NCBI RefSeq assembly: GCF_019063845.1 | Contig: NZ_CP077683.1 | Span: 62,001-126,000, forward strand | Length of the DNA: 64,000 nucleotides | Origin: Geomonas subterranea | GTDB lineage: Bacteria > Desulfobacterota > Desulfuromonadia > Geobacterales > Geobacteraceae | Reading direction: 5' to 3' | Shown: piece by piece, positions 1 through 64,000 of the stretch | How the letters are laid out: the number at the start of each line of letters is the position of its first letter | How positions within the stretch are numbered: the first letter of the stretch is position 1 | Translations under genes and position numbers: made by a program | Notes under the pieces: generated by a model | The model's input: only the letters and a program-made list of their open reading frames with translations | Told to the model about the DNA's origin: nothing | The model's database searches: none

Positions 1-36
1 GGGGTCTATGACGATGTTCAGACGTGCGGTTTTCAC
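1..36 (-). CDS. N-terminus of a small DNA-binding-like protein (runs off window)
   Basis: Reading leftwards from a GTG at 36, twelve codons remain in the window, giving MKTARLNIVIDP. A perfect Shine-Dalgarno, AAGGAGGT on the minus strand (45-52), sits 8 bases upstream, so this is a genuine start. The short sequence has the look of the N-terminal beta strand of a ribbon-helix-helix protein, but twelve residues cannot establish a family. It lies inside the mobile element, downstream of the traK/traL remnant and on the same strand. Confidence 0.5.
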   Translation of the reverse strand, partial: MKTARLNIVIDP

Positions 37-105
37 CTTGCTCCACCTCCTTATTTTATGTACATAATATACACATAATGCGAGAGGAAGGCAAGGATGT
101 TGGCC

Positions 106-294
106 CTATGCCGGGGCCGGATCATCGGGTGTTTCCTGATTTTGTTTTTCGAAACGACAGCTGAGGCAGCAACATGCGGCGCCGCCAGGCTTCTCCTGCA
201 TTTTCCCGTTCTTCCCTACATCTTTGACGTTCAGCCTACCTCGGCCTTTGCCGTCGCCCCCCTTCCCCTGCAGGGCGATGTGGAGTTTGGCCAT
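106..294 (-). pseudogene. traL: Truncated TraL (IncP-type, ParA-like) remnant
   Basis: The 62-codon frame begins MAKLHIALQGKGGDGKG, closely matching the start of IncP TraL, a ParA/MinD-like ATPase whose N-terminus is a deviant Walker A (normally QGKGGVGKS). After the P-loop the similarity stops and the rest is Cys/Gly/Lys-rich and unlike any ATPase. The start codon overlaps the traK stop (TAATG at 292-296), so the traK-traL coupling of IncP plasmids is preserved while the body of traL (about 240 residues in RP4) has been lost. A deletion or recombination after roughly 50 coding bases is inferred. The remaining peptide is unlikely to work. Confidence 0.6.
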
Positions 295-683
295 TAGTAT
301 AGGTCCTCCTTGTTTGCTGAAGGATTAAAGGTGAAGCCCTTTATCTCAGGTGTCTCCTTCTCCGGAGCGGCCGTCGCGGGCTTCGCGGTTTTGCTTGCGT
401 CGCCTGTGCTGCCGCGTTCATTAGCAGGTTGTTCCATGGGGCGGCCAGGCGGAGTCTGGATCAGGCTCTTCGTGTAGTTCCAGAAAGCAGCATAGCCGAA
501 GGCCACTTTCCCCTCTTCGTACAGGATTCCCCAGATACTCTTGATAGACCAACCATCGCCGAGTGCCTGTATGATTTCCTGGCGCAGGGCCAGGAAGATG
601 GCCCGGTTTTGATTTCTATTGGAGGCGAGGGGCTTTTTGCCGACAGCCTTGGCCGCTAATCGATCGGAGATGGTTTTGTTCAT
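294..683 (-). CDS. traK: TraK-like oriT-binding protein
   Basis: This 129-residue basic protein has a central block (DGWSIKSIWGILYEEGKVAFGYAAF, about residues 42-66) that matches the TraK family of IncP plasmids. There TraK binds the curved DNA beside nic and assists relaxosome formation. The C-terminal half (residues 75-129) is low complexity, rich in Pro, Ala, Thr and Lys. It is transcribed away from traJ and oriT, as in RP4, and the 684-860 gap is AT-rich with phased A/T tracts, which suits a TraK target. No good Shine-Dalgarno precedes the ATG. The family call is by remembered similarity and gene order. Confidence 0.7.
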   Translation of the reverse strand: MNKTISDRLAAKAVGKKPLASNRNQNRAIFLALRQEIIQALGDGWSIKSIWGILYEEGKVAFGYAAFWNYTKSLIQTPPGRPMEQPANERGSTGDASKTAKPATAAPEKETPEIKGFTFNPSANKEDLY

Positions 684-867
684 GGTGTCGGACCGAGATT
701 TTCCGCGATTGGAAGGTTACTTATTCCATATTCTGTGTATTGAGCGATATTTTTCGAAATCTTACCATATTGTTGGAAGATTTTTATTGATCAGCTCAAA
801 TTCTTGGAAAATCAGGGTAAAATTGCGACGTGGTCGAAAGTCGTATTGAGGAAATCGTTGCTCGGAG

Positions 868-980
868 CAGGGCAGGATAGGTGAAGGTGGCCACCCGGCA
901 AGCCGGTCGCCCCCCTTCACCACCCCTTATTCGCGCTGTGCGCTCAACGGGTATCCTGCTCTGCGAGGCGGACGGCTACC
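868..980. other. oriT: IncP/RP4-type origin of transfer (oriT)
   Basis: On the minus strand this stretch reads CGCAGAGCAGGATACCCGTT, then GCGAATAAGGG, then an imperfect inverted repeat (881-898 with 903-920, arms GTGAAGGTGGCCACCCGG and CCGGTCGCCCCCCTTCAC), then CTTCACCTATCCTGCCC. Each block and its order match the RP4 oriT. The nick motif ATCCTG|C places nic on the minus strand between the complements of 873 and 872. As in RP4 it lies between divergent traK and traJ, and the inverted repeat is where TraJ binds in RP4. The companion relaxase is RP4-like, so the site is probably cognate. Confidence 0.9.
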
Positions 981-1046
981 GCCATCCAAGAGGTCAAAAT
1001 TACGAAAGAAAAGAGACCAACACGTAGAAAGCGGCTGCGCGTTCCT

Positions 1047-1364
1047 GTGCTGCCGGACGAAGAGGCTGCCATCAAGAAGATGGCGGCTTCCACCGGCCTT
1101 CCCGTCGCCGTGTTCCTGCGGAACGTGGGTTTGGGCTACCAGGTCCGCAGCATTCTGGACCACAAGGCGGTTGAAGAACTGGTACGCATCAACGGTGATC
1201 TAGGCCGTTTAGGGGGGCTTCTGAAACTTTGGCTTGCCGATGACCCGCGTGCTGCGCAATACGGGGAGAGGCTTGTCCGAGCCCTCCTCACAAAGATAGA
1301 AGACACCCGCGATCAGATGCACAGGATCATGCAGACTGTGGTCATGCAAAGGCCCGGTCGGTGA
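1047..1364 (+). CDS. traJ: TraJ-like relaxosome accessory protein
   Basis: The protein matches IncP TraJ, which binds the oriT inverted repeat and recruits the TraI relaxase. Landmarks are PDEEAAIKKMAASTGLPVA, the ribbon-helix-helix-like N-terminal half, and the conserved INGDLGRLGGLLKLWLADDP block (residues 49-68). The length of 105 from the GTG at 1047 is short at the N-terminus compared with RP4 TraJ. The same frame is open upstream and encodes a basic stretch (TRRKRLRVPVLPDEE). An ATT at 999, 5 bases after AAGAGG, is a possible non-canonical start. It is followed 28 bases later by traI, in the RP4 gene order. Confidence 0.85.
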   Translation: MLPDEEAAIKKMAASTGLPVAVFLRNVGLGYQVRSILDHKAVEELVRINGDLGRLGGLLKLWLADDPRAAQYGERLVRALLTKIEDTRDQMHRIMQTVVMQRPGR

Positions 1365-1392
1365 ATTTTAGCGGCTGAAATACGAGACCGTC

Positions 1393-3612
1393 GTGATAGC
1401 CAAAAAAGTACCCATGAGGTCCATCCGCAAGAGCGATTTTGGTGCCTTGGTGGAGTATCTCACCGACGGCCAGGGCAAACATGAACGTATTGGAAATGTG
1501 TGGGCCACCAATTGCCAGTCGGAAGGCTGGCAAGTCGCGATCACAGAAGTTCTAAACACACAGGCGCAAAACACCCGAGCGAAAGCGGACAAAACCTATC
1601 ACGTCATCGTCAGCTTCCGGGCCGATGAACAGCCGGATGGGGCAACCCTCAAGGCCATTGAGACTCGTATCTGCGAGGGTTTGGGCTACGACAACCATCA
1701 GCGTATCTGTGTCGTGCACCCCGACACGGACAACCTGCATTTTCACATCGCCATCAACAAGATTCACCCGACCCTCTACACGATTCGTGATCCCTATAAC
1801 GACCACTGGACGTTGGGAATCCTCTGCAAGAGATTGGAACAGGAGTACCACCTCCAAGCCGACAATCATCAGGTCGGAAAAACGGGGAGTCAAGACCGGG
1901 CTGCCGACATGGAGCGGCAGGCCGGGGTGCAAAGCCTGTTGGGCTGGATCCAGCGCGAATGTGCCGACCAACTGAAGAATGCACGAAGCTGGGGGGAACT
2001 GCATACGATACTGGGCCGCAACGGCCTCGAACTTCGGGAAAAGGGTAACGGACTCGTCATCACTAACGGCTCAGGTATCGGCGTTAAAGCCAGTTCTGTG
2101 GCGATGGAACTATCGAAAATGAGGCTCGTACGTCGCTTGGGGGATTTCCAGCCGGCAGACGTCACGAAAAGACAGCACGGTCGGCAGTATGAGGCACGGC
2201 CGGTGCGCTTTTGGGGCGACACAACAAAGTTATTCCGCAGATACACTTCCGATATGGAAGCAGCAGCTACGGCCTGTAAAACCGAAGGGGCCGCCGCAAC
2301 GGAGCGCAAAAATCGGCACATCGAATCGGTCAGGAAAATAGCGCAGTACAAACGGGACGCAGTAAAAGTCATCAACTGTTCCAAGATAAGCAAGAAAGTG
2401 CTGTACGGCGTAATCAACAGAACGCTTAAGGTCGAGATCCTGAAGATCAAAAGGCGATGCCTCGCAGAACGGGTGGCCATCAAGGGCAAATATAAACAGC
2501 TCACATGGGCCGACTGGCTAAGAGCGAAGGCCGTCAAAGGAGACCTAGAGGCGCTGGCCGCTTTGCGCGCTTGCGAGGCGGCAACCGGCCTGAAGGGGGA
2601 CACCATAACCGGCAAGGGCGGCAGTAAGCATGCGCCGCTAACGGCAGAGCTGGACTGCATCACCAAGAAGGGGACGATCATCTATCACGTCGGCTCAACT
2701 GCGGTGCGCGACGACGGGGAAAGGCTCCAGGTTTCACGGGGGGCAAACATGGAGGGGCTGCAAGGCGCTCTACTCTTGGCGTCAGAACACTATGGCAGTT
2801 GCATCGCCGTCAACGGTACCGAGGCCTTCAAGGAACAGGTGGTCCGGGCGGCCGCAGTCGGCAAGCTGTCCGTTACCTTTAACGATGCCGCATTGGAGCG
2901 CCGCCGCCAGGAACTGCTGGGATCGGGGGGCCTCAGGGAGGAAGCCAGTGGACACGACAAACAACCGGGCGCTCGAGCCGCCGGCGAAAGATCAGGAGTC
3001 GACGGAGGATATGATAGCCGCGGCAGTGGCGGCCATGGATGCACCGCTGCAGCAATCCATCCAAGGGGAACCATCCGAGGAACAACAGCCGAGGGAGGCG
3101 TTGCCCGTTACGATAAGCCCTATGTTGGAGGCGTTGGACGAAAGCCACCGCCCCAAAGCCAGAACCGTCTGCGAGAGCTGTCCGAACTTGGTGTGGTTCA
3201 ACTCGCCAGCGGAGATCAAATGCTACTGCCGCGCGATGTTGCTAATCGTTTAGGGCGAGAAGGAACCAAACCAGATCACGGCGTGCGACGGGATATTCCT
3301 CGGCCAGGAGAGATGACGGTAGGCCAAGCCGCCGCGGAGAAGTATGTCGCCGAACGTGAGGCCATGCGACTGAAAGCCTCAGGTGTGCCTAAACACCGGC
3401 TTTACGACCAAGAGGGGCGAACCACCGCCGCCTACGCGGGAATCCGCCAGGTGGAAGGGGAAACCCTGATTCTTCTGAAACGAGACGAGGAGATCCTGGT
3501 TCTGCGAGTCGCCGCCAGCGCCGCCGAGCGGCTCAAGCGTGTGGCGATCGGCGAAACCGTCACCGTTACGGCCAAAGGGCGCGTCGCTAGAACCAAAGCG
3601 CGGAAGATATAA
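1393..3612 (+). CDS. traI: TraI relaxase (MOB-P, RP4 type)
   Basis: Relaxase that nicks oriT and stays covalently bound to the 5' end. All three RP4 TraI active-site motifs occur at the same residue numbers: Tyr22 (LVEYLTD), Ser74 (HVIVSFR) and the histidine motif HPDTDNLHFHIAINKIHP with His116 and His118. The GTG start gives MIAKKVPMRSIRKSDF, almost the RP4 start. At 739 residues it is near the RP4 length (732). The central part (about 290-380) is Lys/Arg-rich and coiled, and the C-terminus is a small conserved domain. A second gene, traH, is read in another frame within 2948-3316. The element carries no visible mating-pair genes here, so transfer would need a helper. Confidence 0.93.
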   Translation: MIAKKVPMRSIRKSDFGALVEYLTDGQGKHERIGNVWATNCQSEGWQVAITEVLNTQAQNTRAKADKTYHVIVSFRADEQPDGATLKAIETRICEGLGYDNHQRICVVHPDTDNLHFHIAINKIHPTLYTIRDPYNDHWTLGILCKRLEQEYHLQADNHQVGKTGSQDRAADMERQAGVQSLLGWIQRECADQLKNARSWGELHTILGRNGLELREKGNGLVITNGSGIGVKASSVAMELSKMRLVRRLGDFQPADVTKRQHGRQYEARPVRFWGDTTKLFRRYTSDMEAAATACKTEGAAATERKNRHIESVRKIAQYKRDAVKVINCSKISKKVLYGVINRTLKVEILKIKRRCLAERVAIKGKYKQLTWADWLRAKAVKGDLEALAALRACEAATGLKGDTITGKGGSKHAPLTAELDCITKKGTIIYHVGSTAVRDDGERLQVSRGANMEGLQGALLLASEHYGSCIAVNGTEAFKEQVVRAAAVGKLSVTFNDAALERRRQELLGSGGLREEASGHDKQPGARAAGERSGVDGGYDSRGSGGHGCTAAAIHPRGTIRGTTAEGGVARYDKPYVGGVGRKPPPQSQNRLRELSELGVVQLASGDQMLLPRDVANRLGREGTKPDHGVRRDIPRPGEMTVGQAAAEKYVAEREAMRLKASGVPKHRLYDQEGRTTAAYAGIRQVEGETLILLKRDEEILVLRVAASAAERLKRVAIGETVTVTAKGRVARTKARKI
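2948..3316 (+). pseudogene. traH: TraH-like frame nested in traI, interrupted by an amber codon
   Basis: In RP4, TraH, an acidic relaxosome-stabilising protein, is encoded inside traI in another frame. Here a GTG at 2948 follows AGGGAGG by 6 bases and opens an acidic protein (KDQESTEDMIAAAVAAMDAP, then CESCPNLVWF and EIKCYCRAMLLIV). The frame meets TAG at 3251-3253 after 101 codons, yet beyond it the same frame continues GEKEPNQITACDGIFLGQER to a TGA at 3314. The continuation reads like the native C-terminus. The stop falls where I would expect Trp (TGG to TAG). In traI the same base only changes a Leu codon (TTG to TTA). It is either a truncated TraH or needs amber suppression. Confidence 0.65.
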
Positions 3613-4232
3613 AAGACAGGTTCAACAACCCGCGGGACCGCAGTTGCAGGGAAGGGCCAAAAGGCCCAAGACCCGCAGGATAATCACGGTGCCGCGGTCT
3701 TCTCGTCGCGGGCCTGCAGACTGCCAGCAGGTTCTCCGCACAGCATTCCGATGCCAGCCCGCGCTGCGCGGGAGCATCCGCGAGGCTCCGTGACGGTTGG
3801 CCTCGGGCTGCTCGTCGTGGTCTATCCGCCGGCGCTGCTCATCCGGCCCGAATAGCGGATGCCGCCCCCTCGCTACAACCGTCAGGGCTTAAAGCCCCGC
3901 CGTATTCCGCTTCCCCTTCTGCGGGAGAACGCCTCCGCAACCGCTCATCATCAAGCCATGCACCCTTCAATAGGACCGGAAACCAGAGCAGCCCAACAAA
4001 GGGGGGCGAGCCGTTGGAGCGGAGCCCTTCGCGGCAAACAGTGGTCATACTGAGAGGGGTCGAACGTCCGATCTTCTGCCAAAGCAGATGTATTACTTAA
4101 TGGGTGGTGTTAATTATTTCTAAAGTTTGATGCAGCCGTGTCCGATATCAAATATATTGCCTATCAACGCCACCAGCCGCCCGATGAAGCCGGCCTCACG
4201 TTAGGGGTTGATTCCAGCATTAGGAGGCTTCT
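3613..4232. other. Non-coding stretch within the mobile element
   Basis: No open frame here has a ribosome-binding site together with protein-like sequence. The left 440 bases are GC-rich and carry scattered short inverted sequences; the right 170 bases (about 4060-4230) are AT-richer and probably hold the promoter of the AlpA-like gene. I see no recognisable gene, transposon end or RNA. Confidence 0.5.
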
Positions 4233-4517
4233 ATGGACATGGATAAAGTGATCCGGCGCAAGCAACTCCTTGAGATGATAGGGGTAAGCGCCGCAACCCA
4301 ATATCGTATGGAAAGGGCAGGGCTGTTCCCCCGGAGGTTTAGGCTCGGCAAGGGCTTGGTAGGGTGGCACCTGACCGAAATCGAGGAGTGGCTAAGGAGT
4401 CGCGAGCCGGTGTCGATTCACTGTCCGGATGCCACGAATAAAGGCAGCATTGTGGGAGTGGTGCCGCAGGTTGAAGTGCTGGGGCACCGCCCGGGGAGAG
4501 GGCGGAAGGACCCTTGA
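4233..4517 (+). CDS. AlpA-family excisionase/regulator
   Basis: This is a 94-residue protein with a MerR-like winged helix-turn-helix of the AlpA/phage regulatory type: VIRRKQLLEMIGVSAATQYRMERAGLFPRRFRLGKGLVGWHLTEIEEWLRSR (residues 5-56). Such proteins activate integrase genes or act as directionality factors for P4-like elements. TAGGAGG sits 7-8 bases before the ATG. The gene converges on the integrase and their stop codons abut (4515-4517 and 4518-4520). That arrangement fits a factor that controls excision. The C-terminal 38 residues have no recognisable motif. Confidence 0.85.
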   Translation: MDMDKVIRRKQLLEMIGVSAATQYRMERAGLFPRRFRLGKGLVGWHLTEIEEWLRSREPVSIHCPDATNKGSIVGVVPQVEVLGHRPGRGRKDP

Positions 4518-5690
4518 TTAGTCTGCTAAGATACGTTTTAGTTCCTCTTCCCACAGCAGCATCGCCGCCTTCTTCTCCTTGGCGTACTGATGCAGGTTGT
4601 AAACCTTCACCACTCCCTGCTTCTTGTGGTTGAGAATCGCCTCTGCGTGCTCCTCCGGGATTCCTATCCGGGCCATTACGGTACGGGCGGTGCGCCTCAG
4701 GTCATGAGGGGTCCATTGTGGGAGGTTGAAGTACTTCCTACTCGCCACGTGCTGGGACAGGGTTTGCCTCACAATCGGGCACGGTTCCCCGGCATCTCCG
4801 GTTCTGTACGAGGGGAAGATGTACCCCTCGCTGTCCCCGATCAACTCCAATGCCAGGGGAGCAAGATAGACCCGGTGTGCTTCCTCGTTCTTGGTGTCCG
4901 CGCTCCCCAGCGTCCACCAATTCCCCTCGATCTGGCTGCGGTGCAGGCTGGCCACCTCCCCAGGACGCTGAGCGGTCACCAGCACCAGCTTGATCGCAGC
5001 CTTGGTCCTCTCGTCCCCTGTGCCTTCGTCTAATGACTTCCACAACTGCTTTAGTTCACTGTCGGACAGGATGCGTTTCTTGACGACGGGCTTCAGGGAC
5101 GGAATCACCTTGCTGAGTTTCAGCATCGGGTTCGCCTCCAGATGCTCTCGGTGGATGGCGTACTCGAAAACTCCTCTGGCCACCTTATGTACGTTTTTGG
5201 CCTGCCCCGGTGCACGTGTCGCTACGTGCTCCAGGAGGGCAATGGCATCGCGTCTTCTTATTTCGGTTATGGGGCGGTCCTTCCAGGTGGGGAGGACATC
5301 GTTCTCCAGCGACATCTTGACCGTCTTAAACCAGGCCTTGGCATGGTTTGCCTCAGACCACTTGATGTACTGTTCGGCGAAATCTCCGAAAGTGGCGATG
5401 ACAGGCTCTTCTGCCTCTTGGGGGAGAGGGACGTAGGCGGGGTCTTCACCAATCTGCACCTTATTGTAGGCCTCGTTGTACTTGACCCTCGCCTCCGCCA
5501 GGGACACGTACGGGTATTGGCCCAGGTAGAGGTTCTTCTTCTTCCCCTGGAAAAGGTATATGTACAGGAAGCTCTTGGTTCCCGACGGCAGCACCTGCAG
5601 GCAGAAGCCCCTTTTTTCACGAATGATCTGTTTCTTCTCCCCCGGCTTGATGCTTTGGAGATACTTGTCAGTAAATTGTTTCTTCATCAT
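4518..5690 (-). CDS. int: P4-type tyrosine integrase
   Basis: Site-specific recombinase of the element. The N-terminal arm-binding domain (DUF4102-like: TDKYLQSIKPGEKKQIIREKRGFCLQVLPSGTKSF...LYLGQYPYVSLAEAR) is followed by a core-binding domain and a catalytic domain. The catalytic residues visible are Arg in TAQRPGEVASL, HDLRRTART (His-x-x-Arg) and a C-terminal Tyr in VVKVYNLHQYAKEKKAAM. The frame is open to 5723, but GGAGAG lies just before the ATGs at 5690 and 5687, so I prefer the shorter form (about 390 residues, usual for the family). Its start faces the attachment site 200 bases away, with iterons between. Confidence 0.93.
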   Translation of the reverse strand: MMKKQFTDKYLQSIKPGEKKQIIREKRGFCLQVLPSGTKSFLYIYLFQGKKKNLYLGQYPYVSLAEARVKYNEAYNKVQIGEDPAYVPLPQEAEEPVIATFGDFAEQYIKWSEANHAKAWFKTVKMSLENDVLPTWKDRPITEIRRRDAIALLEHVATRAPGQAKNVHKVARGVFEYAIHREHLEANPMLKLSKVIPSLKPVVKKRILSDSELKQLWKSLDEGTGDERTKAAIKLVLVTAQRPGEVASLHRSQIEGNWWTLGSADTKNEEAHRVYLAPLALELIGDSEGYIFPSYRTGDAGEPCPIVRQTLSQHVASRKYFNLPQWTPHDLRRTARTVMARIGIPEEHAEAILNHKKQGVVKVYNLHQYAKEKKAAMLLWEEELKRILAD

Positions 5691-5727
5691 AACTCTCCGG
5701 GGAGGTGCAGCTCCCTGTTTCATGCCT

Positions 5728-5758
5728 GCATCCTTTGCATCCTTTTTGCATCCTTTTT
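5728..5758 (+). repeat. Three tandem GCATCCTTT iterons upstream of int
   Basis: GCATCCTTT (5728), GCATCCTTTTT (5737) and GCATCCTTTTT (5748) lie head to tail, 9 and 11 bases apart, between the integrase start and the attachment site. Arm-type integrase sites or an excisionase-binding site are the natural interpretations; which protein binds is inference. Confidence 0.6.
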
Positions 5759-5892
5759 GGGGCTGGCAAGGGGTGATGTGGGATGAAGCGTGTTGATGAA
5801 TTTTTAACAGTAAAACTGCGCAATGTCAACCGCTTACATTACGGTAATGAAGCGGGGTGAGCCGCGTTGATGCAGCGTGAAATGGTGAAAAA

Positions 5893-5950
5893 CCAGACTT
5901 AGGATCTGGCACCGCAAGGTATAGGGGTTCAAGTCCCCTCTCTCGCACCA
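5893..5950 (+). other. Attachment site: 3' part of tRNA-Leu(UAG)
   Basis: The sequence can be folded as the 3' two-thirds of a leucine tRNA. It has anticodon stem CCAGA/TCTGG around loop CTTAGGA (anticodon TAG at 5900-5902), a long class II variable arm, T-arm AGGGGTTCAAGTCCCCT, acceptor strand CTCTCGC, discriminator A and encoded CCA. The matching 5' acceptor strand GCGAGAG is absent; upstream bases only loosely resemble a D-arm. This is the product expected when a P4-type integrase recombines at the anticodon loop. The intact tRNA should lie at the other end of the element, left of the window. Confidence 0.85.
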
Positions 5951-5963
5951 GCTATTGTAATGA

Positions 5964-5996
5964 GGCTGCTATCTAATCAAGATCGCAGCCTTTTTT
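5964..5996 (+). terminator. Rho-independent terminator of the tRNA-Leu locus
   Basis: A ten-base stem with one mismatch (GGCTGCTATC / GATCGCAGCC, loop TAATCAA) is followed by six T. It directly follows the tRNA 3' end and is probably the original chromosomal terminator of that tRNA gene. Confidence 0.85.
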
Positions 5997-6212
5997 ACGT
6001 TCACGCCTATGCCAATCCCTATATACTCCCAAAACTTTGCCACACTGGGGACACTATGGCGGTAGCATCGAAGAAATAGTGAGTAGATGTGCGGCAGATT
6101 TTCCCCAGAAAAACAGCGCTGCGGTTTTTGGTGAGCGGGAGCCCTTCGAGCGGATCAAGCAGGCTCCATAGACGTGTAGAAGACTAGGAAGGGGAGGGCG
6201 GGAGACCTGAAA

Positions 6213-6590
6213 TTATTGATCCACAGGCTCGTTGCCCAAAACCGATCTGACCAGTTGGACCAGTTGTGATGGATGGAAAGGCTTCCGGAGTGCGTCAACA
6301 GACGGTGGGATTCTTTCATGGAACCCCGTCATGTAAATGACCTTGATGCCGGGGTTGATCTTCTTCATTTCGTTGTAACTTGATATGCCGTCCCTTCCGG
6401 GCATTACGATGTCTGTCACCAGCAACTCTATCGCATCGGTATTTTCGATGAACTTTTCCAGCGCATCCTGTCCATTGCTTGCCGTAATCACTGTGTAGCC
6501 GTTGCAGATAAGGAGGTCCCGAAGCACCTCCCTTATTTCCGGTTCATCATCCGCAAGCAAAATCGTCTCACGCTTTTCATTACACCTCAT
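6213..6590 (-). CDS. Single-domain response regulator (CheY-like)
   Basis: This 125-residue receiver domain has the acidic pair in ILLADDEPEIREVLRDLL, the phospho-acceptor Asp in LLVTDIVMPGRDG, and Thr and Lys in VIYMTGF and LRKPF. There is no output domain. GAGG precedes the ATG by 5 bases. On the same strand just upstream is a broken histidine kinase (6634-6990). This receiver may be what is left of a hybrid kinase whose other parts have decayed, since C-terminal receivers of Geobacter hybrid kinases look like this. A stand-alone phosphorelay protein is equally possible. Confidence 0.8.
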   Translation of the reverse strand: MRCNEKRETILLADDEPEIREVLRDLLICNGYTVITASNGQDALEKFIENTDAIELLVTDIVMPGRDGISSYNEMKKINPGIKVIYMTGFHERIPPSVDALRKPFHPSQLVQLVRSVLGNEPVDQ

Positions 6591-6633
6591 GCTGGCCTCA
6601 TGGTTCGTTAAAAAATAATCACTACAACGGCCT

Positions 6634-6990
6634 TTATACTAGCTGATCGCCAGAGAGTCTATGGACGATTGACCTCCATCTTCGAAAAAGCTCAATTGAG
6701 GTCAGTGTCTCAGCGCTTAAGTGATCTCCTAAACTCCCAAGGCGGATTTCCCATCCGCCAAAGTCCCCTCTTTGAGAAAAGCCTATGCACCTGGTGACAT
6801 TAGTAGGCTGGCAGAAGTATGTCAAGCAATGAAAGATGAGGAAAAGAGGAGGTTGAAGAACAGGCGCCACAAGCTCGCTCAGGTTGATGTCGTTAAGCGT
6901 CAGATCCGCTCTATTCACTCGTGACATTTCCAGGAGGGAATCGACCATCGACCCTATTGGGGACGCTCCGGACGGTATTCTCCGTTGCAC
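6634..6990 (-). pseudogene. Histidine kinase remnant (DHp fragment)
   Basis: About 45 residues (SGASPIGSMVDSLLEMSRVNRADLTLNDINLSELV) match the second helix and linker of HisKA dimerisation domains, as in phytochrome-like sensor kinases. The flanking sequence in the same frame is unlike any kinase: upstream there is no autophosphorylated His block, and downstream the ATPase domain is replaced by unrelated sequence. I interpret it as a degraded kinase gene. Confidence 0.5.
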
Positions 6991-7021
6991 CTTTTCAGTG
7001 CTGCCTGCCGGTTCGGCACCG

Positions 7022-7891
7022 TCAATACTCTTCCGCCATGGTCAGGGCGCGCTCGACTTTGACGGAGAGGGTGGCCTCGCGCAGGGGCTTGGGGATGAAG
7101 TCGAAAAAACCGCGCCGCAGCGCGGTGGCTTCTTCGTCCACGGTGGCCGTGGAGGTGATCAGGATCACCGGTACGTTGGCCGTTTCCGGAAAGCTCCGCA
7201 GGCTCTCCAGCACGGCATAACCGTTCAGCTTGGGCATCTCCTTGTCGGTGATCACCAGGTTGAAACGGTTCGACATGATCTCCTTGAAGGCTTCCATGCC
7301 GTCGTCGGCACAGACCACGTGGTATCCCTTGCGCTTCAGGGAAGTGCTGATGAACTGACTGACCGCCTTGTCATCATCGACGATGAGGATGCTTTTCTTG
7401 TCGGTCGCCGCAGCCGGAACCGATTTCAGGTAGTGCACCTTGATGGCCAGCATTATTTCACGCCCCGTGGCCACGTAGGGCACTACGGACACTCCATGCT
7501 CTTCCTCCATGGCGCGCAGAACCCCGGCAAGGGTCGGGTCGCTGATGGCGACGGCGAACTTGCCCTCTTTCAGCTTCAACGGGAAGATCATGTTCGCCAT
7601 GGCCTTCTTGGCCGGGATCATCCTGAGGAGTTCGTCGGGATACTTGTAGCGGTGGAAGTCCCCGAGAAATTTCATGTTGTGCTGTTGCGCCAGGGCCTGG
7701 GCCAACTCGTCAGGCGTGACAAGCTCCAGATCTTCCAGCACGGTGCCGAACCGCTTTCCCTTCTTGCGTGCATAGACTACGAGCCTCTCCACGGTCAAGG
7801 CGGAGAGGATCCCCCTCTCCACGAAAATCTCCCCAAGTTTCTTCCTGGTGCAGGGCTCGCCTGATCGCGCCGCCCGCTGTGAAAGCTCCAT
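7022..7891 (-). CDS. MshEN/GspE-N domain fused to a receiver domain
   Basis: The N-terminal half carries the two-helix repeats of the MshEN (T2SS ATPase N-terminal) fold: KLGEIFVERGILSALTVERLV and RFGTVLEDLELVTPDELAQALAQQ (about residues 18-70). MshEN domains bind c-di-GMP in several proteins. The C-terminal half (about 165-289) is a receiver with SILIVDDDKAVSQF, LVITDKEMPKLNG and a Lys in FIPKPL. A 289-residue MshEN-receiver protein without an ATPase domain would be a cytoplasmic adaptor joining phosphotransfer and second-messenger input. Nothing in the neighbourhood shows its partner. Confidence 0.75.
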   Translation of the reverse strand: MELSQRAARSGEPCTRKKLGEIFVERGILSALTVERLVVYARKKGKRFGTVLEDLELVTPDELAQALAQQHNMKFLGDFHRYKYPDELLRMIPAKKAMANMIFPLKLKEGKFAVAISDPTLAGVLRAMEEEHGVSVVPYVATGREIMLAIKVHYLKSVPAAATDKKSILIVDDDKAVSQFISTSLKRKGYHVVCADDGMEAFKEIMSNRFNLVITDKEMPKLNGYAVLESLRSFPETANVPVILITSTATVDEEATALRRGFFDFIPKPLREATLSVKVERALTMAEEY

Positions 7892-7930
7892 GCCCCCCCC
7901 TTGGCCCCCTTGGCTCCGTCGTCAGGACGT

Positions 7931-7976
7931 AAAAAAAGCCGGGACCGATATCATGTGATATTTCGGCATCCCGGCT
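7931..7976 (-). terminator. Terminator after the 8161-10782 kinase gene
   Basis: On the minus strand AGCCGGGA and TCCCGGCT (7937-7944, 7969-7976) pair around an inner CCGA...TCGG stem and are followed by seven U (A run at 7931-7937). It lies downstream of the kinase and before the next minus-strand gene. Confidence 0.8.
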
Positions 7977-8160
7977 GTCTCGTGGAGACCCTTTAGGCTT
8001 TCCGCCCCATTCTCGCGAATGGTTTAGTATTGTCGGCTATCATTATTTTTTCCCAACTGCTTACTCTCATAGGCCGCCCCTTGTCAAGGCAATTGATCGT
8101 TGACAGTTGACAACTACCACCACCGGCTGATTTTTACCCAAAAAAGGGGGACGCGGGTGT

Positions 8161-10782
8161 TCACCCCTGCCGCGCGGGGAGACGGACCGTGGCCTTGGTG
8201 CCGCGACCGGGCTCCGATTCGAATTCCAGGGTGCCGCCATGCTCCTTGACGATGGACGAGGAGATGTACAGTCCCAGCCCGGTCCCCCCCTTGTCGATCC
8301 TCATGGTGAAAAACGGCTCGGTAAGGCGCGAAAGCACCTCCCCGGACATCCCGTCCCCCTGGTCCTCGACGCTCAGGTTCACCGTCTCCGCTCCGGCATC
8401 GTACCAGGTCGCCACCACGACGCCGCTGTTCTTGTCGGGCAGCGACTGCAGCGCGTTCATCACCAGGTTGACCACCACCTGGTCGATCTGCTGCTGGCTC
8501 CCCTGGACCTCGGGGAGGTCCTGCGCCAGTTCCATCCGGTAGCTGTCGGTGTGACGCTGGATGTGATGCCACAGGATGGTCGCAGCGCTTTCCACCGACC
8601 GGTTCACGTTGATGCTCCCCTGCATGTCCAACGCGGCGGGCTTGGTGAAGTTCTTCATGTCCCGCACGATCTTGTCGATCTGCAGCGCGCCTTCCCTGAT
8701 CCCGTCGTGCAGTTGCGGAACCATCTCCAGGACTTCCTCGTAGGAGAATCCGCCCAGGTTGAAGCTCCCGTACTCCTCCCTGAGCACCCGCAGCCGGGAG
8801 AGCGAGTCCCTGGTGATCTGCGACAGCACGGTGTTGTTTATGGAGATGCAGTGGTTGGGGTTGTTGATCTCGTGGGCGACGCTGGAGACCAGCATCCCCA
8901 GGGAGGTCATCTTGTTGGTCTGGATCAGCTTCGCCTGGGTGGCCCGGATCTCCTGCTCCAGGCGCAGCTTTTCGGAGATGTCGCGGATGGAGCAGAGGAG
9001 GATCTCCTCGTCCTTGAGACGGATCCTCGTGCCGCGGAAGGAGATCATGATCTTCTCCCCCCCGGACTTGTAGCTTGCCGCCCGCTTCAGGAACCCCTGC
9101 GAGGTGTGGTGGTGGGCGAACTCCTCCCTGATCTTTTCCAGGTCGTCCGCGTCGATCAGGGCGTCGAACCTCAGACCGGGGAGGTCCTCATGACGCAGCC
9201 CATAGAGCGAAAGCGCCGCGGGGTTGGCGTCGAGCACCTGCAGGGTCTCCAGCTTCATGAGGATGACCGGGTCGTCGTTTTGCACGAAGACCTGGTAGAA
9301 GCGCTCCTCGCTCTCCTTGAGCTCGCTCTTGGCCCGGGCGAAATCGGTTATGTCCCGCCCCTCGGTAACCAGGTAGGCGACCGCCCCCGCCTCGTCCCTA
9401 ACCGGCGAGATGGAGAAGTCGACGTGGCGCACCTCCCCGTCCTGGTCCAGGTGGGTGGTTTCGAACCGGTCGGGAGTCCCCCGGCTGGCGGTGGCTACCG
9501 AGGCCCGCACCCGCTCGCGCAGCTCCGCGTCGTGGCGCCACCAGGGGGTGTCCCAGTAGGGAAGGCCAAGGACCTCCTCCTTGCGGGCTCCGACCAGGGC
9601 GAGGGCCGTGCGGTTGGCGTCGACCACGGTTCCGTCGCAGGTGAGAAGCCCCTGGTAGTGCAAGGCGTGGTCAGTGACCGAGCGCAGCAGCCGCTCCCCC
9701 TCCACGAGCTGCTGCTCCCGGTAGCGGATCTCGTCCGCCATGCTCTGCAGGTCACCCGCCAGCTGCTCCACCTCGGCGATCTCCCCCTTGGGCCAGGGAG
9801 GGGATTTCTGTCCGCCGGCCACCCGACGGGCGAAGGTTGCCAGCTCTTCCAGGCGGCCCGACAGGCGGCGGGCCAAAAAGAGCGAGGCGGGGAGGGCCAG
9901 CAGCAGGGCGGCAAGCGCTCCGGCTCCCACGTTGTGGGTGGTTATGACCACCGAGCGGTAGGCGCTGCGCACCGGCTGGGCGACCAGGACGTACCAGCCG
10001 ATATGGGTGGATTTCATCATGGTGCCGACCAGCGCGCGCCCCTCGAGGTTGAACTCGCCGCTCACGGGCTGCCCCGAGCGGAGCCCCTTGCGCACCAGGG
10101 GGATGTCACCGATGAAAGGGGGAGGTGTGGTGGAGGCGCTACCCTGGCCTGCTATCACCTGCCCGGTGTGGTCGATCAGCATGATCGAATGGCCGGTGCT
10201 CCCGACGATGTCGTGCATGGAGCCGACCAGCTTGGCCAGGTCCACCTCGCCTATGACGACGAGGTCGCCGCTTGGGACCGCCACCGCCACGGAGGTTCCC
10301 TTGCCGAAGGCGGAAACGAAGGTGTTGGACCACAGAGCGCTCCCGAAGCGGCGGGTGTCACGGAAGAGCTCCTCCTGGGCGAGGCTGGTCCGTTCCATGG
10401 TGCGGTGGTCCCGATCGGTGTGGCGGTGGTCCTTGCGGATACCGGCTGACTTGATCTGGCCGTCGGGGAGCACGACGTAGAGCAGGTTGAGCGACGAGGA
10501 GGATTCCACCTCGGCGTCGAGGATCTCCTGGAGGTCCCCGAGGTAGACGGGCTTGTGCAGGGGGAGGGCGGCTACCGCCTTCACGTCGGTGAGTGCGGCG
10601 GAAAGGTAGTTGTCCAGTGCGACGCCAAAGGCGCGCGCCACTTCGCGCTGCCCCGACTCCACGTCCCTCTTTATGTGCGGCAGCAGCAGAAAGAGGTTCA
10701 AAAAGACGACCAGCAGGAAGGGGATGACGGCCAGAAAGGTCGACTGCAGCGACAGTATCCTGCGAAACCGGTGCGTGGCCAC
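8161..10782 (-). CDS. Membrane sensor histidine kinase (Cache, HAMP, two PAS)
   Basis: Domains in order: a transmembrane helix (STFLAVIPFLLVVFLNLFLLL), an extracytoplasmic Cache-like sensor of about 240 residues, a second helix (GAGALAALLLALPASLFLA), HAMP, PAS (YQGLLTCDGTVVDANR), a second PAS, then a HisKA-like region with the phospho-His in VAHEINNPNHC and an ATPase domain with GDGMSG and GGTGLGLYIS. The frame is open to 10881, but the best start is the GTG at 10782, with GAGGAT 4-6 bases before it and the first helix soon after (873 residues). It is divergent from the sigma-54 activator at 10933, its likely partner. The ligand is unknown. Confidence 0.85.
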   Translation of the reverse strand: MATHRFRRILSLQSTFLAVIPFLLVVFLNLFLLLPHIKRDVESGQREVARAFGVALDNYLSAALTDVKAVAALPLHKPVYLGDLQEILDAEVESSSSLNLLYVVLPDGQIKSAGIRKDHRHTDRDHRTMERTSLAQEELFRDTRRFGSALWSNTFVSAFGKGTSVAVAVPSGDLVVIGEVDLAKLVGSMHDIVGSTGHSIMLIDHTGQVIAGQGSASTTPPPFIGDIPLVRKGLRSGQPVSGEFNLEGRALVGTMMKSTHIGWYVLVAQPVRSAYRSVVITTHNVGAGALAALLLALPASLFLARRLSGRLEELATFARRVAGGQKSPPWPKGEIAEVEQLAGDLQSMADEIRYREQQLVEGERLLRSVTDHALHYQGLLTCDGTVVDANRTALALVGARKEEVLGLPYWDTPWWRHDAELRERVRASVATASRGTPDRFETTHLDQDGEVRHVDFSISPVRDEAGAVAYLVTEGRDITDFARAKSELKESEERFYQVFVQNDDPVILMKLETLQVLDANPAALSLYGLRHEDLPGLRFDALIDADDLEKIREEFAHHHTSQGFLKRAASYKSGGEKIMISFRGTRIRLKDEEILLCSIRDISEKLRLEQEIRATQAKLIQTNKMTSLGMLVSSVAHEINNPNHCISINNTVLSQITRDSLSRLRVLREEYGSFNLGGFSYEEVLEMVPQLHDGIREGALQIDKIVRDMKNFTKPAALDMQGSINVNRSVESAATILWHHIQRHTDSYRMELAQDLPEVQGSQQQIDQVVVNLVMNALQSLPDKNSGVVVATWYDAGAETVNLSVEDQGDGMSGEVLSRLTEPFFTMRIDKGGTGLGLYISSSIVKEHGGTLEFESEPGRGTKATVRLPARQG

Positions 10783-10932
10783 GGGGATCCTCACGAACGG
10801 GGCCGGTCCGCTGTGGAGCGGCCATGGAAATTGGACTAAAAAAACTCTTTTGCTTTTAACATTTTGACGATAAGGTGGCAAACACTGATTTGACTATAAG
10901 CATTACTGGATAACGAACGCGGTGGAGCGCAC

Positions 10933-12342
10933 ATGTCAGCTCTGGGAAGCAAGAAGGGCGCGGCGGACCTGATCCTGTTAGTGGACGACGAGCCCCAGAT
11001 ACTGTTTGGATCATCGGTCATGCTGCGGCAGGCGGGGCTTGGGCGGGTGAGGACGCTGGATGACATCCGCCAGCTATTGCCGCTTTTGGCGGAGGAGGAG
11101 CCGGGGGTGATCGTCCTCGACCTGCAGATGCCGCACATCTCAGGCAAGGAGATGCTCGGAGAGCTGAGCTGCGGCTATCCGGGGATCCCGGTGATCATCG
11201 TCACCGCGGCCAACGAGCTCGACACGGCGATCGACTGCATGAAGCTTGGGGCCTTCGATTACATCGTGAAGCCGGTCGACCCGACCCGTTTCGTGACCAG
11301 CGTCAGGAAGGCGCTGGACCGCAACACCATGCAGCGCGAGATCGAGTCGCTGCGCGAGTCGCTTCTCACCGGCAGGCCCGCCAACGAGGAGGCCTTCTCG
11401 TCCATCAAGACCAGAAGCCCGCGCATGAAGGCGATCTTCAGCTACCTGGAGGCGGTCGCCCCCACCGAGCAGCCGGTCCTCGTCACCGGGGAGACCGGGG
11501 TGGGGAAGGAGCTCATCGCCCGCGCCGTGCACGAGTTGAGCGGGCGCCGGGGGCCGTTCGTCCCCGTGAACAGCGCCGGGGTCGATGACCACGTCTTCTC
11601 GGACACCCTCTTCGGACACAAAAAGGGCGCCTTCACCGGCGCCGACCACGCGCGCGACGGGATGATCGCCCGCGCCGCCGGGGGGACCCTGTTCCTCGAC
11701 GAGATCGGCGAGATGTCCCCGGCCACCCAGGTGAAGCTTTTGCGCCTTCTGCAGGAGGGGGAGTATTACCCGCTGGGGTCGGACCTCCCTGCCGCGAACC
11801 AGGCCCGGGTGGTGGTGGCGACCAACCGCGACCTTTCCGCCGCCATCGCCGGGGGGAGCTTTCGCCGCGACCTTTACTACCGGCTCTGCGCGCACCAGGT
11901 GCACATCCCCCCGCTGCGCGAGCGCACCGAGGACATCCCGATCCTCCTGGAGACCTTCGTCGAGGAGGCGGCGCGCACGCTGCACAAGGAGGTCCCGGAG
12001 TATCCCTACGAGCTCCCGAGCCTCCTCGCGGGGTACGCCTTCCCCGGTAACATCAGGGAGCTGCGCGCCCTGGTCTTCGACGTGGTGACCCGGCACCAGA
12101 GGGGGAAGCTATCCCTTATTCCCTTCCGCGACGCCACCGGAGTGGGACTTCCGACAGCGGCCCCGGATCCCGACGAGGGGGGGGAGTGGCTGAACCTCTC
12201 CGCGGGATTCCCCACCCTGTCGCAGCTTACCCAGAGTCTCATAGAGGCCGCCCTCAAGCGCTCGGGCGGCAACCAGAGGGCCGCCGCGGAACTCCTGGGT
12301 ATCAGCCGCCAGGCCCTCAATCAGCGCATAAGTAAAAAATAA
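10933..12342 (+). CDS. NtrC-type sigma-54 response regulator
   Basis: A receiver (LLVDDEPQI, VIVLDLQMPH, IVKPVD) is followed by an AAA+ domain with Walker A GETGVGKE, the sigma-54 contact loop GAFTGA, Walker B GGTLFLDEIGE and the arginine region FRRDLYYRL. A Fis-type helix-turn-helix ends the protein (NQRAAAELLGISRQALNQRI). All parts for sigma-54 activation are present in 469 residues. The divergent kinase is its likely partner. Immediately downstream is a consensus sigma-54 promoter with three palindromes, so the chemotaxis operon is the obvious candidate target. It is similar in layout to the regulator at 35978. Confidence 0.93.
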   Translation: MSALGSKKGAADLILLVDDEPQILFGSSVMLRQAGLGRVRTLDDIRQLLPLLAEEEPGVIVLDLQMPHISGKEMLGELSCGYPGIPVIIVTAANELDTAIDCMKLGAFDYIVKPVDPTRFVTSVRKALDRNTMQREIESLRESLLTGRPANEEAFSSIKTRSPRMKAIFSYLEAVAPTEQPVLVTGETGVGKELIARAVHELSGRRGPFVPVNSAGVDDHVFSDTLFGHKKGAFTGADHARDGMIARAAGGTLFLDEIGEMSPATQVKLLRLLQEGEYYPLGSDLPAANQARVVVATNRDLSAAIAGGSFRRDLYYRLCAHQVHIPPLRERTEDIPILLETFVEEAARTLHKEVPEYPYELPSLLAGYAFPGNIRELRALVFDVVTRHQRGKLSLIPFRDATGVGLPTAAPDPDEGGEWLNLSAGFPTLSQLTQSLIEAALKRSGGNQRAAAELLGISRQALNQRISKK

Positions 12343-12408
12343 TGTAGCGGTTTCTCCCGTTTCCTCTCAAAACAACGCCCTCCGCGTTCCTACGCCACCT
12401 CCGGCGGG

Positions 12409-12508
12409 CAAGAAATCTTGTCCTGTCAAGTTTTCTTGCTCGCGTCTGTAACTCCATGCGCCATCGCGGGAAATCCGCATCCTTCCGCAGTTTTGTCAAG
12501 AAATCTTG
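12409..12508. promoter_or_regulatory. Three CAAG-N4-CTTG palindromes, candidate enhancer sites
   Basis: CAAGAAATCTTG occurs at 12409-12420 and again at 12497-12508, and CAAGTTTTCTTG at 12427-12438. Centres are 18 and 70 bases apart and lie about 84 to 172 bases upstream of the sigma-54 promoter, the usual position for activator-binding sites. The adjacent sigma-54 regulator is the likely ligand (inference). Confidence 0.7.
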
Positions 12509-12585
12509 CTGCACCGAAAAGCCCCCCCCGCACCCTGACGGTAATGCAAGCCCCGTGTACAGGGCGTTTGGCCTTTTTCTTACGC

Positions 12586-12601
12586 TGGCACGCCGCTTGC
12601 C
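12586..12601 (+). promoter_or_regulatory. Sigma-54 promoter of the chemotaxis operon
   Basis: TGGCACGCCGCTTGCC matches the -24/-12 consensus (TGGCAC-N5-TTGC) exactly, including the GG and GC spaced by ten bases. The transcript would begin near 12612, leaving a leader of about 105 bases before the first receiver gene. Confidence 0.88.
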
Positions 12602-12718
12602 TTGCCTGAGCAGCCCGGGGTGCGCTCATTAAAAGAGGCGCCGCTTACGTCGCGCCCTTCGGCGCGACCGGTACGGCCCGGCAAGGTCATGGAGAAAGGA
12701 CGGAAAACGAGGTGCGTG

Positions 12719-13138
12719 ATGCTTAAGAAAGTGCTGGTGGTCGATGATTCGGAAATGATCCACAAGATGTACCGCCTGGTTCTGAACCGTTACGGATGCG
12801 AGATTATCGACGCCATGGACGGCCAGCAGGCGCTCGACCTGCTGGAGAGGCACCAGGGGATACAGCTCATCCTGCTCGACATCAACATGCCGGTGATGAA
12901 CGGGGTGCAGTTCCTGGAGAAGGCGGGCGCGCTGGGGATCACCAAGAGGATCCCCGTCGTCATCATCAGCACGGAAGGGAAGGAGGGGGACACGATCCGC
13001 GGGCTGCAGCTGGGGGCCAAGGGGTATGTGAAGAAACCCTTCAACCCCACCCTGCTGCACGAAATGATCGACAAGCTCGAGCTCCCCCCGGCGGAGGTTT
13101 CCACGTTCGTGGAATGCCGCGCAGCCAACACCCTGTAA
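12719..13138 (+). CDS. cheY: CheY-like receiver, first of a tandem pair
   Basis: This is a 139-residue single receiver domain: KVLVVDDSEMIHKM, phospho-acceptor in ILLDINMPVMNG, Thr in IISTEGKE and Lys in VKKPFNP. The frame is open to 12602, but that would start at the promoter itself. The ATG at 12719 follows GAGGTG and opens directly into the domain. It is first in the sigma-54-driven chemotaxis operon. The short C-terminal tail (EVSTFVECRAANTL) is not part of the fold. It is a close paralogue of the next gene. Confidence 0.9.
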   Translation: MLKKVLVVDDSEMIHKMYRLVLNRYGCEIIDAMDGQQALDLLERHQGIQLILLDINMPVMNGVQFLEKAGALGITKRIPVVIISTEGKEGDTIRGLQLGAKGYVKKPFNPTLLHEMIDKLELPPAEVSTFVECRAANTL

Positions 13139-13202
13139 CCAGCGGCCGCGGCCGCCGGCCCGGGCCGGCGCGTGATGCGGCCCGAGCATGGAAGGGAATG
13201 AG

Positions 13203-13622
13203 ATGATCCTCAACAAAGTCCTGGTGGTGGACGATTCGGCGCTGATTCACCAGATGTACCGCCTGGTCCTGGCGCGCTACCGCTGCGAGGTCGTGGGCGC
13301 CAACAACGGCCAGGAGGCGCTCGACATCCTGGCGCGCTTCGACGACGTGCAGCTCGTGCTTTTGGATATCAACATGCCGGTGATGAACGGGGTGCAGTTC
13401 CTGGAGAAGGCGTCCCAGCTCGGCTTCACCCCGCGGGTGCCGGTGGTGATCGTCAGCACGGAAGGGAAGGAGGAGGACACCATTCAGGGGCTCAAGCTGG
13501 GCGCCTGCGGCTATCTCACCAAGCCCTTCACTCCGAGCCAGCTGCACGAGGTGATCGTGAAGGTGCTGCAGCAAAGCGCGACCGGCATGGAGCCGGAGGG
13601 GGAGATGGCCCTTGAGCGGTGA
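13203..13622 (+). CDS. cheY: CheY-like receiver, second of a tandem pair
   Basis: The second 139-residue receiver shares long identical runs with the first, including LLDINMPVMNGVQFLEKA and STEGKE, which points to tandem duplication. Active-site residues are intact (VVDDSALIH, LLDINMP, LTKPFTP). An in-frame ATG at 13188 exists, but GAAGGGA lies between the two ATGs and favours 13203. Its last codons overlap the start of cheA. One of the pair may be the output and the other a phosphate sink, as in other systems with two CheY proteins; the sequence does not say which. Confidence 0.88.
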   Translation: MILNKVLVVDDSALIHQMYRLVLARYRCEVVGANNGQEALDILARFDDVQLVLLDINMPVMNGVQFLEKASQLGFTPRVPVVIVSTEGKEEDTIQGLKLGACGYLTKPFTPSQLHEVIVKVLQQSATGMEPEGEMALER

Positions 13623-15324
13623 GTGCGATTTCTCAGCCCTGATCGGGGAGTTCGTCGAGGACGCGGGGGGGCACCTGGACGCGGTGGAGGGGTTCCTCCT
13701 CGAGCTGGAGCGGCGCGCCCCGGCCGGTTGCGACGGCGAGCTGGTCACCCTGATCCAGGGGCACCTGCACACCCTCAAGGGGAACTCCGGGATGATGGGG
13801 CTCACCGCGCTGCAGCAGTACGTGCACCGGCTGGAAGAGGTGATGAAGCAGACCGGTGCGGGCGCGCTCCCGCTGGGGGCGGCGCTCTTTGGCGCCCTCT
13901 ACGGCGGGATCAACGCGCTCCGCGGCGCGCTGATGAGTTTCGCCCGCACCCCGGACGCCCCCCTGGATTTCACCCATGAAGAGTCCCTGCTCGAGGCGCT
14001 GGGCTCCGCCCCGCAGACTCCCGCCGGAGGCGGAGATGAGCATGGGCACGAACATGAGCAAGGCCATGGGCACGAACACGGGCACGAGCCTGTCGCCGCG
14101 GCCGCGCCTTCCCGCCCCGCCTCCCCGTCTGAATTCGGATACATCACCCAGAAAAGCAGCACCCTCAAGGTGAACTTCGAGAAGCTCGACGAGCTGTTAA
14201 ACCTCATGGGCGAGCTCGTCATCCAGCGCACCGCCCTCACCACCCTGGAAAAGCGCCTGCGTGAGACGGTGTCCGACCGGGAGCTCCTGAACGCATTCAA
14301 CGAAACGAGCCAGCTGATCGGCAAGAGCACCGACGACCTGCGCCAGTCCATCATGAAGGTGCGCATGCTCCCGGTGAAGACCGTGTTCCAGCGCTTCCAG
14401 CGCCTGGTGCGCGACCTCTCCCTCACCCACGGCAAGGAGGTGCGCCTTCTGCTCGAGGGGGAGGATACCGAGCTCGACAAGACGGTCCTCGACGAGATCG
14501 GCGAGCCCCTTTTGCACCTGATCAGAAACGCCGTGGATCACGGCCTGGAGACCCCGGGCGAGCGGCGCTCCCGCGGCAAGGAGCCGCGCGGCACCCTGAC
14601 CCTCAGGGCGCGCCACGAGAGTAACCACATCGTCATCTCCGTCTCCGACGACGGGGGGGGGATGGACCCTGAGGAGATCCGCAGCAAGGCGGTGCAGCGC
14701 GGCGTGCTCGAGCCGGAAGCGGCCCGCGGCATGACCTCCGCGGAACTGCTGCAGCTGGTCTTCGTCCCGGGATTTTCGACCAGGAGCGAGGTGACCGAGA
14801 CCTCGGGGCGGGGGATCGGGCTCGACGTGGTCAAGAAGATCGTCTCTTCCCTAAACGGCATCATCGAGATCGAATCGAAGCTCGGGCGCGGCACCACCTT
14901 CACCATCATGCTCCCGCTGACGCTCGCCATCATCACCGCCCTCATGGTGGAGGTGGCGGGCGAGACCTACGCGGTGCCGCTCTCCGGCGTCCTGGAGAGC
15001 GTCCAGGTGCGGGGTGAGGAGTGCCACGACACGGGGAGCGGCGAGGTGATCATGCTGCGCGACCGGGTGCTTCCTCTGTACCGGCTGGACCGCTTCTTCG
15101 GGCGGGCAAGCGCGGAGCAAAGGGAACAGGAATACGTCGTGGTGGTGGCCAGCGGCGACAAGAAGGGCGGACTCGTGGTGGACCGCCTGATCGGCCAGCA
15201 GGAGATCGTCATCAAGGGACTGGACGACTACTTAGGGGAGCTCCCCGGGATCTCCGGCGGCACCGTGCTCGGCGACGGCAGGGTCTCGCTCATCGTCGAC
15301 ATCCCCTCGATACTGGGGCGCTGA
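13612..15324 (+). CDS. cheA: CheA histidine kinase lacking P2, with His-rich linker
   Basis: Chemotaxis kinase of 570 residues, started at a TTG that overlaps cheY. The HPt domain has the phospho-His at residue 53 (HLHTLKGNSGMMG). Dimerisation (LDELLNLMGELVIQRT), ATPase (HLIRNAVDHG, DDGGGMD, GRGIGLDVV) and CheW-like domains follow. The CheY/CheB-docking P2 domain is absent. In its place, residues 141-159 form a linker with seven histidines alternating with Glu and Gly, which could bind metal. TTG is the only start that keeps the HPt domain whole. It forms a signalling complex with the CheW and MCP encoded next. Confidence 0.93.
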   Translation: MSGECDFSALIGEFVEDAGGHLDAVEGFLLELERRAPAGCDGELVTLIQGHLHTLKGNSGMMGLTALQQYVHRLEEVMKQTGAGALPLGAALFGALYGGINALRGALMSFARTPDAPLDFTHEESLLEALGSAPQTPAGGGDEHGHEHEQGHGHEHGHEPVAAAAPSRPASPSEFGYITQKSSTLKVNFEKLDELLNLMGELVIQRTALTTLEKRLRETVSDRELLNAFNETSQLIGKSTDDLRQSIMKVRMLPVKTVFQRFQRLVRDLSLTHGKEVRLLLEGEDTELDKTVLDEIGEPLLHLIRNAVDHGLETPGERRSRGKEPRGTLTLRARHESNHIVISVSDDGGGMDPEEIRSKAVQRGVLEPEAARGMTSAELLQLVFVPGFSTRSEVTETSGRGIGLDVVKKIVSSLNGIIEIESKLGRGTTFTIMLPLTLAIITALMVEVAGETYAVPLSGVLESVQVRGEECHDTGSGEVIMLRDRVLPLYRLDRFFGRASAEQREQEYVVVVASGDKKGGLVVDRLIGQQEIVIKGLDDYLGELPGISGGTVLGDGRVSLIVDIPSILGR

Positions 15325-15362
15325 CCCCGCAGGGCACAAGAGTTATCGCAAAGGAGACAGGC

Positions 15363-15905
15363 ATGGCAGAGCAATTCAACCTCCCAAGCTCAGGGCTGGC
15401 GGAGGACGTGCTGGCCCGGTTCATCGAACAGGCCCAGCAGGAGGTGGACCGGGACGTTTCGGTCTCTTCCGGCACGGAAGGGGGGGGGAAGCTGCAACTG
15501 GTCACCTTCCGCCTGGGCAGGGAGGAGTACGGCGTCGACATCAACAGCGTCCAGGAGATCATCCGGGGGGGGGGCATCACGGAGGTCCCCGGTGCACCCC
15601 CCCACGTGAGCGGGGTGATCAACCTGCGCGGGAAGATCATACCGGTCGTCAACCTGCGCCGGCGCTTTGGCCGTCCCGACGTCGAGGAGAACGAGGAGCA
15701 GCGGATCGTGGTGGTGGAACTGGGGGAGAAGCGCCTGGGGATGCTGGTCGACTCGGTGCGCCAGGTGATCCAGTTCTCGGCCTCCCTCGTCGAGGAGATG
15801 CCCGAGGACGCCACCACCCCCGAGGCCAGCTACATCGGCGGCATGGGGAAACTCGACGGCCGCCTGATCATCATTTTGAATCTCAACCGCGCGCTCTTGC
15901 TGTAG
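15363..15905 (+). CDS. cheW: CheW coupling protein
   Basis: This 180-residue CheW domain protein has KLQLVTFRLGREEYGVDINSVQEIIR, the receptor-contact segment VSGVINLRGKIIPVVNLRRRFG, and a C-terminal LDGRLIIILNLNRAL. It links the MCP to CheA. An N-terminal extension of about 40 residues (SSGLAEDVLARFIEQAQQEVDRD) precedes the domain and looks helical. AAAGGAGA sits before the ATG. It lies between cheA and the MCP gene in the operon. Confidence 0.93.
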   Translation: MAEQFNLPSSGLAEDVLARFIEQAQQEVDRDVSVSSGTEGGGKLQLVTFRLGREEYGVDINSVQEIIRGGGITEVPGAPPHVSGVINLRGKIIPVVNLRRRFGRPDVEENEEQRIVVVELGEKRLGMLVDSVRQVIQFSASLVEEMPEDATTPEASYIGGMGKLDGRLIIILNLNRALLL

Positions 15906-15933
15906 CACGGGGCACCAGTAAAGGAGAAAGTAG

Positions 15934-18240
15934 ATGTTAAAGAACGTTCGCATAGGGGGCCGGCTCGGCCTTGGTTTCGGCATCATGCTGCTCATCGTGG
16001 TCGCGGTTGGCGGCACCGGTTACTGGGGGGTGAGAGAGAGCACCCAGACCACCATCGCCATGCTGCAGGGGGACGCCACCATCTCGGAACATGCCTCCCG
16101 GGCGCGGGCCAACGTGGTCGGGCTTCGGCGCTACGAGAAGGACCTTTTCCTCAACATCGGTGACCGCGAGAAAGAGAAGGAATACCTCGGGAAGTGGGGC
16201 GAGCAGCGCGAGCACCTGGAGAACCGCCTGAAGGACCTGGAGAAGCTCGTGGTCCTGCAGAAGGAGAAGGACGGGATCAAGGCGATGAAGGAGGAACTCT
16301 CCGCCTACGAGGCCGGCTTCAAGAAGATCTACAAGGAGATCGAGGCCGGGCGCATCAAGAGCCCGGCTGCGGCCAACGTCGCCGTGGAGCCGTACAAGGC
16401 GGGGATCCACAAATTCGAAGAGGTTTCCAAGGAGCTCGCCGAACAGAGCAACGAGCGGATGGACAGTAAGGAAAAGGTCATGCTTGCCCTCTCCCGGCAC
16501 GTGACGCTTCTGGTCCTTTCGAGCATCCTGGTGAGCCTCGTCGTCGGCATCCTGGTGAGCTTTTTGATCACGCGCAGCATCACGGTTCCCATCAACGCGG
16601 CGGTCGAGGTGGCGAAGACCGTGGCCCAGGGGGATCTCACCGTGGCGGTCGTGGTGAACTCGAAGGACGAGGTGGGTGAACTCCTTTCAGCCATGCAAAC
16701 CATGGTGCAAAACCTCATGGCCATGATCGGCAAGATCCGGGGCACCTCCGGGGAGGTGGCCTCCGCCGCCGGGCAGATTTCGGCCAACACGCAGCAGCTC
16801 ACCAAGTCCGCCCACGGTCAGGCCTCGGCCACCGAGGAGACCTCGGCCACCATGGTGCAGATGGCGGCCTCGATCCAGACCGTCGCCGGCAACGCCGATG
16901 CGCTGGCGGCCAACGCGGACGAGGTTTCCTCCTCCATCGAGGAACTTGGGGCCTCCAGCGAACAGGTGGCGAAGAGCGCCGACGTGATGGCGAGCGCGGT
17001 CGCCGAGACCTCGGCCACCATCGAGCAGATGACCGTCTCCATCGAGAACGTGGCCCAAAACGCGGAGGAGCTGATGTCGTCGGTCGCGGAGACCTCGGCG
17101 ACCATCGAGCAGATCACCGTCTCCATCGACCAGGTGGCGGCGAACTCCCAGGACCTGCAGAAGGTGGTGGGGGATTCCTCCTCGACCATCGAGGAGATGG
17201 CGGCCTCGATCCGTCAGGTGGCGAAAAACGTCGAGGAGGCCGACCAGGTGGCGAAGGGGGCGGCCAAGGAGGGGAACGCCGGGCTCGAGGCGGGGCAGCA
17301 GGCCGTCACCGCCATGGGGCGCGTGGCTGAGGTCATCGAGAAAACCTCCGAATCGATCCTGAACCTCGGGCGGCGTTCCGAGGAGATCGGCAACATCGTC
17401 AAGGTGATCGGCGAGATCGCCGACCAGACCAACCTGCTCGCCTTGAACGCCGCCATCGAGGCGGCGCGCGCCGGCGACGCCGGCCGCGGCTTCGCCGTGG
17501 TGGCCGACGAGGTGAGGAAGCTGGCCGAGCGGAGCATGGGGGCCACCAAGGAAATCGCCCTCGTCATCCGCCAGGTGCAGGCCGACACGGGCGAGTCGGT
17601 GAAGTACGGCGAGATCGCCTCGCAGGAGGCGAAGAACTCCATGGAACTCATCACGCTGGCCGGCAATTCGCTGGAGAACATCGTCTCCAGCATCGAGCGC
17701 ACCAGCACCCTCATGTCCGACATCGCCCGCATGACCGCCGAGCAGTCCAACGCCTCCAGCCAGGTGATCCGCGCGGTGGAGCAGATGAGCGGTGCTTCCG
17801 ACGTGGTTGCCAACGCAGCCCGCGAGCAGGCGGCCGGCGGGAGGCAGATCAGGATCGCCGTGGAGCGGATGAACCAGCTCACCCAGGAGGTGACCGGTTC
17901 CGCCAAGGAGCAGGCCCTTGGGAGCCGCCAGATCCGCATCGCGGTGGACAACATGAACCAGGTGACCAGCCAGGTGACCATCGCCACCCGCGAGCAGTCC
18001 CTCTCCGCGCGCCAGATCGTCTCCGCGGTGAACTCCATGACCTCCATGACCCAGTCGGTGGCCAACGCCACCGCCGAACAGAAGAAGGGGGGCGATATGG
18101 TGGTGACCGCCATGGACAACATAAGCGACATCACCCGGGAAAACCTCTCCGCCGTCGAGCAGCTCTCGCGCGCGGCCCAGAACCTCACCCTGCAGGCCGA
18201 GGAGATGACGGCGCTGGTAGGGACCTTCAAGGTGAACTGA
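15934..18240 (+). CDS. Methyl-accepting chemotaxis protein with an expanded coiled-coil
   Basis: This 768-residue receptor has a transmembrane helix at about 11-33, a four-helix-bundle-like periplasmic domain of about 150 residues, a second helix ([21 protein letters not shown]) and HAMP. A very long cytoplasmic rod follows. The signalling tip [21 protein letters not shown] is intact. Both arms of the rod are lengthened by internal repeats: three SATIEQ/SSTIEE units before the tip and at least three IRIAV-N-MNQ units after it. A rod this long sets it apart from the 25470 receptor and suggests a separate array. The ATG follows AAAGGAGA. No CheR-docking pentapeptide is seen at the C-terminus. 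Confidence 0.92.
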
Positions 18241-18241
18241 A

Positions 18242-19164
18242 ATGGAACCCGGGGGCAACCTGGCATACCGGGACGTGGCGCCGGACCCCTACCTGGACAG
18301 GATACGGGAGCGGGTTTTCGAGAGGAGCAGGCTCTACTTCGCGCCGCGCAAGCTCTCCCTTTTCAGGCAGCGGCTGGAAACCCGGCTGGCGCAACTGGGG
18401 CTGGCCGACTACCGCTCCTACCTGAGCCACCTGGAGGAGACCCCGGCGGAGTACGCCTCCCTGCTCGACTTGATGACCATCAACGAGACCTTCTTCTTCC
18501 GTAACCCCGACCAGTTCCGGCACCTGCGGCAGGTCGTGCTGCCGGAGCTGGAAATGGCGCGGGGGCGGGAGATGATGCGCTCGTGGGGGAAAAGAGACAG
18601 CGGCGCCGGCGCGGGCACCATGAAGCTGCGCATCCTCTGCGCCGGCTGCTCGACCGGCGAGGAGCCCTACACCGTCGCCATGACCCTCCTCGAGACGCTG
18701 CGCTACCCCAAGGCATGGGATATCGAGATCGTGGCCGGGGACATCAGCAAGAGCTGCCTCAAGGTGGCCCGGGAGGGATTTTACGAAACCGAGCGGCTGC
18801 AGAACATCCCCCCCCACCTGATCGGAAAATACTTCACGGCGACGGCCGGCGGCGCGGTGGCGGGGGAGGAGCTGAGGGGACTGGTGCGGTTCATTCCCCT
18901 CAACCTGAACCAGGTCATGGGGGGGGAGCTCCCCCGGAGCTGGAAACGGGCTGGGGCGGGTTCGACGTCGTGTTTTGCCGCAACGTCATGATCTACTTCT
19001 CCCCCAGCTGCCAGCAGCTCCTCGTGGAGACCCTCTCGCGGCTCCTGGCGCCGGGGGGGCACCTTTTCACCGGCGACGCCGAACCGCTGCACCTTTTCAG
19101 TCACGACCTCGCGGCGGTCCCCGATGCCAGCTGTCTCGTCTACAGGAAATTGGAGAACCTATAA
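18242..19164 (+). pseudogene. cheR: CheR methyltransferase with a frameshift
   Basis: Up to about 18930 the frame from the ATG at 18242 encodes a standard CheR: the N-terminal helical domain, INETFFFRNPDQF, and the SAM-binding ILCAGCSTGEEPYT. It then loses similarity and would end at 18991. The rest of CheR (GFDVVFCRNVMIYFSPSCQQ to VYRKLENL) is in a second frame that runs to 19164. The switch falls at ATGGGGGGGGAGCTCCCCC; one extra G (9 instead of 8) or one extra C restores a single frame of about 307 residues. It may be a sequencing error, a recent null mutation or a slippage-prone site. A second, intact cheR is downstream. Confidence 0.8.
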
Positions 19165-19165
19165 A

Positions 19166-21526
19166 ATGCTTCTGCCCAACGATGCCCCTGGCGCCCAATC
19201 CCTTCCCTTGCAGGATTGTTCACTACCGGAGCTCCTCCTCCTGGTCGGCGACGCCGAACGCGGACGCAAGAGCGAGGCGCTGGACACCATCATCGGCCGC
19301 GGGGTGCAGCAGATCTACCCGTCCCTGGAGGCCGCCGTCCGGGACAACGACAACGCCGACCTGAGAAACGGCGCCATGGAGGTGCTGGTGAAGCTTGGGG
19401 GGGAGGCGGTCCCCCGTCTGAACGGGCTCCTCTTCGACGGCGACGAGGAGATCCGCAACTTCAGCGCGGTGATGCTCGGGGACATCGGCAGCCGCGAGGC
19501 GGTGGAGCCCCTGATACGGGCGCTGGCCGACCCGGACAGCAACGTGAGCCATTCCGCGGCCGAGGCGCTCGGCAAGATCGGCGACCGCAGCGCGCTGGTG
19601 CCGCTTTTGGAGCTTCTGAAGGGGGATTTCTGGCTGCAGTACCCCGCCATCTGCGCCATAGGCGAACTCAGGGATTACCGCGCCGTCCCCCACCTGCTGC
19701 CGCTTCTGGACAACGAGCTTTTGCGGGGCGCGGTGGTGGAGGCGCTGGGGAAGGCCGGTGACCATCGCGCCCTCTACGCGCTGGCCGGCATCCTCCCCTT
19801 CGTGGAGCAGGATCTGGCGCGCAGCGTCGCGGTCTCGATGGCGGCCATCAGCCAAAGCCTCAACGACGAGATGAGCTACAAGAACCGGATCGAGGCGGTG
19901 GGGCAGCAGGAACGGCTGCGCCAGCTGATCTCGGGGCGTGGCGTGGAGCGGCTCAAATCGATGCTGCAGGAGCCGGGTGAACCGGAGTCGTCGCAGGCGG
20001 CGGCGATGCTCCTTGGGTGGATGGGGGAGCTTTCCGCCATGGACGGGTTTTTTCAGCTCCTGGGGGACGAGCGCAACTACCAGGTGGTGGAGAGCGCCGT
20101 ACTCGCCCTCGGGATATGCGCGGAAGGGAAGCTTCTGGGCGCGCTCGATCATGACAGTGCGGCCGTCCGCCTGGTGGCGCTGCGCGCGCTGCGCTGGCTC
20201 GGCGTTCCCTGCCAGGCCGCGGAACTGGCGCGCCTGCTCGCGCAGGACGACGAGGCGGTGCAGCTCGAGGTGCTGGAGACCCTGCAATCCTTTCCCGACG
20301 AGTCGCTCCTGCCGCAAATGAAGGCGATGCTCGTCAGGGGGAGCGACGCGCTGGCGCAGCAGGCGGCCCAGGCCCTGGGACGGCACCGCCTGGGGCCGGT
20401 GCTGGAGCTTTTCGGCGAGCTCGCGCAAGCCCCCGACGCCGGCGCGCGCCGCCGCGCCGCGATGCTCCTTGGCTGCCTGAAGCATGGAGGGGGGATCGAG
20501 AACCTCCGCCTGCTCTGCATGGACGACGATCCGGAGGTGCGGGCCGAGCTGGTCCGGTCCATCGGGAAGCAGCAGGTCTCCCAGGCCGTGCCGCTTTTGT
20601 GCCGCGCGCTGTGCGACACGGAGGAGCCGGTGCGCGAGGCGGCGGTCATCGCCGCCGCGGAACTGGGAGAGCCGATGCTCCTGGACGAGCTCCTGGCACT
20701 TCTGGGGAGCGGCCGCGAGGATCTCGATTACTGCGTGATCCGGGCGGTTGGCGACATGGGGGCGCGTGACGCGGGAAGTTTCCTGGTCAACTACCTCTCC
20801 CAGGGCGTTTCGCGTCAGCTGGAGTACGCCATCGTGGAAACCCTGGGGAAACTCGCTTACAAGGAGGCCTCGGAGCTGATCCGCAGGCGCTACCTGCAGC
20901 ACGGCGATCCCGACTTCAGGAGACTGGCGGTCTACACCCTGGGTGAGCTGGCCGACCAGGAGTCGCTCAAGGGGGTCGAGGAAGCGGTGGCGGACGCGCA
21001 CTGGAGCGTGCGCATCGCGGCCCTGCGCGTTTTGGGGAAAATCGGCGGAGGGCGCGAGCTCCCGTTGCTGCTCAAGGGGATAAACGATGCCGACGCCATG
21101 GTGCGCAAGCACGCCATCACCGTCCTCGGGGAGCTGCGCAATCCGGTCACGGTGCCGGAACTGGTGGCGCTGCTCGACGACCCGGAGGTAGGGAGGCAGG
21201 CGTTCGAGGCGCTGGTGGCGTTCGGGCGCGCCGGGCTCCCCTGGCTGCACCGCATCATGAAGAAGAACTACAAGGCGGATTTGCGCGAGCGGGTGATCGA
21301 CGTCATAGGGAAGATCGCCGACCACAAGAGCGTGGAACCCCTTTCGGAGCTCCTCGACGACGAGAGCGAGATAGTCCGGCTCGCCTGCATCGACGCGCTG
21401 TGCCACTGCTACGACGCCTCCCCCTTGAAAAGGCTGATCCAGGTCAGAAAAAACGATGCGAGCGCCGAGGTAAGGACGAGGGCGGAGCTCGCCCTGAAGA
21501 GTTTCGCGCAGCAGGAATACCTCTGA
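19166..21526 (+). CDS. HEAT-repeat protein of the chemotaxis operon
   Basis: This 786-residue protein is built almost wholly of HEAT/PBS-lyase-type helical repeats of about 30 residues, such as IRNFSAVMLGDIGSREAVEPLIRALADPDSNVSHSAAEALGKIGD. It has no catalytic motif, signal peptide or membrane segment and is presumably a cytoplasmic scaffold. The ATG at 19166 lies just after the cheR frame ends, and the gene overlaps the next cheR (TGATG). HEAT proteins occur in some non-flagellar chemosensory clusters, where their partner is not settled; interaction with CheR, CheB or the array is inferred from position only. Confidence 0.85.
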   Translation: MLLPNDAPGAQSLPLQDCSLPELLLLVGDAERGRKSEALDTIIGRGVQQIYPSLEAAVRDNDNADLRNGAMEVLVKLGGEAVPRLNGLLFDGDEEIRNFSAVMLGDIGSREAVEPLIRALADPDSNVSHSAAEALGKIGDRSALVPLLELLKGDFWLQYPAICAIGELRDYRAVPHLLPLLDNELLRGAVVEALGKAGDHRALYALAGILPFVEQDLARSVAVSMAAISQSLNDEMSYKNRIEAVGQQERLRQLISGRGVERLKSMLQEPGEPESSQAAAMLLGWMGELSAMDGFFQLLGDERNYQVVESAVLALGICAEGKLLGALDHDSAAVRLVALRALRWLGVPCQAAELARLLAQDDEAVQLEVLETLQSFPDESLLPQMKAMLVRGSDALAQQAAQALGRHRLGPVLELFGELAQAPDAGARRRAAMLLGCLKHGGGIENLRLLCMDDDPEVRAELVRSIGKQQVSQAVPLLCRALCDTEEPVREAAVIAAAELGEPMLLDELLALLGSGREDLDYCVIRAVGDMGARDAGSFLVNYLSQGVSRQLEYAIVETLGKLAYKEASELIRRRYLQHGDPDFRRLAVYTLGELADQESLKGVEEAVADAHWSVRIAALRVLGKIGGGRELPLLLKGINDADAMVRKHAITVLGELRNPVTVPELVALLDDPEVGRQAFEALVAFGRAGLPWLHRIMKKNYKADLRERVIDVIGKIADHKSVEPLSELLDDESEIVRLACIDALCHCYDASPLKRLIQVRKNDASAEVRTRAELALKSFAQQEYL

Positions 21527-22371
21527 TGCCTCTGGAGAAGGTCGTCATGCAGGCCGAGGAGTTCAGGCTCATCAAGGAACACGTGGCCGCCTTCGCCGGG
21601 CTGGTGCTTGAGGAAGGGACGCAGAGGGGGCTGGCAACGAAGCTCTTGCCCCGGCTGGAGGAGTTGCGGCTGCGCAACTTCACCGACTATTACTGCTACC
21701 TCAAGTTCTCCCCCGGCAGGGACGCGGAATGGCGGCGCCTCGTTCCCCTTCTCACCAACAACGAGACCTATTTCTTCAGGGAATCGTCCCAGCTCTCCGT
21801 CCTCGCGCAGGAGGTGCTGCCGGCGCTCAAGGAGGCGAAACTGGCCGCCGGCGAGCGCTCCATCCGCATCCTCTCCGCCGGCTGCTCGAGCGGCGAGGAG
21901 GTCTACACCCTGGCCATGCTCCTTCTGGAGTCGGGGTGCTTCTCCTGGGACTGGGACGTGCGCATCACCGGTCTCGACATCGACGAGCGGGTACTGGACG
22001 CGGCCCGGCAGGGGGTCTACACTGAGCGCTCGTTCTGGGCCACGGAGCCGCACCTGGTGCAGAGGTACCTGAAGCGCCACGGCGACAAGTTCGTGGTCAG
22101 GCCGATGCTTAGGAAATGGACCGGCTTCACGCAGGGGAACCTCCTCGACCTGGCGAGCGTGGCGGGGGAGCGTTTCGACATCATCATTTGCCGCAACGTC
22201 CTCATCTACTTCGGGGACGACAACGTGAAGCGGGTGCTGGACAACTTCGGCGCCCTCCAGCCGCCGGGGGGGTACCTCTTCCTCGGGCATTCGGAATCCC
22301 TTGCCAGGACGCAGGCGTCTTACCTGCCGCTTCGTTTTCCGGGCGCCATCATCTATCGGAAGAGGGGGTGA
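21526..22371 (+). CDS. cheR: CheR methyltransferase (intact copy)
   Basis: SAM-dependent receptor glutamate methyltransferase of 281 residues. It has the N-terminal helical domain, LTNNETYFFRESSQ, the SAM motif IRILSAGCSSGEEVYT, ITGLDIDERVL, and FDIIICRNVLIYFGDD near the C-terminus. The start ATG overlaps the HEAT gene stop, indicating translational coupling. With the frameshifted copy upstream, the operon was built with two CheR proteins that differ clearly in sequence, so this copy may serve different methylation sites and not simply be a duplicate. Confidence 0.93.
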   Translation: MPLEKVVMQAEEFRLIKEHVAAFAGLVLEEGTQRGLATKLLPRLEELRLRNFTDYYCYLKFSPGRDAEWRRLVPLLTNNETYFFRESSQLSVLAQEVLPALKEAKLAAGERSIRILSAGCSSGEEVYTLAMLLLESGCFSWDWDVRITGLDIDERVLDAARQGVYTERSFWATEPHLVQRYLKRHGDKFVVRPMLRKWTGFTQGNLLDLASVAGERFDIIICRNVLIYFGDDNVKRVLDNFGALQPPGGYLFLGHSESLARTQASYLPLRFPGAIIYRKRG

Positions 22372-22375
22372 CGTG

Positions 22376-23425
22376 ATGGGTGACGTGAAGAAAAAGATCC
22401 GGGTCCTGGTCGTGGACGACTCGGCCTTCGTGCGCCGGGCCATCATACGGATGTTCGAGGAGAGCCCCGACATCGAGGTGGTCGACGTCGCCGGCAACGG
22501 CAAAAGCGCCGTCGAACTCGCCAGGAGCCTGCGGCCGGACGTGATCACCCTCGACGTGCAGATGCCGGTCCTGGACGGTATCTCGGCGCTGGAGATGATC
22601 ATGGAGCAGTGCCCCGCCCCCGTGATCATGTTCAGTTGCCTCACCGGCAAGGGGGGGGAGAAGACGCTGAAGGCCCTCGACATCGGGGCGGTCGACTTCA
22701 TAGACAAGAGCTCCGCGGGAGGGGCGATGGACATCGGCGCCCTCGCCAAGGAGCTGACCGCGAAGATCAAGGTGGCGGCCGGCGTGGACCTGGAAAAGCT
22801 GCGCGGCGCGGCACGAAAGCCGGAGCCGGGCCCCGCCGCCCGGGGGGGCGGGAAGAGCCGCGGCACCGAGGTCGTGGTCATGGGGACGTCGACCGGCGGC
22901 CCCCCGGCGCTGCAGCAGGTGCTAAGCGCGCTCCAGCCTCCTCCCTGCCCGATCCTCATCGTGCAGCACATGCCGGCGGGATTCATCACTTCGCTGGCCG
23001 CGCGTCTGGACCGCAACAGCTCATTGACGGTGAGGGAGGCCAGCGACGGCGAGGCGGTCGTGGCGGGGAACGTCTACCTGGCCCCCGCCGGGTGGCACAT
23101 GCGGCTGCGGCGCAAGGACGGGGGGCTCCAGGTATGGCTCGACCCGGAGCCCGCCGGGCACCTGCATTGCCCGTCGGTCGACGCGCTCTTCGAATCCGCC
23201 GCCGAGGTCTGCGGCAGCCGCTCCCTGGGGGTCGTCCTGACCGGGATGGGTAAGGACGGCGCGGCCGGCGCACGGGCCATCAAGATGGCCGGGGGACGGG
23301 TCGTCGTCGAGACGGAGGAGACGGCCATCGTCTACGGCATGCCCAAGGCGGTCGCGGAAACCGTCAGCGTGGACGCCGCGGTCCCCCTGTACCGGGTCTC
23401 GGACACCATAACCGGCATGGTCTAG
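22376..23425 (+). CDS. cheB: CheB methylesterase
   Basis: This 349-residue receiver plus methylesterase is the usual CheB architecture. The receiver has VLVVDDSAFVRRA, TLDVQMPVLDG and VDFIDKS. The esterase has the catalytic Ser in GTSTGGPPALQ, His in VQHMPAGFITSLA and Asp in TGMGKDGAAGA. It removes methyl groups, or deamidates glutamines, on the MCP. The ATG at 22376 is 5 bases after the cheR stop. It is the last gene of the chemotaxis operon; a 216-base gap follows. Confidence 0.94.
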   Translation: MGDVKKKIRVLVVDDSAFVRRAIIRMFEESPDIEVVDVAGNGKSAVELARSLRPDVITLDVQMPVLDGISALEMIMEQCPAPVIMFSCLTGKGGEKTLKALDIGAVDFIDKSSAGGAMDIGALAKELTAKIKVAAGVDLEKLRGAARKPEPGPAARGGGKSRGTEVVVMGTSTGGPPALQQVLSALQPPPCPILIVQHMPAGFITSLAARLDRNSSLTVREASDGEAVVAGNVYLAPAGWHMRLRRKDGGLQVWLDPEPAGHLHCPSVDALFESAAEVCGSRSLGVVLTGMGKDGAAGARAIKMAGGRVVVETEETAIVYGMPKAVAETVSVDAAVPLYRVSDTITGMV

Positions 23426-23641
23426 CGGCCACGCCGTCACCGCACGCGGAACCGGGCAGCCCCTTCCGCGCCAACCTTTCCTCCCAACTGTTCCTCCCCC
23501 CACACCATCCACGGACGTCCCCTCTTCAGCTTCCTGACAGATATCCCTTCGCGCCGGCGCGCAGCCTCAGCGGGTCCGGCTCAAGCTCCCGGGTGAACTG
23601 CCGATAAGACAGGAAACCTTCAGCCCGCGGAGCCCGATTAC

Positions 23642-25009
<1,368 letters not shown>

Positions 25010-25217
25010 TGCACCATCCTGTGATGGAACCCCCTCACAGGCCCTGCCGACAGCACCGTAAGTCTCCCCCGTGGATTTTTGGCGTTGCCAGACAGCGCCC
25101 GCGACGCGCCTGACCCCCTTTCCGGTGTCCCCCCCGGGTACCGGCCCCATCGAAACTTTCGGGCAACGGCGGTGAGCCGCCGCCCGCGGTGAACGGACGG
25201 CGCGCGTCCCCGGTCAC

Positions 25218-25400
25218 GGGACAGCTCCCGAGTTATCCTCTGCAGCGGCACTGTCCCTTTGCCGCCCACACTGTCCCGGTCGGGGACAACCGGACCTCGC
25301 CGGTCCGGTACAAGTAGCTGAAACCGCGTAAGTGGGCGGGTTGGCACCACTCCTGCTCTTACCTGTAGCAAACGACTCGACCTGTCCCGTACGGGACAGG
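25218..25400. promoter_or_regulatory. Cluster of TGTCCC/GGGACA palindromes upstream of an MCP gene
   Basis: CTGTCCCGTACGGGACAG (25382-25399) is a perfect 18-base palindrome. TGTCCCGGTCGGGGACA (25272-25288) is a near copy, and half-sites lie near 25218 (GGGACAG) and 25252 (TGTCCC). They surround a sigma-54-like promoter, so they are candidate operators or enhancer sites for the activator encoded at 23642 or for another regulator. The remainder of the 25010-25469 gap shows only a CCTGTGA/TCACAGG inverted repeat just after the 23642 gene. Confidence 0.55.
25342..25358 (+). promoter_or_regulatory. Sigma-54-like promoter before the 25470 MCP gene
   Basis: TTGGCACCACTCCTGCT fits TTGGCAC-N5-TTGCT with one mismatch in the -12 element (CTGC). 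Spacing is correct and it points toward the MCP gene 110 bases on. Confidence 0.55.
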
Positions 25401-25469
25401 CATTGATGCAACGGCCACCACAGCTTCCTTCGGGACCTGCCGGCACAACGAACGCACGGGAGACATGTC

Positions 25470-27101
25470 ATGAGAGCGATCAGAGATCTTAAAGTAGGCA
25501 TAAAGCTGGCGGCGGGGTTCGCCTGCGTGGCCATCATAGCGGTGGTCATCGGCTTCATCGGCATAAGAGTCACCAACAACCTCAACGCGGAAGGGAAAAG
25601 GACCTACGAGACGGTGACCGTTCCCCTGGGGGATCTGGCGGGGATGTCGGTCTCGTTCCAGCGGGTCCGGATCAACGTGCGCGACGCGGTGGAGGCGACC
25701 GATCCGGCGCTGCGCCAGCGTTACGTGGATACCACGGCGGCGCTGCGCCAGAACATCTCCGAGCGCGCCGCACGCTACGAGAAAACGATCACCACCAACG
25801 AGGAGCGGGGGCTGTTCCGAGACTTCGTCCAGGCGAGATCGGTGTACCTTGGGTACGTGGAAAAGATACTCACGCTCGATGGCGCCGGGCGCGACGCCGA
25901 GGCCAGGGAACTCCTGCACGGCGCCGGCAAGGAGGCCGCACTGAAGCAGCAGGAGCTGCTGGACAAGCTGATGGTGGCCAAGGAACTGCAGGGTAAGACC
26001 ACCGCGCGCAACAACGAGCTGGCAGCCGCCTCGGCCGCGCGCTCCATCGCCGTGCTCCTGGCGCTGGGGCTCGTACTCGCCCTGGTGCTCGGCGTGGTGA
26101 TAACGAGGATGATCACCCGGCCGCTGGACAAGGCGGTGCAGGTGGCGAACCGGCTGGCAGAGGGGGACCTGACCGTCGAGGTGGTGGTCGATTCCAGGGA
26201 TGAAACCGGACAGCTGCAGCAGGCCATGGGGCACATGGTGCAGAGCCTCAAGGCGCTCGTCTCACAGACCGTCCAGATCTCCAGCAGCATCGCTTCGGCT
26301 TCCACCCAGCTGCAGGGGACCTCGGCTCAGATCGCCACCGGCGCGGAGGAAGTCGCCTCCCAGACCGGGACCGTGGCCACCGGCAGCGAGGAGATGGCCG
26401 CCACCAGCGCGGACATCGCCCGCAATTGCGTCCTGGCCGCCGAGGCGTCCCGCCAGTCCAGCGACTCCGCGAACCAGGGGGCCAGGGTGGTGCAGGAAAC
26501 CATCGCCGGCATGGAGGAGATCGCCGGCCGGGTGCGCCGGACATCGAAGACGGTCGAGGCGCTGGGGCACCGGTCAGAGGAGATCGGCGACATCGTCGGG
26601 ACCATCGAGGACATCGCGGACCAGACCAACCTCCTCGCGTTGAACGCGGCCATCGAGGCGGCGCGGGCCGGAGAGCAGGGGCGCGGCTTCGCCGTGGTGG
26701 CCGACGAGGTCCGGGCCCTGGCCGAGAGGACCAGCAAGGCGACCAAGGAGATCGGCACCATGATCAAGGCGATCCAGGGGGAGACCCGCGACGCGGTGCG
26801 CGCCATGGACGAAGGGGTGCAGGAGGCCGAGAAGGGGGCCGCCTCGTCCCAGCGCTCCGGGCAGGCACTGGAAGACATCCTCAGGTGCATCAGCGAGGTG
26901 TCCCTGCAGGTGAGCCAGATAGCGACCGCCGCCGAGGAACAGACGGCCACCACGACCGAGGTCACCTCCAACATCCAGCAGATCACCGACGTGGTGCAGC
27001 ACACCGCGCGCGGCGCCGAGGAAACCGCCATGGCCGCGGCGCAGCTGGCCCAGCAGGCGGACGAGCTGCAGACGCTGGTGGCCCGGTTCAGGATCGCCTA
27101 G
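25470..27101 (+). CDS. Methyl-accepting chemotaxis protein
   Basis: This is a 543-residue receptor of standard size. It has a transmembrane helix ([21 protein letters not shown]), a four-helix-bundle periplasmic domain, a second helix ([19 protein letters not shown]), HAMP and a signalling domain with tip [27 protein letters not shown] precedes the ATG. It stands outside the che operon and is transcribed between a sigma-54 activator and a hybrid kinase. Its rod is much shorter than that of the 15934 receptor, so it probably belongs to a different array. Confidence 0.93.
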
Positions 27102-27242
27102 CCCGCGCGCCCCGGTAAAAGCAAAAACGGGGGGCGACATTCCGCTCAAGGCGTGCGCCTTACCCCCCGAAGAAAGGAGCAAGCGGCTTGGAATCATAGC
27201 GCCCTGATCGGGGCCCGGCGACGAAGCGATAGAGGTGGCGTC

Positions 27243-29885
<2,643 letters not shown>

Positions 29886-29981
29886 AGGGGCGCCGGTGAG
29901 GAAGCACAAGAGCACTAGCCTCTTGATCCCCCACCCCTTCTGCTACCACCTCTCTCCTCCCCGGTGTTCTCAGAAGAACGA

Positions 29982-30015
29982 AAAGCGCCTGTTCCAACCG
30001 GGGAACAGGCGCTTT
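29982..30015. terminator. Bidirectional terminator between convergent genes
   Basis: A perfect 14-base stem (AAAGCGCCTGTTCC / GGAACAGGCGCTTT) with a short loop and A/T tracts on both sides lies between the hybrid kinase and the yceI-like gene. Confidence 0.9.
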
Positions 30016-30041
30016 CTTTGCTTGGTGACTGGAGGTGCCGG

Positions 30042-30635
30042 TTACTTGGCCTTGATCATCTCGATCTCCAGGTTGATGTCGACGTCCTCGCCCACCGCGA
30101 CGCCCCCGGTTTCCAGGGCGGCGTTATAGACCAGGCCGAAGTCCTTGCGGTTGATCTTGGTGCTGGCCACCACGCCGCTTCTCAGGTTGCCCCACGGGTC
30201 CTTGCTTTCCTTGGCGGGGCCTTCCACGCTCAGCACGACTTCCTTGGTCACGCCGTGCAGGGTCAGGTCGCCCGTGACCTTCAGTTTGCCCTTGCCCGCC
30301 TTGGCGACCTTCTTCGAGGTGAAGGTCATGGTCGGGTACTTGGCGGCGTCGAAGAAGTCGGCGCTTCTCAGGTGCTCGTCACGCTTGGCGACGTTGGTGT
30401 TGACCGAAGCGGTGTCGATGGTGACGCTGACCTTGGACTTGGTGATGTCCTTGTCGTTGATCTCAACGGTCCCCTTGTGCTTCTCGAAGCTCCCTTTGAC
30501 GTTGGAGACCATCAGGTGACGTACCTTGAAGCCGACGTTGGAATGGTCGGGGTCGATGTTCCAGGTGGTGGCGGAGGCGAGGGCGGGAAGTGCCAGTGCC
30601 GCTACTGCTGCTATGGTTGCGATGATTCTTTTCAT
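30042..30635 (-). CDS. yceI: YceI-family periplasmic protein
   Basis: The 197-residue protein has a signal peptide (MKRIIATIAAVAALALPALASA) and the YceI beta-barrel sequence: TWNIDPDHSNVGFKVRHLMVSNVKGSF, LRSADFFDAAKYPTMTF and GDLTLHGVTKEVVL. YceI proteins bind polyisoprenoid or other amphiphilic ligands in the periplasm; the ligand here is unknown. It lies 104 bases downstream of a MarR-type gene on the same strand, and a short sequence is shared by both upstream regions. It is probably controlled by that regulator. Confidence 0.92.
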   Translation of the reverse strand: MKRIIATIAAVAALALPALASATTWNIDPDHSNVGFKVRHLMVSNVKGSFEKHKGTVEINDKDITKSKVSVTIDTASVNTNVAKRDEHLRSADFFDAAKYPTMTFTSKKVAKAGKGKLKVTGDLTLHGVTKEVVLSVEGPAKESKDPWGNLRSGVVASTKINRKDFGLVYNAALETGGVAVGEDVDINLEIEMIKAK

Positions 30636-30690
30636 GGTGTTTCTCCTTTTCCGATCCGTGTGACGGATTTGTTTTAGTTGATGTCTTTTG

Positions 30691-30703
30691 ATGTTAAACT
30701 ATT
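30691..30703. promoter_or_regulatory. ATGTTAAACTATT element upstream of yceI
   Basis: This element differs from ATGTCAAACTATT (31244-31256, upstream of marR) at one base. Both read in the same orientation relative to the gene they precede and overlap a possible -35 region. Candidate MarR operator or shared promoter element. Confidence 0.4.
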
Positions 30704-30739
30704 GTGCCAAAAAAAAGGTGCCGATGGTTTCTCTCGCCG

Positions 30740-31177
30740 TTATCCCTCCCGTAAACCGAGTTTCTTGCAAAGTCTGCCCAGTGTTTCCTGTTCTTCATCG
30801 GTCAGCACCCCCATCTCCGCGATGATGGCCGCTTCGACTTCGGCGAAGGTCGTTTCGATCAAGCCGCGCCCCTTCTCCGTGAGGAGGACGGTGCAGAAGC
30901 GGCGGTCCTCCAGGGAGCGCTCGCGCTGGACCAGCCCCTGCTTCTCCAGGTTGTCGATGACCAGGGTGATGTTGCCGGTACTTTTCAGTATCTTGGAAGC
31001 CACGTCGCGCTGGCACATGGGCCCTTTGTGCAGCAGGGCCTCCAGCACTCCGAACTGGCTGATGGTGAGCCCCGCGTCCGACATCGTGCGCCCCACCCGG
31101 ACGGTCACCGATTCGGAACCGCGCATGAGCTTCGTGTAGGTGTTGAGCGCGCGTTTTGATTTGGCATCCTGCTTCAT
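30740..31177 (-). CDS. MarR-family transcriptional regulator
   Basis: The 145-residue winged-helix protein has the MarR core: LTISQFGVLEALLHKGPMCQRDVASKILKSTGNITLVIDNLEKQGLVQRERSLEDRRFCTVLLTEKG. The wing DRR motif is intact. AGAGG precedes the ATG. It probably represses itself and the downstream yceI gene. Similar MarR-YceI pairs are common, and the effector is often a quinone or other lipophilic molecule; nothing in the sequence identifies it here. Confidence 0.93.
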   Translation of the reverse strand: MKQDAKSKRALNTYTKLMRGSESVTVRVGRTMSDAGLTISQFGVLEALLHKGPMCQRDVASKILKSTGNITLVIDNLEKQGLVQRERSLEDRRFCTVLLTEKGRGLIETTFAEVEAAIIAEMGVLTDEEQETLGRLCKKLGLREG

Positions 31178-31243
31178 GATCTGCCTCTTTGTTGAGGTGC
31201 AACATCGTTTCGAATGATTTAAAGCTACAACTGAAGTAATTAA

Positions 31244-31256
31244 ATGTCAAACTATT
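31244..31256. promoter_or_regulatory. ATGTCAAACTATT element upstream of marR
   Basis: On the minus strand this reads AATAGTTTGACAT and includes a consensus -35 TTGACA, with a weak -10 (TAGCTT) 17 bases on. It matches the element before yceI. Candidate promoter and operator of the marR gene. Confidence 0.4.
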
Positions 31257-31555
31257 TTTTCGGGACGTGTAGTAAAAAATGTAACTCCCCGGAAGGAAAG
31301 GTAAAAAACAAACGGTCCACGCAAAGACGCGGAGCCGTTAAGGCGCAAAGGAAAACCAGGAGGGGGACCGGAACGCCTGCTGGTGGCCGCACCTTTTTGG
31401 TGAGACTTGCCAAGGTCTCCTTTTAATGGAAGAATACGCGGGTGACGCTTGCGCCGGAGGTTGGAAAATCAGGGCGTTACGCGGACGCCAGGGCGCAGGG
31501 AGAAACAACCGGGAAGGAAAAAAATGAGGTCTCAGCCTTTGCGGGAGGTGCGGAA
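31257..31555. other. Intergenic stretch upstream of the NfeD-like gene
   Basis: No gene is supported here. It includes a purine-rich segment with ACGCAAAGACGCGGAGCCGT and GGCGCAAAGG, resembling dispersed intergenic repeats of many bacteria, and the ribosome-binding site GGGAGGTG at 31543-31550 for the next gene. Confidence 0.4.
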
Positions 31556-32854
31556 ATGAAACGGCTGTTCCTGGTACTGCTGGTAATGGTGTTGCCGCTG
31601 TGCCTGAGGGCGCAGGAGCCGCAGGTGGGGGTCATCTCCCTTCGCGGCCCGATCAACCCCGTGAGCGCCGCCTTCCTGAGGGAGAATCTGGAGGCGGCCG
31701 GGAAGCGGGGCGACCGGCTCCTGCTGGTGGAGTTGGACACCCCGGGTGGACTCGACACGGCCATGCGCGAGGCGGTGCAGGCGATCCTCAGCGCGCGGGT
31801 TCCGGTGGCGGTGTACGTCGCCCCTTCCGGGGCACGCGCCGCCTCGGCCGGGGCGGTCATCGGCCTCAGCGCGGATATCCTCGCCATGGCCCCCGGCACC
31901 AACATCGGTGCTGCCCACCCGGTGGGGCTGGGGGAAAAGCCGGACCCGGTCATGGAGGCGAAGCTCGTGAACGACGCCGAGGCCTACGTCGAGGGGATCG
32001 CGGTCAAGCGGGGACGCAACGCAGACGTGGCCCGCAGGATGGTGCGTCAGAGCATCTCCCTTTCCGCCGAGGCGGCGCTCGCGCAGCGGGTGGTCGACCT
32101 GGTGGCGCAGAGCCGGCAGGATCTCCTGTCGAAGCTCGAAGGGCGCAAGGTGCAACGGGAGGGAAAAGAGGTCGTGCTGCACCTTGCCGGGGCGCGGGTG
32201 GTGAGCCACGAGATGGGGACCCGCGACCGGATCCTCGACGCCGTCAGCAACCCCGACGTCGCCTACATGCTGATGCTCCTGGGGATAGCGGGGCTCTTCT
32301 TCGAGCTTTCCAACCCCGGCGTGATCCTGCCGGGGGTGATCGGGGGCATCTCGCTGCTCCTCTCCTTTTTCGCCCTGCAGACCCTGCCGGTGAACTACGC
32401 GGGGATCGCGCTCATCCTGCTGGGGATCGTCCTGTTCATCGCGGAAATCAAGGTGGTTTCCTACGGGATGCTCGCGGTCGGGGGCGTCGTGGCCATGGTG
32501 TTTGGGTCGCTGATCCTCTTCCCGTCGCCCGAACCGTACCTGCGCCTCTCCTGGGAGGTGCTGGCGGCAACGGTCGGGGTGACGGCGCTCTTCTTCACGG
32601 TGGTGGTCGTCAAGGTGGTCCAGGCGCACCGGGAGAGACCGATCACCGGGGTGGAGGGGATGATCGACGCAATAGGGGTGGCCGAGACGGACCTCGCGCC
32701 CGAGGGTAAGGTGCTGCTGCGCGGCGAGTACTGGAACGCCGACAGCGAGGAGCCGGTGCTGAAAGGTGAGAAGGTGCGGGTGGTAGCGGTGACCGGGCTG
32801 CGGCTTACGGTGCAAAAGGCGGGAGAACGGCAGGAGGGGCGGGGCGGATCATGA
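31556..32854 (+). CDS. nfeD: NfeD-like ClpP-class membrane serine protease
   Basis: This 432-residue protein has a signal peptide (MKRLFLVLLVMVLPLCLRA), a ClpP-class protease domain, four or five transmembrane helices and a small C-terminal OB-fold domain. The protease has the substrate loop DTPGGLDTAMREAVQAIL, the nucleophile Ser in GARAASAGAVIGL, and Lys in the GEKPDPVMEAKLVNDA region. The C-terminal OB fold is GVEGMIDAIGVAETDLAPEGKVLLRGEYWNA. It is the long NfeD type that usually acts with a stomatin-like partner, but no stomatin gene is adjacent. The true start follows GGGAGGTG, although the frame is open further upstream. Confidence 0.9.
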   Translation: MKRLFLVLLVMVLPLCLRAQEPQVGVISLRGPINPVSAAFLRENLEAAGKRGDRLLLVELDTPGGLDTAMREAVQAILSARVPVAVYVAPSGARAASAGAVIGLSADILAMAPGTNIGAAHPVGLGEKPDPVMEAKLVNDAEAYVEGIAVKRGRNADVARRMVRQSISLSAEAALAQRVVDLVAQSRQDLLSKLEGRKVQREGKEVVLHLAGARVVSHEMGTRDRILDAVSNPDVAYMLMLLGIAGLFFELSNPGVILPGVIGGISLLLSFFALQTLPVNYAGIALILLGIVLFIAEIKVVSYGMLAVGGVVAMVFGSLILFPSPEPYLRLSWEVLAATVGVTALFFTVVVVKVVQAHRERPITGVEGMIDAIGVAETDLAPEGKVLLRGEYWNADSEEPVLKGEKVRVVAVTGLRLTVQKAGERQEGRGGS

Positions 32855-33153
32855 CCGGGTCGGGCAAAAAAAGGAAGGAGTCCGGGGACCTGCGGCTGGG
32901 GGATGCCCTTTTGGGACTTCCGTGTCTGCAGCGCCAGCGTGCCAACCTGACGGCGGGTGTGCGGCGGGAAACGGGAAGCCACGACGTGGTGGAGTGCCCG
33001 GTCTGCGGCATGGAGGTCCCCGGGTTGTCGTACCGCCGGCAGGGTGCGGACGATCCGGCGCTGATGGAGCGGGTGCGGGAGAGGTTCCCCGGGTGGCAGC
33101 CCGAGGACGGCCTGTGCCGGCCGTGCCTCGAGCGTTTCGGAGCGCTTGGGTAA
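32851..33153 (+). CDS. Small zinc-ribbon-like protein
   Basis: The ATG overlaps the stop of the NfeD-like gene (ATGA), so the two are translationally coupled. The 100-residue product has two Cys pairs (CPVCG at about 50-54 and CRPC at about 90-93) spaced as in a zinc ribbon, with a basic N-terminus and no signal peptide or membrane helix. I do not recognise the family. Its coupling suggests a cytoplasmic accessory role for the membrane protease, but nothing beyond position supports this. Confidence 0.7.
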   Translation: MTGSGKKRKESGDLRLGDALLGLPCLQRQRANLTAGVRRETGSHDVVECPVCGMEVPGLSYRRQGADDPALMERVRERFPGWQPEDGLCRPCLERFGALG

Positions 33154-33154
33154 G

Positions 33155-33649
33155 CTAGTAGTGTTTCGGGATCGGGAGGCACCCTTCATCGTTGAGCGCG
33201 TTCAGGTAGGCGCTACGCAAGCCGACGAAGGCCTGGGTGAGCCGGTCGATGAGGGTGGTGTGGTTGCACCCGATCAGTTCCAGGAGCCCGTTCTGCTTGT
33301 TGGCGATGAGCCTCTCGATGTGCGCCGCCCTGCGGTTGATGTCCACGTGGGTGTGCCCCTGGGCGTGGCTTATCAGGCTCAGCATGGCGTCGGTCACGAA
33401 GACGTCGATGGAGTAGACCGCCGCCACCTGCGGGTGCTCCTTCAACTGGAACACCACGCGGATCTCCGGGTGCGGGAATTCGATCCCGGGAAGGTGCTCC
33501 GGTCCCATGTAGTAGGACGCCGCCACGGGCAGCACTTCTATGAAGCAGTTGAGCAGGGTGGACTCGATATCGATAGGGGTCTGCACCGGAAGTTTCAGCG
33601 CGGCCCGGGAGAACTGTTCGCCATGTTCGAGATAGAGAGAAAGCCGCAT
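33155..33649 (-). CDS. Conserved hypothetical protein
   Basis: The 164-residue acidic-to-neutral protein has no signal peptide or membrane helix. It looks globular (RLSLYLEHGEQFSRAALKLP, IRVVFQLKEHPQVAAVYSIDVFV, ERLIANKQNGLLELIGCNHTTLIDRL). I do not recognise the family. It stands alone and converges with the zinc-ribbon gene, with one base between the ends. Its codon usage resembles its neighbours, so it is probably real. Confidence 0.7.
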   Translation of the reverse strand: MRLSLYLEHGEQFSRAALKLPVQTPIDIESTLLNCFIEVLPVAASYYMGPEHLPGIEFPHPEIRVVFQLKEHPQVAAVYSIDVFVTDAMLSLISHAQGHTHVDINRRAAHIERLIANKQNGLLELIGCNHTTLIDRLTQAFVGLRSAYLNALNDEGCLPIPKHY

Positions 33650-33873
33650 ATGGTCACCTTTAGTACGAGCTGTGGTAGAGGAAAAACTTCCTTGTCACGC
33701 ATAAAAATAATACCGGGCCCCGTCAAAAAGCAAGTGGGGGACAACCAAATATCTTCGCTGGAGTTCACACCCGGTCCGTCCATGGCGGCGGGCGATCGCG
33801 GTTGACATAGCGCGCCGGTCTATGCCATTAATTCCCCATCGTCCTTTCTCCCGCCATCCCCTGCTAAGGTGTC

Positions 33874-35688
33874 TTGCCCTTGCACGTATTCCGTAAAGTT
33901 GAACACATCCAGAAATCCCGCACCGGCGGTGCCGGCCGTGAGCTGTCGCGCCTGCCGCTGGTCGCCGCGCTCCTTTTCCTGTGCCTGACGCTGTTCGCTG
34001 CCGCGGCCGGAGCCGACACCCTGGGGCGGGGCGGTGCCGGCAAAGGGGTGGTCGTGGTGGGGGGCGATTTCAACTACCCCCCCTACGAGTTCGTCGACCA
34101 CGACGGCAAACCCGCCGGCTTCAACGTCGAACTGACCCGCGCCATAGCGGAAGTGATGGGCTTCAAGGTGGAGATTACCCTGGGGCCCTGGGACGGGATG
34201 CGCCGGGCGCTGGAGCAGGGGGACGTGGACATCCTGCAGGGGATGGCCTTCTCCCAGGAGCGCACCAGCGAGGTCGACTTCTCCACGCCGCACGCGCTGT
34301 TGTTCCAGTCCATCTGGATCCGCCGGGACGACCGGCGCATCAGGTCCATCGACGACGTGCGCGGAAAAGAGGTCATCGTGATGAAGAACAGCATCATGCA
34401 TGACTTCATGAAGGGGTTCGACCCCAAGGCGAGGCTCATCCTCACCGACACCCTGGCCGAGGCGCTGAGGCTCTTGAACCAGGGGAGGGGGGACTGCGCC
34501 CTCGTTTCCCGGCTGACCGGAATGTACCTGGAAAAGGAGATGGGGCTCAAGCGGATCGTCCCGGTGGCCGAACCGATCATGACCCAGGCCTACGGTTACG
34601 CCGTAAAGAGGGGGAATGCGGAGGTGCTGGCGCGCTTCAACGAGGGGCTCGCCATCCTGAAGCGCTCCGGGCAGTTCCAGGAGATCCACAACAAGTGGCT
34701 GGGGGTGATGGAGTCCCAGCCGGTGTCCTGGGCGCGGGTGGTGCGGTACGTGACCCTGGTCTCCCTGCCGCTTCTGCTGATCCTCGGGGGGACCGTGGTC
34801 TGGTCCCGGACCCTGCAGAAGCGGGTGGCGCAGCGGACCGAGGAGCTGGCCCGCGAGGTGGCGGAAAAGCAGCAGGCGCTGGAGAAGCTCAGGATGCACC
34901 AGGACCAGCTGGTGCAGGCGGACAAGCTGGCTTCGCTGGGTACCCTGGTGGCAGGCGTCGCCCACGAGATCAACAACCCCAACGGGCTGATCCTTTTGAA
35001 CCTTCCCCGGTTCGAGGAGGTCTTGCGCGGCTCCCAGCCGATTCTGGACGAGTACCGCGAGCAGCACGGCGACTTCAAGCTGGGACGGCACAGCTACGAC
35101 CGCCTGCGGGAGGAGCTGCCGCACATGCTCTCCGAGACCCAGGACGCGGCGAAGAGGATCAAGCGCATCGTCTCCGAACTGAAGGACTTCGCCCGCCGCG
35201 ACAGCGCCGACCTGACCGAGCTTTTGGACCTGAACCTCTGCGCCCAGGCCGCGCTGCGACTGGTCGAGAACACCGTGGTGAAGAATTCGCACCAGGTTGT
35301 CGCCAATTTCGCCGACACCCTCCCCCGCGTCAAGGGGAACAGCCAGCGCATCGAGCAGGTTATCGTGAACCTCCTTTTGAACGCGGCCCAGTCGCTGGAG
35401 GGGAGCGGCAAGAGCATCCAGATCTCGACCCGGCACGACCGCTTCCGGGACCTGGTGCTCCTCACCGTGCGCGACGAGGGGAGGGGGGTGGAGCCCGAGC
35501 ACCTGGCGCGGCTCACCGATCCCTTCTTCACCACCAAGCGCGAAGAGGGTGGGTGCGGTCTCGGGCTTTCCATCTCGGCGGGGATCGTGAAGCAGCACGG
35601 CGGCACGCTGAACTTCGATTCGCACCCCGGCTTTGGCACCACGGTCACCATGGAGCTGCCGGCGCTGCGGGAAAACGCGTCCGTGTAG
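33874..35688 (+). CDS. Sensor kinase with amino-acid-binding-protein sensor domain
   Basis: This 604-residue kinase begins with a signal-anchor helix and a periplasmic domain of the SBP_bac_3 type (VVGGDFNYPPYEFVDHDGKPAGFNVELTRAIAEVMG; GMAFSQERTSEVDFSTP), the fold of polar amino-acid-binding proteins. A helix (YVTLVSLPLLLILGGTVVW), a coiled coil and the kinase core follow, with His in VAGVAHEINNPNG and ATPase motifs DEGRGVEP and GCGLGLSIS. The start TTG at 33874 is weak. It precedes a sigma-54 regulator, its likely partner, and a glutamate-type transporter, so it may sense the transporter's substrate. The stop codon lies inside a dispersed repeat. Confidence 0.88.
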   Translation: MPLHVFRKVEHIQKSRTGGAGRELSRLPLVAALLFLCLTLFAAAAGADTLGRGGAGKGVVVVGGDFNYPPYEFVDHDGKPAGFNVELTRAIAEVMGFKVEITLGPWDGMRRALEQGDVDILQGMAFSQERTSEVDFSTPHALLFQSIWIRRDDRRIRSIDDVRGKEVIVMKNSIMHDFMKGFDPKARLILTDTLAEALRLLNQGRGDCALVSRLTGMYLEKEMGLKRIVPVAEPIMTQAYGYAVKRGNAEVLARFNEGLAILKRSGQFQEIHNKWLGVMESQPVSWARVVRYVTLVSLPLLLILGGTVVWSRTLQKRVAQRTEELAREVAEKQQALEKLRMHQDQLVQADKLASLGTLVAGVAHEINNPNGLILLNLPRFEEVLRGSQPILDEYREQHGDFKLGRHSYDRLREELPHMLSETQDAAKRIKRIVSELKDFARRDSADLTELLDLNLCAQAALRLVENTVVKNSHQVVANFADTLPRVKGNSQRIEQVIVNLLLNAAQSLEGSGKSIQISTRHDRFRDLVLLTVRDEGRGVEPEHLARLTDPFFTTKREEGGCGLGLSISAGIVKQHGGTLNFDSHPGFGTTVTMELPALRENASV

Positions 35689-35955
35689 GGGCGAATGATC
35701 ATTCGCCCGCCTTTGATTAAGAGGGGACAGGCACCTGCGGAGCCAGCCCCAGAGGTCCACGGTTGCACCCCGAAGCGCTGCCGGTAGAGCGTCCCCGCCC
35801 CCGGAGGGGGAGGGACAGGGAAGGGGGATTTTCTTCCTGCCAGCTCCCCCCCTCCCAGCCTCCCCCTCCGGGGGGAGGAGCATGGACTGTAGGGGCGAAT
35901 AAACATTCGCCCGCTTTTGACTAAGGGGACTGGCACCTGCGGAGCCAGTCCCCAA
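35684..35955. repeat. Two copies of a composite intergenic repeat
   Basis: Each copy has the palindrome GGGCGAAT-N4-ATTCGCCC (35689-35708, perfect; 35893-35912), then a CTTTTGA/CTAAG spacer, then a hairpin GGGGACTGGC/GCCAGTCCCC (second copy, about 35925-35954) or its imperfect form (first copy). Between them is a GC-rich block with further inverted sequence. The same palindrome recurs at 37439 and 41677. These look like mobile REP-type elements. Confidence 0.8.
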
Positions 35956-35977
35956 AGACGATGAAGAGGAGTTGCAG

Positions 35978-37402
35978 ATGAGCGAAGCATTGTATCCCGC
36001 CTTCGGTGTGCTGCTGGTGGACGACGAGGCGCCCTGGCTGCGCAGCCTGCGCATGACGCTGGAGGGACCGGGCGCCATCAGCAACATCACCGCGCTCACC
36101 GACAGCCGCCAGGTGATGGGGGTGCTGGACCAGGGGAACATCGGCCTGGTGCTGCTCGACCTGACCATGCCCTACCTCTCGGGGCAGGAGCTTCTGGCGC
36201 GCATCGCCGAGGAGCACCCCGAGGTGACCGTGCTGATCCTCTCCGGCCTGAACCAGATCGAGACGGCGGTCTCCTGCATGCGCCTGGGCGCCTTCGATTA
36301 TCTCGTGAAGACCGACGAGGAGGACCGCATCCTCGATTCGGTGCGGCGCGCCATCCGGATGCAGGAACTGCAGCTGGAAAACAAGGAGATGCGGCGCCGC
36401 TTCCTGAACGACCGCCTGGAGTGCCCCGAGGCCTTCGCACCCCTGGTCACCAACAACAAGGCGATGCGCTCCATCTTCCAGTACATCGAGGCGGTCGCGA
36501 AGAGCACCCAGCCGATCCTGGTCACCGGGGAGAGCGGGGTGGGCAAGGAACTGATCGCCCGTGCCATCCACACCCTGAGCCGCGGCGACGGTCCGCTGGT
36601 CCCGGTGAACGTGGCGGGGCTGGAGGACAACGTCTTCACCGACACCCTCTTCGGACACAAAAAGGGTGCCTTCACCGGCGCCGACGAGAGCCGCAGCGGC
36701 ATGGTGGAGCAGGCCGCCGAGGGGACGCTCTTTCTGGACGAGATCGGGGACCTCTCGCTTCCCTGCCAGGTGAAGCTGTTGCGCCTGTTGCAGGAGGGGG
36801 AGTATTACCCCCTGGGGAGCGACCAGCCCAAGCAGCTCAGGGCGCGCATCGTGGTGGCGACGCACCACGACCTCTCCAGGAAAAAGGACGCCGGCGGCTT
36901 CAGGAAGGACCTCTACTTCCGCCTGCGCGCCCACCACGTCCACATCCCCCCCTTGCGCGAGAGAAAGGATGACATCCCGCTGCTTTTGGACCACTTCCTC
37001 AGGGAGAGCGCGGAGGTCTTCGGCAAGAAGGTGCCCAGCTACCCCAAGGAACTCCTCACGCTTCTGGCCAACTACAGCTTTCCCGGCAACCTGCGTGAAC
37101 TAAGGTCCATGGTCTACGACGCCATGAGCGTGCACTCCTCGCGGATGCTTTCCATGAACAGCTTCAGGCAGGCGATGGAGGTGCAGGGCGAGGTGCCCGC
37201 GGAACAGGCCTCCGCGGGAGAGCAGAACGTGTTTTACTCCTGTCCGGATATCCCGACGTTGAGCGCCGCGGTGGAGCAGTTGGTGGCCGAGGCGATGCGG
37301 CGCTCCGACAACAACCAGAGCATGGCGTCACGGATGCTCGGGATCTCGCAGCCCGCCCTCAGCAAAAGGCTCAAGCTGCAGAGGGACGGCAAGGGGGAAT
37401 AG
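35978..37402 (+). CDS. NtrC-type sigma-54 response regulator
   Basis: 474 residues. A receiver (VLLVDDEAPWL, LVLLDLTMPYLSG, LVKTDEE with Thr after Lys) is followed by an AAA+ domain with GESGVGKE, GAFTGAD and GTLFLDEIGD, and a Fis-type helix-turn-helix (NQSMASRMLGISQPALSKRL). GAGGAG precedes the ATG at 35978. It is closely related in layout to the regulator at 10933. The kinase upstream is its likely partner. A consensus sigma-54 promoter before the downstream amino-acid transporter makes that operon the probable target. Confidence 0.93.
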   Translation: MSEALYPAFGVLLVDDEAPWLRSLRMTLEGPGAISNITALTDSRQVMGVLDQGNIGLVLLDLTMPYLSGQELLARIAEEHPEVTVLILSGLNQIETAVSCMRLGAFDYLVKTDEEDRILDSVRRAIRMQELQLENKEMRRRFLNDRLECPEAFAPLVTNNKAMRSIFQYIEAVAKSTQPILVTGESGVGKELIARAIHTLSRGDGPLVPVNVAGLEDNVFTDTLFGHKKGAFTGADESRSGMVEQAAEGTLFLDEIGDLSLPCQVKLLRLLQEGEYYPLGSDQPKQLRARIVVATHHDLSRKKDAGGFRKDLYFRLRAHHVHIPPLRERKDDIPLLLDHFLRESAEVFGKKVPSYPKELLTLLANYSFPGNLRELRSMVYDAMSVHSSRMLSMNSFRQAMEVQGEVPAEQASAGEQNVFYSCPDIPTLSAAVEQLVAEAMRRSDNNQSMASRMLGISQPALSKRLKLQRDGKGE

Positions 37403-37438
37403 CGGGAGCAGGCGGGGCGGGTGGACGGACGGGTGGAC

Positions 37439-37463
37439 GGGCGAATGATTATTCGCCCCTACA
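37439..37463. repeat. REP-type palindrome GGGCGAATGATTATTCGCCC
   Basis: Third copy of the palindrome seen at 35689 and 35893, here followed by CTACA. It lies just after the sigma-54 regulator gene and reads in the opposite orientation to the first two, judging by the trailing CCTACA. Confidence 0.8.
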
Positions 37464-37698
37464 GGTATTCGTGTCACCATGAGCGCCCGAACGGCGTATT
37501 CCCCCACCCCTACCCCCTCCGCAAGAGGAAGGAACCTGTCAGCGTTTAGCTTCCATCTGCTCAGTTTCGAGGCAGCGCGCTCACTCCCGACGCCCTTTCC
37601 AGCTAGACCCGATCCGCTGTTTTTGACGCTTTTTTGAACAGAATCCGCGTCGGCGCACGCCGGCCTTTCCCGTCACGCGCTGGGCCCCTCGCACGATG

Positions 37699-37807
37699 GG
37701 GTATAACTTTCGTTAAGCCTATAATGAATGTTATACCCGCCCTAAAATCCCCTTTCTCCGTCACTTCCTTCTCCGTCTCAAACAGCTTTCCATTTGTGGT
37801 TATACCC
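37699..37807. promoter_or_regulatory. GGGTATAAC inverted repeat and half-site, candidate enhancer
   Basis: GGGTATAACTTTCGTTA (37699-37715) and TAATGAATGTTATACCC (37722-37738) form arms matching at 15 of 17 positions around a 6-base spacer. A further GTTATACCC is at 37799-37807. They lie about 75 to 185 bases before the sigma-54 promoter, the position of NtrC-type activator sites. The regulator encoded at 35978 is the likely ligand. Confidence 0.6.
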
Positions 37808-37881
37808 CTTTGTTTCTAATCATGTCCTCCCGAACGGCGTATTCGGAAAACAATCCGAGTTGTTAGCTGTTTACGCCTTCT

Positions 37882-37898
37882 TTGGCACCAGCTTTGCT
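37882..37898 (+). promoter_or_regulatory. Sigma-54 promoter of the amino-acid transporter operon
   Basis: TTGGCACCAGCTTTGCT matches TTGGCAC-N5-TTGCT at every conserved base. Transcription would start near 37909, about 130 bases before the ATPase gene. Confidence 0.85.
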
Positions 37899-38041
37899 GT
37901 ATAGAAAGCCAAACTCCGCCCTCACTCCCCCTGCCGGGCAGCAACCGGCGGTTGGCGAGAAGGGGGGGCGGGGAACCTGCCCATATCCTGTGCAGCAGCT
38001 TCGAGTGACTCGATTGGCAACAAATAGAAAAGGAGCAGCAG

Positions 38042-38776
38042 ATGATCAAGTTTGAAGGGGTCCACAAGTGGTTCAAAAAGCTTCACGTGCTTAACGGGAT
38101 CGATCTCCACGTCAAACAGGGGGAAGTGGTCGTGGTCTGCGGTCCGTCCGGGTCGGGCAAGTCCACCCTGATCCGCACCATCAACCAGTTGGAGCCGATC
38201 GAGGAGGGGACCCTGACCGTCGACGGCATGGACCTCAGGAGCAAGAAGACCGACCTCAACAAGCTGCGCGCCGAGGTGGGGTTCGTGTTCCAGCAGTTCA
38301 ACCTGTACCCGCACCTCTCGGTGATCGACAACATCACCCTGGCCCCGATCAAGATCCGCAAGACTCCGAAGAAGGAAGCGCAGGAGCAGGCCATGGAGCT
38401 GTTGGAGCGCGTAGGGCTCGCGGTGAAGCGCGACGCCTACCCGACCCAGCTCTCCGGCGGGCAGCAGCAGCGCGTCGCCATCGCACGTGCCCTGGCCATG
38501 AAGCCGCGCATCATGCTCTTCGACGAGCCGACCTCGGCGCTCGACCCCGAGATGATCGGCGAGGTGCTCGCGGTCATGCAGGACCTGGCCAGCACCGGTA
38601 TGACCATGGTCTGCGTCACCCACGAGATGGGTTTCGCGCGCGAGGTCTCCGACCGCGTGGTGTTCATGGATCACGGCGTGATCCTCGAGGAGGCCCAGCC
38701 GGAAGAGTTCTTCCGCAACCCGCAGCACGACCGGGCCAAGCAGTTCCTGAAGCAGCTTTTGTCGCCGATGCACTAG
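38042..38776 (+). CDS. gltL: Polar amino-acid ABC transporter ATPase (GltL/GlnQ type)
   Basis: The 244-residue ABC ATPase has Walker [11 protein letters not shown]-loop [14 protein letters not shown], signature LSGGQQQR, Walker [15 protein letters not shown] and switch His in VTHEMGFA. This is the length and pattern of GlnQ/GltL subunits that power import of glutamate, aspartate or glutamine. It is the first gene of a four-gene operon and directly follows the sigma-54 promoter. AAGGAG precedes the ATG. Substrate specificity cannot be read from this subunit. Confidence 0.95.
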
Positions 38777-38867
38777 AGAACTTGTCCACCCTGGCCGCAC
38801 CGCGGGACGCGTTCCTGCCGTCGTGGCGCGGGTGCCTGGTAATACCGAACATCAAAAGGAGAATACT

Positions 38868-39689
38868 GTGAAAAGATTGGCTGCTGTTGTTATGGGGTTG
38901 GCCCTGTTTGGTTCTTTCGGTAAGGCGATGGCCGCGGCTCCCGCCGACACCCTTGCCGAAGTTAAGAAAAAAGGCGTCCTGGTTGCCGGTGTGAAGGATT
39001 CCCTCCCTCCTTTTGGTTACGTGGATGAGAAGAGCCGCGAGATCGTGGGCTACGACGTCGACTTCGTGAAGGCGATCGCCAAGAAGCTGGGCGTGAAGGT
39101 CGAGCTGAAGCCGGTCACCTCCGCTTCCCGCATGCCGCAGCTCACCGAGGGTAACATCGACATCATCGCCGCGACCATGACCAAGAACCCGGAGCGCGCC
39201 AAGCAGATCGGCTTCAGCCACACCTACTTCGCCACCGGCCAGAAGTTCATCACCGTGAAGGGTAAGGTGAAGAGCCTGAAGGACCTGGCAGGGAAGAAGA
39301 TCGGCACCGCCAAGGGCTCCACTTCCGAGCAGAACGTGAAGGCAGCCCTCCCGACCGCCACCGTGCTCTCCTTCGATGACTACCCGCAGGCGTTCCTGGC
39401 CCTGCAGCAGGGCAAGGTGCAGGCGGTGACCACCGACGAGGCGATCCTGGCCGGCATCCTGGCCAAGGCCCCCAACAAGGCCAAGTTCGAGATCCCGAAC
39501 GTCCAGATCTCCAACGAGCCGTACGGCCTCGGGATGAGGAAGGACGACGCCAAGTTCATCGCCTTCGTGAACAAGACCATCCTCGAGATGGAGAAGAGCG
39601 GCGAAGCCAAGAAGATCTTCGAGAAGTGGTTCGGCAAAGGCACCGACTTCGCGCTGAAGCGCACCTTCAAGATCGTAGCTGACAAGTAA
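38868..39689 (+). CDS. gltI: Glutamate/aspartate-type periplasmic binding protein
   Basis: The 273-residue SBP_bac_3 protein has a signal peptide (MKRLAAVVMGLALFGSFGKAMAA) and family landmarks: VKDSLPPFGYVDEKSREIVGYDVDFVKAIAKKLG, LTEGNIDIIAATMTKNPERAK, KGSTSEQNVK. The pattern is nearest to GltI/PEB1-type acidic amino-acid receptors. Start is a GTG with AAAAGGAGA upstream; the frame is open further left. It is the soluble partner of the ATPase and two permeases, and is similar in fold to the sensor domain of the 33874 kinase. Confidence 0.93.
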   Translation: MKRLAAVVMGLALFGSFGKAMAAAPADTLAEVKKKGVLVAGVKDSLPPFGYVDEKSREIVGYDVDFVKAIAKKLGVKVELKPVTSASRMPQLTEGNIDIIAATMTKNPERAKQIGFSHTYFATGQKFITVKGKVKSLKDLAGKKIGTAKGSTSEQNVKAALPTATVLSFDDYPQAFLALQQGKVQAVTTDEAILAGILAKAPNKAKFEIPNVQISNEPYGLGMRKDDAKFIAFVNKTILEMEKSGEAKKIFEKWFGKGTDFALKRTFKIVADK

Positions 39690-39870
39690 GAAATCAGGCA
39701 GGTCGAGGTCGGGGTTGAAAGATCATGGTCTCTCTCCCTGACCTTCGCCTCGCCTGTCGTTTAACAGTAAACCAGGTTGTTGCTGAGCTTTAGTAGAGAA
39801 AAGGGGCGTTAGCTGGTAGCCTTGGTCTCGATCTTCACCTCGGTCTCAATCTGCCTCTAAGGGGTTTCAC

Positions 39871-40575
39871 GTGCTAAAGTACACATTTGACTGGTCCATC
39901 GTCACCTCCGGCAAGTATTTCGAGTGGCTGGTATCAGGGCTCAAGGTCACCCTGGAGCTCTCCGCCGTCGGTATCGTCTGCGCCTTCATCCTGGGGCTTG
40001 TGATCGCCGTCCTGAAGATGAGCCACTACCGTCCCGTGCGCTGGATCGCCACCGCCTACCTGGAGTTTTTCCGGAACACCCCGCTGTTGGTCCAGATCTT
40101 CTTCTGGTACTTCGGCTCCTACAAGGTGCTCCCGGCGGCGGTGAACGAATGGCTTAACAGCACGAACTTCGAGTTCGCCGCGGCCGCCATCGCCCTCACC
40201 ATCTACACCTCGGCCTTCATCGCCGAGGACATCAGGTCGGGCATCCTCTCCATCCCGAAGGAGCAGATGGAGGCGGCCAGGAGCGCAGGCTTCTCCTATC
40301 TCCGTTCCATGCAGTACATCATCCTGCCGCAGGCGGTACGGATCACGATCCCGCCGCTGGTGAACCAGTTCCTGAACCTGGCCAAGAACTCCTCGCTCGC
40401 GATGAGCATCGGGGTCATGGAGCTCACCTACCAGGCGCGCCAGGTCGAGAGCTACACCTTCAAGGGGTTCGAGGCGTTCACCGCCGCCACCGTGGTCTAC
40501 CTCGGGCTTTCCGTGGTCATCACGGCGCTCATGGACCTGTACAACAAGAAGGTGCTCAACCCGCAGCGCGCCTAG
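39871..40575 (+). CDS. gltJ: Amino-acid ABC transporter permease (GltJ type)
   Basis: 234-residue inner-membrane permease of the HisM/GlnP type, with several transmembrane helices and the EAA-like loop IPKEQMEAARSAGFSYLRSMQYIILPQA that contacts the ATPase. YLEFFRNTPLLVQIFFWYFG is the family's N-terminal signature. It starts at a GTG with AAGGGG upstream. A 180-base gap with an imperfect GC-rich hairpin separates it from the binding-protein gene, which may allow higher expression of the latter. Confidence 0.94.
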   Translation: MLKYTFDWSIVTSGKYFEWLVSGLKVTLELSAVGIVCAFILGLVIAVLKMSHYRPVRWIATAYLEFFRNTPLLVQIFFWYFGSYKVLPAAVNEWLNSTNFEFAAAAIALTIYTSAFIAEDIRSGILSIPKEQMEAARSAGFSYLRSMQYIILPQAVRITIPPLVNQFLNLAKNSSLAMSIGVMELTYQARQVESYTFKGFEAFTAATVVYLGLSVVITALMDLYNKKVLNPQRA

Positions 40576-40634
40576 CGAGGCGCGCGGGTTCAGTAACGAG
40601 AACGGCGGATCTTACGCGGTAAACGGAGAGGAAA

Positions 40635-41336
40635 ATGGAAGAAGCACTCAACTTTCAGGTAATCATAGACAACTTCACCTACTTCATGATCGGGCGCTAC
40701 CCCAACGGGCCGCTGGGGGGGCTCGGGCTCACCATGTACCTCGCGGTGGTTTCCTGCGTCCTCTCCTTCTTCGGGGGGCTGATCCTGGGGCTTTTGAGCC
40801 TGTCGCGCTACGCGGTGATCCGGCACCCGGTGAACCTGTTCATCAACGCGGTGCGAGGCATTCCGCTGCTCATGGTGATCTTCTGGATGTACTTCCTGCT
40901 CCCGGCCCTGATGGGGAAGACGGTCCCCGAAGCCACCACGGTCATCATGGGTCTCACCATCTTCACCTCGGCCTACATGTCGCAGATCGTTCGCGCCGGC
41001 ATCCAGGGGATCCCCAAAGGGCAGACCGAGGCGGCCATCTCGACCGGCCTGAAGCCGTGGCAGGCGATGCTTTACATCGTGCTCCCGCAGGGGCTCAGAA
41101 ACATGATCCCGTCGTTTGTGAACCAGTTCGTGTCGCTCATCAAGGACACCTCGCTCGCCTTCATCGTCGGGGTTTCGGAGCTGACCCACGTCGGCACCCA
41201 GATCAACAACCGGACCATGGCCTTCCCGACCGAGATCTTCATCTTCATCGCGGCGGTCTACTTCGTTCTTTGCTTCGCCTTCACCAGTTTCTCGCGCTGG
41301 CTGGAGGGGAGGCTCGCCTGGAGAAAGTCCATGTAG
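40635..41336 (+). CDS. gltK: Amino-acid ABC transporter permease (GltK type)
   Basis: The 233-residue second permease has VRGIPLLMVIFWMYFLLPA and the ATPase-contact loop IPKGQTEAAISTGLKPWQAMLYIVLPQGLRNMIP. It pairs with the 39871 permease to form the heterodimeric channel. GAGAGGA lies before the ATG. It is the last gene of the transporter operon and is followed by a strong terminator. Confidence 0.94.
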   Translation: MEEALNFQVIIDNFTYFMIGRYPNGPLGGLGLTMYLAVVSCVLSFFGGLILGLLSLSRYAVIRHPVNLFINAVRGIPLLMVIFWMYFLLPALMGKTVPEATTVIMGLTIFTSAYMSQIVRAGIQGIPKGQTEAAISTGLKPWQAMLYIVLPQGLRNMIPSFVNQFVSLIKDTSLAFIVGVSELTHVGTQINNRTMAFPTEIFIFIAAVYFVLCFAFTSFSRWLEGRLAWRKSM

Positions 41337-41361
41337 GCTTTCGGGACGGGCAACAGCTTTC

Positions 41362-41400
41362 AAACGCCTTCCTCGGTGCTCCGAGGGGGGCGTTTTTTTT
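41362..41400 (+). terminator. Rho-independent terminator of the transporter operon
   Basis: AAACGCCTTCCTCGG and CCGAGGGGGGCGTTT pair around TGCT and run into eight T. Confidence 0.9.
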
Positions 41401-41454
41401 GTTCGGGGGCAGGGGATTAAAGAGGGGGATGGCAATGTGAAGGTTGTGGACGTT

Positions 41455-41703
41455 GCAGTTCCCCCCTCGCCCTCCGGGAGAGGGGCGGGGGTGAGGGCTC
41501 CGCGGGAAAGCGGCATCGTGCCATGTGCAACACCCCTCACCCGGCCTCCGGCCACCCTCTCCCAGAAGGAGAGGGGTTGAAAGGACAGGGGGAGAGGGGA
41601 TGAAAGGCAGAGGGAGAGGGGATGGACGGGGCTTGTAATCAGCGGGTGGCTCGCTTATCCTAGTGGTCTGTCGTGGGGGGCGAATGATTATTCGCCCCTA
41701 CAG
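41455..41703. repeat. GC-rich intergenic repeats including a REP palindrome
   Basis: 41460-41580 holds inverted copies of CCTC..CCTCCGGGAGAGGGG-like sequence (arms near 41461 and 41555), a type of dispersed repeat common in GC-rich genomes. 41677-41703 is the fourth copy of the GGGCGAATGATTATTCGCCC palindrome, with flanking CCTACA. No gene is supported between 41400 and 41758. Confidence 0.65.
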
Positions 41704-41711
41704 GTTTGAGG

Positions 41712-41730
41712 GCTGGCGTGACACGCCAGC
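41712..41730. repeat. Perfect 19-base hairpin GCTGGCGTG-A-CACGCCAGC
   Basis: Nine-base perfect arms around a single A lie 29 bases before the 41759 gene. It could be an operator or a leader hairpin; nothing decides. Confidence 0.6.
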
Positions 41731-41758
41731 TGAAATTGACTCGGGGGGAGGGACATTC

Positions 41759-42034
41759 ATGCAGGCTCAGGTCGTTTCGGTCCGGTACCGCATCCCGCTC
41801 ACGGAAAAACAGGCGCAGAAACTGCGGCGCACCTGGCCCAACGGCGATCCGTTTTATCCCTACGAGAAGATGGAGCGCTACCTCGAACCGCTCCTGGTCG
41901 AGGACCTCAACTGGCACCACTACTCGGGAAACTACCTCTACTTCACGGTGTACGGCGACGAGATCGAGGCGACGCTCGCGGACGCTCTCAAGGTGTTCGA
42001 GACCAGGCTGGCGCTTTTGGAGGGTAAAAAGTAA
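41759..42034 (+). CDS. Small conserved hypothetical protein
   Basis: This 91-residue protein (MQAQVVSVRYRIPLTEKQAQKL...WHHYSGNYLYFTVYGDEIEATLADALKVFETRL) has an alternating strand/helix pattern like a ferredoxin-like fold, with no signal peptide or membrane helix. I do not recognise the family. GGAGGG precedes the ATG by 8 bases. Its stop overlaps the start of the CAP-domain gene (TAATG), so the two are coupled. Confidence 0.75.
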   Translation: MQAQVVSVRYRIPLTEKQAQKLRRTWPNGDPFYPYEKMERYLEPLLVEDLNWHHYSGNYLYFTVYGDEIEATLADALKVFETRLALLEGKK

Positions 42035-42645
42035 TGAAAAATGCCGTCTGCTGTTTCCTGCTCTTCTTCTGCTGCGGCGTGGCCCACGCGGACTCCGGCA
42101 CCCTCGCGCAGCAGGTTCTCGCCGAGACCAACGTGGCGCGGCAGAACCCGCAGCGCTACGCGCAATACATCCGGGAGTTCAAACGGAGCTTCATCGGCAA
42201 GGGGTACCGGCTGCCGGGATCGCTGGACGTGGTGATGACTTCGGAAGGGAAGGGGGCGCTGGACGAGGCGGTGCGGTTCCTGGCGCGACAGCGCCCGCTG
42301 CCGGCGCTGTCGTGGTCGCCGGAACTGGCGAAAGCCGCCGACGAGCTGGTGCGGGAACAGACCGCTTCCGGGGAGACCGGTCACGGCGAGCGCGGGGACA
42401 TGAAGAAGAGGATCGAGAAGTACGGCTCCTGGCGCTCGAGCATCGGTGAGAACATAAGCTACGGACCGGACACCGCGAGGCAGGTGGTGATGGGGCTCAT
42501 CATCGACGACGGGGTGCCGGACCGGGGACACAGAAAGAACGTCTTCGACCGCTCCTTCACCACGGCGGGGATCGCCTGCGGCCCGCATCCGCTCTACCGC
42601 ACCATCTGCGTCACGGACTTCGCCGGCGGTTTCAAGGGGCGCTAA
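42034..42645 (+). CDS. Secreted CAP-domain (SCP/PR1-like) protein
   Basis: 203 residues. A signal peptide (MKNAVCCFLLFFCCGVAHA) is followed by a bacterial CAP domain: VLAETNVARQNPQRYAQYI, LSWSPELAKAADELVREQ, GETGHGERGDMKKRIEKYGSW, SIGENISYGPDTAR, DRGHRKNVFD. The conserved His and Glu residues of the CAP cavity are present. Bacterial CAP proteins are exported and their function is mostly unknown. Coupled to the small gene upstream; converges with the LuxR-type gene with a 4-base overlap. Confidence 0.88.
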   Translation: MKNAVCCFLLFFCCGVAHADSGTLAQQVLAETNVARQNPQRYAQYIREFKRSFIGKGYRLPGSLDVVMTSEGKGALDEAVRFLARQRPLPALSWSPELAKAADELVREQTASGETGHGERGDMKKRIEKYGSWRSSIGENISYGPDTARQVVMGLIIDDGVPDRGHRKNVFDRSFTTAGIACGPHPLYRTICVTDFAGGFKGR

Positions 42646-43313
42646 GCCGGCACCAGTTCTGCCCCGGCCGCCGGCGACCCGGCCGGGGGATCACCCCGGT
42701 TGACCAAAAGCGCGAGGCTCAGCCGGTTACCCGCGGGGAGCTTGCCGTAGATGGAGGTGAGGTGGGCCTTCACGGTGCGCTCCACGATCCCCATGTCCGC
42801 GGCGATCTCGAGGTTGGTCCGCCCCGCCGCCACAAGCTCGGCGACCCTGCGCTCGGTCGGGGTCAGGGGCCCCATGAGCCCGACGGTCTGCCGCTCCCCT
42901 CCCGCCGCCGTGCCTTTTTGCGCGGCTTCCATGATCAGCTGCTGGATCACCTGCTGTCCCAGCCACACCCCGCCGCCCGCTATGGCGCGCAGCGCCTCCA
43001 GAAGGTTGTCCCGGGCGATGTAGCTGTTGGCGTACCCCACGATCCCCACCTTGAGGAAGGCGAGCCCCTCCTCGGGTGCGGGGCGGTCCGAGAGGAGGAA
43101 GAGCCGGATCCCGGGGGCCGCGGCGCGCAGCTCGGCGCAGGCGGCCACGTCCACGAGATCGCGATGCAAAAGCACCAGATCGAACTCCCCGGAGGAGACC
43201 AGCCGCTTCAGTTCGCTCAGGGTGCGGGTCTCCTGGACCTGGTTCCCTTCCGCCACCAGGCCCTTCCACCGGCCCAACAATGCTACGTTTGCGCTTCCCA
43301 GCAGGATCAGCAT
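42642..43313 (-). CDS. LuxR-type regulator with a degenerate receiver
   Basis: The C-terminal 60 residues form a LuxR/NarL helix-turn-helix (LTPTERRVAELVAAGRTNLEIAADMGIVERTVKAHLTSIYGKL). The N-terminal 120 residues have the length and pattern of a receiver, but the first strand (LILLGSANVALL) lacks the acidic pair. The phospho-acceptor position reads LVLLHRDL, with His where Asp is expected. It is therefore probably not phosphorylated in the usual way. It is the third gene of the lapB-lapC operon (4 bases after lapC) and may regulate the adhesin or its operon. Confidence 0.82.
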   Translation of the reverse strand: MLILLGSANVALLGRWKGLVAEGNQVQETRTLSELKRLVSSGEFDLVLLHRDLVDVAACAELRAAAPGIRLFLLSDRPAPEEGLAFLKVGIVGYANSYIARDNLLEALRAIAGGGVWLGQQVIQQLIMEAAQKGTAAGGERQTVGLMGPLTPTERRVAELVAAGRTNLEIAADMGIVERTVKAHLTSIYGKLPAGNRLSLALLVNRGDPPAGSPAAGAELVPA

Positions 43314-43317
43314 GTAA

Positions 43318-44676
43318 TCACCTTTCGCGCAACGCCGAGTACTTCGCCTTGAGGATGGGTTTCAAGAGATAGGAAAGGATGGTGCGCTTGCCGGCCAGGA
43401 TGTCCACCGTGGCGACCATGCCGGGGATGATGGGGAGCGGCTTGTCCTTGGTCCCCAGGTAGTTGCGGTCGGTCCTCAGCGTGACGAGATAGTAGCTGTC
43501 CTTGGTCTTCTCGTCGGTCAGGCTGTCGGCGCCGATCTGCTCCAGCCGCGCCTCGAGCCCCCCGTAGATGGTGTAGTCGTAGGCGGTGAACTTGACCGTG
43601 GCCTTCTGGTTCGGCTTCAAAAACGCGATGTCGGCGGGCTTGATCTTCGCCTCGATGAGCAGGGTCCCCTCGGTCGGGACGATCTCGACGATGTTCATGC
43701 CGGGCTGGATGACCCCGCCGATGGTGTTGACCAGGATCCGGTTCACGGTGCCGTTCACCGGTGAGCGCACCAGGGTGCGGTCCAGCCGGTCCTTGAGCGC
43801 GAGCGACGAGGCCGTTTCCTCGCCGACCTGGGCCGCGACGTCGTTGTACTCCACCTTGGCCTTGTTGGCGAAGTTAAGCCTCAACTCCTTCATGGCGGAG
43901 TAGCTCTCGTCGATCTTCGACTGGATGCGCGGGATGGACTGCTTGATGGTCTCGATCTCCCCCTTCATCTCGCTCGCCTTGCGCTCCAGCTGCAAAAGTT
44001 CCATGTCCGACACGGCCCCCTTGGCGACCAGCGGCCGGGTGATGCTGATCTCCTTCTGGTACAGGGTGTAGGTCTGGTTCAGCTCGCGCAGCCGCGTGTT
44101 CAGCTCTCTCAGCTCCCCCTGGCGCTGGTCGATCTGGGACTGCTTCACCTCGAGGGAGTGCTTGAGTTCCGCCCGGCGCGACTCGAACAGGGCCCGTTCA
44201 CTGGAGGCGATGGAGGCCGGCACGTCGCTTGGGAGGGACAGGGTGCCGCTGCCGGCGGCCTCGGCGCGCAGACGGGCCGCCTTGGCCTTGTTGGCGCCGG
44301 ATTTCGCCTGGCTCTGCTCCAGCGAGGAGACGAAGCGGGTCTCGTCGATCTTCAAAAGGAGCTGCCCCTTCTTGACGGTGTCCCCCACCTTCACGTGCAG
44401 CTCGGAGAGTATCCCCCCCTCGAGGTTCTGGATCACCTGGACCTGGCTCGCCGGGATCACCTTCCCCTCGCCCCTCGTGGTCTGCTCCACCTCGGACACC
44501 GCGGCCCAGCCGATGAAGATGACAAAGAGCGCCAGCGTGGCCCAGAGTATGGCCCGCCCGCCGCGCGGGGACTGTACCAGTATCGAGGTCCTGATGTCGG
44601 TGACGTAGTCGACGTCGTCTTCGGGCATCCTGCGGAACACCCCGTTTCCCTTGTTCTTGACTGCTTTCATCTCCAC
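43318..44676 (-). CDS. lapC: Type I secretion membrane-fusion protein (LapC/HlyD family)
   Basis: 452 residues. A cytoplasmic tail and a single transmembrane helix (AILWATLALFVIFIGWAAV) are followed by a lipoyl-like motif (GEGKVIPASQVQVIQNLEGGILSELHVKVGDTVKKGQ), a long coiled-coil hairpin, and a beta-barrel region with RSPVNGTVNRILVNTIGGVIQPG. It bridges the inner-membrane ABC protein LapB and the TolC-like LapE. GTG start with GGAG upstream; 13 bases downstream of lapB. The family name rests on the surrounding Lap genes. Confidence 0.92.
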   Translation of the reverse strand: MEMKAVKNKGNGVFRRMPEDDVDYVTDIRTSILVQSPRGGRAILWATLALFVIFIGWAAVSEVEQTTRGEGKVIPASQVQVIQNLEGGILSELHVKVGDTVKKGQLLLKIDETRFVSSLEQSQAKSGANKAKAARLRAEAAGSGTLSLPSDVPASIASSERALFESRRAELKHSLEVKQSQIDQRQGELRELNTRLRELNQTYTLYQKEISITRPLVAKGAVSDMELLQLERKASEMKGEIETIKQSIPRIQSKIDESYSAMKELRLNFANKAKVEYNDVAAQVGEETASSLALKDRLDRTLVRSPVNGTVNRILVNTIGGVIQPGMNIVEIVPTEGTLLIEAKIKPADIAFLKPNQKATVKFTAYDYTIYGGLEARLEQIGADSLTDEKTKDSYYLVTLRTDRNYLGTKDKPLPIIPGMVATVDILAGKRTILSYLLKPILKAKYSALRER

Positions 44677-44689
44677 GTCGTGTTCTCCG

Positions 44690-46867
44690 CTAGATGTTCA
44701 GGTGCCCGCGCTGCAGCGCTTCCAGGACCGTCGCCTTGGGCCCGTCTGCGATGACGGTGCCGTTGTCGATTACGATGATGCGGTCCACAAGTTCCAAAAG
44801 CGAGGCGCGGTGCGTGATGAGGACCACGGTTTTTTCCTTCGCGTCCGCCGCGAGGTTGTTCTTGAGCCTCAGTTCCGCGCGGCTGTCCATGTTGCTGGTC
44901 GGCTCGTCCAGAACCAGGACTGGCGGGTCCAGGAGGAGCGCCCGCGCGATGGCCACGCACTGGCGCTGCCCGCCGGAGAGACCGCGGCCGAATTCCCCCA
45001 CTTCCATGTCGAACCCCATGGGGTGCTTCCTGACGAAATCGCCGACGCCGGCGGCTTCAGCCGCCCGCATGATGGCGTGGTCGTCGATGTCGGCGGCCCC
45101 CAGGGTGAGGTTCTCGCGCACGGTCCCCTTGAAGAGCGAGATGTCCTGCGGGACGTACCCCACGTAGTGCCTGAGCTCCGCCGGGTCGATCTGCCTCAGG
45201 TCGGTGTCGTCCATGGTGACCATGCCGCTGGCCGGCTCGAAGAGCCCCAGAAGGAGTTTCCCAAACGTGGTCTTGCCGGAGCCGATGGGGCCGATGACCC
45301 CCACCTTCTCGCCCGGGGCGATCAGCAGGGTGATGTTGTTGAGCGCGTTCACCGTCTGGCCGGGATAGGCGAAGGAGAGGGCCTTCACCCCGATCCCCCC
45401 CTTGAAGCGGGGGCGGTGCAGGAAGGTCTTGCCGGCCGGGCGCTCCACCGGGAGCTTCATGATGTCGTCCAGGGCGCGGTAGGCCTCCTTGGCGCGGTGG
45501 TAGCGGGTGGCGAGGTTGGCCACCTGGGCCACCGGCGCCACCACCTGCCGCGACAGGATCACCAGCGCCACCAGCCCCCCCTGGGTCAGCTCGCGCATGG
45601 CGATGGCGTAGACCCCGGCGACGACCAGGGCCACCACGGCAAGGTTCTGCACCAGGTACGAGACGTGGTTCACCGAGGAGGAAAGAAAGCGCGAGCGCGC
45701 GCTCCAGGTGGAGATGTAGCTGACCGCGTCCTCCCAGCTCCTCTGCACGTGGGACTCGGCCCCCAGCATCTTCACCGTCTCCAGCCCGGCAAGCCCCTCG
45801 ACCAGGATGGCGTTCTTCTGGCTCGAGGCGGCGAAGGTCTTCTCGACGGCCCGGCGCAGCGGCCCCTGGATGCAGGCCGAGTAGACGAGCATGAGCGCGA
45901 TGCTCACGAGGAAGATGGTGAGGATGGCGCCTCCGCCTATGTACCAGATCACCGCCAGCCCCAGGATCACGAAGGGGAGGTCGATGACGGCGGTGATGGA
46001 GAAGGAGGTGATGAAATCGAGGATGGTCTCGAATTCCCTCAGGTTGTTGGAGAAGGAGCCGATGGACTGCGGGCGCGCCTCCAGGCGCAGGTTCAGCACC
46101 CGCTGCAACAGCATCGACGAGATATGCAGGTTGGCCTTCTTGCCGGCCTCGTCCACGAAGTAGCCGCGCAGCCCCTGCATCAGCACCGAGAAGACGTAGA
46201 CCACCGTGACGCCGATGGAGAGGACCCAGAGGGTCTCGTAGGCGCTGTTGGGGATGACGCGGTCGTAGACGTTCAGGATATAGAAGGTGCTGACCAGGGC
46301 GAAGACGTTGATCAGGAAGGAGGCGATGAGGACGTCGCGGTAGATGCGCCAGGAGGATGTGATGGCGCTCCAGAACCAGTTCCCTTTGCCGTCGTCCTCG
46401 CGGGCCACGCTGGTCGACTTGCCGATGCGGTACCTGGGGCGGACGAAGATCGTGAATCCGGTGTAGAGCTTTTCCAGCTCGGCGCGGCTCACCGTCTTCT
46501 CGCCGGTCCCCGCCTCGGGAAGCAGGATCTTGAAACTGTCCGATTCCGGGAGCCGCTGCACCACCGCGCACGCCTGCCGGTTGTGCAACAGCAGGATGGC
46601 GGGGAGCTGCATCTGCCCGATCCGCTCCAGGGGGCGCTTCACCAGCCGGCAGGAGAGCCCGGCGCGCTCGGCGCAGCGGGGGAAAAGCTCCACCGTGACG
46701 CGGTTTTGCACCAGGGGGAGACCCGCGGTCACCCCCGTGCGCGAGGCCGGCAGCCCGTGCAGCTTGGCCACCAAAAGCAGCGAGTCGAGAAGGGGGTCGT
46801 CGTGACGGTCACTGTCCTCGCCAAGATTCCACTGTGTTTCAGGCTTACTGTTTTGAGTCTCTGGCAC
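44690..46867 (-). CDS. lapB: Type I secretion ABC transporter with C39-like domain (LapB)
   Basis: About 725 residues. An N-terminal C39-like domain (residues about 25-150) lacks the catalytic Cys (DSLLLVAKLHGLPASR in place of the CxxA motif). Such degenerate domains bind substrate in RTX/adhesin exporters and do not cleave it. Six transmembrane helices follow, then an ATPase with GPIGSGKTT, LSGGQRQ and VLVLDEPTSNMD. It exports the giant adhesin. The frame opens at a TTG (46873), but AGAGGA sits 6 bases before the GTG at 46867. It leads the lapB-lapC-luxR operon. Confidence 0.93.
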   Translation of the reverse strand: MPETQNSKPETQWNLGEDSDRHDDPLLDSLLLVAKLHGLPASRTGVTAGLPLVQNRVTVELFPRCAERAGLSCRLVKRPLERIGQMQLPAILLLHNRQACAVVQRLPESDSFKILLPEAGTGEKTVSRAELEKLYTGFTIFVRPRYRIGKSTSVAREDDGKGNWFWSAITSSWRIYRDVLIASFLINVFALVSTFYILNVYDRVIPNSAYETLWVLSIGVTVVYVFSVLMQGLRGYFVDEAGKKANLHISSMLLQRVLNLRLEARPQSIGSFSNNLREFETILDFITSFSITAVIDLPFVILGLAVIWYIGGGAILTIFLVSIALMLVYSACIQGPLRRAVEKTFAASSQKNAILVEGLAGLETVKMLGAESHVQRSWEDAVSYISTWSARSRFLSSSVNHVSYLVQNLAVVALVVAGVYAIAMRELTQGGLVALVILSRQVVAPVAQVANLATRYHRAKEAYRALDDIMKLPVERPAGKTFLHRPRFKGGIGVKALSFAYPGQTVNALNNITLLIAPGEKVGVIGPIGSGKTTFGKLLLGLFEPASGMVTMDDTDLRQIDPAELRHYVGYVPQDISLFKGTVRENLTLGAADIDDHAIMRAAEAAGVGDFVRKHPMGFDMEVGEFGRGLSGGQRQCVAIARALLLDPPVLVLDEPTSNMDSRAELRLKNNLAADAKEKTVVLITHRASLLELVDRIIVIDNGTVIADGPKATVLEALQRGHLNI

Positions 46868-47021
46868 GTCCAATCCTCTTAAATTCGGGGCAAGCGGTCA
46901 AAGAATGGGAAAGAGTCTAGCATAATACTTTTCACATTGGTGAATGTTTTGCGTTATACTTGCGCCTGTCGCGCTGTGTCAATGCTTTTATAAAGCCGGT
47001 TAATGCTTGGAGAGGACACTC

Positions 47022-47342
47022 ATGTTTTACGTTGAAAGAGATGGCGAGGGCAAGATCGTCGCCCTGCACAAAAACCCCGACGCGTCGGCCACCGAACAAA
47101 AGTCCCCGATGGACAAGGAGGTGCTCGCCTTCCTGAACGAGTCCGGGGCCTGGGGCGAGGCGCTGGCCTTTTCCGACGCCGCCACCGTGCGCGTCATCGA
47201 GGACCTCGTCGACCTCCTGGTCAGAAAGAACGTGATCAACTTCACCGAACTTCCCGAGCAGGCGCAGCAAAGGATCAAGGCGCGCCAGAGCCTGCGCGAG
47301 AAGATCTCCTCAAACGACCTCCTGGTGCACGACATCATCTGA
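47022..47342 (+). CDS. Small conserved protein of adhesin loci
   Basis: This 106-residue protein (MFYVERDGEGKIVALHKNP...VLAFLNESG...VRVIEDLVDLLVRKNVINFTELPEQAQQRIKARQSLREK) resembles a family often labelled 'tryptophan synthase subunit beta-like' in databases, although it has nothing of that enzyme. It has no signal peptide. It lies divergent from lapB and overlaps the 3' end of lapD by 8 bases in a convergent arrangement. A role in the adhesin pathway is possible by position only. Confidence 0.7.
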   Translation: MFYVERDGEGKIVALHKNPDASATEQKSPMDKEVLAFLNESGAWGEALAFSDAATVRVIEDLVDLLVRKNVINFTELPEQAQQRIKARQSLREKISSNDLLVHDII

Positions 47343-49308
47343 CGGGGTAGGACGAGATGGGGCGGGGCCTGCCGAAGAAGTACCCCTGCATGGCGTCGAG
47401 GTTGAGCTCCTTTAGCATCGCCGCCTGCTCTTCGCTTTCCACCCCCTCGGCCACCACCTTGATGTCGATGCTGTGCGCCACGCTGCAAAGCGAGGCGACG
47501 TAGAACCCGCTGTCCTTCTCCCCGCCAGAAAGCTCCCCGGTGTAGGCCCGGTCGATCTTGACGTACTCCGGGTGCAGCGACTGCAGGTAACCGAGCTTCG
47601 AGAAGCTGCGGCCGTAATGGTCGAGACCGATGCCGTGGCCGCATTCCCGTACCGCGGCGCCGAACTCCCTGATGCGCTGCAGGTGCTGCACCGCGGCGAA
47701 CTCGGAGAACTCGAAGTTCACGTGGGGCGCGCCGCCGGGAAGCGCCTTTAGGAAGGCGTAGAGCCAGCCGCGGAAGGCGTCGTCCTCCAGCGAGGTGGGG
47801 GAGAGGTTGATGGCGATCCGGTCCACCCCCAGGCGGCGGTAGTCGACCTTCAGTGCCTCCTCGATCACCATCCGGTCGATGGAGGAGACCAGCTTCAGCC
47901 GCTCGGCCACCGGCATGAACAGGGCGGCGTCCAGCGCCTCGCCGTTCTCCTGCATGATGCGCGCGAAGAGCTCGAGCTGGAGCACCCTGCGTCCCGCCGC
48001 ATTCTCGACCACCCCCTGCGCGTCCAGCGTGATGCGCCGCTCGTCCAGCGCCCGCACCAGGGCGTCCTTCCAGTGCTGCTGCCCCTGCGGCAGCGTATCC
48101 GTTTCCCCGGTCACCGCCCGCAGCTCCCAGCCGTTGGCCCCTTTTTGCAGCGCCGCGGAGAGCGCGAGGTCCGCCTCGGCCAGAAGCCTCGGCAGCGTGG
48201 TGTTCCCCTGGTAGGTGGCGATCCCCACGTGCCCGATGTTGTCGGTGAGCGCGATCTTCTCCATGGCCACCCGCCCGAGCTGGGCGGCGATCTCGGCGGC
48301 GATGATCCCCCCTTCGGAAGGGGAGGCGTTGGGGAGGAAGATGCCGAAGTCGCCGCCGGTGAGGCGGGAAAGCGCCGTGTCGGCGTAGGCGGCAAGGGAG
48401 CTCGTCAAGAGCGCCGCCACCCGTTTCAGGAGCTCGTCCCCCGCCTGCAGCCCCTTTTTCTGGTTCAGCGCCTCGAGCCCCTGGATCCTCAACAGGAGCA
48501 GCAGCCCGCAGGCGTTCTGGTCCTGCCTCCCCAGGTCCGCGTTCACCTGGCTCTCGAAGAAGCGCCGGTTCCCAAGGAGGGTGACCGGGTCCTGGTAGGC
48601 CCGCTCCTGCAGCCCCTCCGCCCGCGCCGCCTGCTCCTCGAACATCTCCTTCACCTTCACCGTCATCCGGTTCATCGCCTCGACCACACTCTTGAACTCG
48701 CGGGTGCGCGGCAAGGACTCCTGCAGCTGGTACTCCTTGCGGCATAAGGCGTCCGCCTGGCGCTCCACGGCGGCCAGCGGCTTCAAAAGGATCCTGAGCC
48801 CTATCCCCGCCGCGAGGAGCAGGAAGATGGCGCAGGCGGCGAACCAGGCGGTCATGCTGATCACCTCGCTCCAGAGCGTCGCGTAGGCGTAGCCGGGATG
48901 GCTCTTCACCAGGATGGTCCCCCCCTGGTTCCATCCCGCCATGACGTCCGAGGCCGCCTCCGGGGTCTTCACCGGCACCAGCGCCACGAACCACTGCGGC
49001 ACGTCCTCGACCCGGACCGGGAGGGTGCGCTCGATGAGCACCTTGCCGCGCGGGTCGGAGAAGGTGATCCGCTGGTAGTAGCCGCGGTCGAACAGGGCGC
49101 TGATCATCCCCTCCACCACGGTGAGGTCCTTCTGGGCCACGTGGGGCGAGATGGAGAGCGCCAGCGACGTGGCGGTGTCCTGCACGTGGGACTCCAGCTG
49201 GTTGGTCAGGAAGGTCCGGGTGTTGGCGAGCTTCGCGTACCAGGTGCCGGTGAACAGGAGCAAAAAGAGCACGACGGTGAAGATGATGAGCTGCCGGTAC
49301 AGTGTCAT
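47335..49308 (-). CDS. lapD: LapD-type c-di-GMP receptor (degenerate GGDEF/EAL)
   Basis: 657 residues. Two transmembrane helices flank a periplasmic LapD-type domain (MTLYRQLIIFTVVLFLLLFTGTW...LESHVQDTATSLALSISP; a GWNQGG motif near the end). HAMP, a GGDEF-like domain and an EAL-like domain follow. Both catalytic sites are degenerate: GGDF for GGDEF, LELF for EAL, LDHYGRSFS for the DDFGTGYSS loop. This is the pattern of LapD, which binds c-di-GMP and, when bound, sequesters the protease LapG so that the adhesin stays on the cell. It lies 18 bases downstream of lapG. Confidence 0.93.
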   Translation of the reverse strand: MTLYRQLIIFTVVLFLLLFTGTWYAKLANTRTFLTNQLESHVQDTATSLALSISPHVAQKDLTVVEGMISALFDRGYYQRITFSDPRGKVLIERTLPVRVEDVPQWFVALVPVKTPEAASDVMAGWNQGGTILVKSHPGYAYATLWSEVISMTAWFAACAIFLLLAAGIGLRILLKPLAAVERQADALCRKEYQLQESLPRTREFKSVVEAMNRMTVKVKEMFEEQAARAEGLQERAYQDPVTLLGNRRFFESQVNADLGRQDQNACGLLLLLRIQGLEALNQKKGLQAGDELLKRVAALLTSSLAAYADTALSRLTGGDFGIFLPNASPSEGGIIAAEIAAQLGRVAMEKIALTDNIGHVGIATYQGNTTLPRLLAEADLALSAALQKGANGWELRAVTGETDTLPQGQQHWKDALVRALDERRITLDAQGVVENAAGRRVLQLELFARIMQENGEALDAALFMPVAERLKLVSSIDRMVIEEALKVDYRRLGVDRIAINLSPTSLEDDAFRGWLYAFLKALPGGAPHVNFEFSEFAAVQHLQRIREFGAAVRECGHGIGLDHYGRSFSKLGYLQSLHPEYVKIDRAYTGELSGGEKDSGFYVASLCSVAHSIDIKVVAEGVESEEQAAMLKELNLDAMQGYFFGRPRPISSYPVR

Positions 49309-49326
49309 AGGGTTACCCTTTGTCCG

Positions 49327-50007
49327 TCACAGTCTGTTCTCGGACATCTTTTGGAGAAGATCCTGCCAGAGCCGGAGCCGGCTGGACTTGCCGGCGGCCT
49401 TGCCCGCGCCCCTTTGCTTGGCGAGCCACAGCCCGGAACCGTTGAAGCTCAGGATGGGCATCAGGTCGTTGCGCCTGGAGGCGTGATCTATGGAGTCGAC
49501 CAGGTTGTCGAGCACGAGCGGCTCGGCCTCGGGGGTGCCGTAGTAGGTGAGCACCATGTGGTGGATGTTGTAGCGCAGCGCCTTGACGTAGGTGATGCGG
49601 AGCTTCTCGTCCTCCACCCCCATCGCCTTCAGGGTGAAGTACTTGGCGATGGCGAAGTCCTCGCAGTCCCCCGGCCCCTTGGCCAGGAACTCTATGGGGG
49701 TGGCCCAGTAGTCCTCGACCCCCCAGACGTCCCAGTCGTTGTCGAAGCGGAGCCTCTCGTTGAAGAAACGGTTCACCTTCTCGAGCTTGTCGCGGTCGCC
49801 GCGGCTCTTGTCCCGGGCGATGAGCTCCTCCCAGGCGGTCAGGCGGCGCAGGGCCTCCCTGCCGTACTTCCTCTCGGCCGTCTGCAGCACCGAGCGGTCG
49901 ACGCTGAAGTTGCCGGCGGGAAGCACGGTGCCGGCGAGGAGAAGCGCCGCGAGGAAGGCGGTCAGTGACAGCGATGTCAGTCGTTTCAGGTAGATACCCA
50001 CGTTCAT
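49327..50007 (-). CDS. lapG: LapG periplasmic cysteine protease
   Basis: 226 residues. A signal sequence is followed by a transglutaminase-like (DUF920) domain with KGPGDCEDFAIAKYF (Cys115), NIHHMVLTYY (His150) and LVLDNLVDSI (Asp167). The Cys-His and His-Asp spacings (35 and 17) equal those I recall for the Legionella enzyme. LapG cleaves the N-terminal retention module of LapA-type adhesins to release them. The likely substrate is the adhesin at 59241, which has a PAAG site. No strong Shine-Dalgarno before the ATG. Confidence 0.94.
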   Translation of the reverse strand: MNVGIYLKRLTSLSLTAFLAALLLAGTVLPAGNFSVDRSVLQTAERKYGREALRRLTAWEELIARDKSRGDRDKLEKVNRFFNERLRFDNDWDVWGVEDYWATPIEFLAKGPGDCEDFAIAKYFTLKAMGVEDEKLRITYVKALRYNIHHMVLTYYGTPEAEPLVLDNLVDSIDHASRRNDLMPILSFNGSGLWLAKQRGAGKAAGKSSRLRLWQDLLQKMSENRL

Positions 50008-50030
50008 CCCGGCGAAGGTGCCCTTTTTCT

Positions 50031-50076
50031 AAAAAAAAGCCCGGACCGTCCTCAAGGCTGGCGGCGATCCGGGGCT
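50031..50076 (-). terminator. Terminator between lapE and lapG
   Basis: On the minus strand AGCCCCGGA and TCCGGGCT (50068-50076, 50038-50045) pair with one bulge and are followed by eight U (A run 50031-50038). It should partly separate lapE from lapGD. Confidence 0.7.
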
Positions 50077-50104
50077 CTATCATACAGCGCGCTCTCGGGA
50101 TAGT

Positions 50105-51427
50105 CTACGGTGTTCCGGAGGCCGTGGTCACCCTGCCGTTCTGGTCGGGAGCCTGCAGGCCGAGGGTCGGCAGGAGGCGCGACATCCCGTTCATGATCCG
50201 GTACTCGGCGTACTTCTGGTCGTACTGCGCGTTCACGAGGCTCGCCTTGGCGTTGATGAGTTCGGCCTGGGTGTCGAGGAGGTCGAACATGGTCCTTCTC
50301 CCGATGGACCACTGGGCGGCGAAGGCGTCGGCGGTCTGCCCGGCGGCCTTCACGTAATCGTCGAGGTACTTGACCCGCTCCTGCGCCGAGCGGTTGGCCT
50401 CCCAGGAGAGCCGGATCGACTGCACCGTCTGGCGCTTGGTGTTCTCGAGGATCTCCTGCGCCTCGTACACCTCGCTCTGGGTCTGCCCGATGCGCGCCTT
50501 GTTCCAGCCGCCGTTCAGGATGTTGAAGGTGAGGGTGGCGGTGCCCAGGAACTCCTCGCGGTTGCCGGGGAGGTCGTTGTAATCCTTGAGCCAGCGGTAG
50601 TCGAGGGCCACGTCGAGGCTCGGGTAGAGGAGGCTCTTGGCCGCCTCGTGCTGCGCCGTTCTCTCCTGCACACCCTCGCGGGCGGACTTGAGCGCCTTGT
50701 TGCCCGAAACGGCCAGCTCCTCGGCCTCGTCCTTGGTCCTGGGGAGAAGGGGGGCGACCGACTGGGGCTCGGCGAGCTCGCCGGGGAGGTAGCCGATGAC
50801 CGCCTGGTAGTCGGCGAGGCTGTCGGAGAGGTTGGCCTGGGCCGCGGCGAGGTTGCTTTCCGCCAGCGCCACGCGCCCCTTGACCTGCTCGAAGTCCGCC
50901 CGGCGGTCGACGCCCGACTCGCTTCTGAGCTTCACCTGGTCGTGGATGCGCAGGTGGTTGGTGAGGTTCTCCTGGGCCAGCGCCAGGAGCTTCTCGCTTT
51001 TGAGCACGTTCAGGTACACCTTGGAGGCGACCAGCGCGTTGTTCTCGGCGGAGCTTCCGAGCTGGTACTCCTGGGCCCGGGCCCGGGCCTCCTGGCGCTC
51101 AACCTCGCTTTGGGTGCCGAAGAAGCGGAACACGTTCTGGCGCACGCTCACCATCGCCGTGTTGGGGTAGACGGTGCCGAAGGTCGGTTCGTGCTGGCGC
51201 GTCACCCCGGCCGCCAGCGTGAGGTCCATGGTGGGGAGGTAGCCGGCCTTGGCCTGGCGCACTTCCTTCTCCCGCGCAACCTTGTTGTAGTACTGCGCCC
51301 GCACCTCGGGGTTGGACCGAAGCATGTACTGCACCGCGTCCTGGAGCGTCTCCGCCTGGGCGGCGCCGCTCCCCGAGGCTAACAACCCCAATGCCAATAC
51401 TGTCACTAATTTCCTGGTTCGTGGCAT
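50105..51427 (-). CDS. lapE: TolC-family outer-membrane protein (LapE)
   Basis: 440 residues. A signal peptide (MPRTRKLVTVLALGLLASGSGAAQA) and two outer-membrane-efflux repeats are visible: LQDAVQYMLRSNPEVRAQYYNK, GYLPTMDLTLAAGVTRQ, LYPSLDVALDYRW, GRRTMFDLLDTQAELINAKASLVNAQYD. These are TolC/AggA-type landmarks. It completes the type I export channel with LapB and LapC. First gene of a lapE-lapG-lapD row on the minus strand, divergent from the OmpA-like gene. Confidence 0.93.
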   Translation of the reverse strand: MPRTRKLVTVLALGLLASGSGAAQAETLQDAVQYMLRSNPEVRAQYYNKVAREKEVRQAKAGYLPTMDLTLAAGVTRQHEPTFGTVYPNTAMVSVRQNVFRFFGTQSEVERQEARARAQEYQLGSSAENNALVASKVYLNVLKSEKLLALAQENLTNHLRIHDQVKLRSESGVDRRADFEQVKGRVALAESNLAAAQANLSDSLADYQAVIGYLPGELAEPQSVAPLLPRTKDEAEELAVSGNKALKSAREGVQERTAQHEAAKSLLYPSLDVALDYRWLKDYNDLPGNREEFLGTATLTFNILNGGWNKARIGQTQSEVYEAQEILENTKRQTVQSIRLSWEANRSAQERVKYLDDYVKAAGQTADAFAAQWSIGRRTMFDLLDTQAELINAKASLVNAQYDQKYAEYRIMNGMSRLLPTLGLQAPDQNGRVTTASGTP

Positions 51428-51497
51428 AGCATACCTTCCTGTGGTTTCGTATTAGTAATAACAGATTAAAAACTGCCAATATTTACGGGCTTGATAC

Positions 51498-51526
51498 ATT
51501 ATATACCGGATAGTTGCTAATGTCGA
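51498..51526 (-). promoter_or_regulatory. Candidate sigma-70 promoter of lapE
   Basis: On the minus strand TCGACA (-35), 17 bases, TATAAT (-10). It lies 71 bases upstream of the lapE start in an AT-rich gap (51428-51694) that also serves the divergent OmpA-like gene. For the latter, TTGACA near 51621 followed after 16 bases by TAGCTTAAT is a weaker candidate. Confidence 0.5.
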
Positions 51527-51730
51527 CACACATATTATTCGGTCATAATAAATTTGCAAATATTATTTTTTGTGATTAATATATGCGCGGCCCCGAGTCA
51601 AGCATAAAGAATCATATGCCATTTGACACGGCGGGATTTAATAGTAGCTTAATAGTACCGTTTGGCAAGCCTCAGAGAGTAACGCAGTTCTTTAATGCAA
51701 TCTAATACAACTGAAACAGGAGAGGATGAC

Positions 51731-54088
51731 TTGAAACGACATGCATTGATGATGATGGCAATGGCGTTGCTCCTTGCCTCCCGCCCGGGACCGTCGGCCG
51801 CAGCCGACGCGCCGCAAGGGGGGAGTCCGGCGGGCAGCAGGGTGGGGACCTTCTCGATGTCCCCGATCGTGGGCGGGGTTTCCTTTGACGGGGAGCAGCA
51901 CCTGGAGACCGCGCCGCTGTTCGGTGTGCGCGCCGGGTACAACTTCACGAAAAACCTCGAGGCCGAGGCGCTCTTCGACTACGCAAAGACCCGCTCGACC
52001 CTGACCGAAAAGAACACGGACTTCATGCGCTACGGGGCCGACCTCTTGTGGAACTTCAGGCCCGACGAGAAGTTCGTACCCAACCTGGCCGCAGGCTACG
52101 CCGGGACCCAGGTGAAATCGCAGACCAAGGGCGCCTTCGGCCTCGGTGGCGGTTTCAAGTACTTCGTGACCGAGGACATGGCCTGGCGCGGCGACGTGAG
52201 AGGGGTCTTCATCGACAACAAGTTCGACCGCTACGCCATCGAGTACACCACCGGGATCTACATCCCCTTCGGCGTCACCCCGCCGGTCGCGAAACTCCCG
52301 GCCCCACCGCCGCCACCCGAGCCGGTGGCCCGGCCGCTCCCCGCGGTGCAGCCGACCCTGAACCTGACCGTCCCCCCGCCGGCGCCGGCCCCGGTACCTG
52401 TGGCCGCTCCCGAGGTCTCCCTGGCGGCGGCGCCCGCCGCCATCAAGAAGGGGGAGAAATCGGTCCTCACCTGGCAGAGCAAGCGCGCCGACAACTGCGA
52501 CATGCGCCCCGATGTCGGCGAGGTGGCCCCGAGCGGTTCGGTGGTCGTGAGCCCGGCGGCCGACACCATCTACGCCCTGACCTGCAGGGGTAAGGGGGGG
52601 ACCGCTTCGGCCAACGCGGCGGTCATGGTGGCCCAGCCGGTGACCCAGGCGGAGAAGCGCTTCTGCAACCAGCCCGCGGTGCTGATGATCAACTTCGACA
52701 CCGACAAGTGGAACGTGAAGCCGCAGTACCATGCCGAGCTGAAGACGGTGGGGGACTTCCTGAACGAGTTCCCCGAGGCCTACGGCGAGATCTCCGGGCA
52801 CACCGACGGCACCGCCAGCGCCCCGTACAACCAGAGGCTCTCCGAGCGGCGCGCCCAGTCGGTTCGCGACTACATCGTGAAGAACTTCAACATCGATCCC
52901 AAGCGGCTGACCGCCAAGGGGTACGGCAAGACGAAGCCGGTGGCGACCAACAAGACCGCCGTGGGACGCGCGAAGAACCGGCGCATCGAGGCGAACCTCG
53001 TCTGCCAGAAAAACGGTGCCGCCACGGCGCCGGCAGCCCAGACGGTCGCACCCGCAAAGGGCTCGACCAAGGGCGCTGCAGCGAAAAAAGGTGTTCCTGG
53101 AAAAAAGCCGGTAGCCCTGGTGCCAGCGCAAGGTAGCGTCGCCGTTCAAGGTGACGTTCCTCCGGCGCAGCGCCAGGGCGAACCCGAAGCACGTATTTTC
53201 CCGCAGGGAGCCGGTCCGGGTGCGAGCGCATCCGGGTCGGCCCTCCTGCCCGCGGCACAAAGAAAGGGGGAGGAGGTTTCCCGCTACTTCCCCGCCGCCG
53301 CAGCACCCGAACTGAAGGAGGGGGCCGTGCCCCCTCCGCTTCCCGAGGCCAGGCGCGTTCAGGAGCCTCCGGTCGCCTACCGCGACCAGGCCGTGCCGCC
53401 CCCCCCCGTGACCGTGGCGGTCCCGGGAGCGCTCCCCGCCGGGGAACTCTCCCCGCAGGCGGCGCCGCTGGCGGAGGGAGCGCAGCCCGCGCCTTTGCTT
53501 ACGTCCTCCGCGCCGCCACCCCCGCTTCCCGGGGCGCAAAGAATTAAACAGGCAGCCCTGCCTATTCCCGACACCCCCGCCACCTCAGCGCCGACCGCGC
53601 TCCCCTCGACCGCCGCCGCGCCGGCCGTACCTCCCCTGGCTGCCGTACCCGACGCAGTACCCGTCGCCTCCGCGCTCAGAAAGCAGGAGCCCGAAGCTCC
53701 CGCTCCCGATGAAGCGCCCTTCGTCTTGAAGGCGGCGACACCCACCCCCGTGCCCGATGGCAGGATCGCCCTGACCGGCATCACCATCGACAAGGACGGC
53801 CTCAGTCTGTTCACGAGCGGCAAGGTGAACGAGTTCAGCCTGATCACCATGGTGGAGCCCTTCAGCCTGGTTATCGACCTCTACGGAGCGGTGAACGGGA
53901 TCGGCCTTCCCAAGGCGCCGGTGGAGAAATTCGACCTCACCAACGTTCGTTTCAGAGAATTCCCCGACCACCTCCAGATCACCCTCGATGCCGGCCGGGA
54001 GGAAATCATCCCCTACCGCAGTTACAGGACCGACACCGGGTTGAGGATCAACATCAAGCCGAGAAGCAGTCACCACATAGGCCCCTGA
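51731..54088 (+). CDS. OmpA-family outer-membrane protein with C-terminal AMIN-like domain
   Basis: 785 residues from a TTG with GGAGAGG upstream. A signal peptide is followed by an eight-strand-type barrel (VGTFSMSPIVGGVSFDGEQH to YTTGIYIPFGV), a Pro-rich linker, a small Ig-like segment (LTWQSKRADNCDMRPDVG), and an OmpA peptidoglycan-binding domain (FDTDKWNVKPQYHAELKTVGDFL, ISGHTDGTAS, NRRIEANL). A long Pro/Ala-rich region ends in an AMIN-like domain (ITIDKDGLSLFTSGKVNEFSLITMVEPFSLVIDLYG). OmpA-like proteins occur beside BpfA/LapA-type adhesins, but the OmpA-AMIN combination is unusual. First gene of the putative energy-transducing operon. Confidence 0.88.
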   Translation: MKRHALMMMAMALLLASRPGPSAAADAPQGGSPAGSRVGTFSMSPIVGGVSFDGEQHLETAPLFGVRAGYNFTKNLEAEALFDYAKTRSTLTEKNTDFMRYGADLLWNFRPDEKFVPNLAAGYAGTQVKSQTKGAFGLGGGFKYFVTEDMAWRGDVRGVFIDNKFDRYAIEYTTGIYIPFGVTPPVAKLPAPPPPPEPVARPLPAVQPTLNLTVPPPAPAPVPVAAPEVSLAAAPAAIKKGEKSVLTWQSKRADNCDMRPDVGEVAPSGSVVVSPAADTIYALTCRGKGGTASANAAVMVAQPVTQAEKRFCNQPAVLMINFDTDKWNVKPQYHAELKTVGDFLNEFPEAYGEISGHTDGTASAPYNQRLSERRAQSVRDYIVKNFNIDPKRLTAKGYGKTKPVATNKTAVGRAKNRRIEANLVCQKNGAATAPAAQTVAPAKGSTKGAAAKKGVPGKKPVALVPAQGSVAVQGDVPPAQRQGEPEARIFPQGAGPGASASGSALLPAAQRKGEEVSRYFPAAAAPELKEGAVPPPLPEARRVQEPPVAYRDQAVPPPPVTVAVPGALPAGELSPQAAPLAEGAQPAPLLTSSAPPPPLPGAQRIKQAALPIPDTPATSAPTALPSTAAAPAVPPLAAVPDAVPVASALRKQEPEAPAPDEAPFVLKAATPTPVPDGRIALTGITIDKDGLSLFTSGKVNEFSLITMVEPFSLVIDLYGAVNGIGLPKAPVEKFDLTNVRFREFPDHLQITLDAGREEIIPYRSYRTDTGLRINIKPRSSHHIGP

Positions 54089-54165
54089 CCGGCAGCGCAT
54101 GCCGCTTGCGTCGGAGCCCCACGATACGATGCTCTAAGTAGCTCATCCGTAAGGAGGAGTCTGAC

Positions 54166-54696
54166 ATGGACCACGTTATTGCATTGCGATGGAAACTGGC
54201 TGTCGTAGTGACGGGATTGGTGTCTCTACTTGCCGCGCCCGCGGTGCTCGCCGCCGACCCCCCGCCGCAGGAAGCACCCACGGAGCAGGCGAACGATCTC
54301 GGCCTGGAACTGAGGCTGCAGACGGTGAAGAAGGACCTCCTGGTCATGCTCAACTTCGCCGAGCACTTCATCGCCAGCGGCGAGACCAAGACCGCGGCGC
54401 AGCTCCAGGCCCCCCTCGACGACTACCTGCGCAGGCACGCCGACTACCTGGTGACGCAGGCGGTGGACGGCTCCAACATCGAGATGACCCAGCTCTCCGC
54501 CGAGATCGCGCTGGTGAAGACACGCCTTCTGATCGTGCTCAACTACCGCGACGACGCCGGCAGCGTCCTCACCGAGATGAAGCGGCTCTACGCTCCCTAC
54601 CAGAAGATGTCGGTGCAGCTCCAGGGGAAGACCACCACGCTGGACGAGGCCATACGCCAGCTGGACAGCGACCTCGCGCGCATCGCCAGGAAATAA
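54166..54696 (+). CDS. Secreted helical protein of unknown function
   Basis: 176 residues. A signal peptide (LAVVVTGLVSLLAAPAVLA) is followed by an all-helical domain (LGLELRLQTVKKDLLVMLNFAEHFIASGETKTAAQLQAPLDDYLRRHADYL...LDEAIRQLDSDLARIAR). I do not recognise the family. It is predicted to be periplasmic. AAGGAGGAG precedes the ATG. It lies 77 bases after the OmpA-like gene and 19 bases before the ExbB-like gene, so it is part of the same operon. Confidence 0.8.
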   Translation: MDHVIALRWKLAVVVTGLVSLLAAPAVLAADPPPQEAPTEQANDLGLELRLQTVKKDLLVMLNFAEHFIASGETKTAAQLQAPLDDYLRRHADYLVTQAVDGSNIEMTQLSAEIALVKTRLLIVLNYRDDAGSVLTEMKRLYAPYQKMSVQLQGKTTTLDEAIRQLDSDLARIARK

Positions 54697-54715
54697 CCGC
54701 TAAGGAGCATCCGCC

Positions 54716-55291
54716 ATGGACATTCTGGGCCTCATCACCATCAACCCCAACAGCTTCAACATCTGGTCGCTGCGCATCTCGCTCACCCTGACCACCAGCA
54801 TCTTCGTCATCGCCATGATCCTGGCGGTGCGGGCGTTTTTGCACACGAAGGCACTGGACCACAAGCACCTCGACGGCATCAAGGACCAGCACGCCACACC
54901 AGAGGACAGCCTTGCCGAGAGCGTGGCGAAGATGCTCTGGGCCACGAGCCAAAGCGACAACACGACCGGAGCCGCGGCCCCCAAGGAGTTCCTCTACGAC
55001 GCCACCCGCGAGGTGGCGCAGAACAACTTCAACGGCACCTTCGTGAACCGCATCTACATGTTCGCGAACCTCCTCCCCCCCATTGGCCTTTGGGGGACTG
55101 TGGCGGGGATGATCGTGATCTTTCTCTACACCGGGGACCCGGGGAGCGCCATCAACAACGGCGCCATCGGGACGAAGCTCTGGTCCACCTATTTCGCGCT
55201 CATGTACTACGTGCTCCTGCAGGCGATCTGCGTCGTCCTGGATGTGATGGCGAAGCGCTCCATCAACCGCGGCCTGCAGGTGAAGATCTAG
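54716..55291 (+). CDS. MotA/TolQ/ExbB-like proton-channel protein
   Basis: 191 residues with three predicted transmembrane helices: IWSLRISLTLTTSIFVIAMILAV, FANLLPPIGLWGTVAGMIVIFLYTG and ALMYYVLLQAICVVLDVMA. The second contains the family motif resembling LLGLLGTVxGMI, and a cytoplasmic region lies between helices 1 and 2, as in ExbB/TolQ. The next gene is ExbD-like, which strongly supports the call. Such proteins form a pentamer that uses the proton gradient to drive a periplasmic partner. It is shorter than E. coli ExbB (244). Confidence 0.75.
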   Translation: MDILGLITINPNSFNIWSLRISLTLTTSIFVIAMILAVRAFLHTKALDHKHLDGIKDQHATPEDSLAESVAKMLWATSQSDNTTGAAAPKEFLYDATREVAQNNFNGTFVNRIYMFANLLPPIGLWGTVAGMIVIFLYTGDPGSAINNGAIGTKLWSTYFALMYYVLLQAICVVLDVMAKRSINRGLQVKI

Positions 55292-55300
55292 GAGGGGACC

Positions 55301-55771
55301 ATGCGCACGGTGGGAACGTCCCGCAACCAGTGGCTCATCTCGTTTACCGATGTCGCCTTCCTGCTCCTTTTGGTTTTCACCCAGATGGCGCGCATGGACA
55401 CCTCCAGCAGCCAGGTGGCGGAGATGCAGCTCCCCGCCCCGGTGGTGGCGAAGAGTCCCGAACTGGTGGCGATGCAGTCCAACCCCGACTACCACCAGCT
55501 TTTGGTGGAAAAGCACGGCGCGAGGCCCTACCGCCTGGTGCACATCGTGCGGGGGAGGGAGACGGCGAGGACCGATTCCCTTTCCTACGACGAGCTCTGC
55601 GCGGCGCTCAAGGGGCTGCAGGGGGACCGTGACCACCCGCGCCCCGTGGTGGTGCCGCTTCCGGAATCCTACAGCAGCGATCTTTTGTCGGCGGCCGCGG
55701 TGGTGAGCAAGTACTGGAACTCGAACGGCCTCGCGGTGGTGCACACCTCGCGCACCGGGGACAAGCCATGA
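55301..55771 (+). CDS. ExbD/TolR-like protein
   Basis: 156 residues. A short cytoplasmic N-terminus and a single transmembrane helix carry an acidic residue in the right place (WLISFTDVAFLLLLVFTQMA, Asp17), the proton-carrying Asp of ExbD/TolR. A periplasmic domain of about 115 residues follows, longer in its first part than ExbD and not obviously similar. It starts 9 bases after the ExbB-like gene and its stop overlaps the next start (ATGA), as expected of a complex made in fixed ratio. Confidence 0.75.
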   Translation: MRTVGTSRNQWLISFTDVAFLLLLVFTQMARMDTSSSQVAEMQLPAPVVAKSPELVAMQSNPDYHQLLVEKHGARPYRLVHIVRGRETARTDSLSYDELCAALKGLQGDRDHPRPVVVPLPESYSSDLLSAAAVVSKYWNSNGLAVVHTSRTGDKP

Positions 55772-56868
55772 CCCTGCGCATCCAGAACGCCTGCGGCCAT
55801 GGGGGCACGCGGCTCAGGCACATCCTGGTCTGCGCCGAGCATGAGCTGCGCCCTCCGGTCCCCCTGTGGCTGCGCCTTTTGGCGGTGTCGGCGCTGGTCC
55901 TGGTCGCCTTTTGCGTGAGCCGCTTCAAGATGCCCGGCGCGCCGGTATCAAAGCGCACCATCATGGACGTGAGCCGGCTGGAGCTGCAGGCACCTCCGGA
56001 CAAGCCCAGAAAGGCTGCGCCCGTCGAGAAACCGGTGCACGTGGAGCCCCCGCGCATCGTGTACGCCCTCGACGCCAAGCCGCCGGCCTACCGCCCCCCG
56101 GAGCGCCCCGGTGACGCGGTGAAGCAAAAGAGAGCGCCGCTCAGGCACGAGGTCGACTACAAAGCGGAACTGCAGCGCCCGGCCATCGCCCGCGACCTCG
56201 GCTACCAGAGCGGGTCCGAGGTCCCTCTGTACCCGGCGGTCGCCCGCGAACGAAAGGGTGCGGAAGGTTTCGACGCCGCCGCGAGCGACGCCCCGGCCAG
56301 GCTTCCGGCGACCCGGCTTCGGAAGGAGGCGGGGAGCGCCGAGGTGGGGGCGCGCCCCACGCCGAAGAGCACCTACATCTACCGGGTGCGGGGCGGTCCG
56401 GGAAATCCGGTCGCTGCCGCCGACCAGCCGGTCGCGCTGCCCCAGCGCCCGACCCGCGCCGTCGAGGTGGGGGGGAGTGCGGCGCCCCCGCGGGTCGCGG
56501 CGGTGAGGAGCGCGCCGGAGGTGACCATCGAGGAGCCCAGGGGGGCGCCGGTCGCGTCGCCCAAACAGCGCAGCAAGAGCCCGAGCGGCGGTGGTGCGGG
56601 GGGGTCCGAGGTGGCGCTCGCGCGCGGTGTGTCCCTCATGAGCCTCAAGATCTGCGACAGCGCGCTGCAGCAGGAGGAAGCGATCAAGGCGGTTTTGAGC
56701 GTGGTGGGGTCGCGCTCAAGCTGCACCAGTGACAAAGGTGAGTTCCAGTTCAAAGGGACCAAACGAGTGTCGTCCTTCAACCTCATCATCTTCCCGTCCG
56801 GGGGACGAGAGCCATCCCAGCGATGCGAGGAGTTGGATCATGCCTACGACTGCCTTAAGAAGAACTGA
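55768..56868 (+). CDS. TonB/TolA-like energy transducer (divergent)
   Basis: 366 residues. A cytoplasmic N-terminus of about 35 residues and one transmembrane helix (VPLWLRLLAVSALVLVAFCVSRF) are followed by a long Pro/Arg/Ala-rich periplasmic stretch (about 60-280) and a small C-terminal domain with four Cys (CDSALQQEEAIKAVL, SSCTSDKGEFQF, RCEELDHAYDCLKKN). The architecture is that of TonB or TolA, but the C-terminal domain is not recognisably either. Position directly after ExbB- and ExbD-like genes, with overlap, supports an energy-transducer role (inference). It overlaps the next gene by 29 bases. Confidence 0.65.
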   Translation: MTLRIQNACGHGGTRLRHILVCAEHELRPPVPLWLRLLAVSALVLVAFCVSRFKMPGAPVSKRTIMDVSRLELQAPPDKPRKAAPVEKPVHVEPPRIVYALDAKPPAYRPPERPGDAVKQKRAPLRHEVDYKAELQRPAIARDLGYQSGSEVPLYPAVARERKGAEGFDAAASDAPARLPATRLRKEAGSAEVGARPTPKSTYIYRVRGGPGNPVAAADQPVALPQRPTRAVEVGGSAAPPRVAAVRSAPEVTIEEPRGAPVASPKQRSKSPSGGGAGGSEVALARGVSLMSLKICDSALQQEEAIKAVLSVVGSRSSCTSDKGEFQFKGTKRVSSFNLIIFPSGGREPSQRCEELDHAYDCLKKN

Positions 56869-58816
56869 CGCCAGACGGATCATCGCATTCATCTTCTGCT
56901 GCCTGCTGTGCCTGGTGCTGGCGGCCGCCCCCTGCTGGGGCGCTCCCAGGAAAAAGGGGGGACATGCCGCGCCGGCCAAGAAGGAGCACAAGACGGCGGC
57001 CGTTCAGGCACAGGCCGTCCCCCAGATCAAGGAGTGGGGGCCGTACCTCGACGTCGCCTACGAGCTCACCTACTGGGACAAGAACGAGATCAAGGAGTGG
57101 CGCGAAAAGCGCGACCAGGAGATCGGCGAACCCCTCGCCTCCTACATCGCCACCTGGAACGGCAAGCTCATGTCGGGGCAGAAAGGGGAGCAGCCGCAGC
57201 TTTTCCGCGACCGCGACTACCTGAGGCTCGCCATCGCCCAGACCGTCGACTACCTGCAAAGCGACGCACCGGAGAGCCTCGCCGCCGCGGCCAAGACCAT
57301 GGAGAGCCTGAAGGGCAAGGCCTCCATGCCCGAAATCGCGTACTGGTCCGGCATGGTGAAGGCGCTGCAGGCCCTGGAGCGCGATGACGCCGAGGATTTC
57401 GTCACCCAGGTCTACGGCATCTGGAACGGCTCCATCCTCTACATCGAGAAGAACGAGATCGCCACCGGCGCGACCAGCGGTTCCGTCCCGACCAACACCC
57501 CCTTCTACTACCGCAACCTCATCAACCTGGTGGTGAACCGCGCCATCATCGCGAGAAAGCTCGACGGCCTGAACGCGCTGGGCCCCCTGTTCGTCATGAT
57601 GAACGACAGGAACCTCGGGGAGAAGGACAGCGAGGGGAAGTACACGAAGACGCTGGTGCAGCGGATCGTGGACGGGCTGAACGCGCCCGATTCAGACCGC
57701 TACCGGCTCAACTTCACCGTCGCGGCCATCGAGTCCAAGCGCCTGCAGCAGGTGGCGAGCGCCAAGCTCGACGCCGAGGGGATGACCGAGGGGGTGCAAA
57801 AGACCTACGAGCGGGCGCGGACCTACAACGACCTCTGTTTCAAGTGGGCGGCAGGGCCCCGCTCGAGCGGCGTCGTCATGGCGGCGGTGGACTACCTGGA
57901 CATGACCAGCTTCGCGATACCGCGCCTGGCCGACAACGAGAACGCCGCCTCCTACAAGTTCTTCTCCACCCTGCCGGACCAGGAGGGGCGTACCGCGCTC
58001 CTGAAGTCGATGGCGATCTTCAACGATATCGCCCCCTATTCCGCGGGAGGATGGGAGCGCGCCGGTTACCAGAGCCGGGAGCTGTATCTCAAGTCGTCGC
58101 ACCGGCTCTGGCGGGCCATCATGGAACTGGCGCTTTGGACCGGCGACTATTACCTGGTGAAGCTGAACACGACCCAGGACTCGCAGAATATCCAGAGCTA
58201 CGCCACCTCGATGCAGATGGCGCTCAACTCGTACCTGAACTTCCTCACCGCCCAGCAGGGGAGGGGATTCAACGACGTGATACCTGATTCCGCCTATTTC
58301 GGGGCCTTCGAAGCGAGCGACAAGGTTTCCTACGCCTACCGCAAGGTGAGCGAGTTCAGTACCGACAATGGCGCCTACAACCTGTGGTTCACGCACCGCC
58401 TGCTCTCGGCCGAGCTGTTCCCGCTCTCGTTGCGCGAGGTGCGTCAGACCTCCGCCACCCTCAAGAAGGACGGGCGCTACAACCTGTACCTCGACTACTA
58501 CCTGCCGCTGGCGAGCCGGATCAAGCAGTCCCCCGCCATCAAGAAGTGGGTGGGCGCGCAGCGTCCGGAGACGGCGACGGCGAGCCTTGCCTACATCACC
58601 GCGGTGGACAAGCTCTTCGCCGGCACCGCGACCGCTGATGCCCCCTCGGACACCCAGTTGATCGCCTCGTTCCAGAGCATGCGCGAGGAGATGCAGAGAA
58701 ACCCGGACCACCCGACCCACAACCTTTTGAAGCTCTTCTACCTCGAAGAGATCCAGAAGAGTTCCAACTTCACCAAGCTGGTCAAGGAGCCCAACCGGCT
58801 GGACCGGCCGTTCTGA
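56840..58816 (+). CDS. Large secreted protein of unknown family
   Basis: 658 residues from the ATG at 56840, preceded by GAGGAG; the frame is open further upstream. A signal peptide with an N-terminal hydrophobic helix (IIAFIFCCLLCLVLAAAPCWG) is followed by a basic linker and a long, mainly helical globular region (VQRIVDGLNAPDSDRYRLNFTVAAIE, YYLVKLNTTQDSQNIQSYATSMQMALNSYLNFL, YNLYLDYYLPLASRIKQSPAIKKWVGAQ). The Cys in CCLLC could be a lipidation site, but no clear lipobox is seen. I do not recognise the family. Last gene of the operon before the adhesin, so a role in adhesin display or cell-envelope passage is possible. Confidence 0.8.
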   Translation: MPTTALRRTDARRIIAFIFCCLLCLVLAAAPCWGAPRKKGGHAAPAKKEHKTAAVQAQAVPQIKEWGPYLDVAYELTYWDKNEIKEWREKRDQEIGEPLASYIATWNGKLMSGQKGEQPQLFRDRDYLRLAIAQTVDYLQSDAPESLAAAAKTMESLKGKASMPEIAYWSGMVKALQALERDDAEDFVTQVYGIWNGSILYIEKNEIATGATSGSVPTNTPFYYRNLINLVVNRAIIARKLDGLNALGPLFVMMNDRNLGEKDSEGKYTKTLVQRIVDGLNAPDSDRYRLNFTVAAIESKRLQQVASAKLDAEGMTEGVQKTYERARTYNDLCFKWAAGPRSSGVVMAAVDYLDMTSFAIPRLADNENAASYKFFSTLPDQEGRTALLKSMAIFNDIAPYSAGGWERAGYQSRELYLKSSHRLWRAIMELALWTGDYYLVKLNTTQDSQNIQSYATSMQMALNSYLNFLTAQQGRGFNDVIPDSAYFGAFEASDKVSYAYRKVSEFSTDNGAYNLWFTHRLLSAELFPLSLREVRQTSATLKKDGRYNLYLDYYLPLASRIKQSPAIKKWVGAQRPETATASLAYITAVDKLFAGTATADAPSDTQLIASFQSMREEMQRNPDHPTHNLLKLFYLEEIQKSSNFTKLVKEPNRLDRPF

Positions 58817-58986
58817 GTTCGCGACAGCCCCCCTTCCCTTGACGGGAGGGGGATGGGGGCGGGTGAAGCCGCAAGCAACTGAAATGATCCCGCACGTGAG
58901 GGGAGCGACAGCCGCCCGCGTTTGAACCAGCGTTCCCCCCTTTGCGAAGGGGGGACAGGGGGGATTTGCCTTGGCCCCTCAGTCAT

Positions 58987-59020
58987 AAAAAAAGCCCTCC
59001 GGGTTACGGAGGGCTTTTTT
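58987..59020. terminator. Bidirectional terminator before the adhesin gene
   Basis: AAAAAAGCCCTCCG and CGGAGGGCTTTTTT pair around GGTTA, with A and T runs on both sides. It ends the OmpA/ExbBD operon and isolates the adhesin transcript. Confidence 0.92.
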
Positions 59021-59109
59021 CGTAGGATGAGAGGAAGCCGTACTGGCAGACAAATTTTATTGCCATGACAGCAGATGTGTGACAGTGACTGAAGAAATAT
59101 GAGATGGGT

Positions 59110-59156
59110 GTAATCCGGATTACTATGTCTATCTAGTACCAAGGTACAATAGACAT
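59110..59156. promoter_or_regulatory. Palindromes in the adhesin upstream region
   Basis: GTAATCCGGATTAC (59110-59123) is a perfect 14-base palindrome. ATGTCTAT and ATAGACAT (59125-59132, 59149-59156) enclose a second inverted repeat GTACC-AA-GGTAC (59136-59147). These are candidate operators or a leader hairpin about 85 to 130 bases before the adhesin start. Confidence 0.55.
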
Positions 59157-59240
59157 GATTGTGCCTCAGAGATATCTTTACCATAACCAAATTTAGGCAG
59201 CTCCCTTCACGTCTCACTATCAAATAAACGGAGAATGGTC

Positions 59241-62200
59241 ATGGCACAGAACAATCAAGCAGCAGCGGCGGGCGCCGGGAACCAGGTAGTCGGCAAGGTT
59301 GTGATTCTGTATGGAACGGTGAAAGCGGTGTCCCCGGATGGCGCCGTCCGTCTGCTCATGCCGAACAGCCCGATCTACGCGAACGATCACATCGTCACCG
59401 AGAGCGACGGCAGCGTGTCGATCGTCTTTGACGGAGCCCAGGGGAACCAGTTGGATCTGGGCCGGATGATGAACGTCGCCATCGACCATGACGTTTACGG
59501 CACCGTCATGTCGGGGGATACAACCGATACCGTAGCGGAGGTGGAGCAGATTCAGCAGGCTCTCGCCACCGGTGATCAGCCCATCGAACTGGAAGCCCCG
59601 GCAGCGGGCGGTCCCGCCGATGCGGGCGGCACCCATCCGGTCTTCATCGTCACCCCGACCGGCGAGGAAGTGCTGCCGACGGGTGGGGTAACCACCACAG
59701 GTGTGACCTTCGGGACGACAGGTGCAATCGAGGGGGCTGTTACAGTAGCTACTACCTCACCAGTTCCCCCCGCAGGGCCTGGCGTAGGTTCAGATCACGG
59801 TTCTGTCACGGAAGATAGCTCAAATCCGACTCTTTCTACGACAGGAACACTAACGGTTGCAGATACCTTTGGCAACCAATACAGCATCAACACAGCTGTT
59901 GCACCTGTTGCAAGTGAGGGTGCACTTGGGAGCATCTCGATTGATAGTGCGGGGCACTGGACTTACAGTGTGAACAATGCCGCCGTTCAGTACCTTGGCG
60001 CTGGCGAGCCCAAAATAGAGACCTTCACCGTACAAGCCGCCGACGGCACCAGCCATGAAATAGTGATCACGATAACTGGAACCAACGACGTGCCTGTGAT
60101 CGACGCGGAGCACTCGATCGCGACGGGGAGTGTGTCCGAAGGTGACCCCGCACACGGCACAGGAATGGCGGCAAGTGGCGTGGTCAGCTTTACTGACGTA
60201 GACCAGGGCGATCTGCACACGCTGACGGTCACGACAGGCCCGGCTCATGGCGTAGCTACCGTCGATGCCGACGGGACGTGGCACTACACGGTTACCGACA
60301 GCGGGGTCGTGGATGCGCTTCCGGAGGGTCAGGTCCTCACTGACTCCTTCATGGTGCAGGTCGCTGACAACCATGGCGGTACGGCGACGCAGCTGGTGAC
60401 GCTGCAGATCACCGGTACCAACGACGCTCCTGTGATCGACGTAGTGAAGACGGTTGCCACCGGCTCGGTCTCCGAGGGTGATGATGGTTCTCTGAGGACG
60501 ACGAGCGGTGTGGTCAGCTTCACTGACGTTGACCAGGGCGATCTGCACACGCTGACGGTGACGACAGGCCCGGCTCATGGCGTAGCTACCGTCGATGCCG
60601 ACGGGACGTGGCACTACACGGTTACCGACAGCGGGGTCGTGGATGCGCTTCCGGAGGGTCAGGTCCTCACTGACTCCTTCATGGTGCAGGTCGCTGACAA
60701 CCATGGCGGTACGGCGACGCAGCTGGTGACGCTGCAGATCACCGGTACCAACGACGCTCCTGTGATCGACGTAGTGAAGACGGTTGCCACCGGCTCGGTC
60801 TCCGAGGGTGATGATGGTTCTCTGAGGACGACGAGCGGTGTGGTCAGCTTCACTGACGTTGACCAGGGCGATCTGCACACGCTGACGGTGACGACAGGCC
60901 CGGCTCATGGCGTAGCTACCGTCGATGCCGACGGGACGTGGCACTACACGGTTACCGACAGCGGGGTCGTGGATGCGCTTCCGGAGGGTCAGGTCCTCAC
61001 TGACTCCTTCATGGTGCAGGTCGCTGACAACCATGGCGGTACGGCGACGCAGCTGGTGACGCTGCAGATCACCGGTACCAACGACGCTCCTGTGATCGAC
61101 GTAGTGAAGACGGTTGCCACCGGCTCGGTCTCCGAGGGTGATGATGGTTCTCTGAGGACGACGAGCGGTGTGGTCAGCTTCACTGACGTTGACCAGGGCG
61201 ATCTGCACACGCTGACGGTGACGACAGGCCCGGCTCATGGCGTAGCTACCGTCGATGCCGACGGGACGTGGCACTACACGGTTACCGACAGCGGGGTCGT
61301 GGATGCGCTTCCGGAGGGTCAGGTCCTCACTGACTCCTTCATGGTGCAGGTCGCTGACAACCATGGCGGTACGGCGACGCAGCTGGTGACGCTGCAGATC
61401 ACCGGTACCAACGACGCTCCTGTGATCGACGTAGTGAAGACGGTTGCCACCGGCTCGGTCTCCGAGGGTGATGATGGTTCCCTGAGGACGACGAGCGGTG
61501 TGGTCAGCTTCACTGACGTTGACCAGGGCGATCTGCACACGCTGACGGTGACGACAGGCCCGGCTCATGGCGTAGCTACCGTCGATGCCGACGGGACGTG
61601 GCACTACACGGTTACCGACAGCGGGGTCGTGGATGCGCTTCCGGAGGGTCAGGTCCTCACTGACTCCTTCATGGTGCAGGTCGCTGACAACCATGGCGGT
61701 ACGGCGACGCAGCTGGTGACGCTGCAGATCACCGGTACCAACGACGCTCCTGTGATCGACGTAGTGAAGACGGTTGCCACCGGCTCGGTCTCCGAGGGTG
61801 ATGATGGTTCCCTGAGGACGACGAGCGGTGTGGTCAGCTTCACTGACGTTGACCAGGGCGATCTGCACACGCTGACGGTGACGACAGGCCCGGCTCATGG
61901 CGTAGCTACCGTCGATGCCGACGGGACGTGGCACTACACGGTTACCGACAGCGGGGTCGTGGATGCGCTTCCGGAGGGTCAGGTCCTCACTGACTCCTTC
62001 ATGGTGCAGGTCGCTGACAACCATGGCGGTACGGCGACGCAGCTGGTGACGCTGCAGATCACCGGTACCAACGACGCTCCTGTGATCGACGTAGTGAAGA
62101 CGGTTGCCACCGGCTCGGTCTCCGAGGGTGATGATGGTTCCCTGAGGACGACGAGCGGTGTGGTCAGCTTCACTGACGTTGACCAGGGCGATCTGCACAC

Positions 62201-64000
62201 GCTGACGGTGACGACAGGCCCGGCTCATGGCGTAGCTACCGTCGATGCCGACGGGACGTGGCACTACACGGTTACCGACAGCGGGGTCGTGGATGCGCTT
62301 CCGGAGGGTCAGGTCCTCACTGACTCCTTCATGGTGCAGGTCGCTGACAACCATGGCGGTACGGCGACGCAGCTGGTGACGCTGCAGATCACCGGTACCA
62401 ACGACGCTCCTGTGATCGACGTAGTGAAGACGGTTGCCACCGGCTCGGTCTCCGAGGGTGATGATGGTTCCCTGAGGACGACGAGCGGTGTGGTCAGCTT
62501 CACTGACGTTGACCAGGGCGATCTGCACACGCTGACGGTGACGACAGGCCCGGCTCATGGCGTAGCTACCGTCGATGCCGACGGGACGTGGCACTACACG
62601 GTTACCGACAGCGGGGTCGTGGATGCGCTTCCGGAGGGTCAGGTCCTCACTGACTCCTTCATGGTGCAGGTCGCTGACAACCATGGCGGTACGGCGACGC
62701 AGCTGGTGACGCTGCAGATCACCGGTACCAACGACGCTCCTGTGATCGACGTAGTGAAGACGGTTGCCACCGGCTCGGTCTCCGAGGGTGATGATGGTTC
62801 TCTGAGGACGACGAGCGGTGTGGTCAGCTTCACTGACGTTGACCAGGGCGATCTGCACACGCTGACGGTGACGACAGGCCCGGCTCATGGCGTAGCTACC
62901 GTCGATGCCGACGGGACGTGGCACTACACGGTTACCGACAGCGGGGTCGTGGATGCGCTTCCGGAGGGTCAGGTCCTCACTGACTCCTTCATGGTGCAGG
63001 TCGCTGACAACCATGGCGGTACGGCGACGCAGCTGGTGACGCTGCAGATCACCGGTACCAACGACGCTCCTGTGATCGACGTAGTGAAGACGGTTGCCAC
63101 CGGCTCGGTCTCCGAGGGTGATGATGGTTCTCTGAGGACGACGAGCGGTGTGGTCAGCTTCACTGACGTTGACCAGGGCGATCTGCACACGCTGACGGTG
63201 ACGACAGGCCCGGCTCATGGCGTAGCTACCGTCGATGCCGACGGGACGTGGCACTACACGGTTACCGACAGCGGGGTCGTGGATGCGCTTCCGGAGGGTC
63301 AGGTCCTCACTGACTCCTTCATGGTGCAGGTCGCTGACAACCATGGCGGTACGGCGACGCAGCTGGTGACGCTGCAGATCACCGGTACCAACGACGCTCC
63401 TGTGATCGACGTAGTGAAGACGGTTGCCACCGGCTCGGTCTCCGAGGGTGATGATGGTTCTCTGAGGACGACGAGCGGTGTGGTCAGCTTCACTGACGTT
63501 GACCAGGGCGATCTGCACACGCTGACGGTGACGACAGGCCCGGCTCATGGCGTAGCTACCGTCGATGCCGACGGGACGTGGCACTACACGGTTACCGACA
63601 GCGGGGTCGTGGATGCGCTTCCGGAGGGTCAGGTCCTCACTGACTCCTTCATGGTGCAGGTCGCTGACAACCATGGCGGTACGGCGACGCAGCTGGTGAC
63701 GCTGCAGATCACCGGTACCAACGACGCTCCTGTGATCGACGTAGTGAAGACGGTTGCCACCGGCTCGGTCTCCGAGGGTGATGATGGTTCCCTGAGGACG
63801 ACGAGCGGTGTGGTCAGCTTCACTGACGTTGACCAGGGCGATCTGCACACGCTGACGGTGACGACAGGCCCGGCTCATGGCGTAGCTACCGTCGATGCCG
63901 ACGGGACGTGGCACTACACGGTTACCGACAGCGGGGTCGTGGATGCGCTTCCGGAGGGTCAGGTCCTCACTGACTCCTTCATGGTGCAGGTCGCTGACAA
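59241..64000 (+). CDS. Giant LapA-type adhesin (N-terminal part; runs off window)
   Basis: The frame from the ATG at 59241 stays open to the window end (1,586 codons). Residues 15-100 form a retention module (VVGKVVILYGTVKAVSPDGAVRLLMPNSPIYANDHIVTESDGSVSIVFDGAQGNQLDLGR) like that of LapA, which plugs the TolC-like pore. PAAG at residues 120-123 (59598-59609) is a candidate LapG cleavage site. A linker and a single divergent VCBS unit (about 190-292) follow, then near-identical 110-residue VCBS repeats. There is no N-terminal signal peptide, as expected for type I export with a C-terminal signal outside the window. GGAG precedes the ATG. Confidence 0.92.
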   Translation, partial: MAQNNQAAAAGAGNQVVGKVVILYGTVKAVSPDGAVRLLMPNSPIYANDHIVTESDGSVSIVFDGAQGNQLDLGRMMNVAIDHDVYGTVMSGDTTDTVAEVEQIQQALATGDQPIELEAPAAGGPADAGGTHPVFIVTPTGEEVLPTGGVTTTGVTFGTTGAIEGAVTVATTSPVPPAGPGVGSDHGSVTEDSSNPTLSTTGTLTVADTFGNQYSINTAVAPVASEGALGSISIDSAGHWTYSVNNAAVQYLGAGEPKIETFTVQAADGTSHEIVITITGTNDVPVIDAEHSIATGSVSEGDPAHGTGMAASGVVSFTDVDQGDLHTLTVTTGPAHGVATVDADGTWHYTVTDSGVVDALPEGQVLTDSFMVQVADNHGGTATQLVTLQITGTNDAPVIDVVKTVATGSVSEGDDGSLRTTSGVVSFTDVDQGDLHTLTVTTGPAHGVATVDADGTWHYTVTDSGVVDALPEGQVLTDSFMVQVADNHGGTATQLVTLQITGTNDAPVIDVVKTVATGSVSEGDDGSLRTTSGVVSFTDVDQGDLHTLTVTTGPAHGVATVDADGTWHYTVTDSGVVDALPEGQVLTDSFMVQVADNHGGTATQLVTLQITGTNDAPVIDVVKTVATGSVSEGDDGSLRTTSGVVSFTDVDQGDLHTLTVTTGPAHGVATVDADGTWHYTVTDSGVVDALPEGQVLTDSFMVQVADNHGGTATQLVTLQITGTNDAPVIDVVKTVATGSVSEGDDGSLRTTSGVVSFTDVDQGDLHTLTVTTGPAHGVATVDADGTWHYTVTDSGVVDALPEGQVLTDSFMVQVADNHGGTATQLVTLQITGTNDAPVIDVVKTVATGSVSEGDDGSLRTTSGVVSFTDVDQGDLHTLTVTTGPAHGVATVDADGTWHYTVTDSGVVDALPEGQVLTDSFMVQVADNHGGTATQLVTLQITGTNDAPVIDVVKTVATGSVSEGDDGSLRTTSGVVSFTDVDQGDLHTLTVTTGPAHGVATVDADGTWHYTVTDSGVVDALPEGQVLTDSFMVQVADNHGGTATQLVTLQITGTNDAPVIDVVKTVATGSVSEGDDGSLRTTSGVVSFTDVDQGDLHTLTVTTGPAHGVATVDADGTWHYTVTDSGVVDALPEGQVLTDSFMVQVADNHGGTATQLVTLQITGTNDAPVIDVVKTVATGSVSEGDDGSLRTTSGVVSFTDVDQGDLHTLTVTTGPAHGVATVDADGTWHYTVTDSGVVDALPEGQVLTDSFMVQVADNHGGTATQLVTLQITGTNDAPVIDVVKTVATGSVSEGDDGSLRTTSGVVSFTDVDQGDLHTLTVTTGPAHGVATVDADGTWHYTVTDSGVVDALPEGQVLTDSFMVQVADNHGGTATQLVTLQITGTNDAPVIDVVKTVATGSVSEGDDGSLRTTSGVVSFTDVDQGDLHTLTVTTGPAHGVATVDADGTWHYTVTDSGVVDALPEGQVLTDSFMVQVADNHGGTATQLVTLQITGTNDAPVIDVVKTVATGSVSEGDDGSLRTTSGVVSFTDVDQGDLHTLTVTTGPAHGVATVDADGTWHYTVTDSGVVDALPEGQVLTDSFMVQVAD
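60180..64000 (+). repeat. Tandem 330-base VCBS repeats
   Basis: Eleven complete units and part of a twelfth, each exactly 330 bases (110 residues), begin at 60180 and every 330 bases to 63810. The protein unit runs VVSFTDVDQGDLHTLTVTTG to TATQLVTLQITGTNDAPVID and on to SVSEGDDGSLRTTSG. The first unit differs at a few positions. From 60510 onward I see only one variable base, a synonymous T/C at 60491 + 330n. VCBS repeats extend adhesins from the cell surface. Confidence 0.93.

Follow-up and report, generated by a model that had tools for sequence, protein, structure and literature searches.

Organization of the locus

The window, which is the whole stretch of 64,000 nucleotides of Geomonas subterranea DNA that was analysed, contains six plus-strand genes, here designated A to F (51731-58816) and together referred to as the module, that lie between lapBCDEG-type genes and the gene of an RTX adhesin. 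The features of the locus are as follows.

43318..44676, minus strand: lapC-type membrane-fusion protein of type I secretion (PF13437 HlyD_3, 75 bits)
44690..46873, minus strand: lapB-type ABC transporter (PF00664 ABC_membrane, PF00005 ABC_tran, weak C39 domain)
47335..49308, minus strand: lapD-type c-di-GMP receptor (PF16448 LapD_MoxY_N, 152 bits; GGDEF; EAL)
49327..50007, minus strand: lapG-type cysteine protease (PF06035, 60 bits; NF045674, 263 bits, E=1.5e-78, under the cut-off of 320)
50105..51427, minus strand: lapE, TolC-type outer-membrane channel (TIGR01844, 242 bits, above cut-off)
51731..54088, plus strand: A, outer-membrane beta-barrel with OmpA domain and AMIN-type C-terminus, 785 aa, TTG start (PF13505, PF00691; AMIN by homology)
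54166..54696, plus strand: B, small secreted helical protein, 176 aa (no Pfam or NCBIfam match; position kept in 29 uncut loci)
54716..55291, plus strand: C, divergent ExbB/TolQ motor subunit, 191 aa (PF01618, E=4.8e-4; T128 and T158 aligned with TolQ)
55301..55771, plus strand: D, divergent ExbD/TolR subunit, 156 aa (PF02472, E=1.7e-3; D17 conserved)
55768..56868, plus strand: E, transducer-like protein with a TM helix (33-52), a linker and a C-terminal domain with four conserved Cys (alignment, model)
56840..58816, plus strand: F, secreted all-helical protein, predicted alpha-solenoid, 658 aa (model; most conserved gene of the set)
58988..59021 (approximately), plus strand: intrinsic terminator ending the operon (sequence and fold)
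59235..64000, plus strand, continuing past the window: RTX adhesin with cadherin/Ig-type repeats, 2819 aa in total in the assembly

The spacing of the six genes is 77 bases between A and B, 19 between B and C, and 9 between C and D, followed by overlaps of 4 bases (D and E) and 29 bases (E and F). The terminator folds at -25.1 kcal/mol (z -4.4, 56 bases folded); it is missed by the consensus scan and is plain in the sequence itself. The initial annotation had described a co-directional set of six genes with gaps below 80 bases and a strong terminator, which the ORF coordinates and the terminator fold bear out. Two dN/dS comparisons show purifying selection on each of the six genes, with the strongest constraint on F (0.06 and 0.11), values of 0.08-0.18 for B to D, and the least constraint on A and E (0.28-0.31); lapD, lapG and lapE range from 0.14 to 0.29. 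The adhesin carries PAAG at residue 122, a motif of the type that LapG cleaves, and RTX repeats close to its C-terminus.

C and D, a divergent pair of motor-family proteins

The match of C to PF01618 (MotA_ExbB) is 20.3 bits (E=4.8e-4), and that of D to PF02472 (ExbD) is 18.9 bits (E=1.7e-3), so that the respective cut-offs of 22.9 and 25.4 bits are not reached. Profile searches of the PDB with C and D return TolQ, MotA and PomA (these three at E 0.4-0.8 with C), together with a MotB chimera and an unrelated chain; every one of these matches is weak. A distantly homologous C protein, from locus L126, scores 32.9 bits against PF01618 and exceeds the cut-off. Alignment with E. coli TolQ, the TolQ of the same genome and E. 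coli TolR reveals that the threonine pair of TolQ is kept in C, as T128 in the GT motif of TM2 and T158 in TM3, and that D17 of D lines up with the membrane aspartate of TolR. Both threonines are invariant among the 11 aligned rows of C, as is the aspartate in 11 of 11 rows of D. Because the distant C passes the Pfam cut-off and the TM2 threonine, TM3 threonine and membrane aspartate are aligned and kept, C and D are, on sequence grounds, divergent members of the MotA/TolQ/ExbB and ExbD/TolR families and not chance matches. Their original designation as ExbB-like and ExbD-like is upheld, with Pfam matches below cut-off and conserved ion-path residues.

Two other proteins encoded in the genome match PF01618. 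One belongs to a TolQ-TolA-TolB-Pal cluster at C1:4.39 Mb, which is separate from the module, and the other lies beside flagellar genes, the identities being assigned by eye. Because the other two proteins sit in these surroundings, the module is neither the Tol-Pal system of the cell nor its flagellar stator.

E resembles TolA and TonB in predicted topology

The model of E contains one TM helix (residues 33-52), a proline-rich linker, with pLDDT below 50 for residues 134-284, and, from approximately residue 286, a C-terminal domain of about 80 residues that adopts a helix-strand-strand-strand-helix arrangement (pLDDT about 93). The four cysteines of E are invariant in 15 aligned sequences and mostly kept in 23. 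The predicted layout of a single TM helix, a long linker and a small C-terminal domain matches that of TolA and TonB, which supports the topological part of the earlier "TonB/TolA-like" description. A TolA/TonB domain is not recovered: E has no Pfam or NCBIfam match and thus no TolA_C or TonB_C domain by those profiles, and hhalign of E against a TolA profile of two sequences only gives a probability of 0.1%. Fold searches with E return nothing specific. The motor-binding motif of TolA and TonB, SHLS, places its histidine in the TM helix, as given in the consulted sections of PMC12204202; this histidine is absent from the predicted TM helix of the window E, and among 19 N-termini compared, Ser-xxx-His stretches are present close to the TM helix in L136 and L079.

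F, B and the variable outer-membrane protein A

The model of F is an all-helical alpha-solenoid (mean pLDDT 82.7, pTM 0.78), with no specific match in fold searches and no Pfam or NCBIfam model. In family f122, B has a lipoprotein-type signal, as judged by eye.

For A, Pfam assigns an OMP_b-brl domain (PF13505) and an OmpA domain (PF00691), which confirms the first half of the name "OmpA-AMIN" given to it in the initial annotation. The AMIN half is reached by homology but not directly by Pfam, which gives no AMIN match for the window A even with the C-terminus alone as the query: residues 603-773 are 39.9% identical to A of L038, in which Pfam places AMIN at residues 278-362 (43.7 bits). A is found in 18 of the 33 loci tabulated and is not found in the other 15. 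The eight A proteins scanned from outside lap loci all contain the barrel, and five of them (L036, L038, L039, L042 and L140) contain AMIN, which is replaced by TSP_3 repeats in L126 and L130, while A of L135 has neither. The OmpA domain is present in A of the lap-linked Geomonas and in none of these eight proteins. In G420, a Geomonas genome without LapG (locus L082), F carries an AMIN domain (30.2 bits) at its end, and this fusion supports a link between F and A.

Distribution of the module

A single C sequence used as a contig query yields 15 loci. In the 33 loci tabulated, from which the duplicates L034 (the same stretch as L033), L083-L085, L138 and L139 (equal to L038, L040, L039, L036 and L037) and the short end piece L123 are left out, four (L135, L136, L140 and L142) are cut by contig ends. 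The order B-C-D-E-F on one strand is present in all of the 29 uncut loci, with all five genes recognised by profile in 26. The D profile misses L093 and L094, in which ExbD is found by Pfam and by alignment, respectively, and the E profile has no match in L127, where the frame ends differently. Frames are apparently broken for E in L127, F in L128 (two frames) and A in L041. By profile, F is present in 38 of the 277 class genomes, one of which (G532) has only a 113-position match, and in 16 of 82 genera; a sample of 395 genomes from across the phylum contains it in 6.

The lap genes adjoin the module in all seven of the fetched lap-bearing Geomonas loci and in 0 of the 26 other loci, some of which are on contigs only 5 kb long, so that the genome-wide count is a better test than the flanks. 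PF06035, the LapG-type profile, is matched in 59 of the 277 class genomes (with G598 under cut-off) and occurs together with F in 13, including 11 from Geomonas, many genomes in both counts being incomplete; in the two others (G551 and G552), F and PF06035 are on different contigs. There is no PF06035 match in 25 of the 38 genomes with F. Outside the genus, F and LapG occur together in 2 of 258 genomes compared with 4.8 expected (Fisher p 0.18), that is, with no co-occurrence beyond expectation. A module dedicated to the adhesin, as first proposed, is not borne out by these counts. The initial annotation had held that a module equally common away from adhesin loci would speak against its proposal, and this is largely what the survey finds.

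B-C-D-E-F is an older unit than its place in the lap locus. As the relatives of the gene set mostly occur without lap or adhesin neighbours, the module is likely to be an envelope machine of general use, which Geomonas tied to adhesion. Additionally, a Prc-type tail-specific protease (TSP_NTD, S41 and DUF3340 by Pfam) is encoded upstream of the module in all eight f122 loci that reach that far (L126, L127, L128, L141 and L129-L132), which points to envelope work.

Joining of the module to the lap block in Geomonas

Among 19 Geomonas genomes, LapG is encoded in 11, and in each of these F lies within 10 kb on the same contig, so that within the genus the module and lap go together, which supports this part of the original proposal. 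Seven of the remaining genomes have neither F nor LapG, and one (G420) has F without LapG. The within-genus Fisher p of 1.6e-4 takes no account of shared descent and is given no weight here. The block in the window is flanked by a CAP gene (42034-42645) and an ExeA-type gene at about 67903. In the lap-less genomes G411 and G417, about 200 bases separate the CAP gene from the ExeA-type gene, and neither lap nor module genes are found in the 20 kb retrieved there; these closed-up flanks indicate that about 25 kb, comprising the module and lap, come or go as one block. In the G420 stretch, only a permease is found.

The F tree joins the lap-linked Geomonas sequences to L037 of family f3 (100/100) and then to L036 of family f2 (98/100), apart from G420 and other Geobacteraceae, with some of the deeper joins flagged for long branches. 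This grouping of F sequences fits transfer. The link of the module to Lap is a lineage-specific joining found in Geomonas only, and the linkage there may be hitchhiking within one island.

A probable Tol-like motor system and its alternatives

ExbB/ExbD-type proton motors drive import, the linkage of wall and membrane, gliding and, in Salmonella, the function of a giant adhesin. OmpA and AMIN domains bind the cell wall. We consider it rather probable that the module is a Tol-like, proton-driven envelope motor system of the class and of some other families of the phylum, which has been joined to a Lap-adhesin block in Geomonas. C and D would assemble into an inner-membrane motor that conducts protons. 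E, with its inner-membrane anchor, a disordered linker across the periplasm and a Cys-rich end domain, would contact this motor and act as the transducer, and F, the predicted alpha-solenoid, and B would be periplasmic scaffolds connecting E to A. The barrel of A would be inserted in the outer membrane while its OmpA and AMIN parts bind the cell wall, such that E, A and F form a plausible chain from the inner to the outer membrane. In Geomonas, where the machine is joined to the LapBCDEG-adhesin block and A has the extra OmpA domain, it would most likely steady, place or tension the outer-membrane-held adhesin. Of the first interpretation of the locus, the motor relatives, the membrane chain and the linkage to lap (within Geomonas) are supported, but the claim of a module dedicated to the adhesin was too narrow.

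Similar to Tol-Pal (TolQ-TolR-TolA-TolB-Pal-CpoB), the module combines in one operon an ExbB/ExbD-type pair, a single-TM transducer with a long linker, an OmpA-type outer-membrane partner and a helical periplasmic protein. It differs in that E has no recognisable TolA domain and in that A is a barrel with an AMIN-type end, the OmpA domain being located within the barrel protein rather than in a Pal lipoprotein. No TolB is detected among A to F by Pfam or NCBIfam.

The module might instead be a general envelope system that hitchhikes in the Geomonas lap island with no functional tie to the adhesin, a possibility that we entertain tentatively and with less than even confidence. Its distribution is independent of LapG, the Prc neighbour in f122 agrees with such a role, and the gain or loss of the whole block requires one event only. 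However, the lap-linked A differs from the others by its OmpA domain, the module is missing in 0 of the 11 lap-bearing species, and its genes are under purifying selection.

A motor dedicated to the adhesin, in which proton force would act via E on A or F to hold, tension or release the LapA-type adhesin as its sole job in Geomonas, is in our judgement unlikely. The module is beside lap in all LapG-bearing Geomonas and absent in seven of the eight LapG-less ones, module and lap form one block, and the OmpA domain is restricted to the lap-linked A. A precedent is provided by SiiAB of Salmonella SPI-4, a proton channel of the Mot/Exb/Tol family that is encoded with type I secretion and the giant adhesin SiiE; its deletion spares SiiE secretion but lowers invasion, and the consulted part of that source describes as unclear the way in which SiiAB puts proton force to use for SiiE (PMC12607715). 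The two loci are alike, by description only, in encoding a proton-channel pair beside type I secretion genes and a giant adhesin, whereas SiiAB comprises two genes rather than six and SiiA itself has a cell-wall-binding part. The initial annotation had noted that a dedicated proton-driven transducer is not part of the described Lap system; a giant type-I-secreted adhesin is, however, already served by a proton channel, SiiAB (PMC12607715). A second precedent is the OmpA-like protein SO4321, which is encoded in the bpf cluster of Shewanella and plays a part in biofilm (PMC4523816). As in that locus, an OmpA-domain protein is encoded beside LapG/LapD-type genes, whereas no motor genes are named in the consulted sections of PMC4523816. 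Against dedication stand the 25 of 38 module genomes that do not encode LapG, the lack of association outside the genus, and G420, which belongs to the same genus and carries the module without LapG. Action of the Tol-like motor on the adhesin in Geomonas, as one of its tasks, is plausible, in view of the linkage and of SiiAB and SO4321 as precedents.

It is improbable that the module is a relative of the Agl/Glt gliding machine of Myxococcus xanthus or of the "core complex" of that machine, reported by Luciano et al. (2011) as one cluster in Geobacter (PMC3169522). Agl/Glt consists of the AglRQS motor, with one ExbB and two ExbD proteins, and GltG, which has FHA and TonB domains, and both systems are alike, by description only, in leading from a proton motor via periplasmic helical proteins to outer-membrane proteins (PMC3169522). 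The outline parts, an ExbB/ExbD motor, a TonB-topology protein, helical periplasmic proteins and a barrel, correspond in the consulted description, and the loci of family f46 have two TolQ and two TolR domains. However, the window encodes a single C and a single D instead of the AglR, AglQ and AglS trio, Pfam detects neither an FHA nor a TonB domain in E and no TPR in F, and the only other PF01618 proteins of the genome are the two that lie in a Tol-Pal and a flagellar context. A TonB-type import system for an outer-membrane receptor is very improbable, as the ExbB-ExbD-TonB-like gene order is offset by the lack of a TonB_C domain in E (Pfam, NCBIfam), and no TonB-dependent receptor was noticed beside the module by inspection.

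For the Tol-like motor system, a further comparison is offered by motor-coupled transducers with a vWA end domain, which are encoded beside TolQ/TolR-like and TPR genes (PMC12204202). These resemble E in the TM helix, the disordered linker, an end domain without recognisable relation to that of TolA/TonB and a helical-repeat partner gene, whereas the end domain of E comprises about 80 residues with four cysteines. The main text of PMC12204202 contains none of the words Desulfo, Geobacter and Deltaproteobacteria, and ExbB and OmpA are absent from the main texts of two Desulfovibrio adhesin papers (PMC13090378 and PMC11784015). In literature searches on ExbB/ExbD/TolQ/TolR with adhesins, type I secretion and Geomonas Lap, no title describing the module is present among the matches listed.

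E and F as a core with an exchangeable motor

In family f46 (L093 and L094), E, F and B-like genes are accompanied by a different motor that consists of TolQ, a TolQ-TolR fusion and TolR; in L093, this motor matches PF01618 at 88.6 and 84.4 bits and PF02472 at 32.6 and 56.9 bits. Because E and F are kept while the motor is replaced, E and F are the constant core and the motor is exchangeable. The module would thereby represent a further system of the ExbB/ExbD kind, with transducer and solenoid proteins outside the Pfam and NCBIfam models, that extends across one class and is able to change its motor.

More speculatively, Geomonas may have evolved, independently of SiiAB, a proton-driven machine acting on a LapG-controlled adhesin, in which the E/F core was rebuilt, A having an OmpA domain, so as to hold the adhesin or put it under tension; we advance this doubtful scenario tentatively. 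Elsewhere, the E/F core would be driven by different motors and serve different functions of the envelope, and the Lap system would gain an energy input beside its c-di-GMP switch. Geomonas would then offer a genetically simple case in which to ask whether surface adhesins held by retention modules need energy, and a second, separate case would help because the use of proton force by SiiAB is stated to be unclear (PMC12607715, sections consulted). In five Geobacteraceae loci (L038, L039, L040, L042 and L043), F is followed by a second, longer F-like gene.

Module variants and flanking genes

In the two loci of family f46, the genes for the transducer-like protein E and the predicted alpha-solenoid protein F are preceded by genes for TolQ, TolR and a TolQ-TolR fusion protein (L093:821-3414; L094:4281-6886), and the candidate E/F transducer core in these loci would be driven by a different, doubled motor. 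An AMIN domain is fused to the F protein in G420, a Geomonas genome that lacks the cysteine protease LapG (L082:11645-14185, minus strand). In five loci from Geobacteraceae other than Geomonas (L038, L039, L040, L042 and L043), F is followed by another F-like protein that is longer, with called lengths of 861-996 aa.

Upstream of the module, a gene for a tail-specific (Prc-type) protease is present in all eight fetched f122 loci that extend that far (L126-L132 and L141). One further flanking gene lies immediately beyond the adhesin:

L080:9404-11050 (approximately 67903-69549 in window numbering), an ExeA-like AAA ATPase that carries a peptidoglycan-binding domain

This gene also borders the empty site in two Geomonas genomes without the lap genes.

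Assembly and reading frames

The adhesin repeats of approximately 100 residues at 60100-64000 of the window are almost identical to one another, and the adhesin length as assembled may therefore be incorrect. In Geomonas oryzae S43, the same lap-module stretch is found near the ends of two contigs (L033 and L034), which reflects either a true duplication or an assembly overlap.

The barrel/OmpA/AMIN-type protein A of Geomonas diazotrophica is split into two overlapping frames of 569 and 226 aa (L041:6975-9361), as a result of either a sequencing error or a genuine break. Additionally, E in L127 (7580-8890) and F in L128 (9069-11092) appear frame-broken; the corresponding genomes are near-complete (1 and 2 contigs).
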